NCBI GenBank assembly: GCA_021372895.1
Contig: JAJFTP010000054.1
Span: 1 to 45,481, forward strand
From: Synergistaceae bacterium
Lineage (GTDB): Bacteria; Synergistota; Synergistia; Synergistales; Synergistaceae
Length of the DNA stretch: 45,481 nt
Direction: 5' to 3'
In this document: one piece after another, positions 1-45,481 of the stretch
Layout: every line of letters starts with the position of its first letter
How positions within the stretch are numbered: the stretch's first letter is position 1
The notes under the pieces: model-generated
What the model was told of the DNA's origin: nothing
What the model saw: the letters and a program-made list of their open reading frames with translations, nothing else
Database searches by the model: none
Position numbers and translations under genes: made by a program

Positions 1-69
1 TCTCTGTGCAGGAGTTTTGCTAATGGCATAGTCAGTTATATAAAAGAACACCCTGTCGTAGTCCGGTAG
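1..69 (+). CDS. C-terminal end of a gene cut by the window edge, probably an N-acetylmuramoyl-L-alanine amidase
   Basis: The first frame is open from base 1 to a TAG at 67-69 and gives 22 residues, including the stretch SFANGIVSYIKEH. This resembles the final helix of Amidase_3 family cell-wall amidases, which often end in an 'A-x-x-I-x-x-G-I-x-x-Y' pattern. Such amidase genes are often found just upstream of GerMN-domain genes, as here. The fragment is too short for proof; it could be the tail of another protein such as glutamate racemase. Confidence 0.4.
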   Translation, partial: SLCRSFANGIVSYIKEHPVVVR

Positions 70-91
70 GGTAGCAGGAGGAATGCATATA

Positions 92-970
92 ATGAGGGAC
101 CCCGAAGAGAGAACCCGACATTTCGTAATCAGAGAAAAAAGAGATGCTGACTACGATGAGCCTGCAGTCCGCCGCAGAAAGCCTATGGCCGGGGAGGAAG
201 AATCGCGCAGAGGTGCCTTGCCGGCTGAAGACGTGGGGAAATCGGCATATTCCGCCCTCTTTTCGCGCCGTGATCTCAGGAAACGCGAGCTTGAAGATGA
301 GGAAGATATCCGTAATCCAAGGACGAAAACAGCCAAGACCGATGATTATGACGATTATGACGATGGAAATGACGAGTGCAGAAAAGCCCCGATTCTAGTC
401 AGGATCTTTGCCTGGTTCGCGCTGCTCGCGGTCCTGTTTGCCATAGGCTATCTCGGTACCAACTATTTCTTCAACTGGGCAGATAAAAAAGGCAGTCCGC
501 GCCTGGGCGGTGTCTATGGCAGCGGTGCTGAAGTCGAACAGTCTCAGCCGGCAGGAGGAGGCGCACCTTCAGCATCCGGCAGTGAGGCCTATACGCTCTA
601 TATACCGGATAATGGAAAGTTCACGGAGCGCAAGGTAGATATCAACAAGGGGCTCCCTGAGGAAGACATAGAAAAGGTGCTTGCCGTATATATCGACGGA
701 CTGAAAGAGACAAACATGCTCGATAACGGCGTCTATGTAAAGAATATTTTCCGCAGCGGCGACTGGCTTTACCTTGATATGACCGGCGCTTTCCAGTCAT
801 CATTGAAGAAGATAGGAAAGGACAAGGCGGCTCTTGTTATCACAGGGCTTGTGAAGACGATGCAGGAGAACTTCCCGCCGATCAAAAAAGTAAAATTCTA
901 CATCGAAGGCAAAGAGTCCAATGATAAGAGCACGGTTGATCTCACAAAACCATGGGAGATAACACAATAG
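92..970 (+). CDS. GerMN-domain membrane-anchored protein
   Basis: This 292-residue protein has three parts. There is a highly charged cytoplasmic N-terminus of about 100 residues, rich in Asp, Glu and Arg. One transmembrane helix follows (about residues 105-127, FAWFALLAVLFAIGYLG), then a Gly/Ser/Pro linker and an extracytoplasmic GerMN domain (about 165-285). GerMN domains occur in the spore germination protein GerM and in cell-envelope proteins of non-sporulating bacteria; the molecular role is unclear, and peptidoglycan association is the usual guess. An ATG also exists at 83, but it lies one base after the AGGAGG motif. The ATG at 92 has proper spacing and is preferred. The stop lies one base before the rph start, so the two are probably co-transcribed. 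Confidence 0.85.
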   Translation: MRDPEERTRHFVIREKRDADYDEPAVRRRKPMAGEEESRRGALPAEDVGKSAYSALFSRRDLRKRELEDEEDIRNPRTKTAKTDDYDDYDDGNDECRKAPILVRIFAWFALLAVLFAIGYLGTNYFFNWADKKGSPRLGGVYGSGAEVEQSQPAGGGAPSASGSEAYTLYIPDNGKFTERKVDINKGLPEEDIEKVLAVYIDGLKETNMLDNGVYVKNIFRSGDWLYLDMTGAFQSSLKKIGKDKAALVITGLVKTMQENFPPIKKVKFYIEGKESNDKSTVDLTKPWEITQ

Positions 971-971
971 C

Positions 972-1727
972 ATGTCCGGCATAAGGATTGACGGCAGGCA
1001 TCCGTCGGAGCTCAGGGAGATAACGTTTGATCGCGCGTGCAGCCGTTATGCCGAGGGTTCGGTTTTCGTCAAATGGGGCAACACTCATGTTTTCTGTACT
1101 GCCTCGGTTGAGGACAGGGTCCCTCCCTTTATGCGCGGTTCAGGCAGCGGCTGGGTAAGTGCGGAATATTCGATGCTCCCGCGTTCGACGCACCAGAGGA
1201 TGCAGCGTGATATCAACAGAGGAAAGCTGAGCGGACGGGGCAGTGAGATACAGAGGCTCATCGGCCGCTCCCTGCGCGCGGCGGTCGATATGTCGGAACT
1301 CGGAGAGAGGACGATATGGATAGACTGTGATGTCATCCAGGCTGACGGAGGCACCAGGACCGCGTCGATATCCGCCGGTTTTATTGCGCTTTTTGAATCT
1401 ATGCGCTGGCTCTGTGCGAATGATAAAATAACAAAAATTCCGTTGAGGACGCAGATAGGCGCAGTGAGCGTGGGCAAGGTCGGCGGTGTTCCGATGCTCG
1501 ATCTGTGCTATGAAGAGGATTCAGCCGCCGAAGTGGATGCAAATCTTGTAATGACCGGAAGCGGTGATTTCGTAGAGCTGCAGGGTACGGGAGAGAGCGG
1601 AACTTTTTCGCGTCCCGAGCTGGATGAGATAATCGCGCTTGGCTGGGCCGGTATAAAATATATCCATGCAAAACAGATCGAATGCCTTATGCTTACAGAA
1701 GACGAACGGAAACTTTTTGTTTTATGA
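972..1727 (+). CDS. rph: Ribonuclease PH
   Basis: At 251 residues this matches the usual length of RNase PH, the phosphorolytic 3'-5' exoribonuclease that trims the 3' ends of tRNA precursors. Recognisable family stretches are the N-terminal RPSELRxI-like region, GWVSAEYSMLPRST, RGSEIQRLIGRSLRA and the IDCDVIQADGGTRTASI core that holds the catalytic and phosphate-binding region. The gene starts one base after the GerMN gene and its last bases overlap the next gene in an ATGA arrangement. The pairing rph-rdgB is conserved in many bacteria, which supports both calls. Confidence 0.97.
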   Translation: MSGIRIDGRHPSELREITFDRACSRYAEGSVFVKWGNTHVFCTASVEDRVPPFMRGSGSGWVSAEYSMLPRSTHQRMQRDINRGKLSGRGSEIQRLIGRSLRAAVDMSELGERTIWIDCDVIQADGGTRTASISAGFIALFESMRWLCANDKITKIPLRTQIGAVSVGKVGGVPMLDLCYEEDSAAEVDANLVMTGSGDFVELQGTGESGTFSRPELDEIIALGWAGIKYIHAKQIECLMLTEDERKLFVL

Positions 1728-2371
1728 AGATCGTACTTGCAAGCGGCAACAGAAACAAATACCGCGAAATGAAGGATGCCTTCAAGCCTATCGGGATCGA
1801 GCTTCTCTTTGGCGGAGACATTGACGGTCCGAAGGAAATTGAGGAGAGCGGAGCGACCTATTTGGAGAATGCGCTCCTCAAGGCACGTGCCTGGATGGAG
1901 GCGACGGGCCTTCCTGCTATATCAGACGACAGCGGGCTTGAGGCCGCGGCGCTGGACGGAGCGCCGGGAATACATTCGGCCCGTATTGTGCCGGGGAGCG
2001 ACATGGACAGGATCTTATGGCTGCTGGGACAGATGGATGGCAAAGAGGACAGGCGCGCAAGGTTCGTCTCCTGTATCGCAGCGGTATTTCCATGGAACGG
2101 AGAGCCTGTAGTCTGCCAGAGATACTGTGACGGCAGTCTTGCAAAAGTTCCAGCCGGTAAGTCCGGTTTCGGCTACGACCCGATATTTATACCGGATGGT
2201 TATGACATGACATTCGCCGAGCTCGGTGATTCGATAAAAACAAAAATATCGCACAGGGCTTTGGCTATAAAAGGTATAGCCGAAATGCTGTTACCTGTGG
2301 TACAATACTACGCTGTACGCACTATGGATAATTATCCTACCGGCCAGGCAGATTTGTCCGGTGCCGGATGA
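1724..2371 (+). CDS. rdgB: Non-canonical purine NTP pyrophosphatase (RdgB/HAM1 family)
   Basis: The 215-residue product belongs to the ITPase/HAM1 family, which hydrolyses dITP, ITP and XTP to monophosphates and keeps deaminated purines out of DNA and RNA. The N-terminal MKIVLASGNRNKYREMK matches the family's 'ATxNxxKxxE' nucleotide-binding motif, SDDSGLEAAALDGAPG matches the metal-binding 'DDSGLxVxALxGxPGxxSAR' block, and GFGYDPIF is the purine-recognition segment. I chose the ATG at 1724 because it overlaps the rph stop as ATGA and puts the motif at residue 2. An in-frame ATG at 1682 would add 14 residues unlike the family. The C-terminal tail of about 20 residues after the last family helix is not obviously conserved. 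Confidence 0.96.
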   Translation: MKIVLASGNRNKYREMKDAFKPIGIELLFGGDIDGPKEIEESGATYLENALLKARAWMEATGLPAISDDSGLEAAALDGAPGIHSARIVPGSDMDRILWLLGQMDGKEDRRARFVSCIAAVFPWNGEPVVCQRYCDGSLAKVPAGKSGFGYDPIFIPDGYDMTFAELGDSIKTKISHRALAIKGIAEMLLPVVQYYAVRTMDNYPTGQADLSGAG

Positions 2372-2398
2372 GTTTGACAATACTTGGAGGTGTAGTTT

Positions 2399-2626
2399 GT
2401 GAAAATTCTTATCGGAATACTTCACATACTTGTTTGTGCAGGTCTCATCGGCGTTATTATGATGCAGCGCAGAAAGAGCGGCGGTTTTACCGGTTCCTTC
2501 GGAGGCGGCGGCACGCAGGCCGATAGCGGGGGCACATGGCAGCGGATGTCGTCTCTGACTAAGATCACTTCGGGGCTGATCGTTGCATTTATGATATTTT
2601 CAATATTGCAGGTTGTCATAAGATAG
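2399..2626 (+). CDS. secG: Protein-export membrane protein SecG
   Basis: This 75-residue protein starts with GTG, preceded by a good GGAGG site. It has two hydrophobic helices (about residues 3-21 and 54-73) flanking a glycine-rich loop (GFTGSFGGGG), the standard layout of SecG. SecG is the small accessory subunit of the SecYEG translocon in the inner membrane. The MQRRKSGG segment after the first helix is typical of the family. It stands between rdgB and pncB with short gaps, and is probably in the same transcript. Confidence 0.93.
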   Translation: MKILIGILHILVCAGLIGVIMMQRRKSGGFTGSFGGGGTQADSGGTWQRMSSLTKITSGLIVAFMIFSILQVVIR

Positions 2627-2641
2627 GCCCGGAGAGCTGAG

Positions 2642-3685
2642 ATGCCTCTTAAACGCCTGGACAGCCAGAAGGACATAGCTTCTTACAAGGAAATCGAAGG
2701 CCGTCTCTTCTCCGCAACACATGAGGAGATACTTGCGGGTTGGACAACGGATATCTACTTTCTCAAGACCAGGGATGTGCTAAGTGCTGCGGGGAGACTC
2801 GACGTTCCGGTCGTTGCGGAAGTTTTTGCGCGTCAGGGCGGTATATATGCCGGCAGTGAAGAAGTCATCCGCCTCTTTCGTACTCTCCCGAACCCGCCCG
2901 AGATCGAATCTCTGCCTGAGGGCAGCGCATTTGAGGCAAAGGAAGTTGTCATGAGGTTTACGGGCTCATACAAATCATTTGGCCTCTATGAGACAGTTCT
3001 GCTGGGTATGCTCGCCTCATCTACAGGATGGGCCACGGCTGCCGGGCAGTGTGTGGAGGCGGCGGAAGGCCGTGACGTCCTCTGTTTCGGGGCGCGCCAT
3101 GTGCATCCCGCGGTCGCCCCTGTAATGGAGAGAGCCGCCAAGATAGCAGGCTGCAGCGCTATGAGCTGCATACTTGCCGCAAAACTCTGCGGCGAAGAGC
3201 CCAGGGGTACGATACCCCATGCTGCGATACTGCTGATGGGCGATACCGTCAAGCTTGCAAAAGTATATGATGCGCAGATACCCGCTGAGGAACCGCGCAT
3301 TGTGCTTGTGGACACGTTTAAAGATGAGGCCGAAGAAACGATGAGAGTTGCGGAATGTCTCGGAGAAAAACTCTCCGGCATCAGGCTCGATACTCCGGGA
3401 GAGCGCGGCGGAGTAACTCCCGATCTCGTCCGCGAGATCCGCTGGCGCCTCGATGCCGCAGGCTTTGAAAAAGTCCAGGTCATAGCGACCGGCGGACTGA
3501 CACCGGATCGCATAAAGATAATGAACGAGGCAGGGGCAAACGTTTATGGCGTAGGCAGCTATATAACCCACGGTACGCCGAGGGATATGACGATGGATAT
3601 AAAAATGGTGGATGGCAAACCCATAGCGAAAAGGGGACGTCTGCCGGGCATAATTCCAAACCCAAGGCTTGAACGCGTATTCTGA
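2642..3685 (+). CDS. pncB: Nicotinate phosphoribosyltransferase
   Basis: The 347-residue product is a nicotinate phosphoribosyltransferase of the shorter type found in archaea and many anaerobes. It converts nicotinate and PRPP to nicotinate mononucleotide in the NAD salvage pathway. Family features include the FYEGRLFSATHEEI-like N-terminal region that distinguishes it from NadC, the FGARHVHPAVAPVMERAA segment, LVDTFKDE, the barrel strand GIRLDTPGERGG and the phosphate-binding IATGGLTPDRI followed by GVGSYIT. The start follows secG by 15 bases. No NAD gene lies beside it, so it is probably a free-standing salvage enzyme. Confidence 0.93.
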   Translation: MPLKRLDSQKDIASYKEIEGRLFSATHEEILAGWTTDIYFLKTRDVLSAAGRLDVPVVAEVFARQGGIYAGSEEVIRLFRTLPNPPEIESLPEGSAFEAKEVVMRFTGSYKSFGLYETVLLGMLASSTGWATAAGQCVEAAEGRDVLCFGARHVHPAVAPVMERAAKIAGCSAMSCILAAKLCGEEPRGTIPHAAILLMGDTVKLAKVYDAQIPAEEPRIVLVDTFKDEAEETMRVAECLGEKLSGIRLDTPGERGGVTPDLVREIRWRLDAAGFEKVQVIATGGLTPDRIKIMNEAGANVYGVGSYITHGTPRDMTMDIKMVDGKPIAKRGRLPGIIPNPRLERVF

Positions 3686-3688
3686 TCC

Positions 3689-3769
3689 CGTTGTCTGTTC
3701 TCCCCCACGTTTACAGACAGCGTCCCGAATGACGGTGCGTCGCAGCGCACAATGCCACGCCGGTCGGGA
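3689..3769 (+). promoter_or_regulatory. Structured RNA leader upstream of rplM
   Basis: Between pncB and rplM the sequence can form two stacked elements. The first is a 10-bp stem (3689-3698 with 3713-3722, one G-U pair). The second is an outer stem TCCCGA/TCGGGA (3723-3728 with 3764-3769) enclosing GTGCG/CGCAC (335-39 and 46-50 of the 3700s). Neither is followed by a run of T, so they do not look like terminators. Leaders that bind L13 are known to autoregulate rplM-rpsI in several bacteria; this one is a candidate by position only, and I cannot match it to a known consensus. Confidence 0.4.
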
Positions 3770-3839
3770 ACCGGACGGATCGCTTTAAGAAAAATAAAAT
3801 TAAAAATTATAGCCCCATGTTTTCTAAGGAGGAAGATCC

Positions 3840-4274
3840 ATGATCGGCACACGTTCGTTCATGGCCAAAGGTGAATCGGTAGAGCGTAAATGGTATGTCA
3901 TAGACGCAACAGACAAGCACCTTGGCCGCATGGCAGTAAAGATAGCCCGCATTCTTGCGGGAAAGCACAAACCCACATACACGCCGCATGTTGACTGCGG
4001 GGATTTCGTCATAGTCATCAATGCCGATAAGGTCGGACTGACAGGCAAAAAACGTCTGCAGTCGACCATCAGCACCTATAGCGGATATCCAGGCGGACTT
4101 AAGACACTCACATACGAGCAGGTTATTGAACGCCGGCCGCAGCGTCTTATTGAGAGGGTCGTCTGGGGAATGCTTCCCAAGACAAAACTCGGACGCGATA
4201 TGTACCGCAAGCTTAAAGTATATGCCGGCCCGAGCCATCCGCATGCGGCTCAGCAGCCGGAGCAGATAGATTAA
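3840..4274 (+). CDS. rplM: 50S ribosomal protein L13
   Basis: This 144-residue protein is L13 of the large ribosomal subunit. Typical blocks are WYVIDATDKHLGRMAVKIA near the N-terminus, GDFVIVINADKVGLTGKK, the YSGYPGGLKT loop, RVVWGMLPKTKLGR and the C-terminal LKVYAGPSHPHAAQQPE. A perfect AAGGAGG stands a few bases before the ATG. The ATG at 3861 would also be possible, but the spacing favours 3840. It forms the classic two-gene operon with rpsI. Confidence 0.98.
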   Translation: MIGTRSFMAKGESVERKWYVIDATDKHLGRMAVKIARILAGKHKPTYTPHVDCGDFVIVINADKVGLTGKKRLQSTISTYSGYPGGLKTLTYEQVIERRPQRLIERVVWGMLPKTKLGRDMYRKLKVYAGPSHPHAAQQPEQID

Positions 4275-4292
4275 GGATAGGGGTGGAATAAA

Positions 4293-4709
4293 ATGGCAAC
4301 TAAAACAGCAGCAGCGGCCCCTGCGACCTTCATCTGGGGTACCGGCAGGAGGAAGAACGCGATCGCACGCGTACGCATTTGCGAGGGCAGCGGCAAGTTC
4401 CTTATCAATAACCGCGAAGTAAAGGATTACCTGCCGCGCATCTACTGGGCATTACAGGCGACAGAGCCGCTTAAGGTAGCGGCGGTAGAGGGCAAAATTG
4501 ACGTGTTTGTCAACGCGCACGGCGGTGGCCTCACTGGTCAGGCCGGAGCGGTCCGTCTCGGTGTAGCTAGGGCGATCCTCAAAATGTACCCTGCAATGCG
4601 TCCCGCACTTAAGAGGGCAGGATTCCTTACCCGCGACTCACGTATGGTTGAGCGTAAGAAGGTCGGACTCAAGGGAGCAAGGGCTAACAAGCAGTTCTCC
4701 AAACGTTAG
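4293..4709 (+). CDS. rpsI: 30S ribosomal protein S9
   Basis: This 138-residue protein is S9 of the small ribosomal subunit. It has GTGRRKNAIARVRI at the N-terminus, INNREVKDYLPR, VNAHGGGLTGQAGAVRLGVARAIL and the basic tail ending KKVGLKGARANKQFSKR, which reaches the ribosomal P site. The tail ends in KR as expected, so the gene is intact. It starts 18 bases after rplM. What follows it is unusual: the open sequence directly after the stop encodes the end of a membrane barrel rather than a normal trailer. Confidence 0.98.
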   Translation: MATKTAAAAPATFIWGTGRRKNAIARVRICEGSGKFLINNREVKDYLPRIYWALQATEPLKVAAVEGKIDVFVNAHGGGLTGQAGAVRLGVARAILKMYPAMRPALKRAGFLTRDSRMVERKKVGLKGARANKQFSKR

Positions 4710-4713
4710 TAAA

Positions 4714-4857
4714 TTGCGGGTTAGACACGTTTACGGAATAGGTCTAAACTGGGAGGTTTCCAAAGGGCGTTATCTCAACGCAAGATTCCAGTATGCGGAT
4801 GGAGACGGCCGTACACAGCCTTGGGGTGCCCAGATAGGATTCTCGTTTGAAATGTAA
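4714..4857 (+). pseudogene. Severed C-terminal end of an outer-membrane beta-barrel protein
   Basis: Directly after the rpsI stop, another frame is open and encodes 47 residues ending ...YLNARFQYADGDG, then WGAQIGFSFEM and a stop. Alternating polar and aromatic residues in two amphipathic strands, with an aromatic residue near the very end, are the hallmark of the final strands of an outer-membrane barrel, the signal read by the BAM machinery. There is no start codon with a ribosome site of its own, and only the last tens of residues are present. I read it as the 3' remnant of a porin or S-layer-type barrel gene, brought here by deletion or recombination. The frame also runs 66 bases back into rpsI by chance. 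Confidence 0.6.
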
Positions 4858-4925
4858 ATGGCGGTTATCTATTTTGTAATGAAAATTAAGAACGGCAGAT
4901 AAGATAACTTACAGCCTAAAAGCGG

Positions 4926-4970
4926 AACCGCGGTATGATCTTTGTAATTAAGACCGTACCGCGGTTTTCT
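4926..4970 (+). terminator. Rho-independent terminator after rplM-rpsI and the barrel fragment
   Basis: A 10-bp perfect stem (AACCGCGGTA at 4926-4935 with TACCGCGGTT at 4957-4966) is followed by TTCTTC. It may have come with the barrel-protein fragment, since it lies about 70 bases after that stop. A weaker 7-bp inverted repeat lies just before it (4864-4870 with 4902-4908). Confidence 0.75.
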
Positions 4971-5114
4971 TCATATCTAAGCGTAGGATGGCCGATCCGT
5001 TTTGTGAGGCTGAGACAGCAGCGTCCTCTTCATACATACAATGGATGGCGGGATCCGGTGTATCGAATATTACAGAACGTATGAAATTAAAGAGGGAATA
5101 ATTTGTTTTTTTGC

Positions 5115-5143
5115 TTGACCTTATTGCAGTTGCGGTCTAAACT
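5115..5143 (+). promoter_or_regulatory. Sigma-70 type promoter for the corA leader
   Basis: TTGACC at 5115-5120 and TAAACT at 5138-5143 are separated by 17 bases. This predicts a transcript start near 5150, some 365 bases ahead of the corA start codon. In the preceding stretch 4971-5114 I see nothing beyond a T-rich run at 5103-5112. Confidence 0.6.
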
Positions 5144-5149
5144 TTCTAA

Positions 5150-5513
5150 GAATGAGCCGACACCTTTCTGTTCCGCCGTCTTTAAAAATCCGGAAACGAT
5201 CCGGGGAAGGGAGTAATCCATGGACAGTAGCAGTCCCAGTCCTGAACCTCTGGAACGCAGAGTATTTATAGTTTAAGCCCGGACTGCAGCTTGCTGCGCC
5301 CGGCGCTTGCCGGGTGTGGAGGATTTTCTTCCGATTTATATTGTCATATCTGACTTCACTCCCGATCTCAAATTTATATCATGAATATGTACGGCGGATG
5401 TTTTGCTGCAAATTTGTCTATATGTAGGAATATACGGGCATTTTTGTGCAGTTCCGCAGCTTTTGCGGATATCCATTGATTTTTGCCGGACATATTGGGA
5501 AAGGGGAAATGAA
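5150..5513 (+). promoter_or_regulatory. Long structured 5' leader of the corA-type gene, unclassified
   Basis: No protein gene is visible in this stretch. It contains a row of compact hairpins: GGAC/GTCC at 5222-5236, CTCTG/CAGAG at 5248-5262, GCAG/CTGC at 5286-5297, CCCGGC/GCCGGG with a GCTT loop at 5299-5314, and TCCGCA/TGCGGA at 5453-5469. A purine-rich single-stranded segment (GGGGAAGGGAGTA, around 5202-5214) precedes them. The layout suggests a metal-sensing riboswitch or a ribosome-independent attenuator, but I could not match the M-box, cobalamin or manganese (yybP-ykoY) consensus. None of the hairpins ends in a strong T-run. Confidence 0.4.
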
Positions 5514-6470
5514 ATGCTTAAAATCACAAAGACATATGATGAAGGCTTGATCGAACTTACGCTGGACGGGATAGAATCCGGCGCATGGATCAGTCTGATC
5601 AGGCCTACCGTTGAAGAGCTTCTTGCCGTTGAAAAAATAACCGAAGCCCCGCAGGATTTTGTCCGTGCCGCACTTGACCTTGAGGAATCTTCCCGTATTG
5701 AAATCGAGGATAACCAGATCCTTGTACTTATCAACGTCCCTCTGAATCACGAGGACCGCCCGGGCGAGTACGACACATTGCCTCTCGGTATTATTGTCAC
5801 ACCTGATTATTTGGTAACTGTCTGTCAGGAACATAACGATGTACTGCAGAATTTCACGGCAAGCAAATATAAATATTTCTGCACGTTCAAAAGGACAAGG
5901 TTCCTTTTTCAGCTTCTTTACCATTCCGCGATCCTCTTTCTGAAAGACCTGCGCCAGATGACGAGGAAGTCGGATAAGATAGAACAGGATCTCAGGCAGT
6001 CTATGAAGAATCAGGAGCTATTCCAGCTCCTTGACCTTCAGAAGGGGCTTACTTACTATTCCATGTCTTTGCGTTCCAACAGGGTGGTCGTCGAGCGCTT
6101 GCTTCGCCTTTGCTCGAACCCGCAGGTAAACCATCTGATAAAGTTCCGCGAGGAGGACGAAGAGCTGCTTGATGACGTCAGGGTCGAATATGACCAGTCG
6201 ATAGAGATGGCTCAGATCCAGACTGATGTTCTGGCTGGTATGATGGATGCGTTTGCCTCGGTTATTTCTAACAACCTTAACATAGTCATGAAATTTCTCG
6301 CCTCGGTCACGATTGTGATGGCGATCCCTACAATGATCGCGAGCTTCTTCGGCATGAATGTGCCTGTGCCGTGGTCCGGCCACCCGTTGGGTTTCTATAT
6401 AGTGGGGCTCCTTGCATTGGCATTGACTGTCGTTGCAATCGGAGTTCTCTGGAAGAAGCGTCTTTTCTAG
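5514..6470 (+). CDS. corA: CorA-family magnesium/divalent metal channel
   Basis: The 318-residue product is a CorA-type inner-membrane channel, which forms pentamers that carry Mg2+ (some members Co2+, Ni2+ or Zn2+) into the cell. It has a cytoplasmic alpha/beta funnel domain (about 1-235), a long helix, then two C-terminal transmembrane helices. The hallmark GMN motif at the end of the first helix is seen in ASFFGMNVPVPW, and the short basic tail WKKRLF follows the second helix. An upstream in-frame start at 5403 was rejected because the ATG at 5514 has an AAAGGGGAA ribosome site and matches the family start. The only close neighbours are on the other strand, so it is probably monocistronic and controlled through its long leader. 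Confidence 0.93.
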   Translation: MLKITKTYDEGLIELTLDGIESGAWISLIRPTVEELLAVEKITEAPQDFVRAALDLEESSRIEIEDNQILVLINVPLNHEDRPGEYDTLPLGIIVTPDYLVTVCQEHNDVLQNFTASKYKYFCTFKRTRFLFQLLYHSAILFLKDLRQMTRKSDKIEQDLRQSMKNQELFQLLDLQKGLTYYSMSLRSNRVVVERLLRLCSNPQVNHLIKFREEDEELLDDVRVEYDQSIEMAQIQTDVLAGMMDAFASVISNNLNIVMKFLASVTIVMAIPTMIASFFGMNVPVPWSGHPLGFYIVGLLALALTVVAIGVLWKKRLF

Positions 6471-6635
6471 AAAATTGCGCATCAAGGCCTATCCTGTATG
6501 GGGCTTTTTATTGGCAGCAGGTATTGTAAATATAGGGTAGTTGCGCGTCTTAAATTGGAACAATCATGGTGAAAATGTCAGGTGTCTTTAAGTGGTGAGA
6601 GCATAAATAGAGATTATTGCATACTCGGGACCGCG

Positions 6636-7559
6636 CTACTTTCTGGGTTCCCATACCATCAACAAAACGGAGAGTGCCACTAATGGAGTTGCAATAAGCA
6701 TATTGAGATGCAGCGATTCGTCTCCGATGAGCCAGCCTAGGAATACCGCGATGACCGGGTTGACGAAGGCGTGTGTCGCGACGCGGTTTGCCGGTTCAAC
6801 GCGCATGAGCCATAGGAATGACGTATAGGCGATGAGTGAGCCGAATATGATAAGGTAGACCAGTGCAAACGCCGAGCGGGATGAAAAAGTCCCAAGCGAC
6901 GGATAGCGACCGGTGCATATAGAAAGCACAAACTGTGTGACTATCAATATGATACCGCCGCAGAACATCTGCATACCGGAGGACATAAAAGGGTCGTCGT
7001 GAATTTTGGGGTTTTTTGAGATGAAAGCGCCCAGGACCCACGCCAGACCGCTTAAAAGAAGCATGAACACCCAGAAAGTATAGCTTGGATCCATTGAAAA
7101 ATCAGTGTTCCGGCTGCCTGAGACGAGGAAGTAGACGCCCAGGAAGCCGAAAGCTATCCCTAGATAGTGCAGCTTTGTCGGTTTTGTCCCTTTAAACAGC
7201 AGCCAGCCGATTACACAGAACCAAAGCGGTTCAAGGGCTACCAGGAGACCCGCCACTGACGAAGGGACGATGATTTCCGCTGTCGTGATGAGCCCATAAG
7301 AGACGGCGAACGGAAGGATAGATGCTGCGAAGGCGTATTTCCATCCTTCGATAGTAGTCTTGTATCCTGATTGTGCGGTGCGGACCGCGAGAAGGATAAG
7401 TCCGGCCATAAGAAAACGTATCCCGCCCGAAAGCAATGGCGGTATCGTTTCGACAGAGAAGCGTATCGCGAGGTACGTGGATCCCCATATTATATAGACG
7501 ATTAGATACGCAATAACCAGCGCGGCTCTGGATGGTCTTTTGCCGGATGCATCTGGCAT
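6636..7559 (-). CDS. EamA/DMT-family exporter (YedA-like)
   Basis: This 307-residue protein has ten predicted transmembrane helices in two EamA repeats, the drug/metabolite transporter layout. The start IIWGSTYLAIRFSVETIPPLLSGGIRF is typical of the YedA/RhaT-like subgroup of inner-membrane exporters; substrates in this subgroup are mostly amino acids or unknown metabolites and cannot be told from sequence. The gene has an AAGGAG ribosome site and converges on corA. It lies in front of ybaK on the same strand, without clear operon partners. The 165 bases to corA hold no clear terminator. Confidence 0.88.
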   Translation of the reverse strand: MPDASGKRPSRAALVIAYLIVYIIWGSTYLAIRFSVETIPPLLSGGIRFLMAGLILLAVRTAQSGYKTTIEGWKYAFAASILPFAVSYGLITTAEIIVPSSVAGLLVALEPLWFCVIGWLLFKGTKPTKLHYLGIAFGFLGVYFLVSGSRNTDFSMDPSYTFWVFMLLLSGLAWVLGAFISKNPKIHDDPFMSSGMQMFCGGIILIVTQFVLSICTGRYPSLGTFSSRSAFALVYLIIFGSLIAYTSFLWLMRVEPANRVATHAFVNPVIAVFLGWLIGDESLHLNMLIATPLVALSVLLMVWEPRK

Positions 7560-7668
7560 ATTTGGATGCTCCTTGATTTAAAGTTGTTTTACGGGTAAGT
7601 ATATGCATGCACAAACAATGAGTCCTGTGCAGATGCCGTACTGTTCTTGCCGTACCTGTTCCGCAGTT

Positions 7669-8154
7669 TCAAACGGGACGGATGATATCGGCCACGGTTG
7701 CCTCGGTTACCTTTATAAGGTCATCAGGGCTGAGTTTGAAGAGCAGTCCCCTCTGCCCCGCGTTTACTGTTATAAAGTCATATAACATCGCCGTCTCGTC
7801 AATGTAGACCGGGTACTTTTTCTTTGTGCCGAGAGGGGAACATCCGCCGCGGATATATCCGGTCAATGGCTGGACCTCCTTAAGGCGGACGAGTTCCGCG
7901 CTTTTGTTGCCGCTTGCCGCTGCCAGCGCCTTGAAGTCAAGTTCCCGGCACGCAGGAACGCATACCATCATAACGCCTGTCTTATCTCCCCTTGCGCATA
8001 GAGTCTTGAAAGTCTGTTCTTCCGGTATGTTTGTCTTTGCCGCCGCGTCCTCGGCGGAGAGTTCCTCTTCATCTATCTCGTACTCAAGAAGCTCAAACGG
8101 GACTCCGGCGCTCTCCATTATCCTCACCGCGTTAGTTTTTTTCACAGATGCCAT
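7669..8154 (-). CDS. ybaK: YbaK/EbsC-type aminoacyl-tRNA deacylase (Cys-tRNA(Pro) editing)
   Basis: The 161-residue product belongs to the YbaK/ProX superfamily of free-standing editing domains. YbaK proper hydrolyses Cys-tRNA(Pro), a frequent mischarging product of prolyl-tRNA synthetase. Characteristic features are KTNAVRIMESAGVPFELLEY, the catalytic lysine region EEQTFKTLCARGDK, and GYIRGGCSPLGTKKKYPVYIDE with the conserved GGxSP(L/I)G(M/T)KK loop. An ATG fifteen bases upstream (8169) would place the GGAGGT ribosome site inside the gene, so the ATG at 8154, seven bases after that site, is the real start. The start region faces rnhA divergently. Confidence 0.92.
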   Translation of the reverse strand: MASVKKTNAVRIMESAGVPFELLEYEIDEEELSAEDAAAKTNIPEEQTFKTLCARGDKTGVMMVCVPACRELDFKALAAASGNKSAELVRLKEVQPLTGYIRGGCSPLGTKKKYPVYIDETAMLYDFITVNAGQRGLLFKLSPDDLIKVTEATVADIIRPV

Positions 8155-8231
8155 CTCTATACCTCCCATGCAGTATATAATAGAGTATAGCGCAATTATT
8201 TATACATAAGCGTTATGAAAGAGGGGTTTTA

Positions 8232-8624
8232 ATGGAAGGATATTTTGACGGGGCGTCGCGCGGGAATCCGGGAATAGCCGGTGCAGGGGCTCTGCTTGTA
8301 GATGATGACGGTACTGTCGTCTGGGAAACGGCTCGTTTTTTAGGTAAGAAGACCAACAACGAGGCGGAATACATGGCTCTGATACTTCTTCTGAATGCTG
8401 CACGCGAACGTAATGTGACAAAACTCAAGATATACGGAGACAGCAAACTTGTCATAAGCCAGGTCTCAAAGCAATGGAAGATAAACCTTCCGCATCTGCG
8501 GGCACTTGCTCAGGAGGCATGGGAACTTATGGAGGGCATGCAGGTCATACTTGGGTGGATCCCGCGGGAGCAGAACAGGCGCGCCGACGAGCTTTCAAAT
8601 CAAGGCATCGACGGGGCTGAATAA
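8232..8624 (+). CDS. rnhA: Type 1 ribonuclease H
   Basis: This 130-residue enzyme degrades the RNA strand of RNA-DNA hybrids, for example R-loops and Okazaki primers. The four acidic catalytic residues are all present: D6 in YFDGASRGNPG, E46 in NNEAEYMAL, D70 in YGDSKLVISQ and D119 in RRADELSN. It is shorter than the E. coli enzyme (155 residues) and resembles the compact form lacking the basic handle loop. It is followed by a strong terminator, so it is probably a single-gene unit divergent from ybaK. Confidence 0.95.
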   Translation: MEGYFDGASRGNPGIAGAGALLVDDDGTVVWETARFLGKKTNNEAEYMALILLLNAARERNVTKLKIYGDSKLVISQVSKQWKINLPHLRALAQEAWELMEGMQVILGWIPREQNRRADELSNQGIDGAE

Positions 8625-8649
8625 CAGATAACCGCCCGCCGTAAATATA

Positions 8650-8682
8650 AAATGCCCTGCATAAAAACGGCAGGGCATTTTT
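8650..8682. terminator. Strong bidirectional terminator between rnhA and the arn operon
   Basis: An 11-bp perfect stem (AAATGCCCTGC at 8650-8660 with GCAGGGCATTT at 8670-8680) is followed by further T. On the other strand it ends in ATTTTATATTT, so it can also stop the arn operon, whose last gene ends at 8823. Confidence 0.85.
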
Positions 8683-8728
8683 GAAAACTGTCCATAAAAT
8701 GGCGGTGTTAATAAAGGAGCGCTGAATA

Positions 8729-8803
8729 ATGGAACGCACAAAGGAACAGGTAAAACTATTGCATGTCTGTGCCGCTTGCCCGGCTTATTGCCGGTGTTTT
8801 TGA
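8729..8803 (+). CDS. Possible 24-residue Cys-rich small protein
   Basis: A short ORF begins with ATG nine bases after an AAAGGAG site and encodes 24 residues with four cysteines near the end (HVCAACPAYCRCF), a spacing compatible with metal binding. Its last codons overlap a CCGGC/GCCGG hairpin (8780-8784 with 8790-8794) and a T5 run, so the stop codon lies inside what looks like a terminator. I know no family with certainty. It could be a real small protein, a leader peptide, or the remnant of a longer gene. It lies alone between two terminator-like elements. Confidence 0.3.
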   Translation: MERTKEQVKLLHVCAACPAYCRCF

Positions 8804-8822
8804 TCCGCGTTCCCTTAAGGCA

Positions 8823-10154
8823 TTATCGAGACGGACGGCAGTTTCTTCCGATGCAGTAGTACTCAAATCCTAATTTTTGCATTTCCGCGGGATCGTAGAC
8901 GTTGCGTCCATCGAAGATTATTTTATATCTCATGAGAGGCGCCAGCTTTTCCCAGTCAAGTTCCTTGAACTCCGGCCACTCCGTAACCAGGACGGCGCAG
9001 TCCGCTCCTGTGAGAAGTGTTTTTACGTCTTGAACGTATTTTACTTCTTTTGGCAGTAAGGATGCTGCCTGAGGCATGGCTATGGGGTCGAATGCGGTGA
9101 CGGAGCTTCCGCAGTCGAGGAGCCCTCGTATCAGAGTTATTGCGGGAGCTTCGCGCATGTCATCGGTGTTGGGCTTGAACGCGAGTCCCATAACCGAGAC
9201 CCTGAGCCCCTCCATGTCGCTGCCGAACCTCTCCCTCATCATTATGTGGAGCAGTTCTTTCTGTTTCCGGTTGACCTTGATTATTGCAGATGCCATAGTC
9301 ATGTCCAGTCCCTGTCCCTCGCCTATATGGCAGAGAGCCTGCACGTCTTTGGGAAAACATGAGCCGCCGTATCCACAGCCGGCATTGAGGAAGTGTGTGC
9401 CTATGCGTCCGTCTGAGGCGATCCCTTTTTTTACTGAGGTGACATCCGCCCCTACCTTGTCGCAGAGCAGGGCAATCTCGTTCATGAAGCTTATGCGCGA
9501 TGCCAGCATGGCGTTAGCCGCATATTTTGTTATCTCCGCAGACGATGGGTCCATGAATAAAAGCTTGTCCTCATTGACGAATGATCCGTACAGTTCGCGC
9601 ATGACGGACTTTGCCGCCTCAGATGTGATACCTATGACGACACGGTCAGGATTGAGGCAGTCCTCTATTGCCATGCCCTCTTTCAAAAATTCAGGATTGG
9701 AGATTATCTCAAGATCGATTTTCTCAAGTCCGCGCTTGTTAAGGTAAGCTTTTATCCGCTTCCAGAGGAGGGTCCCGGTCCCCACCGGCACTGTCGATTT
9801 GACGACGATGTAGCAGGAATGGTCGATGTTTGCGCCGATATCGTCAATTGCCGCGAGGACCTGCGCAAGATCGGCGCTCCCATCTTCCGCAGGGGGCGTG
9901 CCCACTGCTATGAAGCAGAGCTGTGCCCCTTTGAGCCCGTCCTTTATATCTGTCGAAAAACAGAGTCTGCCGGTGTGCAGGTTTTTCTCCACCAGTTCGG
10001 CGAGGCCGGGTTCATATATCGGTATTATTCCCTGCTTAAGTTTTTCTATACGGTTTCTGTCTATGTCAATGCAGCAGACCTCATTGCCTTTTTCGGCAAA
10101 GCACGTCCCGGTCACGAGCCCGACATAGCCGGTTCCAACAACGCATATCTTCAT
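8823..10154 (-). CDS. ugd: UDP-glucose 6-dehydrogenase
   Basis: The 443-residue enzyme oxidises UDP-glucose to UDP-glucuronate with two NAD+, which supplies the entry substrate for L-Ara4N synthesis. The NAD-binding GTGYVGL lies at residues 7-13, the substrate-binding NPEFLKEG around 153, the catalytic cysteine C266 in GCGYGGSCFPKD, and the C-terminal UDP-binding domain includes GLAFKPNTDDMREAP. It is the last gene of the arn operon, starting 14 bases after the arnE/F-like gene with a GAGGGG ribosome site. Having ugd inside the operon makes the cluster self-sufficient from UDP-glucose onward. Confidence 0.96.
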   Translation of the reverse strand: MKICVVGTGYVGLVTGTCFAEKGNEVCCIDIDRNRIEKLKQGIIPIYEPGLAELVEKNLHTGRLCFSTDIKDGLKGAQLCFIAVGTPPAEDGSADLAQVLAAIDDIGANIDHSCYIVVKSTVPVGTGTLLWKRIKAYLNKRGLEKIDLEIISNPEFLKEGMAIEDCLNPDRVVIGITSEAAKSVMRELYGSFVNEDKLLFMDPSSAEITKYAANAMLASRISFMNEIALLCDKVGADVTSVKKGIASDGRIGTHFLNAGCGYGGSCFPKDVQALCHIGEGQGLDMTMASAIIKVNRKQKELLHIMMRERFGSDMEGLRVSVMGLAFKPNTDDMREAPAITLIRGLLDCGSSVTAFDPIAMPQAASLLPKEVKYVQDVKTLLTGADCAVLVTEWPEFKELDWEKLAPLMRYKIIFDGRNVYDPAEMQKLGFEYYCIGRNCRPSR

Positions 10155-10168
10155 GCTGTAAATCCCCC

Positions 10169-10540
10169 TCAGCTTTTTATCGTCAGCAGCGTAATGCCGA
10201 ATAATATCAATCCCATGCCTATTATTCTGATAACGGTTATCTTCTCTTTAAATATGAAAAATCCTATAAACAGCAGTATGAGGTATACAAGGCCGGACAT
10301 CAGAGGATAGGCCAGAGTGAGATCCGTGCGCGAGAGCGATGCGGCCATGAAGAAGAAGGAGATCCCGAAGAAACCCAGCCCCACTATTATCCAGGGGTTG
10401 AGAAGTATCCGCAGAAAAGCACCGACGATACCGGATGATACCATCGACGCGTCTCCGCCGTATGCGTGTTTCATGACAGTGCTCCCCATTGCGTTTGTGA
10501 CAGCCGAGGCGATAATAAGCAAAAGCCCTGCCTTGTCCAC
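10169..10540 (-). CDS. Small EamA-type membrane protein, probable L-Ara4N-phosphoundecaprenol flippase subunit
   Basis: The 123-residue protein has four predicted transmembrane helices and the half-size EamA/SMR layout of ArnE and ArnF, which in E. coli together move undecaprenyl-phosphate-L-Ara4N across the inner membrane. The segments AASLSRTDLTLAYPLMSGLVYLILLFIGFFIFKE and IIGMGLILFGI fit that family. Only one such gene is present here, so it may act as a homodimer. An ATG at 10564 exists, but the GTG at 10540 has an AGGAGGT site eight bases before it and leaves a one-base gap to arnD, so GTG is chosen. Confidence 0.8.
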   Translation of the reverse strand: MDKAGLLLIIASAVTNAMGSTVMKHAYGGDASMVSSGIVGAFLRILLNPWIIVGLGFFGISFFFMAASLSRTDLTLAYPLMSGLVYLILLFIGFFIFKEKITVIRIIGMGLILFGITLLTIKS

Positions 10541-10541
10541 T

Positions 10542-11426
10542 TTATCCGACCTCCTGTATCGCAAGCCTGCCTGCGCGTCCCGTCAGCGTGCCCATATTTA
10601 TATTACAGCACACGGGATTTGAATTTTTTGCATAGTCGAGCAGCGTAAAGAATTCCGTGCCGTGTTCTTCTGCCATAGTAATAAATTTTTCGAAAACCCC
10701 CAGCTTGGACATCCCCTCCATCTCGGCATGTACTGTAAGCACGTTCCATTCTTTGTCCATGCCTTTGAGCCAGAAAGAAGGGATAGTCTCATCGTTGATG
10801 CCCGGAAGGCCGTATATCTCATCCATTGTAGGGAGCGTCGTCGGGATCTGCACAGGGGAAAACTTACTGCCTTCAAATACCGGAATAAAAGGGAAATACC
10901 CCCTGACGTCGCTGCAGTAGTCAAGCATCATCTCCTGCTGTACATCAAGGCTCGCTTTTGATATCTGCCACCCCGGAGCAGCGCAGCTTCGCGGTTTTGT
11001 CCCCGAGAGGGTTTCGAACATCGAGGCCGCTTTATCAAAGAGGGATTTAAATTCCTCCTTTGAAATTTTGGATAGCCTATCCTGTACATACACGTGGTCC
11101 CAGGCGTGAACGCCGCAGTCGTGTCCATCTTTTATTGCTCGTACGAATATATCCGGTGCGGATGGGACAATGAGCGGGGCGGGCAGCAGCGTGCCATACA
11201 TAAGCGTTCTGAGTCCATATGTCGATGGAGCTTTTGTTCGGAGCATCTTTGATATGAAGCCTCTGCGGAATATCCTCCTTATTGCTTTGCCCGAGTTGTC
11301 TGGGCCGAACGAGAAGAAAATAGAGGCATGCAGGGAATGTCTTTTGAAAAGGTCAAGCATCCGCGGCACGCCTTCTTTGTATCCGCGCAGAGTATCGACG
11401 TCTACTTTTACAGCGAGTTTAGCCAA
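10542..11426 (-). CDS. arnD: ArnD-like deformylase (4-deoxy-4-formamido-L-arabinose-phosphoundecaprenol deformylase)
   Basis: This 294-residue polysaccharide-deacetylase-family (CE4) enzyme removes the formyl group from undecaprenyl-phosphate-L-Ara4FN. The metal-binding aspartates lie in VDVDT near the start and the histidines in HAWDH; EGVPRMLDLFKRHSLHASIFFSFGPDNSGKAIRR, read in two parts, aligns with the E. coli ArnD pattern, as does QIPTTLPTMDEI. The first ATG lies at 11447. I prefer the TTG at 11426, because AAGGAG stands just before it and the product then begins at the same point as E. coli ArnD. It overlaps the preceding gene by eight bases. Confidence 0.9.
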   Translation of the reverse strand: MAKLAVKVDVDTLRGYKEGVPRMLDLFKRHSLHASIFFSFGPDNSGKAIRRIFRRGFISKMLRTKAPSTYGLRTLMYGTLLPAPLIVPSAPDIFVRAIKDGHDCGVHAWDHVYVQDRLSKISKEEFKSLFDKAASMFETLSGTKPRSCAAPGWQISKASLDVQQEMMLDYCSDVRGYFPFIPVFEGSKFSPVQIPTTLPTMDEIYGLPGINDETIPSFWLKGMDKEWNVLTVHAEMEGMSKLGVFEKFITMAEEHGTEFFTLLDYAKNSNPVCCNINMGTLTGRAGRLAIQEVG

Positions 11427-12447
11427 TTTTTTCTCCTTGTTCCGCATGCCACTGAAGCGTTTTGTGCCGGATATCCCGTATATTTGTTTTAGGCTTCCAA
11501 CCGAGAAGAGACTCCATTTTTTCTATGGACGGCATGCGGTATTGCACATCCTCATACGTCTTTCCGTAGTAAGATTCGGATGTTACCGTTTCAAGCACAG
11601 CCGCCTCTGCCTTTTCGCGGAAGCAGGGGAACTGTTTCATCTCTTCGATGAGCATTTCGGCGAATTCCCTTATGGAGTAGTTGTTCGTCGGGTTGCCAAT
11701 GTTGAATATCTCCCCTGCCGCCTTCCTCCCGCGGTTTTCTATTATAGCCATCAACCCCTCTATGCCGTCCCCGATCCATGTGAAGCTGCGCCTTTGCTCT
11801 CCGCCGTTGACCAGTGATATTCTCCCGCGATGGAGCACATCGTAGATCATCTGTGTCCCGGAGCGAGCCGTACATTCCTCAGCGTCCTTGAACGTGTCAA
11901 GCCTGGGGCCGACCCAGTTGAAAGGGCGGAAGATCGTGAAATCAAGGCCCGTCTCCTGCCCGTAGGCAAATATCATTCTGTCCATCATCTGTTTGCTGCA
12001 GCTGTATATCCAGCGCATCTTCCTGATAGGCCCCGTTATAAGCTGACTCTCGTCTTCCTTGAGTATCGTGTCGCCGCTCATCCCATAAACTTCCGATGTA
12101 GACGGAAATATTATTCGCGTCTTGTGTTTTGCGCAGAAGCGCACGATCTTCAGGTTCTGCTCGAAGTCAAGCTCGAATGTCCACAACGGCTTCTGAAGAT
12201 AGTAGGCGGGCTTGGCTATTCCGGCCAAAGGAATTACAATGTCCGATCCTTTGACCTGTTCTTCAAGCCAGCCTGTATCTTTGAAGATGTTTCCCTGACG
12301 GAATTTGAAGCGTGGATTTCCGGCAAAAGGGGCGAGGTTATCAGACGCTATGTCAAACCCCCGCACATTCCAGTCGGTAGAGGCAATTATACCCTCCATC
12401 AGGTGTGTGCCAATAAAGCCGTTTACCCCGGTAATCAGTATTTTCAT
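11419..12447 (-). CDS. UDP-glucuronate oxidative decarboxylase, free-standing counterpart of the ArnA C-terminal domain
   Basis: The 342-residue protein is an extended short-chain dehydrogenase matching the C-terminal half of ArnA, which converts UDP-glucuronate to UDP-4-keto-pentose with NAD+. The nucleotide motif GVNGFIGTHL is at residues 7-16, the STSEVYGM strand carries the catalytic Ser/Thr, and YSCSKQMMDR holds the YxxxK pair. RPFNWVGPRLDTF and the GGEQRRSFTWIGDG segment with its Arg are typical of the ArnA/UXS decarboxylase group. In E. coli this domain is fused behind the formyltransferase; here it is a separate gene three bases after it, in the same order. Confidence 0.92.
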   Translation of the reverse strand: MKILITGVNGFIGTHLMEGIIASTDWNVRGFDIASDNLAPFAGNPRFKFRQGNIFKDTGWLEEQVKGSDIVIPLAGIAKPAYYLQKPLWTFELDFEQNLKIVRFCAKHKTRIIFPSTSEVYGMSGDTILKEDESQLITGPIRKMRWIYSCSKQMMDRMIFAYGQETGLDFTIFRPFNWVGPRLDTFKDAEECTARSGTQMIYDVLHRGRISLVNGGEQRRSFTWIGDGIEGLMAIIENRGRKAAGEIFNIGNPTNNYSIREFAEMLIEEMKQFPCFREKAEAAVLETVTSESYYGKTYEDVQYRMPSIEKMESLLGWKPKTNIRDIRHKTLQWHAEQGEKIG

Positions 12448-12450
12448 AAT

Positions 12451-13326
12451 CTATACATCCCTTTCAGGTTCGCCTTCCGGCTGCATTTTCAGCACATTCA
12501 AAACCCCGCTGCCCGTGCCGACCATCAGCGGTTTTTTTGATACGATCTCTCCCGGAGCCGCTCTGCCTTCGACAGGGACTGCCTTCCATATAAAGACTTT
12601 TTTGCCGCCCCAGTGTGTGAATGCGCCGGGGAAAGGATGTGTGACGGCTCGCACAAGGTTATATATCTCGACTGCAGGTTTATTCCAGTCTATCTCTCCG
12701 TCCGCAGGTCTGCGGCGTCCGAACTTTGTCGCTTTTGATTCGTCCTGCGGGATCCTCTTGGCTGTCCCGTCCTCGAGGGAATGCAGGGATGAGGCAAGTA
12801 TATCACAAGCCGCATCCACTACTTTAAGAAATACGTCATACGCCGTATCCTCAAAGAGTATTGCAACAGGCTTCTGTGCTATTATATCTCCCCTGTCCGC
12901 GAACTCAGTCATAACATGCAGAGTGGCTCCTGTCTCCGTCTCGCCGTTCAGCACTGCCCAGTTCACGCAGGCCCTGCCGCGATATTTCGGGAGCAGCGCC
13001 CCGTGGATGTTGTAAGCGCCTAGACGCGGGAGCTCAAGTACTTTCTTCGGTATCATAGCTCTGTAGTAGAAGGAGAATATCAGTTCAGGCTCAGCCTTAC
13101 GCACTTCCTCGATCTCCGCGGCATCGATCTCAGCCGGGGTCCTGACTGGTATCCCGTTCTCAAGTGCGAGCTCTTTGACGGAGCGGAACCATATCTTCTC
13201 TCCCGGGTCGTCTTCATGAGTAAATACAAGTACGACGTTTGCCCCATCGTTTATAAGTTTCTCAAGGCAGGCACTGCCAACCTCGCTGTATGCGAAAAGG
13301 ACTATCCTTGGCCTTTTATTCATCAT
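12451..13326 (-). CDS. UDP-L-Ara4N formyltransferase, free-standing counterpart of the ArnA N-terminal domain
   Basis: The 291-residue protein matches the N-terminal half of ArnA and the methionyl-tRNA formyltransferase fold. It transfers a formyl group from N10-formyltetrahydrofolate to the 4-amino group of UDP-L-Ara4N. The active-site block is present: the Asn-His pair in YNIHGALLPKYRGRACVNWA and the Asp in FADRGDIIAQ. The C-terminal FMT domain covers about 205-285. The family-typical EDDPGE loop near residue 38 is also seen in ArnA rather than in Fmt. It overlaps arnC by eleven bases. A second ATG three bases on is equally likely as the start. Confidence 0.92.
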   Translation of the reverse strand: MMNKRPRIVLFAYSEVGSACLEKLINDGANVVLVFTHEDDPGEKIWFRSVKELALENGIPVRTPAEIDAAEIEEVRKAEPELIFSFYYRAMIPKKVLELPRLGAYNIHGALLPKYRGRACVNWAVLNGETETGATLHVMTEFADRGDIIAQKPVAILFEDTAYDVFLKVVDAACDILASSLHSLEDGTAKRIPQDESKATKFGRRRPADGEIDWNKPAVEIYNLVRAVTHPFPGAFTHWGGKKVFIWKAVPVEGRAAPGEIVSKKPLMVGTGSGVLNVLKMQPEGEPERDV

Positions 13327-14248
13327 GCTGGAACATTTTCTTTACCGAATATCTGGGACGCCTGCTGACCTCTCTGTATATGCGCCCAAGGTATTCGCCG
13401 GTAATTCCAAGGCTGAAGAGCGTTATGCCGGTCAGAAGGAACTGTATCGCCATAAGGGTGAATACCCCCTCGACCTCTGGTCCCAGGATGAGTCGACGGA
13501 GGAACATATAGCATACCAGAAGGAAGGAGAGCGCTGATATCACCATGCCCGCCATCGTGACCATCTGAAGCGGGACGAGAGAAAAGCTGGTCATGAGGTC
13601 AAAGTTGAGGCGGATGAGCTGGAAGAGCCCGTATTTTGAAACGCCCATCTCGCGTTCCCTATGGGCTACCGGTATTTCTATCGGTTTTGCCGCGAATTTC
13701 TGCGCAAGAGCAGGAATAAAGGTAGTAGATTCACGGCTCTCGTTGATTATGTCTATGATCCTGCGGCTGTACCCCCGGAGCATGCAGCCGTAGTCTCGGA
13801 TGTTCAGCTTTGCAATGCGGTTTGTGAGTTTGTTGACAAGTTTAGACGCGATCTTTCTGAACGCAGGGTCTTTACGTCCGATACGATAAGTCCCTACGAC
13901 GTCATATCCTTCGTCCATCTTCGCGACTATGTTCGGTATCTCCTCCGGCGGATTCTGTAGGTCGGCGTCAAGCGTGATCACAATGCTGCCGAGCGCATGA
14001 TCGAAGCCTGCCATTATTGCCATGTGCTGTCCAAAGTTGCCATTGAGGTCTATTACCCTTACCTCGCGATGGGCTTTGTAAAAATCATACAGGATCCCAA
14101 GGGTCGAATCCTTGCTGCCGTCGTTTATGAATATTATCTCGAAAGAGCGTCCCATCTTCGTCATAACGGGATATAGGCTGTCAAAAAGCGCATGCAGCGA
14201 CTCTTCTTCGTTATATGCGGGTATGACGATCGAAATCTCGGGTTTCAT
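13316..14248 (-). CDS. arnC: Undecaprenyl-phosphate 4-deoxy-4-formamido-L-arabinose transferase
   Basis: The 310-residue protein is a GT2 glycosyltransferase with two C-terminal transmembrane helices, the ArnC/DPM1-like layout. It links L-Ara4FN to undecaprenyl phosphate on the cytoplasmic face of the inner membrane. Motifs seen are SIVIPAYNEEESL at the start, the DxD-like TLDADLQNPPEEIP, and the REREMGVSKYGLFQL segment. Membrane helices lie at about 230-255 and 265-290. The start is three bases after arnB; its end overlaps the formyltransferase gene. Position in a complete arn set makes the specific function more secure than sequence alone would. Confidence 0.92.
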   Translation of the reverse strand: MKPEISIVIPAYNEEESLHALFDSLYPVMTKMGRSFEIIFINDGSKDSTLGILYDFYKAHREVRVIDLNGNFGQHMAIMAGFDHALGSIVITLDADLQNPPEEIPNIVAKMDEGYDVVGTYRIGRKDPAFRKIASKLVNKLTNRIAKLNIRDYGCMLRGYSRRIIDIINESRESTTFIPALAQKFAAKPIEIPVAHREREMGVSKYGLFQLIRLNFDLMTSFSLVPLQMVTMAGMVISALSFLLVCYMFLRRLILGPEVEGVFTLMAIQFLLTGITLFSLGITGEYLGRIYREVSRRPRYSVKKMFQHDE

Positions 14249-14251
14249 TCT

Positions 14252-15421
14252 CTACCTTTCGTTCCCACAGACTTTGCGTACTGCTTCGACAACGTCATAC
14301 GCGTCCTCGTCATTCATCGCTGGGAAGAGCGGAAGGGAGACTATGCGGTCGGACACATATTCGGCCTCCGGCAGACTGCCCCTTCGAAGGCCGGTTACTT
14401 CCCCGTAGCAGGTGAAGAGATGCAGCGCCTGATAGTGTAGGGCTGTTCCAATGTTGAGATCCTTCATGCCTGCCATGAATTCGTCTCTCGTGATGCCAAG
14501 CCTGTCTATATCCACGAATGGCGTAAAAATATGCCAGCTGTGGGTGTACTCCCATGGTGCGGCCTTTGGAAGTATGAGGCCCTCAACATCGGCGAGTTCT
14601 TTCATGTAGAAGGAGACGATCCAGCGCCGCCTCGCATTGAAGCTATCGAGCTCGCGCAGCTGAGAATCCCCTATTGCCGCCTGAATGTCCATCATGGTGT
14701 ATTTTAGTCCGGGGAAGAAGATGTCGTAGTTTGCGCTGCCCTTTGCCGCGTACCTGTTCCATGCCCCTTTTGACATGCCGTTTTGCCTGAGCACAGAGAC
14801 CTTCTCTGCGATCTCCGCATCACCGGTGCATACCATCCCGCCTTCTCCTGTTGTTATATTCTTTGTCGGGTGGAAACTGAAAACTGATGCCCGGCGAATG
14901 CCTCTGTCGGCGCCTATCCTGCGTCCTTTATAGGATGCACCCAGAGCATGTGCCGCATCCTCGACTATCGCCAGCCCATATTTGTCAGCTATCGCCTCTA
15001 TCCGGTCCATGTCACAGGGCATGCCTGCAAAGTGGACAGGGATCATGGCGCGGGTTGCCGGTGTTACGGCAGCTTCTATTTTATCAGGATCAATGTTTAG
15101 TGTGTCTCTGTCTATATCTACGAAGACAGGTTTTGCGCCGGCAAAAAGTATTGCATTTACTGTTGCAGCAAACGTCATCGGGGTGGTTATCACTTCGTCG
15201 CCGCGGCCTATGCCAAGCGCCATGAGCGCAGTATGCAGGCCAGCGGTAGCGGAATTCACGGAAAGAGCCCATGATGCTCCGGTGTAGTTTGCGAAATTCT
15301 CTTCAAAACGTATCGTCTTCGGCCCCATCGAGAGCCAGCCCGATCTGATAGAATCAGCTACGTCCGCTATCGCTTCCTCGCTTATGGACGGTTTTGCAAA
15401 AGGAAGAAATTCTTTTCTCAT
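14252..15421 (-). CDS. arnB: UDP-4-amino-4-deoxy-L-arabinose--oxoglutarate aminotransferase
   Basis: The 389-residue PLP enzyme of the DegT/DnrJ/EryC1/StrS family transfers an amino group from glutamate to UDP-4-keto-arabinose. The PLP lysine lies in SFHPTKNITTGEGGM, the cofactor-stacking region in VEDAAHALGASYKG, and the N-terminal FLPFAKPSISEEAI and RSGWLSMGPKT match ArnB closely. Its ATG overlaps the arnT stop as ATGA, so translation of the two is coupled. A second DegT-family enzyme at 31947 lies outside this pathway. Confidence 0.95.
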   Translation of the reverse strand: MRKEFLPFAKPSISEEAIADVADSIRSGWLSMGPKTIRFEENFANYTGASWALSVNSATAGLHTALMALGIGRGDEVITTPMTFAATVNAILFAGAKPVFVDIDRDTLNIDPDKIEAAVTPATRAMIPVHFAGMPCDMDRIEAIADKYGLAIVEDAAHALGASYKGRRIGADRGIRRASVFSFHPTKNITTGEGGMVCTGDAEIAEKVSVLRQNGMSKGAWNRYAAKGSANYDIFFPGLKYTMMDIQAAIGDSQLRELDSFNARRRWIVSFYMKELADVEGLILPKAAPWEYTHSWHIFTPFVDIDRLGITRDEFMAGMKDLNIGTALHYQALHLFTCYGEVTGLRRGSLPEAEYVSDRIVSLPLFPAMNDEDAYDVVEAVRKVCGNER

Positions 15422-17082
15422 TTAGTGCCCTCCCTGTTGAAGAGGATCAAGTATCTGTCCACTTCTATCTTTTTTGTCTCACCGGCATTTCCCCCCGGGA
15501 AAAGTTCCCCTAGGCGGTCTTTTCTTATAATAAGGACATAGGGCTTCTTCCTTGCCTGCCATTCCACGCGGAATTCCTCTGCGGAAGGGAACCACCCTTT
15601 GCCTTCTCTCTGATTTGCCCCGAACCTCAGTTCACCTGAATAATCTATCAGCATGACACGCCGCTTCGTATAGAAGGGTATACCCTGAAGGACCTCGCCG
15701 TAAACGGCAATTGTATCATCTTCAGCCGCATTATTTATTATCACGCTTGAGACTTGATAAGAGGAGCGTGTCTGTCCCATTATTTTATAAATGTCCTGCA
15801 TCCCGGCTATAAAGAAGCACGCTGAAACGCATAGGATTACCGCAGCAGTTCTGAAATCCTTTCGTCGTCCGCGTGTGATCCAGAAGGCGCAAAAAGGGCC
15901 TGTCAGAAGTCCCGCCGACAGCTTTATAGCTATGGTGAGAGCTCTTGAATGGGCAATCACATCACCGGTGGCTGCGTAAAAAAACAGCCCCGCAGAAAAA
16001 ACCAGCGCGATACCTGCCGACCATATAAGCGCCCACCCGTGCCATTGTCTCTGCCTGACCATGCGGTCAATGTCCGCGGCTATCAAAATCGCAAGAGGGG
16101 GCAGGCATGGCACTATGTAGGGGATGAGCTTAGAATCCGATAGCGAGTAAAATAGCAGAATGACGCCGGACCAGAGAAGCAGAAAAAGGGTCGCATCCTT
16201 GGCTGCACTATTGTCCGGTGTCCTGACGATACTTTTCCTGCTGAACAATGCGAGGAAAAAACCGGTCCACGGCACCAGCGCGGCGGGTATGATAGGCAAA
16301 AAATACCAGAATGGTTCATAGCGGTGATGTATCTTTGTAGTATAGCGAAGAAAATGTTCCTGAATAAAAAAGAAATGGAAAAAGTCAGGGTTGTCGCGGC
16401 ACACGAGATAGAACCAGGGCACAGAGATAGCCAGGAATAAAATGATACCCGGAATATAGAGAACATCCGGTACAAGCCGCCATTTGCGGGACAATACGAT
16501 ATACCAGAAAATTATCCCGCCTGGCAGGACGATAGCCACGAGTCCCTTTGTAAGCAGACCAAGCGCCATAGCCGCGTAGAAAAGCAGGAACCATCGCCGG
16601 TCTTTTTTTATTTGCCCGACATAAAAAGCGGCAAGTGCCAGGGTCATAAAGAACGAGAGCGGCATGTCCGTCACATTTATCGTTCCTATGACGAAGTAAA
16701 GCAGGGATGTGGCTGTTACCAAAGCGGATAAGATCCCGACGCTGTTTCCGAACATGAACGCGCCCAACAGTCCCACAGCGGCCGTGCCCAGCACAGCACA
16801 TGAGGCGGAGGCGAAACGCGCGGCAAAATCCGTCTCTCCGAAGAGTTTGAAGCTGCCTGCGTTCATCCAGTAGAGAAGCACCGGCTTTTCAAAATATTTG
16901 ACATAGTTCAGCATAGGAGTTATATAATTTCCCGACTCTATCATCTCCCGCGGTATTTCAGCGTAGCGTCCTTCGTCAGGTTCCAGCAGGGGGTGCGAGC
17001 CTATGGGGATGAAATATATCACCAGTATTGCCGCAATGACTGCCAAAAGCAGCATATTCCTTTTTGACAGGGATGGATCCAT
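15418..17082 (-). CDS. arnT: ArnT-like lipid A aminoarabinose transferase
   Basis: This 554-residue integral membrane glycosyltransferase (GT83/PMT-like) moves L-Ara4N from undecaprenyl phosphate to lipid A on the periplasmic side. It has about twelve hydrophobic helices and the diagnostic periplasmic loop PLLEPDEGRYAEIPREM, in which the acidic pair is catalytic in the family, followed by YFEKPVLLYW. It is the first gene of the operon, unlike in enterobacteria where arnB is first. A TTG at 17112 with no clear ribosome site could add ten residues; the ATG at 17082 is preferred because it matches the family start, although its own ribosome site is weak too. Confidence 0.9.
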   Translation of the reverse strand: MDPSLSKRNMLLLAVIAAILVIYFIPIGSHPLLEPDEGRYAEIPREMIESGNYITPMLNYVKYFEKPVLLYWMNAGSFKLFGETDFAARFASASCAVLGTAAVGLLGAFMFGNSVGILSALVTATSLLYFVIGTINVTDMPLSFFMTLALAAFYVGQIKKDRRWFLLFYAAMALGLLTKGLVAIVLPGGIIFWYIVLSRKWRLVPDVLYIPGIILFLAISVPWFYLVCRDNPDFFHFFFIQEHFLRYTTKIHHRYEPFWYFLPIIPAALVPWTGFFLALFSRKSIVRTPDNSAAKDATLFLLLWSGVILLFYSLSDSKLIPYIVPCLPPLAILIAADIDRMVRQRQWHGWALIWSAGIALVFSAGLFFYAATGDVIAHSRALTIAIKLSAGLLTGPFCAFWITRGRRKDFRTAAVILCVSACFFIAGMQDIYKIMGQTRSSYQVSSVIINNAAEDDTIAVYGEVLQGIPFYTKRRVMLIDYSGELRFGANQREGKGWFPSAEEFRVEWQARKKPYVLIIRKDRLGELFPGGNAGETKKIEVDRYLILFNREGTK

Positions 17083-17216
17083 TATGAAAACAGCACCTTT
17101 CTTTACCTCCAAAGTCTGATTGAGTATTGCCGCATATAAAACGATCTGTTTGTATAAAATTAAACTTTTCCTGCTTAGTTTACTATATAAAGTCGGATCA
17201 ACACATAATTATCATG

Positions 17217-17235
17217 TAACATTTCTGTAATGTTA
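17217..17235. promoter_or_regulatory. Perfect inverted repeat upstream of the arn operon
   Basis: TAACATT (17217-17223) and AATGTTA (17229-17235) form a perfect 7-bp inverted repeat around a 5-base centre. It lies between the terminator of the tct operon and arnT, about 135 bases before the arnT ATG. It is a candidate operator for arn control. It does not match the PmrA box (tandem CTTAAT). Confidence 0.35.
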
Positions 17236-17251
17236 TCCCGCTGTAAATTAT

Positions 17252-17294
17252 AAAACATGACACAGACAATGAGTGTGATGTCTGCGTCATGTTT
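17252..17294 (-). terminator. Terminator of the cit/tct operon
   Basis: A 16-bp stem with a single A-C mismatch (17253-17268 with 17279-17294) encloses a 10-base loop. On the minus strand it is followed by TTTTATAATTT. It sits 33 bases after the tctA stop and separates that operon from arn. Confidence 0.8.
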
Positions 17295-17326
17295 CGGTGC
17301 TATAACAATTTTTTTTTGCAAAAGCA

Positions 17327-18829
17327 TCACGCTGTATATGTCTTTTTCTTTTTTCTCCAATCGCTGATGAACGGCCATGCGATAGAGATGACCGTAAGGG
17401 CAAACAGAACCAGGCAAATTGGCGAACGGAAGAGGATGGACACGCTGCCGTCAGAGAGCATGAGCGACTGGCGCAGTGACTGTTCCATTGAGGCCCCGAC
17501 GACAACGGCAAGGATCAAGGGGGATGTCGGCACCTTATATCTCTTCATGAAATATCCGAAAAGCCCGAATATCACAAGCAGTACAAAATCAAGGGTGCTG
17601 AAATTTATAGTGTAGACCCCGATAAGGGCCATAATGACTATAAGGGGGTAGAGTATCTTGGCAGGAACGGCAAGGACACGCACCAGCAGACTTGCAAGGG
17701 GTATGTTTATTATCGCGCAGATCACATTGCCTATAAACATACTTGCTATGACGGTCCACGCAATATCCGCATGCTGCTGGAAGAGCAGCGGCCCGGGCTG
17801 AAGGCCCAGGATCATGAGCGCACCAAGCATAACGGCTGTAGTGCCGGAACCGGGAACGCCCAGAGTCATCATCGGAATGAGGGCGCCTACGGAGCAGGCG
17901 TTGTTGGCTGCTTCAGGTGCGGCAAGGCCGACGATCTCGCCTTTTCCAAAATCCTCAGGGTTCTTTGCAAGCTGTTTTTCATTGTTGTAAGCCATAAGAC
18001 AGGCGATCGTTCCTCCTGCGCCGGGAAGTACCCCGATAAAGAAACCTACCGGGGTCTGGCGTATCATAGGCCACCAGCAGCGTTTGAACTGTGCCATTGT
18101 GACCCATATCCTGCCGAACTTTTTCTGTACTTTTACATTGAGCTCGGATTTAATGTGCTCCATGTTATGGAAGACCTCGCCGAGACCGTATACGCCAATG
18201 ATCACGATTACAAAATCAATGCCGGTCTGCAGTGCGGTAATTCCGAAAGTGAAACGGATGGCGCCTGACTGAGGGTCGATCCCGACTGTTGCTATCATAA
18301 GTCCAAGGCACATGGAGAGAAGCCCCTTCAGCAGAGCCTCTTTCGATATTGCTGCAGTAGCCGCCAGAGCGAAACACATCAGCATAAAATATTCCGGGGG
18401 GCCGAACTTAAGCGCGAAACGTGCTATTGGTACGGCAATTGCGACGAACGCTATCGTTGCGATAAGTCCGCCGATGAACGATGCGATCGCTGATATCGCG
18501 AGGGCTGCCTCCGCCTGCCCGTTCTGGGACATGGGATAGCCGTCGAAGCACGAGGCGACCGCTGCCCCGTCGCCGGGAACATTCAGAAGTATTGAGCTTC
18601 TTGAGCCGCCGAACATGGCCCCGTAGTATATCGCACACATCGTTACCAGCGCGGTGTCTGGAGCCATTGTAAACGTCAGCGGCATGAGAAGCGCTATCCC
18701 TGTCGTGGGGCCTAGGCCGGGGAGCATGCCGAGCACTGTCCCTAGAGCTGAACCTGCACAGAGCCAGATGATGTTCAGGGGGGTGAGTGCGTTTATGAAT
18801 CCGATAGAGAGCAGATGTAAAACTTCCAT
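17327..18829 (-). CDS. tctA: Tripartite tricarboxylate transporter, large membrane subunit TctA
   Basis: The 500-residue inner-membrane protein has about twelve helices and is the permease subunit of a TTT-family secondary transporter that works with TctB and the periplasmic binding protein TctC. The family-defining repeats are visible as GTVLGMLPGLGPTTGIALLMPLTF near the start and FFIGVLPGAGGTIACLMAY around residue 320, each with the loop that contacts substrate. An upstream in-frame start at 18931 would read through tctB; the ATG at 18829 has an AGGGGGAT site and fits the family start. It is the last gene of the citDEF-tctCBA operon. Confidence 0.95.
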   Translation of the reverse strand: MEVLHLLSIGFINALTPLNIIWLCAGSALGTVLGMLPGLGPTTGIALLMPLTFTMAPDTALVTMCAIYYGAMFGGSRSSILLNVPGDGAAVASCFDGYPMSQNGQAEAALAISAIASFIGGLIATIAFVAIAVPIARFALKFGPPEYFMLMCFALAATAAISKEALLKGLLSMCLGLMIATVGIDPQSGAIRFTFGITALQTGIDFVIVIIGVYGLGEVFHNMEHIKSELNVKVQKKFGRIWVTMAQFKRCWWPMIRQTPVGFFIGVLPGAGGTIACLMAYNNEKQLAKNPEDFGKGEIVGLAAPEAANNACSVGALIPMMTLGVPGSGTTAVMLGALMILGLQPGPLLFQQHADIAWTVIASMFIGNVICAIINIPLASLLVRVLAVPAKILYPLIVIMALIGVYTINFSTLDFVLLVIFGLFGYFMKRYKVPTSPLILAVVVGASMEQSLRQSLMLSDGSVSILFRSPICLVLFALTVISIAWPFISDWRKKKKTYTA

Positions 18830-18843
18830 AATGATCCCCCTTC

Positions 18844-19284
18844 CTAGGGCAGTGTTATAACAAAAACTTTTTCGAATATGTACCAGATGCCGAGCGTGAA
18901 ACAGATGGCCGTGAGTATATTGGCCTTCCATCCTTTGACGCCGTTGACAAGAAAGAGCATCGCGCCCAAAAAGAGTATCGTGCTAATGATAAAACCGATT
19001 TTTTCAAGTATTGCCGCATAAACAAGGCATAGGACTATGAGTCCTGCAATCAGGATCCAGTAGCCCTTGTCCGAGGTCTTTGCCTTCTTTGCCACAGGTC
19101 CTTTTTTCACGCCTCTTATGAGCAGTGCTACAGAAAAAATTATGGCCATCGCTCCGACAACGAGCGGAAAATATTTTGGAGCCATGGGGTTGCCTATCGC
19201 AGCACTAGGCAGTTCCCATGCGGCTATTGTGTATGCTATGCTGAATACGGCTGCGAAGGAACCCACTATGACGTCAGGATTCAT
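18844..19284 (-). CDS. tctB: Tripartite tricarboxylate transporter, small membrane subunit TctB
   Basis: This 146-residue protein has four predicted transmembrane helices. It matches the poorly conserved TctB subunit in length, in the early segment AWELPSAAIGNPMAPKYFPLVVGA (which is characteristic of the family), and in position between tctC and tctA. It forms the inner-membrane part of the transporter with TctA. A hairpin between tctC and tctB may lower its expression relative to the binding protein. Confidence 0.92.
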   Translation of the reverse strand: MNPDVIVGSFAAVFSIAYTIAAWELPSAAIGNPMAPKYFPLVVGAMAIIFSVALLIRGVKKGPVAKKAKTSDKGYWILIAGLIVLCLVYAAILEKIGFIISTILFLGAMLFLVNGVKGWKANILTAICFTLGIWYIFEKVFVITLP

Positions 19285-19310
19285 AGAATTTCACTCCCTT
19301 ATTTAGTGAC

Positions 19311-19337
19311 GGCACGGCAGGTCGACCCTGCCGCGCC
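19311..19337 (-). promoter_or_regulatory. Intercistronic hairpin between tctC and tctB
   Basis: An 11-bp stem with one A-C mismatch (19311-19321 with 19327-19337) and a 5-base loop lies 20 bases after the tctC stop. On the minus strand no T-run follows, so it is not a normal terminator. Such hairpins often protect the upstream message from 3' decay and so raise the binding protein over the membrane subunits. Confidence 0.5.
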
Positions 19338-19357
19338 GCAATTAACTGGTCTGTCAT

Positions 19358-20344
19358 TTACTGCTTTTTGAGGAATCCTATCTCACCGAGAATGACCTTA
19401 TATTCCTCATTAGTTTTATCAAGGAACTTCGTGAATTCATCAGATCCCATGTAGACTGGTTCCCAGCCGTTCTTGACGCAGATATCCTTCCATGCTTTAG
19501 TCTCGCTCATTTTTTTCAGAGCTCCGGCCATGAAATTACGTTCCGCCTTGCCCATTCCGGGGGTGCCGAAGAGCCCGCGCCAGTTGATGAAAACTGTATC
19601 AATACCGGATTCCTTGAGTGTAGGAACTGCCTTGAGAACTCCGCTCTTGATGCGTGACGGGGAGCTTACGGCAAGAACTTTGATGTCCCCTGATTCAAAT
19701 GCGCCGACCGTCTCAGCCATTCCTGTGGAGAGAAGATCGATATGCCCGCCCATCAATGCAGCCATGGCGCCCTCCTGAAGTGAAATATATGGTATTTCCT
19801 TAAGGTTCTTGACTCCGGCTGCCCTTGCTGCCTGCAGGAACTGGATGTGGTCCATGCTGCCCGCGGAGCTCATTCCTCCGACCTTGACGCTCTTGGGGTC
19901 TTTCTTCAGTGCTTCCATTACCTCTTTGATGTTCTTAAACTTTGAGTCTTTTGGCACAGCAAAAGCTCCAAAATCATTGATCAGCATTGCTATCGGTGTG
20001 AGGTCCTTGTAACCGAGTTCCGTCTGTCCGGTCAGATTAATAAGGAGGAGAGGTGGTGAATAGACGGTGATGGTGTACGGATTACCTTTTTTCTTCTGCA
20101 TGTAGGCAAGGTTGACCGCTCCGCCGCCTCCCGGTTTGTTGGTTACTGGCATCGGCTGGGTAATGATCTTTTCCTCGGCAAGCACTCTTCCCACCATACG
20201 GATCGTTGTATCCCAGCCGCCGCCGGCACCGGCCGGAGCCAGAAATTCAAAGGGCTTGGAGGGATAGGATGCGGCAAGCGCCGCGCATGCAAATACTGCG
20301 ATGATAAGTGTCGTTAGTGCGATAACTGCAGATGTCCGTTTCAT
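19358..20344 (-). CDS. tctC: Tripartite tricarboxylate transporter substrate-binding protein TctC
   Basis: The 328-residue periplasmic binding protein begins with a clear signal peptide (MKRTSAVIALTTLIIAVF, cleavage after about residue 23). It has the Bug/TctC features YPSKPFEFLAPAGAGGGWDTTIR and MPVTNKPGGGGAVNLAYM, which bind a carboxylate. Its partner citrate lyase genes suggest citrate or a related tricarboxylate as the substrate, though this is inferred from context. An upstream in-frame start at 20377 was rejected because the ATG at 20344 has an AAGGAGG site and begins the signal peptide. It follows citF by 38 bases. Confidence 0.95.
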   Translation of the reverse strand: MKRTSAVIALTTLIIAVFACAALAASYPSKPFEFLAPAGAGGGWDTTIRMVGRVLAEEKIITQPMPVTNKPGGGGAVNLAYMQKKKGNPYTITVYSPPLLLINLTGQTELGYKDLTPIAMLINDFGAFAVPKDSKFKNIKEVMEALKKDPKSVKVGGMSSAGSMDHIQFLQAARAAGVKNLKEIPYISLQEGAMAALMGGHIDLLSTGMAETVGAFESGDIKVLAVSSPSRIKSGVLKAVPTLKESGIDTVFINWRGLFGTPGMGKAERNFMAGALKKMSETKAWKDICVKNGWEPVYMGSDEFTKFLDKTNEEYKVILGEIGFLKKQ

Positions 20345-20382
20345 TAAAAAAACCTCCTTGTATTTTTTAATCGGCACAGAGG

Positions 20383-21942
20383 CTAACTCCGTACTTTGTA
20401 GACGGTATCTATCAATGTTCCGTCCCTGTATTCCACGAGGGCGACAGGCTTGGATCCGTCGAAATCTATGGGTTCAGTCTCACCTGTGAGTGAGATGATT
20501 TCTTTGCGCAGGTCTTCAATGTCCTTTACCGGCAGATCAGCCTTGAGGGCCATTTCGAGGATGTCCTGCCGTCTTGGGTTTATGGATATTCCTCGTTCTG
20601 TGACGATGGCATCCACGCTCTCGCCTGGTGTCACAACGGTTTGGACCTGTTTTTTTATCGAAGAGACCCCGTTGCGGAACGATGGCGCTACCATTATTGC
20701 AAGTTTTGCTCCCGCTGATGCGTCACAGTGCCCGCCGGAAGCTCCGCGCAGATATCCGTCGTGTCCGGTCAGTACATTCACGTTGAAGTCAACGTCAAGA
20801 TCCAGTGCCCCCAGCACGCAGACATCAAGTTCATGAGTCATGCAGCCGCAGTTCATCGGGTTTGCGTAGCACGAAGGGTCGATCTCATAGTGAGTCGGGT
20901 TGCGCAGCATCGAGTCCCCCATTTTAGGGTCGAAGCTCTGGACGTCGTAAACTGCCTTAAAAAGCCCCTCCTCAAGGAGTTTGATCATGTCGCCTGTGAT
21001 GCCCCCGAGTGCGAAGCTGCCCTGTATGCCTTTGTCTGTCATATGTTTCTTTATGTACTGAGTCACGGCGATAGAGACTCCGCCTGCGCCTGCCTGATAT
21101 GAAAACCCTGGCCTTATGATCCCGACGGCTTTTATAAGTTCATAGGCATTGTGTGCGATCTCAAGCTGCTGCGGGCTTCTGGTTATACGCACGGCGCCTG
21201 TGGCAAGCTTATCGGGATCCCCTATGGAATCAACCACTACTACCTGGTGGACCAGATGCTGATGTATGGAAATTTTTGGGGCAAGCGGGAACGGAACAAG
21301 GTTGTCCGTTATCGCCACCACATGCCTTGCGCTTCTTGAGTCCTGCATCCCGTAACCGATCGAACCGAACATAGAGGGACCGAAAGACCCTGTCATGTTG
21401 CCTCTGTCGTCGCATGCTGATGCGGCCAGAAATGCTACGTCAATGGAGATAGATCCCTCTTCTATCGCACGGGCGCGGCCGCCGTGGCTCCTTACAACTA
21501 TCGGTATCTCCATCTCACCGCGCGAGACCAGGTTCCCTATGCGGCCCCTGATCCCCGATGTGTATATTCTGGATACGACGCCGCTTCTGACGTAGTCTGC
21601 TACGAATTCATGGCTGTCGGATAGGGAGCTTGGCGCAAGAGTAAGGTCCCTTATGCCCAGGGATCCTATCTCCTTAAGAACCATCTCAAGCACCTTGTCC
21701 CCATTGCGCAGGTGGTGGTGAAAAGATATCGTCATCCCATCGCTGAGCCCCGAGTTGATGATCGCGGTTCTAATATCAGCCGTTATTTTGCTTTTGCCGC
21801 GGGGAACAGTGTCTGCCTCAAAAGCACAGTACTTTGCTTTTGTCCCCGCCATAGCAAAAGCGCCCTCAAACGGCCTGAAATTGCCGAGTCCGGGGACCTC
21901 TGTCGGAACCAAACGGCCAAGAGAATTTTTTACCATATCCAT
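20383..21942 (-). CDS. citF: Citrate lyase alpha subunit (citrate:acetyl-ACP transferase)
   Basis: The 519-residue subunit exchanges acetyl for citryl on the lyase acyl carrier protein, the first half-reaction of citrate cleavage to acetate and oxaloacetate. Family features include the N-terminal KNSLGRLVPTEVPG, the SFHHHLRNGDKVLEMVL segment, GGITGDMIKLLEEG and RGASGGHCDASAGAKL near the end. An in-frame start at 21996 overlaps citE; the ATG at 21942 has a GGAGGTG site, leaves a one-base gap to citE, and matches the family start. The subunit set D-E-F is in the usual order. Confidence 0.95.
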   Translation of the reverse strand: MDMVKNSLGRLVPTEVPGLGNFRPFEGAFAMAGTKAKYCAFEADTVPRGKSKITADIRTAIINSGLSDGMTISFHHHLRNGDKVLEMVLKEIGSLGIRDLTLAPSSLSDSHEFVADYVRSGVVSRIYTSGIRGRIGNLVSRGEMEIPIVVRSHGGRARAIEEGSISIDVAFLAASACDDRGNMTGSFGPSMFGSIGYGMQDSRSARHVVAITDNLVPFPLAPKISIHQHLVHQVVVVDSIGDPDKLATGAVRITRSPQQLEIAHNAYELIKAVGIIRPGFSYQAGAGGVSIAVTQYIKKHMTDKGIQGSFALGGITGDMIKLLEEGLFKAVYDVQSFDPKMGDSMLRNPTHYEIDPSCYANPMNCGCMTHELDVCVLGALDLDVDFNVNVLTGHDGYLRGASGGHCDASAGAKLAIMVAPSFRNGVSSIKKQVQTVVTPGESVDAIVTERGISINPRRQDILEMALKADLPVKDIEDLRKEIISLTGETEPIDFDGSKPVALVEYRDGTLIDTVYKVRS

Positions 21943-21943
21943 A

Positions 21944-22837
21944 TTAAAGCACCTCCGCCGGGTCGCAGGATATTCCCGCCTGAGCAAGCACGGCAAGCGC
22001 CTGCCTTACGACAGGGCCGTCGACCATATTGCCGTCGACCGCATAGACTCCGATAGATTTTATTTTTGCATCTTTAGCTGCAGCGACAACTTTTTCGGCA
22101 TGTCGGATAGCCTGTTCCTCCGGACGGAAGGCCTCGTTGATCACGCGTACCTGTGAGGGATGTATCGCGGCCTTTCCCGTAAAACCCAGCTGTGCGGCAA
22201 GTGACGCTTCCCTGTAAAGGCCCTCCGTGTCGTTGATGTCGGTGAAGACGGTGTCGAAACATGCGATACCTGCTGCTCTTGCGGCTATGACGACCCTGCT
22301 TCTTGCATAAAGTATCTCTACTCCCTCTTTGCTCCTGCGTACGCCGATATCAGCGGCCAGGTCCTGACCGCCAAGAGTAATGGCTGATACCCTGGGACAT
22401 GCGCGCGCGATCTCCGAAGCTCTCTCGACTGCCGCCGCAGTTTCTATCATCGCATGTATTTCAATGGAACCGGAAGGGATACCCTCGGCTGTTTCTATCT
22501 CCAAGATCGCGGAATCCAGCTCTCTGATATCTGCAGGATCTTCGCATTTCGGGAGCCTCACCGCATGCGGACGGGTCGGAATAATTTCTTTAAGGTCGTC
22601 GCGCCACCAAGGGGTGTCGGTCCCGTTTATTCTGACCGTGACCTCTGTATTCCCAAAATCAAGTTTACGCAAGAAATATGCCAGCAGTCTGCGTGCCTCG
22701 TCTTTGCAGTCCGGGCTTACCGCATCCTCCAAATCCAGAAGCAGCCCGTCAGCACCCAGGCAACAGCAATTTTGGAGCATGTTGGGATTGTTGCCGGGCA
22801 TATAGAGCATAGAACGACGGGGTCTCACAACGTTCAT
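21944..22837 (-). CDS. citE: Citrate lyase beta subunit (citryl-ACP lyase)
   Basis: The 297-residue subunit is of the HpcH/HpaI aldolase superfamily and cleaves citryl-ACP to oxaloacetate and acetyl-ACP. It has RRSMLYMPGNNPNM at the start, the metal-binding LLLDLEDAVSPDCKDEAR block, the VRINGTDTPWWRDDL strand with the conserved Arg, and AMIETAAAVERASEIA with the catalytic Glu. The C-terminal segment GKAAIHPSQVRVINEAF is standard. Its start overlaps the citD stop by four bases. Confidence 0.95.
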   Translation of the reverse strand: MNVVRPRRSMLYMPGNNPNMLQNCCCLGADGLLLDLEDAVSPDCKDEARRLLAYFLRKLDFGNTEVTVRINGTDTPWWRDDLKEIIPTRPHAVRLPKCEDPADIRELDSAILEIETAEGIPSGSIEIHAMIETAAAVERASEIARACPRVSAITLGGQDLAADIGVRRSKEGVEILYARSRVVIAARAAGIACFDTVFTDINDTEGLYREASLAAQLGFTGKAAIHPSQVRVINEAFRPEEQAIRHAEKVVAAAKDAKIKSIGVYAVDGNMVDGPVVRQALAVLAQAGISCDPAEVL

Positions 22838-23103
22838 CTTGCGGCACCTCCGAGAGCTCTTTCAATTGCTGTCTCAAGCCTTGCCTGTATAACAAAGCCA
22901 AGTGCCCCAAAGTCCTCAATTTTGACTTTAACCCCATTCAGTCCATAACGCATGGCTGTCTTTTGAACCAGATCCTCGGTCCTCTTGGCATAGATCGATC
23001 TGTTCTTGCTCACATACTCCAGAGTGACAGACTCAGCCGGTTCAACTGTCACGATACAGTCACACTTTCCATCAGTCCCAGATGTAGCTGATTTTCTGAT
23101 CAT
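22834..23103 (-). CDS. citD: Citrate lyase acyl carrier protein (gamma subunit), atypical attachment site
   Basis: This 89-residue protein matches CitD in length, in its C-terminal KIEDFGALGFVIQARLETAI (family: DKGALDxxIxARLExAL) and in position before citE. CitD normally carries the phosphoribosyl-dephospho-CoA arm on a serine in an AGTLESSD-like motif. By eye the corresponding segment here reads SGTDGKCD, so Lys13 or Cys14 stands where serine is expected; the nearest serine is Ser8. Either the arm is attached elsewhere or this is a divergent lyase. I chose the ATG at 23103 because GGAGGTG stands just before it; a longer frame reaches 23154 across the promoter. Confidence 0.85.
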   Translation of the reverse strand: MIRKSATSGTDGKCDCIVTVEPAESVTLEYVSKNRSIYAKRTEDLVQKTAMRYGLNGVKVKIEDFGALGFVIQARLETAIERALGGAAR

Positions 23104-23124
23104 GGCCCACCTCCATGTATCCAT

Positions 23125-23177
23125 GTATCCAAGGATACGATATGATATAATCATATAAGCAACTTAGAAGATGTCAA
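23125..23177 (-). promoter_or_regulatory. Promoter and candidate operators of the citDEF-tctCBA operon
   Basis: On the minus strand TTGACA (complement of 23172-23177) and TATGAT (complement of 23150-23155) are 16 bases apart, a near-consensus promoter. The -10 box lies inside a perfect 17-bp palindrome, ATATGATATAATCATAT (23140-23156). A second perfect palindrome, GTATCCAAGGATAC (23125-23138), lies just after the expected transcript start, and ATGTATCC is repeated directly at 23115-23122 and 23123-23130. The divergent FCD regulator at 23299 is the obvious candidate to bind here. Confidence 0.65.
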
Positions 23178-23298
23178 TAGTTTGCGACATAAATATTATT
23201 GCGAGATTTTATGTAATGAGAAATTCGTAAAATATGATACTATTTTTTAAAAGAGAGACTGATCTGTTCAACTTGCTTGAAAGGGGTGTTAAACGGCA

Positions 23299-23988
23299 GT
23301 GACGATCAAATTGGAAGAAGGATTAGTTTTATCTCCGGCAAACCCTCTAAGAGTTGAAGTTGCAAACCTTTTGCGTAAACTTATTCTCGACGGGCAGATA
23401 CCAAGCGGCGAACGTATTATTGAAATGGAGATCGCTGCGCAGCTTGACGTGAGCCGTATGCCCGTACGGGAGGCACTGAGGATTTTGGAGAGCGAGGGTC
23501 TCATTCAGCAGATCCCGCGCAGAGGCCTTTTTGTCACCGCATTTACCGAGGACGATATAAGGGAATTCTACACCATTCGCGGGGCCCTCGAGGTTTGCGC
23601 GATCAAGATCGTCATAGACAGGATAACGCCGGAAGAGCTTGCGGCGCTTAAAGATTACTGTAAAAAGGCCCGCGAAGCCTTTGGCAGGCATGATATAAAT
23701 GAAGTCTGTCTCTGGACCGCGAAGTTCAACGAGGAGATATATAACAGCTGCGGAATGCCGCGTTTCAAGGAAGAGATAAAAAACACACAGAATTACCTTC
23801 GGACATTCAGGCTCCTTTCATTCAGAACCTCTGAAAGGACGGAGCAGGCATTGAATGAACATGAAGACATAATACGTCTTGTAGAGGCAAAGGACCGCGA
23901 AGGTGCGGCCAGGGCAACAGAAAAGCATCTTTACGGCGCAATGACGTCGTATATTGAATCCTGGAAAGAGCGCAACGCAAAGAAATAA
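23299..23988 (+). CDS. GntR-family (FCD/FadR-type) transcriptional regulator of the cit/tct operon
   Basis: The 229-residue protein has an N-terminal winged helix (about residues 14-80: VSRMPVREALRILESEGLIQQIPRRGLFVT is the recognition region) and a C-terminal FCD all-helical ligand domain (about 85-215) in which Asp and His residues often bind a metal and a carboxylate ligand. It is transcribed away from citD, a layout typical of a local repressor or activator that senses the substrate, here possibly citrate. The start is GTG at 23299, after an AAAGGGG stretch with rather long spacing. Confidence 0.9.
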   Translation: MTIKLEEGLVLSPANPLRVEVANLLRKLILDGQIPSGERIIEMEIAAQLDVSRMPVREALRILESEGLIQQIPRRGLFVTAFTEDDIREFYTIRGALEVCAIKIVIDRITPEELAALKDYCKKAREAFGRHDINEVCLWTAKFNEEIYNSCGMPRFKEEIKNTQNYLRTFRLLSFRTSERTEQALNEHEDIIRLVEAKDREGAARATEKHLYGAMTSYIESWKERNAKK

Positions 23989-24025
23989 TTACGAGAATGC
24001 GCCGCACCGTAATTCAGACATTACA

Positions 24026-24060
24026 CGGGAAAAACCGGACAGGATCCCGGCGTTTTCTTT
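24026..24060 (+). terminator. Weak terminator candidate after the GntR gene
   Basis: A 5-bp stem (CGGGA at 24026-24030 with TCCCG at 24045-24049) is followed by GCGTTTTCTTT. The regulator and the C26 gene converge here. The stem is short, so this is a weak call. Confidence 0.3.
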
Positions 24061-24116
24061 AATGGCATATACTGGACAATAACCCGCCGGTACCGAGTAG
24101 CAGCTTGTATAATGTT

Positions 24117-24866
24117 TTATCGAGAGGCCTTTACGAGAGAGCTGAACAGGTCCGCCTGTACGGGGTCGCTCGCAGCGAGACATTCCGGATGCCACTGCAC
24201 TCCGACTAAGTATCGGTATCCGGACATAGAGACCCCCTCAGTCAATCCGTCGGTTGTTGCCGCTATGATTTCCAGGCCTTCTGCCGGTTTGTCTACAGCC
24301 TGATGGTGCATCGAGTTGACCTTCATTATGCCGCCGTTTTGCATGGGAAATAGTTCATGTTTCAACATCTCGACGGTGTGGACGTAACCTTCCGTGACAT
24401 CAGGGCGTCTGTGCAGGATCCATTCGGGCCTGATGTCAGGGATATGCTGGCAGAGAGTCCCGCCAAGTGCAACATTGATCATCTGACATCCGCGGCATAT
24501 ACCCAGTACCGGCTTTTCATTTTTGACGGCTTTTCCAAGCAGTGCGAATTCAAAGCGGTCACGTTCGAGGTTAGGAGATATCGAGCCTTTATCGGTTTCT
24601 CCGTAGAAGGACGGAGATATGTCGTTGCCGCCGGCGAATACGAATCCATCTATTTTGGACAGGATAGTCTCCATTTCTTCTTCGTCGTTTGTTGCAGACA
24701 GAACAACGGGTAATCCTCCTGCAGCGCGGATCGACGAACATATTTTTTCGGTCAGCCGCGCAAGCAGCCAGTAATAAACAAGTGACTCTCTTGCCATGTT
24801 CTCCAGCGCCACGTTTGCGTATCCGCGGCTGAAAGGGTCTGTCGGCACTCCAATTAGCGGTTTCAT
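24117..24866 (-). CDS. Class I glutamine amidotransferase-like hydrolase (peptidase C26, PuuD-like)
   Basis: The 249-residue protein belongs to the C26 gamma-glutamyl hydrolase group. PuuD hydrolyses gamma-glutamyl-GABA in putrescine breakdown; others act on gamma-glutamyl conjugates or related amides. The catalytic cysteine is in LGICRGCQMINVALGG (about residue 122), the histidine in GVQWHPE and the glutamate just after it. FVFAGGNDISPSFYG is the typical preceding loop. It follows the MocA-like gene by 24 bases on the same strand, so its substrate may belong to the same, possibly nucleobase-related, pathway rather than to polyamines. Confidence 0.88.
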   Translation of the reverse strand: MKPLIGVPTDPFSRGYANVALENMARESLVYYWLLARLTEKICSSIRAAGGLPVVLSATNDEEEMETILSKIDGFVFAGGNDISPSFYGETDKGSISPNLERDRFEFALLGKAVKNEKPVLGICRGCQMINVALGGTLCQHIPDIRPEWILHRRPDVTEGYVHTVEMLKHELFPMQNGGIMKVNSMHHQAVDKPAEGLEIIAATTDGLTEGVSMSGYRYLVGVQWHPECLAASDPVQADLFSSLVKASR

Positions 24867-24890
24867 TTTTATGCCTCCGTCCTGTGGCTG

Positions 24891-25472
24891 TTAAATTTCG
24901 ACCTTGACTATTTTTTTATAATCCTCCGGAGTGTCGATGTCCAGGAAATGTCCGTCAGGGGCTGCCACACTTACGATCTCGTCTTCAAATCCGAACAGGA
25001 TTTTTTTCCCGCCGCCGTCGCCACGGGCTGATTTGAAGCGCTCCTTCCATATCGGGCGGTAGAACATCGGATGGCCGAAGCCTCCGTTCCTGCATGGAGT
25101 CAGGACCGTTTTATCTTCAGGCATGGCCTGAAATTTTCTGGCAAGCTCAGCCATATCCCCAGGTTTTGCCAGGGGAAGATCTCCGAGCATTATGCAGAAG
25201 TCTTCTCCTTCTGGCAGCATATCAAGGCCTACTATGAGCGAGCTCGACTGACCGAGCTCAGGCTCCGGATTTATACCGGCATGGAGCCAATCGGGACGGG
25301 CTGTGACCTTTTCTGCGACTTCATTTGAGAAAACTGCGTATACAGGCAAGAGGCCGGCGCTGTGAAGGTTGTATAGCACTGTCTCAATCACTGTGGAGCT
25401 GCCAAATGGCATCAGGAGTTTCTGAGTCCCCATTCTTGTCGAAAGTCCTGCCGCGAGAAGTATAGCGTTCAT
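24891..25472 (-). CDS. MocA/MobA-like nucleotidyltransferase
   Basis: The 193-residue protein has the NTP-transferase fold with the nucleotide-binding start AILLAAGLSTRMGTQKLLMPFG and the metal-binding FCIMLGDLPL. MocA adds CMP to molybdopterin to form the cytosine dinucleotide cofactor used by molybdenum hydroxylases; related enzymes use GTP or other substrates. The neighbour yqeC is characteristic of selenium-dependent molybdenum hydroxylase clusters, which supports a molybdenum cofactor role. The start is five bases after yqeC ends, so the two are translated together. Confidence 0.82.
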   Translation of the reverse strand: MNAILLAAGLSTRMGTQKLLMPFGSSTVIETVLYNLHSAGLLPVYAVFSNEVAEKVTARPDWLHAGINPEPELGQSSSLIVGLDMLPEGEDFCIMLGDLPLAKPGDMAELARKFQAMPEDKTVLTPCRNGGFGHPMFYRPIWKERFKSARGDGGGKKILFGFEDEIVSVAAPDGHFLDIDTPEDYKKIVKVEI

Positions 25473-25476
25473 AACC

Positions 25477-26253
25477 TCAGCGCCTCCCCAGTTTTATTAT
25501 GTCATAGACTGTGTCTTCTTTCAGAGAGGCTATTGCCAGCGCATCATAGCCTCTCAGTGAGATCCCGAGGCACTTGGAAATCGCCTTCAGCTCTGTATCA
25601 GAGAGCAGTTCTCCCTTGTTTATCAATAGCATGCGGTAAGCTTCTTTCGGTGAATTTTTCAGGTATTCGCATGGGCTTGAAAGGATCGCAGCAAAATTTA
25701 CCGCAGAAAGATGTTCCCCCTTTTTTATGCCGTATCTTTCACCGAGCAGGTCGAGCCGGAATGCTACTGCACCGGACATTGGCCCAGTAAACGCATCGGC
25801 TCCGGCAACAACTATCTGACATTGTGCCGAATGTGGCACAGGCGGTTCCCATGATTCATAGGCCTTGATCGAAAGGCCGCGCGAACCGTCTGCCTCAACG
25901 ATTATCTTATCCGCAGCTCCGCTTTTGGCAAGTTCATCTATCTCTTCCGGGTCATAGCCGATAAGTTTTTCCTCTGTCTGTTCTTTTGCCGCAGTTATGA
26001 ATGAATTCGGAGGGAGCGCCATAACTCTTTCCTTACATTCATTGATTGAGCCGATGAATGCCGCGGAGCAGTTTTTTGATGGAGGAAATATCTTTGCGGT
26101 AGTAGTGATAAGAGTTTTTTCGGTTCCGGAGAAAAACTCTCCAAGTGCATACATCATTGATGTCTTTCCTCCGCCTCCGGTTATAGCGAAAAGAGAAAAG
26201 CAGCCAAGCCCCAGCTCTTTATCAAGGATTTTTATCATGTCATATTCTGCCAT
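25477..26253 (-). CDS. yqeC: YqeC-family protein, putative selenium-dependent molybdenum hydroxylase accessory factor
   Basis: The 258-residue protein has a P-loop-like ITGGGGKTSMMYALG at about residues 24-39, ITTTAKIFPP, and IIVEADGSRGLSIKAY, the signature of the YqeC family. YqeC genes occur almost only in genomes with selenium-dependent molybdenum hydroxylases, where they are thought to help make the labile selenium cofactor; the exact reaction is unproven. It heads a three-gene unit with the MocA-like and C26 genes. A terminator separates it from gpmA upstream. Confidence 0.88.
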   Translation of the reverse strand: MAEYDMIKILDKELGLGCFSLFAITGGGGKTSMMYALGEFFSGTEKTLITTTAKIFPPSKNCSAAFIGSINECKERVMALPPNSFITAAKEQTEEKLIGYDPEEIDELAKSGAADKIIVEADGSRGLSIKAYESWEPPVPHSAQCQIVVAGADAFTGPMSGAVAFRLDLLGERYGIKKGEHLSAVNFAAILSSPCEYLKNSPKEAYRMLLINKGELLSDTELKAISKCLGISLRGYDALAIASLKEDTVYDIIKLGRR

Positions 26254-26294
26254 TCAGATGCCTTCCTTTCTTACTTATGGAATCATAGCAGACA

Positions 26295-26330
26295 AAAGGC
26301 GGGAGTGAAAATAGGATCTCACTTCCCGCT
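26295..26330 (-). terminator. Terminator after gpmA
   Basis: GCGGGA-GTGA (26299-26308) pairs with TCAC-T-TCCCGC (26319-26329) with a single bulged T. On the minus strand the stem is followed by CTTTTGTC. It lies about 120 bases after the gpmA stop and before yqeC. The rest of the 26254-26447 gap shows nothing else. Confidence 0.65.
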
Positions 26331-26447
26331 TAATTCTGATTATTCGAATTTTTAATACTGACAATTGCTGTCCAATAACACTATACTTGCTTCAGAGTCA
26401 GTATTTGCAGTATGTGCTCTCAGCGTGGCTGAAGAATATCTTGATCT

Positions 26448-27197
26448 TTATTTTTTTGCCCTGCCCTGATTTGCCACTGCGGCTTCGGCTTTTGCGATAG
26501 CGTCTGCGTCGCCAAGGTAGTAATGGCTGAGAGGCTTGAGTGATTTGTCAAGCGCATAGACCAGCGGTATACCTGTCGGAATATTCAGCTCAAGAATCTC
26601 TTCTTCTGAAATATCGTCAAGATATTTAACGAGGGCCCTTATGCTGTTGCCGTGGGCCGCTATGATCAGCCTCTTTCCGGCCTTTATGTCCGGTGCGATG
26701 ACGGTCTCCCAGTAGGGCACAGCCCTCGCTACAGTATCGGCCAGACATTCACCGACAGGTATCTCAGCTTCCGAGAGCCCGGCATAGCGAGGGTCGCTGC
26801 CAGGATAGCGCTCGTCTGTTTTTTCCAGCAGCGGGGGGCGGGTGCTGTAACTTCGGCGCCATATCTTGACCTGTTCATCTCCGTACTGTGCCGCTGTCTC
26901 CGCTTTATTGAGCCCCTGGAGTGCTCCGTAGTGCCTCTCATTGAGCCTCCATGAATGCTCGACAGGTATCCACATGAGATCCATCTCTTCAAGTACGATC
27001 CAGAGAGTCTTGATTGCGCGCTTAAGCACCGACGTGTAAGCCTTGTCGAAGACGTATCCATCTGCTTTCAGCAGTCTGCCGGCGGATATTGCCTCAGAAA
27101 TTCCCTTGTCTGAAAGCGGGACATCTGTCCATCCCGTGAATCGGTTCTCGTTGTTCCAGGTGCTCTCTCCATGCCGCACTAAAACTATTTCATACAT
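26448..27197 (-). CDS. gpmA: 2,3-bisphosphoglycerate-dependent phosphoglycerate mutase
   Basis: The 249-residue glycolytic enzyme interconverts 3- and 2-phosphoglycerate through a phosphohistidine. The catalytic [24 protein letters not shown] is at the N-terminus (His11 region), [18 protein letters not shown] and [10 protein letters not shown] form the substrate pocket, and [14 protein letters not shown] carries the second histidine. The frame continues upstream to 27233, but the ATG at 27197 gives the family start and follows a GAGGGGG stretch. It lies downstream of gyrB and upstream of a terminator. Confidence 0.96.
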
Positions 27198-27316
27198 TAC
27201 AGTTCCCGCCCCCTCGGCAAAATTTTGAGTCAAGTTGCTGCTGTCACCCTGAATTATGACATTGTCGCCATCGTTAAGGCTCTTTCCATGCTTGAGATAT
27301 TTATTGAGGAGCGTTT

Positions 27317-29260
27317 TTATATATCCAGGTTCCTTACCTCATGCCCATACATTTCGATGAACTTGCGGCGCGGTTCGACCACATCGCCCATCAATATGCC
27401 GAAGAGTTCATCGGCTTCTACTGCATCCTGTACCTCGACCCGATTTATTATGCGGTTCTCAGGATTCATAGTTGTCTCCCATAGCTGTTCGGCGTTCATT
27501 TCGCCAAGTCCCTTGTATCGCTGGACGTCAATCTTTTTGCCCATGGACTTGGACTGGATTTCCTTCATCTCTTTTTCGGAGAAGCAGTAGTTGATATCCT
27601 TGCCGCACTGTACGCGGAAGAGCGGCGGCTGCGCTACGTAGAGGTAGCCGTTGTCTATTATCTGCGGCATGTAGCGGAAGAAGAGCGTGAGGAGCAGGGT
27701 CCGGATATGCGCACCGTCTACGTCGGCATCTGCCATAATGAATATCTTGTGGTAGCGAAGTTTGTCTTCGTTGAAGTCATCGCCTACGCCACAGCCCAGC
27801 GCAAGTATGATGTTGCGTATTGTTTCGCTGCTCAGGATTTTTTCGAGGCGTGCTTTTTCGACGTTCAGTATCTTTCCGCGAAGCGGCAGTATCGCCTGGA
27901 ACTCACGGTTGCGTCCCTGTTTTGCGCTGCCTCCTGCGCTGTCTCCCTCTACTATATATATCTCGCAGTCCGCAGGGTTTCTGTTTGAGCAGTCGGAGAG
28001 CTTCCCGGGCAAAGTAAGGCCGCTCATTATGGATTTACGGCGGACGAGTTCCTTTGCCTTCTTTGCGGCTTCGCGCGCCTGCCTTGCACGTATTGCGCTC
28101 TCGACTATTGGTTTCAATATTTCAGGGCGTTCGTCGAGGGCGTTCTTGAGGCCTTCGTAGACGAGTGAATCAACGATGCCCTTCACGTCGCTGTTGCCGA
28201 GTTTTGTCTTTGTTTGCCCCTCAAACTGAGGTTCCATGACTTTGACTGAGATAACGGCGGTAAGCCCCTCTTTGAGGTCGTCGCCGCTGAGATTCACGTC
28301 TTTTTCCTTGAGTATCTTAAGTTTCCGTGCCTCATCGTTGACCGCGCGTGTGAGCGCCGTGCGGAAGCCGGCGACGTGTGTGCCGCCCTCTATTGTGTTG
28401 ATGAGGTTCACGAAGCCGTACAGACGTTCCATATATGAGTCGTTGTACTGTATCGCTAGTTCTATCTCTGTTTTGTCCTTTTCACCCTTTATAAGGATCG
28501 GTTCTTTGAAGAGGACTTCCTTGCCCTTGTTGAGGTATTCCACAAAAGAAGAGATACCTCCCGGATAATGGTAAGTGCGCTGTTGGAGTTTATCACTCCG
28601 TAAGTCCTCAAAATTTATCGTTATGTGCGAGTTGAGGAAAGCAAGCTCGCGCATGCGTGATTTGAGTATATCAGCCTGATACTCGGTATTTGAGAAAATT
28701 TCATCGTCCGGCATGAACTGTACTCTTGTGCCGCGTATATCGGTGTTACCGACGACCTCGAGTTCCGTGACGGGGTTGCCGCGCTCGTAGCGCTGATGAT
28801 ATTCCTTGCCGTTGCGCCATATCGTAAGCTCGAGCCATGCCGACAGAGCGTTCACTACTGAGACCCCGACACCGTGCAGCCCACCCGAGACCTGATAGGC
28901 GCTCTTATCGAACTTGCCTCCCGCGTGGAGGATCGTCATTACGACTTCCGCTGCACACCTGCCTGATTCGTGCATCTCTGTCGGGATCCCGCGCCCATTG
29001 TCGACAACTGTAACGCTGCCGTCAGGATTTATAGTTACATTGATAGTGTCGCAGAAACCGGCCAGTGATTCGTCAATTGAGTTGTCGATGACCTCGTAGA
29101 CAAGGTGATGAAGGCCGCGCGATCCCTGATCTCCTATATACATGCCGGGGCGTTTGCGTACCGCTTCCAGTCCCTCAAGAACGTGTATGTCCTTTGCCGA
29201 GTAAGCTGAATCTGAAGCTGATGTCACGGGGGCGTTGTTTGGTATATCCATTTTATCCAT
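27317..29260 (-). CDS. gyrB: DNA gyrase subunit B
   Basis: The 647-residue ATPase subunit of DNA gyrase introduces negative supercoils with GyrA. The GHKL ATPase motifs are present in [18 protein letters not shown] and [14 protein letters not shown]. The transducer domain follows, then the TOPRIM domain with [26 protein letters not shown] and the metal-binding [10 protein letters not shown], and the C-terminal [17 protein letters not shown]. Its length is that of the short form without the 170-residue insert seen in E. coli. It starts five bases after remB, so the two share a promoter. A second ATG six bases on is an alternative start. Confidence 0.98.
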
Positions 29261-29265
29261 TTTTA

Positions 29266-29457
29266 TTAAAAACTCCTTCCTTGAACTGTGGATTGTTCTC
29301 TCAGGGCAATTAGTCTTTTTTTGAGGGTAGGAGGCGAAAATACCGTTTTTTCTACAGTTCCGTCCAAGCGCAGTATCTCTGTCCCCTCTGTGCCGCGGTA
29401 TATTGCAATGATATTTGCGAGGCAGACGATGTTGTCACCTTCAAGTGGAATAAACAT
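29266..29457 (-). CDS. remB: RemB-like small DNA-binding regulator (DUF370)
   Basis: The 63-residue protein matches the RemA/RemB (DUF370) family: MFIPLEGDNIVCLANIIAIY and the short C-terminal strand. RemA of Bacillus subtilis is a DNA-binding activator of biofilm matrix genes; RemB (YaaB) lies just upstream of gyrB there, exactly as here. What it controls in a diderm organism is unknown. A ribosome site lies ahead of the start, and a promoter is visible between it and the divergent LpxB-like gene. Confidence 0.88.
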   Translation of the reverse strand: MFIPLEGDNIVCLANIIAIYRGTEGTEILRLDGTVEKTVFSPPTLKKRLIALREQSTVQGRSF

Positions 29458-29493
29458 AAAAAAACTCTCCTATCTTCCTCTTTTAACCTTATA

Positions 29494-29522
29494 ATTATAC
29501 CATCACGCGCATACATTCAAAA
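29494..29522 (-). promoter_or_regulatory. Promoter of remB-gyrB
   Basis: On the minus strand TTTTGA (complement of 29517-29522) and TATAAT (complement of 29494-29499) are 17 bases apart. The -10 box lies in the palindrome TATAATTATA (29490-29499), which could also serve as a -10 box in the other direction for the LpxB-like gene. Confidence 0.55.
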
Positions 29523-29560
29523 GACAGCGTGAGATACCTTTGAAGGGCAGGAACAGCATT

Positions 29561-30751
29561 ATGGATAATCTTTATATATTGTCTAATTCTCCCGGGGAGA
29601 TTTCCGGCTGGGTCAAGCCTGTCGCGGCCGCTCTTCAGAATGAAGACATCTCCGCAAAGGTCACGCTGGTTGTGCTTCCGTGCCAGTACGCAAGCGGCAG
29701 GGAAATGGAGTACGGCTCTGTAATCGGCGGCGTGGATGATACGGTGGCGTTTAAGGGATTATGGAAGAACGCGGTGCGTGATGACTCAGGGAAAAACCTT
29801 GTGCTGCAGCTCGGAGGAGACCCCCTTTTTGGTGCGATACTCTCTATGAAACTGCGCGGCAGCTGGATGATTTACACAGCGAGGCCAAAGTGGGGTACGC
29901 GGGTCAGCCATTATTTTATACCCGACGCAAGGGCTGAGGCACGTTTCAAAAAGCGCGGGATCAAAAATGATAAATACACGCCGGTAGGAGATCTTATCCT
30001 TGACAGTGTACCCAAATGCGGATCTATGTCTGAGATGAAGGCCAAGTTTGGCATCGCTGAAGGGGAGGACGCCATTTCGTTTCTCCCAGGCAGCAGGCCG
30101 TTTGAGTATCAGAATGGATTTGCTTTTTTCAGTCTCGCAGCCAGGGAGGTCCTCTGCAGGTTTCCCCAATGCAGAGTATTTATGCCGGTTGCTCCGACCG
30201 TTGACGAGGAGCGTCTGCAGGAAGGGCTTAACAGGGCCGGCATAGAGTGGTATGGCGACGGGTGTGTGGAGGAAATTGCATGGAACGGTGCCGGGAAAAT
30301 AAAGCTTATAAGGAAGAATACGTTTGAGGCAATTAAGGCATCAAAGCTCGCCGTAGCTCTGCCTGGTACGAATAACCTGCAGATCGCGTCGCTTGGAGTT
30401 CCCCTGCTGATGGTTGCTCCTCTTAATGAGGCGGAGAATATTCCGCTTGACGGGATAGCAGGAATGATACCTCTGTCCGTTCCCGGTGCAAAAGGGCTTA
30501 AAAAGAGGCTCGTCCTATGGTACAGCGGCAGGGAAAAGCTTGTTTCCCTGCCCAACAGGCTGGCAGGGAAAATGATAGTCCCAGAACATCGAGGCATAAT
30601 GACACCTTCCATGGTCGCCGATCTCGTTGGCGATCTTCTATGTTCTCCCGATGCTTTAAACAGGATAGTCGAGGGTTATGCGGACATACCGTTTGAGCGT
30701 GGCGCCGCTGCTAAAATTGCGTCAAAAGTTGCCGCGTATTACAAAAATTAG
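29561..30751 (+). CDS. LpxB-like glycosyltransferase (lipid-A-disaccharide synthase related)
   Basis: The 396-residue protein is a GT19/GT-B relative of LpxB, which joins two acyl-glucosamine units in lipid A synthesis. The N-terminal LYILSNSPGEISGWVKPVAA corresponds to the LpxB AGExSGD motif but has Trp in place of the Asp. The later LPGSRPFEYQNG and LPGTNNLQIASLGVPLLMVAPLN correspond to the donor-binding domain. It is therefore probably not the main LpxB but a paralogue, perhaps the type called LpxB-related in cyanobacteria and Synergistota. The ATG at 29561 is chosen over an in-frame TTG at 29540. Its stop overlaps the next, opposite gene by four bases. Confidence 0.75.
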   Translation: MDNLYILSNSPGEISGWVKPVAAALQNEDISAKVTLVVLPCQYASGREMEYGSVIGGVDDTVAFKGLWKNAVRDDSGKNLVLQLGGDPLFGAILSMKLRGSWMIYTARPKWGTRVSHYFIPDARAEARFKKRGIKNDKYTPVGDLILDSVPKCGSMSEMKAKFGIAEGEDAISFLPGSRPFEYQNGFAFFSLAAREVLCRFPQCRVFMPVAPTVDEERLQEGLNRAGIEWYGDGCVEEIAWNGAGKIKLIRKNTFEAIKASKLAVALPGTNNLQIASLGVPLLMVAPLNEAENIPLDGIAGMIPLSVPGAKGLKKRLVLWYSGREKLVSLPNRLAGKMIVPEHRGIMTPSMVADLVGDLLCSPDALNRIVEGYADIPFERGAAAKIASKVAAYYKN

Positions 30752-31008
30752 TAGTTGCCGTCGTCGTTTTTGTTCTCTTTTTTGCAGTCAAGGCGTTCGA
30801 TCTCAGCGTCCTCGGCCGCTATTTCATCAAGGTAAACCCTCCAGATGTGCAGTGCAAGCCACGCACAGAGCGTACCGCCAATCAAGCCGGCTGCGACAAG
30901 AAAAGGCCGGCCCCTGCCGAACATGTATCCGCCGAGGCCGCCGAGCGCATAGCCGTAAGCAATAATGGTGCCGAAGGAGAGACACAAAACCAATATTCGT
31001 CTATTCAT
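30748..31008 (-). CDS. Small two-helix membrane protein, possibly AtpZ/AtpI-like
   Basis: The 86-residue protein has two hydrophobic helices (about residues 5-32 and 37-57) with a glycine-rich turn (YALGGLGGYMFGRGRP) and an acidic, lysine-rich tail. The pattern resembles AtpZ/AtpI family proteins, which help assemble the ATP synthase ring or transport Mg2+, but no ATP synthase gene is near. No clear ribosome site precedes its ATG. It converges on the LpxB-like gene, sharing a TTAG at the ends. It could equally be an unrelated small membrane protein. Confidence 0.5.
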   Translation of the reverse strand: MNRRILVLCLSFGTIIAYGYALGGLGGYMFGRGRPFLVAAGLIGGTLCAWLALHIWRVYLDEIAAEDAEIERLDCKKENKNDDGNY

Positions 31009-31140
31009 GCATCAATTCTATTCTGAAAAAAAATTATGTCAAAGTATTTATGCGGGATAAAAACTAAGTTTGAATTTTTAGATAAGTGTTAAAATATCCG
31101 AAGCCTTGTCCTTCTTGCCAATGAGTAGATTTATGCTAAG

Positions 31141-31177
31141 ATTAGGCGTTCTTGTTCTACATTAGGCTGCGTATACG
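31141..31177 (+). promoter_or_regulatory. Repeats upstream of the second GntR gene, candidate operator
   Basis: ATTAGGC occurs at 31141-31147 and again at 31161-31167, exactly two helical turns apart, and is followed by the palindrome CGTATACG (31170-31177). FCD-type regulators often bind sites with a central GTATAC. The block lies 33 bases before the start codon of the regulator and may be its autoregulatory site. Confidence 0.35.
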
Positions 31178-31209
31178 TTTCCCGTACCATTCACAGGAGG
31201 TTTTTTGTA

Positions 31210-31905
31210 ATGATCCACCATTCAAGATTTTATAGCACTTCATCGGATTTTGTCTATCTTGAGCTCAGGGGCAGGATAGTAAGCAAGAGTCTCTTGCCGG
31301 GAGAAAGATTGCCTGAAGTCAAGATCGCAAATGGCATGGGCGTCAGCAGGACGCCTGTCAGGGAAGCGCTTCGCCGCCTTGCTGCAGAGGGGCTTGTGGT
31401 GATTATACCTAACAGCGGCGCGAGGGTTGCCGCCCCTACAGCCAGGGAGATGGAAAGTGCATATGCCGTCCGTGAATATCTTGAAGCTCTCAGCGTTCAT
31501 CTCGCATGTATCAACGGCATAGACAGCAGGGCGATGGATAAGATGGAGGCTGTCCTCTCCGCCGAGGAGGATGCTTTTGCGGCTCATGACCTAGATGCAT
31601 ATCTGGAGGTAAATAACACATTTCACAGGCTTGTTGCGGAGTCCAGCAAGAATGTTATACTCCGCGAGTACATAGAAAACATAATTCTTCGCACGAATGT
31701 TTATATCCTTTTCTATGACCCTTTCGACGAAGATACAAATTACAGCACCGAAGAGCACAGAGGCATCCTGAAGGCGATTGCCGCAAGAGATATGGAATGT
31801 GCGGAAGAACTGATGAAGGAACACCTTCGTCATTCGCACAAGGCACTTGCCATACCTGAAAACAGGCATGAAGGCATCAGAGCAAAAACAGGCGCCATAC
31901 GTTAA
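31210..31905 (+). CDS. GntR-family (FCD-type) transcriptional regulator
   Basis: The 231-residue protein has a winged helix (residues 10-78, with VSRTPVREALRRLAAEGLVVIIPNSGARV) and an FCD ligand domain (about 85-215) that carries the metal-type residues in the ENT-HRLV and EEHRGIL helices. The start is ATG after CAGGAGG. It lies 41 bases ahead of the DegT-type aminotransferase and may be co-transcribed with it, but such regulators are usually linked to carboxylate or amino acid catabolism rather than to sugar amination. Its target is unknown. Confidence 0.88.
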   Translation: MIHHSRFYSTSSDFVYLELRGRIVSKSLLPGERLPEVKIANGMGVSRTPVREALRRLAAEGLVVIIPNSGARVAAPTAREMESAYAVREYLEALSVHLACINGIDSRAMDKMEAVLSAEEDAFAAHDLDAYLEVNNTFHRLVAESSKNVILREYIENIILRTNVYILFYDPFDEDTNYSTEEHRGILKAIAARDMECAEELMKEHLRHSHKALAIPENRHEGIRAKTGAIR

Positions 31906-31946
31906 AATCATCCGTATTTATCGTAATAATTAGGGAGGAAGTAAAT

Positions 31947-33104
31947 ATGACGGAACAGAAAAACATACCTTCTTTTGACCTTACGAGAAATTACGCACGA
32001 GTCAAAGAAGAAATCAAAGTAGCAGTAGACAGAGTTCTTGAATCACAGCATTTTATACTCGGTCCTGAGGTCGAGGCGCTTGAGAAAGAGATAGCCGCAT
32101 ATCTCGGAGTGGGGAGCACGGTGGGCTGTGCATCCGGAACAGATGCGCTTGTCCTTGCTCTTATGTCGCTTGACCTGAAAGAGGGGGATGAGGTCATAAC
32201 GACGCCGTTCACATTTTTTTCCACGGCGAGCTGCATCACCAGGTGCGGCGCGACCCCTGTCTTTGCTGATGTTGAACCGGACAGCTACAACCTGTCTATG
32301 GAGTCGGTACTGGAAAAAATAACTCCGCGCACAAAGGCCGTCCTTCCCGTTCACCTCTTTGGACAGACATGCAGGCTTGAACTCATAAAAGACGAACTGA
32401 AAAAGAGAAACATCACTCTGGTCGAAGACTGCGCGCAGGCCATCGGTTCACATCGCATTATCTACGGAAAGGTCTGCCACGCCGGTTCGATAGGAGACAT
32501 GGGCTGCTTCTCCTTCTTCCCGACTAAGAACCTGGGATGCTACGGCGACGGAGGGATGGTCTCAGTCCCAAACAACGAGGCTCGTGCGGAACGGATCAAA
32601 AGCCTGAGGGTGCACGGTTCGGGCAGGATGTATTACCACGACGAGATCGGCATCAACAGCCGTCTTGACGCCATACAGGCAGCTATACTTCGTGTCCGCC
32701 TCCGCCATCTTGAGGAGTGGAATGAGGAGCGCCGCATAGTTGCGGAACGCTATATGATGCTCCTTGGTGAGAAGGGGATCCTGGACTTGGTGGTGCCTCC
32801 CGTGGAGCAGCCTGGCAACAGACATGTTTATCACCAGTATGTAGCCCGTGCAAAGGACAGGGATAAGCTTCAGAAGTTTCTGGCCGAGCGCGGTATTGTG
32901 ACGAGGGTCTATTATCCTCTTGCTCTGCACCTCCAGCACTGCTTTGCTTATCTTGGCTTCAAAGAGGGAGATTTCCCTGTCGCAGAGATGCTTTCCAATG
33001 AAGTTATAGCGCTTCCGATGTTCCCTGAGCTTCTCATGGAGGAGCAGGAAAGAGTTGTGGAAGGGATTGCGGAATTTTACGGAGGACAAAAGTGCTCTGA
33101 CTAA
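31947..33104 (+). CDS. DegT/DnrJ/EryC1/StrS-family PLP aminotransferase
   Basis: The 385-residue enzyme is a sugar aminotransferase of the same superfamily as ArnB but of a different subgroup. The PLP lysine lies in SFFPTKNLGCYGDGGM, the pyridine-contact region in VEDCAQAIGSH, and HVYHQYVARAKDRDKL is the C-terminal substrate loop. The family makes 3- or 4-amino sugars for cell-surface glycans. No other sugar-nucleotide gene lies beside it, so the substrate cannot be told. It has a GGGAGGA ribosome site and lies after the FCD regulator. Confidence 0.9.
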   Translation: MTEQKNIPSFDLTRNYARVKEEIKVAVDRVLESQHFILGPEVEALEKEIAAYLGVGSTVGCASGTDALVLALMSLDLKEGDEVITTPFTFFSTASCITRCGATPVFADVEPDSYNLSMESVLEKITPRTKAVLPVHLFGQTCRLELIKDELKKRNITLVEDCAQAIGSHRIIYGKVCHAGSIGDMGCFSFFPTKNLGCYGDGGMVSVPNNEARAERIKSLRVHGSGRMYYHDEIGINSRLDAIQAAILRVRLRHLEEWNEERRIVAERYMMLLGEKGILDLVVPPVEQPGNRHVYHQYVARAKDRDKLQKFLAERGIVTRVYYPLALHLQHCFAYLGFKEGDFPVAEMLSNEVIALPMFPELLMEEQERVVEGIAEFYGGQKCSD

Positions 33105-33145
33105 TGTAGACTATTATTATCACTTTGGATGGAGGTGCAATAAAA

Positions 33146-33835
33146 ATGATATATCCGTTTTTGGATCCTACAATGGTCCTTCTGATCCCGGCGCTTATCC
33201 TTTCGTTATGGGCGCAGTTCAGAGTAAAGACTACGTTTTCAAAATACAGCGAAATAACCGCGCAGCGCGGCGTCACAGCGGATCAGGTGTCGCGGATACT
33301 GCTTGACAGGTTTGGGCTTGGCGGTGTCAGAGTTGAAAGGATACCGGGACAACTGACCGACCATTATGACCCGTCGGCAAAGGTGCTGCGTCTCTCGGAC
33401 TCTGTCTCCGGCAACTCCAGCATAGCTGCTATCGGCGTAGCGGCCCATGAAGTCGGACATGCTATACAGGACAAGGAGGGCTATGCGTTTCTGAGAATTC
33501 GAAATGCCATCGTTCCTGCCGTGAATATCGGCTCTACTCTTTCCATGCCGCTCTTTTTCATCGGGCTCATAATGGGCTCGTTGAATTTGCTGAACCTGGG
33601 GATTTTGCTGTTCTGCGGGGTTCTTGTGTTCCATCTTGTTACGCTCCCGGTCGAGTTTGATGCCAGCGCACGGGCGCTAAAACTGCTCTCAGGGACAGGC
33701 TTGCTCACACAGGGAGAAATAGGCGGAGCTAAATCAGTGCTGGACGCAGCCGCACTGACCTACGTCGCGGCTCTTGTCATGACTATTTTGCAGCTGGTGA
33801 GGCTTCTTGCTCTTCGAGGAATGCGCAGAGACTAA
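33146..33835 (+). CDS. yugP: Zinc metallopeptidase of the YugP family
   Basis: The 229-residue membrane protein has the zinc-binding HEVGH at residues 101-105, an N-terminal helix (about 7-25) and hydrophobic helices at about 120-170 and near the C-terminus. The family (PF04298) has unknown substrates and is common in Firmicutes, where the gene often stands before rsmB, as here. An in-frame TTG at 33125 was rejected; the ATG at 33146 lies nine bases after GGAGGT. It is followed by a terminator. Confidence 0.9.
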   Translation: MIYPFLDPTMVLLIPALILSLWAQFRVKTTFSKYSEITAQRGVTADQVSRILLDRFGLGGVRVERIPGQLTDHYDPSAKVLRLSDSVSGNSSIAAIGVAAHEVGHAIQDKEGYAFLRIRNAIVPAVNIGSTLSMPLFFIGLIMGSLNLLNLGILLFCGVLVFHLVTLPVEFDASARALKLLSGTGLLTQGEIGGAKSVLDAAALTYVAALVMTILQLVRLLALRGMRRD

Positions 33836-33851
33836 AAAATAGTGTAAACTA

Positions 33852-33887
33852 TAGGAGGTGGCGTAAATGCTGCCTCCTAATTTTTTT
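33852..33887 (+). terminator. Terminator after yugP with a ribosome-site-like stem
   Basis: TAGGAGGTGGC (33852-33862) pairs with GCTGCCTCCTA (33869-33879), an 11-bp stem with two wobble pairs and a GTAAAT loop, followed by seven T (33881-33887). The left arm happens to be a perfect ribosome binding site for an ATG at 33867, giving a 19-codon ORF ending at 33926; I treat this as coincidence. Confidence 0.75.
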
Positions 33888-33941
33888 GTTGTTTTCCATG
33901 AAACAGCGGGTATTGTCCGCGTATAGAGGTGATTTCTATCG

Positions 33942-35261
33942 ATGAGAGGCATAGAGGCCGCCCTTCAGGTTTACGGCGAGGTATGCAACGGTGCGTTTGC
34001 CGCTGAAGCGCTTAGAAAAATATATACAAACATTGCTCCATCGGACAGGACCCTTGCCGCGACGCTTATCTACTGTTCGCTGCGCAGGCAGGGATTGTGG
34101 AAGCATCTGCTCATGCGCTATTGCAAGCGCAGCCCCAAAGACATCCCGACACTGACCAACAGCGCTCTGATAGTTGGTATTGCCGGGATCATCGAGTTGC
34201 GATATTTTGCGCTTCCGGTCTTAATAAACGGACTTGTCCAGGCGATAAAGACAGCAGGAGAGGAAAGGGATATCGCTCTTGTCAATGCGGTGCTCCACAC
34301 TGTGGCTGACGAGGCAAAGCCGTATCTTGCCGAATTGAAAAAGAGCAGCGCGCTGAGGGATCAGGCCCTATTTTGGGGTGTTCCCGGCTGGGTGGCCGCC
34401 CAGTGGTCAAAGGACTTGTCCATACCGGACGCAAAGCATCTGGTACGTTTGAGTGGGATGAAGACATACCTCTCTCTGAGGCTTTCAAGCGGAGTGGACA
34501 GGGATGAATGGCTTGAAGAGTATAATGCTTCGGGGCAAAAAGGCTGGGCATCGCCGTTCCTTAAATATTCCATACGTACTTCTTCAAACCCGTATCCTCT
34601 TGATATCCCCGGGTTCGGCGAGGGGAAGGTAACGCCCCAGAGCGAATCGTCGATGTTTATAGCAGAGGCCCTCTGCAAACGCTGGAAGGGCGGGCCGTTG
34701 CTTGATATGTGCTGCGGACGCGGAATAAAGACAGGACAGCTGGCTGACCTTGTGCCGGATGCAGAAATTGAGGCGTGGGATCTGTCCGAACCGAGGATAA
34801 AATCAGCTCGGTTTGAGATGATCAGGGTACATGCCGGGGACAGGGTAAAGTTCATCGTCGGAGACGCGCTTAAGCTTGAACCGCAGAAACAGCCGTCCGC
34901 CGTTCTGGTTGACGCACCATGCTCCGGCAGCGGCACGTGGGGAAGGCATCCGGAGGGCAAGTGGCGCTCTACGCCTGAGATGGTAACGCAGACTGCGGAA
35001 CTACAGCGCAGACTCCTTGAACGTGCGGTTACCCTTGTAAGGCCCGGCGGCATAATAGCTTACAGCACATGCAGTCTTTTCAGAGAGGAAAATGAAAAAG
35101 TCGTTGCCGCCGTTCTGGCGCAGCATCCCGAACTTGCGGAGCTGCCGGTTGAAAGGGCCCACAAACTCATGATAAAAGGCAGGCCATTTGGAACAGTTAT
35201 ATGGCCCGGACTGCCGTGGATCGACGGATTCTATCTGGCGCTTCTTTCAAAGCGCAAATAG
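33942..35261 (+). CDS. rsmB: 16S rRNA m5C967 methyltransferase, RsmB-like
   Basis: The 439-residue protein has an N-terminal NusB-like RNA-binding domain (about 1-140) and a C-terminal SAM-dependent Fmu domain. The two catalytic cysteines are in VDAPCSGSGTWGRHPEGKW (motif IV) and AYSTCSLFREENEKVV (motif VI); SAM binding is at LLDMCCGRGIKTGQLADL. It methylates cytosine 967 of 16S rRNA. A GAGGTG site lies nine bases before the ATG. It is followed after 18 bases by the PASTA gene, as rsmB is followed by the PASTA kinase region in Firmicutes. Confidence 0.93.
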   Translation: MRGIEAALQVYGEVCNGAFAAEALRKIYTNIAPSDRTLAATLIYCSLRRQGLWKHLLMRYCKRSPKDIPTLTNSALIVGIAGIIELRYFALPVLINGLVQAIKTAGEERDIALVNAVLHTVADEAKPYLAELKKSSALRDQALFWGVPGWVAAQWSKDLSIPDAKHLVRLSGMKTYLSLRLSSGVDRDEWLEEYNASGQKGWASPFLKYSIRTSSNPYPLDIPGFGEGKVTPQSESSMFIAEALCKRWKGGPLLDMCCGRGIKTGQLADLVPDAEIEAWDLSEPRIKSARFEMIRVHAGDRVKFIVGDALKLEPQKQPSAVLVDAPCSGSGTWGRHPEGKWRSTPEMVTQTAELQRRLLERAVTLVRPGGIIAYSTCSLFREENEKVVAAVLAQHPELAELPVERAHKLMIKGRPFGTVIWPGLPWIDGFYLALLSKRK

Positions 35262-35279
35262 TGCGGAGGTGAACTTAAA

Positions 35280-36464
35280 ATGAGCAAACTTCACCGTTGG
35301 GGAATGATCACAGCATTTCTTGTGATAGTGATCTGCGCGTTTATAGGCATCAAAACTATTTTTATGGAAGATAAGGAGATATCGGTTCCCTCCGTAGTCG
35401 GTATGGAATTTGTCAATGCGGTAGATTTGCTGCAGAGTCAAGGGCTTCTTGTCAAGGTCGATAAAGTCGACTCCCCGCAGAGAATTGATACGGTAGTCTC
35501 CCAGAACATCCCAGCCGGAGAAAAGGTTTCCAGTGGGAAGGTCATCCTTCTCAGAGTAAGCAAGGGCGGTGCGATTATGCCGATGCCCGATGTGCGCGGT
35601 CTCAAGTTTGAAGATGGCGTAAAACGGCTCAGTGAGGCCGGTTTCAAGGTAAGTAAGATCCTGCGGGTTACTGACAAGCTCAAGCCTGCCGGTTCCATTA
35701 TCGCGCAGAATCCGGCTGCGCCGCAGCAGGTTGCGGCTAACTGCATGGTCAGCCTGCTGGTCAGCGCCGGAAGCACAGGGAGCAGTTCTTTTGTTGAAGT
35801 TCCCGACCTCAGGGGCCAGAATATTGATGTTGTACGGCAGGTGCTTGAACAGATAGGTCTTGTCGCAGCCGCTGTCGTCGATTCGCCGTCCTCAGCAGTC
35901 CCGGCCGGAACTGTCCTCTACACTATGCCGAAGAGCGGTGCTAAGGTACCGGCAGGCACTCAGATAAATATAACTCTCGCAAGAACGCCCGTTGCCGGAG
36001 AGGTCACTCCTGACGCTCCGCCGGCAAACGACCAGGACAAGCAGAGGGCGGATGCCATCAGGACCGTCGTCGTAAAAGATCTGGAGCCGTCCCAGATCCC
36101 GTCAAAGATATCTGAGGATCCTGCAGTGGCGGTGAAGCCGGCGGAAGTAAAGAAAGAACCGGTGAAAGAACCGGTGAAAGAACCTGTAAAGGAGCCGGTG
36201 ACACAACCGACGGAGATAAAGCCTGAAACGGCAAAGGTTCCGGAAGTGCCTAAAAAGACTGCAAGGATCCGCTATCAGGTACCGCCTCTCAGCAAACCTT
36301 TATCGCTGAAGATAGAGATCACGGATTCGTCTGGGACCAGAGTACTGAAAGACTCCATGGCCAACAGCGGCGAGTATATTTCGATCAATGCCCCATACAC
36401 CGGTGAAGCGATGATAACAATTTATCTTGGAGGCGACTTTGTATGGCAGGATCGTTTCAAATGA
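35280..36464 (+). CDS. Membrane-anchored PASTA-domain protein lacking a kinase domain
   Basis: The 394-residue protein has a very short cytoplasmic N-terminus, one transmembrane helix (about 9-28) and then three PASTA domains (about 35-98, 101-166 and 171-238), each with the 'V-P-x-V/L-x-G' start. A linker follows with four tandem KEPV units (about 297-312), then a beta-rich C-terminal domain (about 325-394). PASTA domains bind peptidoglycan fragments or lipid II. The layout equals the outer half of PrkC/PknB-type Ser/Thr kinases, but the kinase is absent. It lies between rsmB and rpe, where the kinase gene stands in Firmicutes. Confidence 0.9.
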   Translation: MSKLHRWGMITAFLVIVICAFIGIKTIFMEDKEISVPSVVGMEFVNAVDLLQSQGLLVKVDKVDSPQRIDTVVSQNIPAGEKVSSGKVILLRVSKGGAIMPMPDVRGLKFEDGVKRLSEAGFKVSKILRVTDKLKPAGSIIAQNPAAPQQVAANCMVSLLVSAGSTGSSSFVEVPDLRGQNIDVVRQVLEQIGLVAAAVVDSPSSAVPAGTVLYTMPKSGAKVPAGTQINITLARTPVAGEVTPDAPPANDQDKQRADAIRTVVVKDLEPSQIPSKISEDPAVAVKPAEVKKEPVKEPVKEPVKEPVTQPTEIKPETAKVPEVPKKTARIRYQVPPLSKPLSLKIEITDSSGTRVLKDSMANSGEYISINAPYTGEAMITIYLGGDFVWQDRFK

Positions 36465-37144
36465 TAGAATTGAAAAGAGACAAACCTGTGCTGATAGCTC
36501 CGTCTCTTCTCTCCGCAGATGCACTTAACATGGAGCGCCATATTGAGAGCCTTGAGGGGGAGGCTGACTGGCTTCATGTAGATATAATGGACGGGCATTT
36601 CGTGCCGAATCTTTCTTACGGGCCGTCTCTGGTCAGGGCACTGAGAAAGAGATACCCCTCAGCGTTCATTGACGTGCATATCATGGTCGAGCCTCCCGAA
36701 TCTTTCGTCGATATATTTCTGGCAGAAAAGCCCTCCGTTCTGACTGTGCACTCGGAAGCCACTCCGCACATACATAGGGTGTTGCAGAAGATCCGGTCCG
36801 CAGGATGTAGAGCCGGCGTTTCCATCAACCCGGGGACCCCGGCTGAGATACTCTTGCCGATACTGCACATGGCGGATCTTGTTCTTGTAATGTCTGTCAA
36901 TCCAGGATATGGGGGTCAGTCGTTTATACCTGAGGTACTCGGAAAGGTCTCTATGCTTTCAAAGTGGCGCGGCGAACATGGATGGGATTTTCTAATTGAG
37001 ATGGATGGCGGACTGGGGCCCGAAAACATTGCTGCAGCCGTCGGATATGGGTGCGACGTCGTTGTTGCGGGAAACGCGGTATTTGGACAGCCGGATCCAA
37101 ATCAAGTTATAAAGCAGATGAGAGAAAAGGCTGAAAGGGGGTAA
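36443..37144 (+). CDS. rpe: Ribulose-phosphate 3-epimerase
   Basis: The 233-residue TIM-barrel enzyme interconverts ribulose 5-phosphate and xylulose 5-phosphate in the pentose phosphate pathway. The catalytic and metal residues are in IAPSLLSAD, LHVDIMDGHFVPNLSYGP, DVHIMVEPP and LIEMDGGLG, and the phosphate site in VMSVNPGYGGQSF. The ATG at 36443 has GGAGG nine bases before it and overlaps the PASTA gene by 22 bases. Another ATG at 36461 overlaps the PASTA stop as ATGA and would shorten the product by six residues. Translation of the two genes is coupled either way. Confidence 0.96.
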   Translation: MAGSFQMIELKRDKPVLIAPSLLSADALNMERHIESLEGEADWLHVDIMDGHFVPNLSYGPSLVRALRKRYPSAFIDVHIMVEPPESFVDIFLAEKPSVLTVHSEATPHIHRVLQKIRSAGCRAGVSINPGTPAEILLPILHMADLVLVMSVNPGYGGQSFIPEVLGKVSMLSKWRGEHGWDFLIEMDGGLGPENIAAAVGYGCDVVVAGNAVFGQPDPNQVIKQMREKAERG

Positions 37145-37150
37145 CCCTTC

Positions 37151-38086
37151 ATGGAACCAGGAAATAACGCTGTTGATGATAAAAAAACACAGTTCATAGA
37201 TCTAGGCTCAAAACTAAAGAGCCTTAGAGAGGCACAGGGTCTTGCAATTGAGGACATCTCACAGAAGACAAAGATCAATAAACGTTATTTGACCGCAATA
37301 GAAGAAGGCCGTCTCGAAGCCCTTCCCACAGGGCTCTATGTCCGAAGTTTTCTTAGGCAATACTGCGAGTACCTAAGTGCCGAGGATATCTGGAATATAT
37401 ACGATAATCTCACGAAAGGCCAGAAAATTACTTCGGATGTCATCAAAGCTCGTGAGACGGAGCGGAATTACAGCGGCGCTCCTAAGGTGTTCAGGCCAAG
37501 ATCCTATCTATGGCTTTATTTTCTTGTCATAATATCGCTTGGTGCGGCTGCATGGATCACATGGCAGTACAGGGGCGACCTCAGCAGAGTTGCTACCAGC
37601 CCTAATGACGGAGGGACTGCGCCGATAACCGCCGCTAAGGAAGCATCTGTTTCTGGTGTTGCCCAGGTTCCGGCTGCTTCCAGTGATGCAGCCCCAGTTG
37701 CCGCTAAGTCGGCTGATACCGCGGCATCTGTCGACCTCTCATGGATGGATGGCGGGACTGTAACTGACAAGACAGCCATGAAGAATATAGATCCGGCGCA
37801 GCAGAAGCCGACGGCTGCCGGCTCCAAAATGCTCAGGATCATCCCTTCGGGAATTGTCTGGGTCAAAGTAAGCCAGGGGACTACGGTTTTTTTTGAGGGT
37901 CTCCTCAAGCAGGGAGAGGTCAAAGAGTATGATGTCGGAGATAACACTCCTATACGAGTGAGATTTGGCAATCCCGGAAAGACTGCCGTCCAGTGGCAGG
38001 GGAAAGAAACGGCGCCGGTGGCAGGCGGCAGTAAACCTGTGACAAAGTATTACTGGCCTGATGGCCGCGTAACGGATAAGCTATAA
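37151..38086 (+). CDS. rodZ: RodZ-like cell-shape protein
   Basis: The 311-residue bitopic membrane protein has an N-terminal Xre-type helix-turn-helix (about 17-80: LGSKLKSLREAQGLAIEDIS, then NKRYLTAIEEGR), one transmembrane helix (about 118-138), an Ala/Pro-rich linker and a C-terminal DUF4115 beta domain (about 230-300). RodZ links MreB filaments to the cell-wall elongation machinery. It follows rpe by six bases and shares its transcript with the PASTA protein, so two wall-linked proteins flank rpe. A strong terminator follows. Confidence 0.92.
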   Translation: MEPGNNAVDDKKTQFIDLGSKLKSLREAQGLAIEDISQKTKINKRYLTAIEEGRLEALPTGLYVRSFLRQYCEYLSAEDIWNIYDNLTKGQKITSDVIKARETERNYSGAPKVFRPRSYLWLYFLVIISLGAAAWITWQYRGDLSRVATSPNDGGTAPITAAKEASVSGVAQVPAASSDAAPVAAKSADTAASVDLSWMDGGTVTDKTAMKNIDPAQQKPTAAGSKMLRIIPSGIVWVKVSQGTTVFFEGLLKQGEVKEYDVGDNTPIRVRFGNPGKTAVQWQGKETAPVAGGSKPVTKYYWPDGRVTDKL

Positions 38087-38115
38087 GATGTAAAATCCGA
38101 AGAATATATCGGAAC

Positions 38116-38141
38116 GCCCCGATCATTTCGGGGCATTTTTT
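38116..38141 (+). terminator. Terminator after rodZ
   Basis: GCCCCGA (38116-38122) and TCGGGGC (38128-38134) form a perfect 7-bp stem with a TCATT loop, followed by A and six T. It ends the rsmB-PASTA-rpe-rodZ unit. Confidence 0.88.
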
Positions 38142-38259
38142 GTGCTGCCCTGAAATTGCGGTTCTTTGGGTATCAGCTGAAAAATCACCGCGTACCATTA
38201 CTCATTCGTAGAAGCCCGGGATCCTCAACTTACGAAATTCATGCGATCCGCACGCAAAA

Positions 38260-38354
38260 TTTTGTACAAAAGGCAGCTGTTTTAAAATACAACTTGGTTG
38301 CATAAATATTAGCCATGTTTTATAATATGCCCATTTGCGACACAGTTGCATAAA
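38260..38354 (+). promoter_or_regulatory. Promoter and candidate operators of modABC
   Basis: TTGCAT (38298-38303) and a perfect TATAAT (38321-38326) are 17 bases apart. The direct repeat GTTGCATAAA occurs at 38297-38306, over the -35 box, and at 38345-38354, just after the expected transcript start. A perfect 12-bp palindrome TTTTGTACAAAA lies upstream (38260-38271). This is not the ModE palindrome of E. coli. The rest of the 38142-38259 stretch shows nothing definite. Confidence 0.6.
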
Positions 38355-38373
38355 AGGGAGAAGTGGTCAGATT

Positions 38374-39198
38374 ATGAAAATGATGAAACGTATTGCATTT
38401 ATCCTTGCTGCTATACTGTTCTGCACCCCAGTTGTTATTGCTCATCCGGTTGCCGGCTTTGCGGATACAGAACTCACTGTTTTTGCCGCGGCATCGATGA
38501 CTGAGGCGATGAAACAGATCGCCGAGCAGTATAAAAAGGTGGCCCCCGATGTTAAGATCATCTACAATTTTGACTCAAGCGGAACGCTTAAGACGCAGAT
38601 AGAACAGGGTGCGGACTGTGACATCTTCATCTCGGCAGGCCAGAAGCAGATGGATCAGATCGATATAAAGGCAGACCCGAAGGTCAATACGCAGAAGCTT
38701 GACTTTGTCATGGACGGAACGCGTTTCAACATTGTCTCCAACAAAGTCGTCATGGTTGTCCCAAAGGGGCACAACTTAAAGGGCATCAATGATTTCAAGG
38801 ATGTTATGACGGACAAGGTGCGCCTTATCGCACTCGGCAATTCAGACGTTCCTGCCGGACAGTATGCGGCAGAGGTATATACGAACCTTGGTCTGTGGGA
38901 CAAACTCAAGGAAATGAACAAAATAAGCTATGCCGGCAATGTCAAGGAAGTCCTTTCACAGGTAGCGGCAGGAGCGGTTGACTGCGGTATAGTCTACAGT
39001 ACTGATGCCGCAACTTCGAATGGTGTCGATATAGCGGCCGAAGCACCGAAAGGCAGCTATAAGCCGATAACATATCCCGCAGCGATACTCAAGGGGACAA
39101 AGAATGAAAAAGCGGCCAAGGCATTTATAGAATACTTAAAGGGTGATGCCAGTGTCAAAATTTTTAAGAGCATTGGTTTTGCGATCCCTGCAAAATAA
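38374..39198 (+). CDS. modA: Molybdate ABC transporter substrate-binding protein
   Basis: The 274-residue periplasmic protein has a signal peptide (MKMMKRIAFILAAILF, cleavage after about residue 31 at GFA) and the ModA features LTVFAAASMTEAMKQIA, NFDSSGTLKTQIEQGADCDIFISA, and IALGNSDVPAGQYAAEV, whose Ser and Asp/Val residues contact the oxyanion. Tungstate as substrate cannot be excluded. The frame is open from 38335, but the ATG at 38374 begins the signal peptide. It is first in modABC and is followed by a strong hairpin before modB. Confidence 0.95.
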   Translation: MKMMKRIAFILAAILFCTPVVIAHPVAGFADTELTVFAAASMTEAMKQIAEQYKKVAPDVKIIYNFDSSGTLKTQIEQGADCDIFISAGQKQMDQIDIKADPKVNTQKLDFVMDGTRFNIVSNKVVMVVPKGHNLKGINDFKDVMTDKVRLIALGNSDVPAGQYAAEVYTNLGLWDKLKEMNKISYAGNVKEVLSQVAAGAVDCGIVYSTDAATSNGVDIAAEAPKGSYKPITYPAAILKGTKNEKAAKAFIEYLKGDASVKIFKSIGFAIPAK

Positions 39199-39212
39199 AA
39201 TTTTCCGTTCAT

Positions 39213-39255
39213 CACGCAGGGAAGCCGGACGCAGAGCACTTGGCTTTCCTGCGTG
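39213..39255 (+). promoter_or_regulatory. Strong intercistronic hairpin between modA and modB
   Basis: CACGCAGGGAAGCC (39213-39226) pairs with GGCTTTCCTGCGTG (39242-39255), a 14-bp stem with one wobble and a 15-base loop. GTCCCTC follows, not a T-run, so it is not an intrinsic terminator. It probably blocks 3' decay of the modA message and favours the binding protein over ModB and ModC. Confidence 0.6.
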
Positions 39256-39329
39256 GTCCCTCTTCCTATCTGGCATGTGAAATAATGGGAGGTCTCCTGC
39301 TCGATCTGACTGGCAAGGGAATGATGGAT

Positions 39330-40028
39330 ATGGACTGGTTCCCGCTTTATAACTCTCTGCGCGTTGCCGCTATCTCGACGTTTATTACGTTCTTTATGGG
39401 AATATGCGCAGCTTACTACATTGCAAAGACGCCCCGTCTCATTAAGGGTGTGCTTGACTGTATACTGACGCTTCCTATGGTACTGCCTCCCACCGTGGTC
39501 GGTTTCTTTCTGCTCAAGACCATCGGCCCGCTTGGACCTATAGGCTCACGGATACTTGAGATGTATGGCTTTAAAATGACAATGACGTGGTACTCTGCTA
39601 TATTCGCTACCACTATTGTCGCATTCCCGCTCATGTACCGCACTGTCCGCGGTGCGTTCGAGTCGTTTGATGAAACCCTTCTCTATTCCGGGCAGACACT
39701 GGGCCTCTCCAATACTTTCCTTTTCTGGCGCGTAATCATGCCCAACTGCAAACAGGGGATCCTTGCAGGTACAGTCCTGGCTTTTGCGCGAGCTCTCGGG
39801 GAGTATGGGGCAACGAGCATGGTAACAGGTTATATACCCGGCAGAACGGCAACTATATCCACGACAGTCTATCAGCTCTGGCGCGAGGGCAATGACGCGC
39901 TTGCTTACAAGTGGGTCGCCATAAACCTCGTGATATCCTTCATAGTGCTTATAGCGGTAAACATGCTTGAGAGCCGTTACCGCCAGCCGAAGGGCACAGT
40001 AAAAGACGTCCTCACGGAAGAGATATAG
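39330..40028 (+). CDS. modB: Molybdate ABC transporter permease
   Basis: The 232-residue inner-membrane protein has five to six helices and the ABC-permease contact segment in ALGEYGATSMVTGYIPGRTATISTTVY (split: AFARALGEYGATSMV, then TGYIPGRTATIST), which is diagnostic of ModB/CysW-type permeases. The frame opens at 39240 with TTG and has ATGs at 39285, 39321 and 39330. The last begins MDWFPLYNSLRVA like other ModB proteins and has AAGGGA nine bases before it, so it is preferred. modC follows after 12 bases. Confidence 0.92.
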   Translation: MDWFPLYNSLRVAAISTFITFFMGICAAYYIAKTPRLIKGVLDCILTLPMVLPPTVVGFFLLKTIGPLGPIGSRILEMYGFKMTMTWYSAIFATTIVAFPLMYRTVRGAFESFDETLLYSGQTLGLSNTFLFWRVIMPNCKQGILAGTVLAFARALGEYGATSMVTGYIPGRTATISTTVYQLWREGNDALAYKWVAINLVISFIVLIAVNMLESRYRQPKGTVKDVLTEEI

Positions 40029-40040
40029 GAGTCACAAGAT

Positions 40041-41108
40041 ATGTCGATATATGTAAAGATAAAAAAATCATTCGGAGATTTTGCGCTCGACGTGGAATTT
40101 GAGGCAGAAAATGATGTCCTTGCTCTGTTTGGCGCCTCCGGCTGCGGCAAGAGTATGACGCTTAAATGCATATCCGGCGTCGTGCGCCCTGATGAGGGTA
40201 GGATCATTGTAGACGGAGCCATTCTCTTCGATTCCAAAAAGAAAATAAACATACCTCCGCAGGACCGGCATGTCGGCTTGCTTTTCCAGAACTATGCGCT
40301 CTTTCCGAACATGACAGTCGAACAGAATATCATGTCGGTACTTGCGCGCGGGAAAAAATGCAGGAACAAAGGCGAACGTCTGCGCTCACTTATGGAGAGT
40401 TTCTACATAAACGGACTGGAACACCACTATCCTGTGCAGTTATCCGGCGGTCAGCAGCAGCGCGTCGCACTGGCGCGTATCTTAGCAAGCGATCCGTCGA
40501 TAATAATGCTTGACGAACCTCTCTCGGCACTTGACAGTTACCTGCGCTGGCAGCTTGAACAAGAGCTTGTGCAGTTGCTCGAAAGCTTCAGAGGCACAAC
40601 GCTTTATGTCTCGCATAACCGCGACGAAGTCTACCGCATTTGCGGGAAGGTCTGTGTCATGAACATGGGACATTCGGAGCGCGTATGCCCGGTAAGGGAT
40701 CTCTTCGAGGCCCCGCAGACACTCGCAGCAGCGATCCTCTCCGGCTGTAAGAACTATTCGAGGATAGAGCGTCTTAATGAAAACAGAGTTCGCGCCATTG
40801 ACTGGAATGTTGAACTGAAATGTGACAGAGTCGCGGATGATATCCGTTACATCGGTGTGCGTTCCCATTTTATCGTTCCTTGTGACGGTCGGGATGAAAA
40901 TGTCATCCGTTGCCGGGTACTGCGTGTGACGCAGGATGTCTTTTCATCAATATTCATTCTTCAGCCGGAGAATACAAATCCTTCCTGCAATTTCTCCCAC
41001 ATCCGCATAGAAACGCCAAAACGGCAGTCAGAGAATATCTGTGCCGGGGATAATATATTTGTAAAGATTCCGCCTCAAGACATATTATTATTGAAGAGGT
41101 CTTTCTGA
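40041..41108 (+). CDS. modC: Molybdate ABC transporter ATP-binding protein
   Basis: The 355-residue ATPase powers molybdate import with ModB. It has Walker A GASGCGKS (about residues 31-38), the Q-loop in LLFQNYALFPNMTV, the signature LSGGQQQRVALAR, Walker B IIMLDEPLSALD and the switch histidine in YVSHNRDEV. The C-terminal part (about 230-350) has TOBE/MOP-type strands that may sense molybdate; it is less conserved. It is the last gene of the operon and converges on the CBS-domain gene, with 62 bases between them and only a weak ACTG/CAGT stem. Confidence 0.94.
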   Translation: MSIYVKIKKSFGDFALDVEFEAENDVLALFGASGCGKSMTLKCISGVVRPDEGRIIVDGAILFDSKKKINIPPQDRHVGLLFQNYALFPNMTVEQNIMSVLARGKKCRNKGERLRSLMESFYINGLEHHYPVQLSGGQQQRVALARILASDPSIIMLDEPLSALDSYLRWQLEQELVQLLESFRGTTLYVSHNRDEVYRICGKVCVMNMGHSERVCPVRDLFEAPQTLAAAILSGCKNYSRIERLNENRVRAIDWNVELKCDRVADDIRYIGVRSHFIVPCDGRDENVIRCRVLRVTQDVFSSIFILQPENTNPSCNFSHIRIETPKRQSENICAGDNIFVKIPPQDILLLKRSF

Positions 41109-41170
41109 GCAGCTGACCGTACTGCTATATACAGTCTGTTTTGGCTTACACACCTTGGAGCGGTCTTCCG

Positions 41171-42457
41171 TCAATCCGCTATAGCCTCTTCTTGGCGTTC
41201 CTTTATATACTTCATACGCACCTGCAGGATCCTGTGTTTATGTACCTCAAGGACCTGTATGTCCCATGAGCCATAAGAAATGACCTGACCCTGCTTAGGG
41301 AAGTTGCCTGACAGCTCAAGGACCATTCCGGCCAGAGTGTCAACATCCTCGAAAGTCGTGTCGAAGGGATATTCCAGCGCTTCGGACAGCTCTTCTATAT
41401 TTACTTGCCCCTGTACAATGTATGTGTTTTCCGATTCCTTCATTATCTCCGGAGTTTCCGTGTCGTATTCGTCCTGTATATCCCCTACTATCTCTTCGAT
41501 CAGGTCCTCGAGGGTAATAAGTCCGGCTGTTCCGCCGTACTCGTCCACTACGATGGCGAGATGTGTCTTGTATTTCTTCATTGTGTCCAGGGCTTCGTCA
41601 GTTTTCATCGTTTCCGGGACAAATAGCGGGCTGCGCATCAGTTTGAGTATTGAGATTTTTTGCTCGCCGCTCAAAAGCGGCCCCAGAAGGTCTTTTGCGT
41701 AAAGTATGCCTATGATATTGTCAAGGTCTTCTTTGTAAACCGGTATGCGTGAATGGCCGCTTTTGAGAAATATCCTGACAGCTTCCTCCGCAGTGCCGTT
41801 TTCCTCGATCGCAGATATATCTATGCGGGGCTCCATGACCTCGCATACCCGCTTCTCCTCAAATGCTATTACGCTGTGTATCATCCTGCGTTCATCTTCT
41901 TCAAGTGCCCCTGCCGCGCCGCTTTCCGCGACGATCTGTTCTATTTCTTCCCGTGAGATCAGAGAACTGTATGAGACAAGATCCATTCCGATAACCTTTC
42001 CGATGACGCGAAGGGTCACAAGCAGAATCCATGTTATAGGTGCGATTATGAAACTGAAAAACTGCAGAAATGGCAGACTGAAAAGAAGGACGCTCTCTTT
42101 TTTTGCTATTGCTACATTTTTTGGAAGGATTTCACAGAAAACAACGATAAGTATGCTCATGACCGCTACAGCCAGCATGGGACCCAGAGAGCCGAAGAGC
42201 TTTATAGCCACAGATGTTGCAACGGCACTTGCCGCAATATTTACAAGATTATTTCCTATAAGGGTCACATTGACCGCCCTGGCTGTGTTGTTCGCCAGCC
42301 ACATGAAACCTTTCTTGCGATGTGGGTATTCATCAGATAATGCACGTAACTTTCCCTTGCCTGCCGCTGTTATCGACGTCTCAGTCGCGCTGAAATATAT
42401 GGACAGGATCAGCAAAACAGCCAGCAGAACAATACTGCCGGTTATGTCGGAACTCAC
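41171..42457 (-). CDS. Hemolysin-family/CorC-type transporter (DUF21, two CBS domains, CorC_HlyC)
   Basis: The product of about 428 residues has an N-terminal DUF21 membrane domain with four helices (about 1-185), two CBS domains (about 205-325: CEVMEPRIDISAI, then SRIPVYKEDLDNIIGILYAKDL and HLAIVVDEYGGTAGLITLEDL) and a C-terminal CorC_HlyC domain. Relatives are Mg2+ or Co2+ exporters of the CNNM/CorC group; 'hemolysin' is a historical name. Possible starts are TTG at 42463 and 42460 and GTG at 42457, all after one AGGAGG site. I use GTG. It lies far from corA, though both concern divalent metals. Confidence 0.9.
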   Translation of the reverse strand: MSSDITGSIVLLAVLLILSIYFSATETSITAAGKGKLRALSDEYPHRKKGFMWLANNTARAVNVTLIGNNLVNIAASAVATSVAIKLFGSLGPMLAVAVMSILIVVFCEILPKNVAIAKKESVLLFSLPFLQFFSFIIAPITWILLVTLRVIGKVIGMDLVSYSSLISREEIEQIVAESGAAGALEEDERRMIHSVIAFEEKRVCEVMEPRIDISAIEENGTAEEAVRIFLKSGHSRIPVYKEDLDNIIGILYAKDLLGPLLSGEQKISILKLMRSPLFVPETMKTDEALDTMKKYKTHLAIVVDEYGGTAGLITLEDLIEEIVGDIQDEYDTETPEIMKESENTYIVQGQVNIEELSEALEYPFDTTFEDVDTLAGMVLELSGNFPKQGQVISYGSWDIQVLEVHKHRILQVRMKYIKERQEEAIAD

Positions 42458-42539
42458 CAACAATCATCCTCCTTGGTTTTTGGGCGCTGCCACAAAAATA
42501 TACATCCACCCAAGCAAGCGTAGCATAGCATAATTTGAT

Positions 42540-42568
42540 GTATTATGCATATAACTGGTGATTGCCAA
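42540..42568 (-). promoter_or_regulatory. Promoter of the CorC-type gene
   Basis: On the minus strand TTGGCA (complement of 42563-42568) and TAATAC (complement of 42540-42545) are 17 bases apart, which gives a leader of about 75 bases before the start codon. Confidence 0.45.
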
Positions 42569-42601
42569 AGTATTTTTAACTACCGCAAAGATATGAAGTA
42601 A

Positions 42602-43828
42602 CTAGTCTTTTTTCTCTATATCGGGGAATATCGCTATGACCCTGTCCAATATACCGTTCAACTGTGCGATTGCTATGCCGTAGTTCGATATCGGCACACC
42701 CTCGGCTTCAGCCTTGATAAGCCTTGACATAAGCTGTTTACGTGTGAACATGCAGCCGCCGCAGTGAATTATCAGTGCGTAATCCCGGAGATTCGAAGAG
42801 AAGTCCAGCCCTGTTGCAATGTCAACCGTCAATCCCGGCCCCACCTTCTGACGCAGCCATCTGGGAAGTTTCTCGCGTCCTATGTCCTCGCGGAGAGGCG
42901 CGTGTGTGCATGCCTCGGCTATAAGGACTTTGTCGCTCTCCTTAAGATTTTCTATAGCACGTGCGCCCCGCACAAAAGTTGTGAGATCTCCCTTGCTGCG
43001 AGCCATTATTATAGAAAACGAAGTGAGCGGGACGGAGGAAGGAAGCAGATCGTTTACCTGCTTAAAGACCTGTGAGTCCGTTATTACCAGAGACGGAGGT
43101 TCTTTTAAAGAGTCGAGCAGGCGCGGTAGCTGATCTGCAGTAGCTGTCAGGGCAAGCCCGCTGTTGTCCAGAATGTCACGGATGACCTGCACCTGCGGCA
43201 GAATAAGCCTGCCCTTGGGTGCCTGTATATCCTGCGGTGCAACGAGAACAATTGCTGCCCCTGGTTTGAAGAGGTCCCCCACAAGAGTGGGGCTTTCGAA
43301 GTCAGTCGGTGCGCTCCGGACTATAGCCGAAAGAAGTTCCGCACGGCATGACCTGTCCATAGCGGACACGGCGACAAACGGGACAGAAAGCTCGTCGGAC
43401 AGACGTGTGCGCAGCGGCTCGATTATCTCTTCTGCGATCCTGTCAGTCTGGTTCAGGACACCTATAGTGACTATCTTTCGGATCCTCAGTTCCTCAAGCC
43501 ATGCCTTTTCTTCTTTTATATCGGCCGCATCCTGTGCCGGTATTACCAGCAGGGCAAGGTCCGTCCTGTCCATCATCTCTTTTGTGCGTGAGACACGCAG
43601 CTTGCCAAGGTCTCCCGTATCGTCAAGCCCCGCGGTATCGATAACTGCAATGGGGCCTATCGGAAAAAGCTCCATGCTCTTGATGACAGGATCTGTAGTG
43701 GTTCCTGCATGCTCGGAAACAAGAGCTGTGTTCTGCCCCGTCACAAGGTTGATAAGGCTGGATTTACCGGCGTTGCGTCTTCCGTAGAAACCTATGTGAA
43801 GTCTGTTTGCACGTGGAGTGTCCTGCAT
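42602..43828 (-). CDS. hydF: [FeFe]-hydrogenase H-cluster maturation GTPase HydF
   Basis: The 408-residue scaffold protein carries the diiron precursor made by HydE and HydG and delivers it to [FeFe]-hydrogenase. The GTPase domain (about 1-170) has the P-loop GRRNAGKSS, a GTTTDPV switch and DTAGLDD. The C-terminal cluster domain has the diagnostic iron-sulfur ligands C307-x-H309 (CTHAPLRED) and H355-C356-x-x-C359 (HCGGCMF). Neither HydE, HydG nor a hydrogenase gene is in the window. A good AGGAGG-type site precedes the ATG, and the TM1266-type regulator lies upstream. Confidence 0.96.
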   Translation of the reverse strand: MQDTPRANRLHIGFYGRRNAGKSSLINLVTGQNTALVSEHAGTTTDPVIKSMELFPIGPIAVIDTAGLDDTGDLGKLRVSRTKEMMDRTDLALLVIPAQDAADIKEEKAWLEELRIRKIVTIGVLNQTDRIAEEIIEPLRTRLSDELSVPFVAVSAMDRSCRAELLSAIVRSAPTDFESPTLVGDLFKPGAAIVLVAPQDIQAPKGRLILPQVQVIRDILDNSGLALTATADQLPRLLDSLKEPPSLVITDSQVFKQVNDLLPSSVPLTSFSIIMARSKGDLTTFVRGARAIENLKESDKVLIAEACTHAPLREDIGREKLPRWLRQKVGPGLTVDIATGLDFSSNLRDYALIIHCGGCMFTRKQLMSRLIKAEAEGVPISNYGIAIAQLNGILDRVIAIFPDIEKKD

Positions 43829-43963
43829 GTTGTCCTCCTTTTAATGTAACTTTGACCGATTGCCGCCTGTAAGTCCTTTGCGCGGTTTCGGCACCGGTTT
43901 TTTTAAGCAGCCCGTCCGGATGATCGGCTGTTTAAATCGAGATTATATTTTATGTATGCGCAG

Positions 43964-44212
43964 TTATTTTTTTGATACAGCTGCCTTAACTGTAACATCG
44001 GCAATTTTCCCCAACTGTCCGGTCAGAGCGCTGATCTCATCAGGAGTGCCGTCGAGCACGACAGAGATGACGTTAACACCTCGCTCCCTGTACGGGATGC
44101 CGAGCCTTCCGACGATCAGCCTGCCAAACTTATGCAGCACATCATTGACTTCATGAGCTGATGCCGCGTCCTCAATGATAATTGCTGCGACACCGATCTT
44201 CTTATCTTCCAT
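43964..44212 (-). CDS. Iron-only hydrogenase system regulator (TM1266 family, ACT-like)
   Basis: The 82-residue protein matches the small ACT-like family typified by TM1266 of Thermotoga, annotated as a putative iron-only hydrogenase system regulator: KKIGVAAIIIED, the middle block GRLGIPYRERGVNVISVVLDG and a final strand. Its biochemistry is unknown. The frame extends to 44251, but the ATG at 44212 gives the family start and follows a purine-rich site. It lies in front of hydF on the same strand with 135 bases between them, containing an AT-rich stretch that could hold a promoter. Confidence 0.88.
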   Translation of the reverse strand: MEDKKIGVAAIIIEDAASAHEVNDVLHKFGRLIVGRLGIPYRERGVNVISVVLDGTPDEISALTGQLGKIADVTVKAAVSKK

Positions 44213-44282
44213 TGAGAATACCGCCCCTCTCCATTCAACAGCGGAGTCCACGAATAAACCATTCCCGTTGCCGATCTTATCC

Positions 44283-44900
44283 CTATCCCTTCATGCCCAG
44301 AGATATTATAGTCGTGAATGCTTTTTCAGGTGTCATATCTATGTACTCCACAGATTCTTCGGGAAAGAAGAAGACCAGGCCTGTCGTAGGATTTGGTGAT
44401 GTGGGCACAAAGATAGTAGTGAGTATGCCGTCGTCCCGCATCTCTCTGTGTGTGACGAAACCGATTATATAGCCCTTGCCGCACGGAACTTTTGCCGTTC
44501 CGAGGTATCCGAGCTCGCCTCCGCCAGAAGTAAAGGTCTGCACCATGTCGCGGAATGTCATATACCATCCGCCGACGACAGGTATTCTTGAGATCCACTG
44601 TTCGATTACGCTGAACAGCCATTTTTCCCGCCGCCTGAGTTTTCTTCCTGTGTAGATGAGCAAGAATACAATAATTACAGATATTATAAATGTCGAACGG
44701 ATAGATTTTGTAAGCCCGAATATCATTCCGCCGACAGACTCCAACAGAAGCGTTATGTAGTAGAAGACGAAGATCAAGACAGCAAGTGGTATCAGCGTTA
44801 TACAGCCGAGGCAGAAATCGCGCCCGACCCTGCCGGCCAGTGATCTGAATGTCCTCCTTTCAGCCTCCGTGCCGTTGTTTTTCATTTTTTCCGAAGCCAT
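44283..44900 (-). CDS. DUF502-family membrane protein
   Basis: The 205-residue protein has two transmembrane helices (about 26-50 and 62-85) and a C-terminal soluble domain with the DUF502 (PF04367) blocks IPVVGGWYMTFRDMVQTF, GKGYIIGFVTHRE and TTIFVPTSPNPTTGLVFFFPEE. The family is widespread and without a settled role; some members affect membrane or motility processes. The frame extends to 44930, but the ATG at 44900 has GAGGTG seven bases ahead. It lies 70 bases before the TM1266-type gene and may be co-transcribed. Confidence 0.9.
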   Translation of the reverse strand: MASEKMKNNGTEAERRTFRSLAGRVGRDFCLGCITLIPLAVLIFVFYYITLLLESVGGMIFGLTKSIRSTFIISVIIVFLLIYTGRKLRRREKWLFSVIEQWISRIPVVGGWYMTFRDMVQTFTSGGGELGYLGTAKVPCGKGYIIGFVTHREMRDDGILTTIFVPTSPNPTTGLVFFFPEESVEYIDMTPEKAFTTIISLGMKG

Positions 44901-44966
44901 AAATAACACCTCACAACTTGTCAATTTCACTACATTTCGCTATGCTTAAAGCACGATACTTCCGAG

Positions 44967-45481
44967 ATGGAGGAATGCTTGTTGCTTTATTATCTGACCT
45001 TGTACATTGTCATGATATATTTTAACCTCTACCATCGTTTAACGGTAACGGGAAAAGAGAAAATTCCAAGAAACAGGGCTGTAATTGTTGCGTCAAATCA
45101 CGCAAGCTACCTTGACCCGCCGGTTGTCGGCTATGCATTTTATCCCGGACACCTGAAGTTTGTGGCATGGGAAAAACTTTTCCGAGTCCCCGTCTTTGGC
45201 ACTTATCTTCGAGCGATGGGTTCAGTGCCTGTTTCCCCTGATAACAAGAACAGCTCTGCAGCTCTCCTCAGAATAGTCATGGGATTTCTTGAACAGGGCT
45301 TCAGCGTATTTATCTGTCCAGAGGGTCATCGCACCGAAGACGGGACCCTCCAGCCGCTGGAGGGCGGTGTTGCAATAATGTCCCTCAAGACAGGAGCCCC
45401 TGTCATCCCTACCTGGGTCGGAGGTACATTCCGGGCACTTGCCCCGCATATGAAATTCCCGCGTCCGCGCAAGCTTTACGT
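44967..45481 (+). CDS. PlsC-like 1-acylglycerol-3-phosphate acyltransferase, partial (cut by window end)
   Basis: The frame is open from the ATG at 44967 to the window end, giving 171 residues. A short N-terminal hydrophobic helix (LLLYYLTLYIVMIYFNLY) is followed by the acyltransferase catalytic motif NHASYLDP (the H-x4-D motif), WEKLFRVPVFGTYLRAMG, and EGHRTEDG, which stands for the usual EGTRS motif. The enzyme acylates lysophosphatidate to phosphatidate at the membrane. The start is unsure: a TTG at 44979 or 44982 fits the GGAGG at 44969-44973 better than the ATG at 44967, which has no clear site. In Firmicutes-like orders it often stands near cmk and ispH. Confidence 0.9.
   Translation, partial: MEECLLLYYLTLYIVMIYFNLYHRLTVTGKEKIPRNRAVIVASNHASYLDPPVVGYAFYPGHLKFVAWEKLFRVPVFGTYLRAMGSVPVSPDNKNSSAALLRIVMGFLEQGFSVFICPEGHRTEDGTLQPLEGGVAIMSLKTGAPVIPTWVGGTFRALAPHMKFPRPRKLY

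Follow-up and report, generated by a model that had tools for sequence, protein, structure and literature searches.

Does a Synergistaceae bacterium encode the whole route from UDP-glucose to outer-membrane lipid A modified with the positively charged sugar 4-amino-4-deoxy-L-arabinose (L-Ara4N), and are a divided ArnA and a lone ArnE/F-type flippase gene peculiarities of one genome or the normal form in its phylum? We addressed these questions in a 45,481-nucleotide stretch of DNA (the window) that lies on contig C54 of a Synergistaceae MAG (G000; 1.84 Mb, 97 contigs, 96% complete). Gene content, gene order, residue conservation, phylum-wide conservation and other lipid A genes of the same genome make it very probable that the locus is a vertically maintained L-Ara4N operon, the enzymatic steps and the lipid A target being those that we infer from established Arn biochemistry.

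A complete L-Ara4N gene set in one operon

The original prediction placed a complete L-Ara4N gene set in a single minus-strand operon, and both gene positions and family scans bear this out. All eight genes lie where predicted on the minus strand (17082–8823), in the order arnT, arnB, arnC, formyltransferase (FT), UDP-glucuronate oxidative decarboxylase (DH), arnD, SMR-type flippase and ugd. Successive gaps from arnT to ugd are −4, +3, −11, +3, −29, +1 and +14 bases. Many relatives carry these genes in the same order, so chance does not explain the arrangement.

Every gene assignment is backed by NCBIfam and Pfam scans, and homologues of ArnA-FT, ArnA-DH, ArnB, ArnC, ArnD and ArnT are present together. 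The operon begins with arnT (17082–15418; 554 aa; PRK13279, 273 bits; Arnt_C domain), which encodes a lipid A 4-amino-4-deoxy-L-arabinosyltransferase homologue. This is followed by the UDP-4-ketopentose aminotransferase gene arnB (15421–14252; PRK11658, 414 bits) and the undecaprenyl-phosphate Ara4FN transferase gene arnC (14248–13316; PRK10714, 336 bits; 48% identity to E. coli ArnC). The two halves of ArnA are encoded by FT (13326–12451; PRK06988, 382 bits) and DH (12447–11419; PRK11908, 458 bits). Downstream are the Ara4FN-phosphoundecaprenol deformylase gene arnD (11447–10542; PRK15394, 224 bits; Polysacc_deac_1), a gene for a single ArnE/F-type SMR flippase subunit (10540–10169; 123 aa) and a TuaD-type UDP-glucose 6-dehydrogenase gene, ugd (10154–8823; TIGR03026, 438 bits against a cut-off of 190; TuaD, 514 bits). 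The flippase scores 29.9 bits against Multi_Drug_Res (cut-off 23.7) in a scan that used a longer, 131-aa open reading frame.

ATG at 17082 is the most likely start of arnT, because a longer frame from TTG would overlap a GGAGG ribosome-binding site. We set the flippase start at GTG 10540, since its orthologues begin there, with MDK or MDR. An AT-rich intergenic stretch upstream of arnT (17083–17326, minus strand) contains a hairpin, likely the tct terminator, and a promoter-like match (ATAACA-17-GATAAT) that agrees with the consensus at 9 of 12 positions, by consensus comparison only. A palindrome in this stretch (TAACATT-N5-AATGTTA), which overlaps the promoter-like match, was rejected as a conserved operator, as relatives do not conserve it.

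Further upstream, on the same strand, positions 17327–22837 hold tripartite tricarboxylate transporter-like genes and then citrate lyase genes (citF, 20383–21996; citE, 21944–22837). This is likely a citrate fermentation cluster.

The catalytic residues compared in FT, DH and ArnB are all conserved, with those of E. coli ArnA and ArnB as reference. In alignments to E. coli, FT residues N102/H104/D140 correspond to N106/H108/D144, DH residues S433/E434/Y463/K467/R619 correspond to S118/E119/Y148/K152/R304, and the PLP lysine K188 of ArnB corresponds to K187. ArnT is 30% identical to E. coli ArnT and retains both the RYA and YFEKP motifs. The closest solved structures to FT and DH are E. coli ArnA and, for DH, also the stand-alone ‘PbgP3’ (3slg), presumably a Burkholderia pseudomallei protein. 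For ArnT they are 5ezm (E 6e-66) and 5f15, which we take to be from Cupriavidus metallidurans. ArnT (273 vs 567 bits), ArnC, ArnD and ArnB all fall short of the cut-offs of their enterobacterial equivalog models, and the acceptor and exact sugar are therefore not fixed by sequence.

Following the known pathway, Ugd would convert UDP-glucose to UDP-glucuronate, which the stand-alone DH would oxidatively decarboxylate to the UDP-4-ketopentose. ArnB would aminate this intermediate, the stand-alone FT would N-formylate the product, and ArnC would transfer Ara4FN onto undecaprenyl phosphate. After deformylation of the undecaprenyl-phosphate-linked sugar by ArnD, the lone SMR protein, which probably forms an antiparallel homodimer, would flip undecaprenyl-P-Ara4N across the membrane. 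On the periplasmic side, ArnT would attach Ara4N to lipid A.

A divided ArnA is the rule in Synergistota

FT and DH were predicted to be separate, adjacent genes, and they match the two halves of the ArnA model as separate open reading frames (ArnA-N, 310 bits; ArnA-C, 419 bits). Neither resembles the fused enzyme (PRK08125; one protein of ~660 aa, cut-off 777 bits), and both score above the curated cut-offs of stand-alone NCBIfam models (PRK06988, 316; PRK11908, 294).

This arrangement had been presented as an oddity, a view that does not survive comparison: a split ArnA is normal for this phylum, is known in Cupriavidus and Burkholderia, has its own stand-alone NCBIfam models and is represented in the PDB by 3slg. 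About 103 of 188 Synergistota genomes have strong ArnA-model matches (E<1e-80, counted by hand from the rows), and 110 of 188 have ArnT-type matches. FT and DH are always separate genes in the Synergistota stretches examined; in Fretibacterium and many rumen MAGs they are not even neighbours. An ArnA profile search found no true fusion among the 188 genomes. The sole row over the fused-ArnA cut-off, in genome G009, was rejected as a fusion: an ambiguous N at the junction joins two frames, FT and DH are in different frames in sibling genomes, and without the N the G009 FT frame would end in TGA.

Several rumen Synergistota loci (L081, L083, L088, L090 and others) have the order ArnC-FT-ArnD-ArnB'-DH-ArnT. 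Their ArnB' is about 36% identical to the window ArnB, and the aminotransferase may have been replaced in these loci.

A single SMR-type flippase

The prediction of one 123-residue flippase-like protein also holds: the gene is the only match in the whole genome, and a search of G000 at E<=0.01 gave no further ArnE/F-like half. Here too the feature turns out to be ordinary, as a single gene is the rule in the phylum and is found in Cupriavidus and Burkholderia. Lipid-type SMRs of GEBA genomes were all singletons in a published survey, in which singleton SMRs had a K/R bias near zero and lipid SMRs often had the central Glu replaced by Asn (PMC9574504).

The window flippase shares these features. 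It has a conserved Asn16 at the central-Glu position (31 of 33 alignment rows, the 33 including two E. coli controls without Asn), an AYP motif and a K/R charge bias of −1, and it is encoded within an arn operon. Counted from the alignment, the bias of 30 of 31 orthologues falls within +/-2. The paired genes and opposite charge bias of the ArnE/ArnF heterodimer (−6 and +4 in E. coli, counted by hand) are not seen here. Near-zero bias, Asn16 and the singleton lipid SMRs of the survey make a homodimer the likely form, its dual topology being deduced from charges only.

Lipid A as the predicted target

LpxC was identified in 111 of 116 high-quality Synergistota genomes. LpxC, LpxA, LpxD, BamA and LptFG were not found in the G000 assembly. 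Relatives keep bamA-lpxD-lpxC-fabZ-lpxA-lptFG together, and G000 lacks this whole stretch. The missing block is ~19 kb and includes CodY-like, sigma-factor, birA and selD genes and, by scores, prfB, the genes flanking the lpx block having been named from a reading of their sequences and not from a family scan. Because prfB and bamA, lost in the same block, are not credibly dispensable, the absence of LpxC is most probably an assembly gap. An organism without lipid A is disfavoured for the same reason: LpxC is missing, but so is a ~19 kb block with the universal prfB.

Elsewhere in G000, contig C78 carries lpxI, lpxB, msbA, lpxK, kdsA, kdsD and waaA. We found no lipid A structure from any Synergistota, and nothing usable on Synergistota with polymyxin or Ara4N, in the literature searched.

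One 808-aa open frame on contig C78 (L146, positions 7592–10018) combines a ‘lipid-A-disaccharide synthase-related’ domain (TIGR03492) with LpxK. The window itself encodes a 403-aa protein (29540–30751) that matches LpxB only weakly (PF02684, 33 bits) and matches no NCBIfam model. Over 114 residues it is 31% identical to the TIGR03492 domain encoded on C78, a distant likeness.

Alternative explanations

We weighed other accounts of the acceptor and the flippase. The pathway might end on another glycolipid or on a sugar of the core, for example Kdo, ArnT then being a related transferase; the low ArnT score and identity leave room for this, and for Burkholderia ArnT an additional role in core modification has been proposed (PMC5377068). 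The motifs, the Arnt_C domain and the 5ezm match that the window ArnT keeps speak against it, as do the lipid A pathway genes in the same genome, and we consider it unlikely. We give slightly less credence still to a heterodimer in which the SMR protein pairs with a second subunit encoded at another genomic site or hidden in a gap. E. coli does need both ArnE and ArnF, and the G000 assembly contains gaps; but there is a single match in G000 and in most complete relatives, the charge bias is near zero, and the GEBA lipid transporters were without partners (PMC9574504). We prefer a homodimeric flippase that serves lipid A modification.

A different origin for the divided ArnA would be recent fission, a fused ArnA having been received and then cut by a stop codon. 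The window junction could be read this way, with FT and DH in one frame, a 3-base gap and TAG-ATT-ATG between them. Yet in-frame junctions occur in only 5 of 19 cases, close to the one-third that chance alone would give, and in sister genomes the junction has a gap of 4 and a frame of +1. Fission also sits poorly with a phylum of 188 genomes without a true fusion (the G009 candidate has the N at its junction), with FT and DH that are non-adjacent in many relatives such as Fretibacterium, and with a window DH nested in a Synergistota clade (97/84). We consider it highly improbable. Recent transfer from a fused-ArnA lineage followed by splitting, the outcome that the original prediction had set against its own reading, is not seen in the trees and is accordingly disfavoured, and a divided ArnA maintained within the phylum is preferred. 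The in-frame junctions, no commoner than chance, and the differing sisters also led us to reject an FT-DH fusion by stop-codon readthrough.

Evolutionary history

With paralogues as the root, the DH tree separates Synergistota, Pectinatus and Elusimicrobiota (97/84) from Proteobacteria, in which split Cupriavidus and fused enterobacterial forms fall together (90/76). The named relatives of the window DH are Synergistaceae MAGs (closest, 78% identity). DH sequences of Pectinatus (L075–L077) and Elusimicrobiota (L095, L111, L114, L118 and L120) sit inside the Synergistota clade, which suggests, given the sampling, that the arn operon passed from Synergistota to these lineages. We found nothing usable on Pectinatus Ara4N in the literature. 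A scan of viral contigs returned one lone DH.

Resolution is lower in the FT tree, where Cupriavidus FT falls inside the Synergistota rows, with weak support and on a long branch. The divided genes had been proposed to show the pre-fusion state. What stands of this proposal is that the trees are consistent with it and that one change of state on the DH tree explains fused versus split forms. What does not stand is firm polarity between fusion and fission: the rooting is weak, and AU tests leave both all split forms as one clade (p 0.32) and the other alternative (p 0.10) standing. An ancestral split ArnA is thus favoured by parsimony and consistent with the trees, though unproven.

A second ArnT in the same genome

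Contig C77 of G000 (L150) encodes a second ArnT (ArnT2; 7203–5464; 573 aa), followed by an OmpR-type response regulator (5385–4666) and a sensor histidine kinase (4735–3263) in the PmrA/CopR-PmrB/CopS range. ArnT2 scores 496 bits, against 273 for the operon ArnT, and clusters with enterobacterial ArnT proteins (SH-aLRT 100) as a gammaproteobacterial-type protein. The composition of C77 fits the genome, as its tetranucleotide correlation (0.90) is in the range of the other contigs (0.87–0.93). ArnT matches at this level occur only in G000 and G103 among the 188 Synergistota genomes. ArnT2 and its two-component system may be an acquired, inducible arm.

A tentative picture joins these strands, although we think it more doubtful than not as a whole. 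A split ArnA and a homodimeric flippase would be ancestral, and the operon would have moved from Synergistota to Pectinatus and Elusimicrobiota. Fused ArnA and ArnE/F would be gammaproteobacterial derivatives, and the second ArnT, next to a PmrAB/CopRS-like system, would add an inducible layer.

Ara4N modification probably occurs widely in Synergistota, and intrinsic polymyxin resistance or tolerance is a plausible prediction from the gene content for part of this gut and digester phylum.

Comparison with known systems

E. coli arnBCADTEF has the same enzymatic steps and catalytic residues as the window operon; it differs in its fused ArnA, its ArnE/ArnF pair, the lack of ugd in the operon and the position of arnT after arnD. 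The window FT and DH resemble stand-alone enzymes, passing the curated cut-offs of the stand-alone formyltransferase (PRK06988) and of the UDP-4-keto-pentose/UDP-xylose synthase (PRK11908, presumably Ralstonia-type), a match that does not fix whether the DH product is the ketopentose or UDP-xylose.

Closer counterparts are found on three Cupriavidus replicons (C. campinensis, sp. EM10 and C. metallidurans; L130, L141 and L142), which carry arnT, one ArnE/F gene, arnB, arnC, FT, DH and arnD. Like the window, they keep FT and DH as separate genes within an arnC-FT-DH-arnD series, have a lone ArnE/F-type gene, and include arnT and arnB in the cluster. Unlike the window, they place the flippase gene between arnT and arnB; no ugd was found in the stretch, and the proteins are 31–57% identical to those of the window.

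Burkholderia thailandensis provides an experimental parallel: its lipid A carries Ara4N, it resists colistin, and its BTH_I2189–I2196 genes include two for ArnA (I2191 and I2190) and one ArnE/F homologue (I2194) (PMC7835334). These features match the window, although the B. thailandensis genes form two transcription units and those of the window one operon. The E. coli standard of a fused ArnA and an ArnE/ArnF pair is not the general form, and the Synergistaceae layout broadens a known system more than it uncovers something new.
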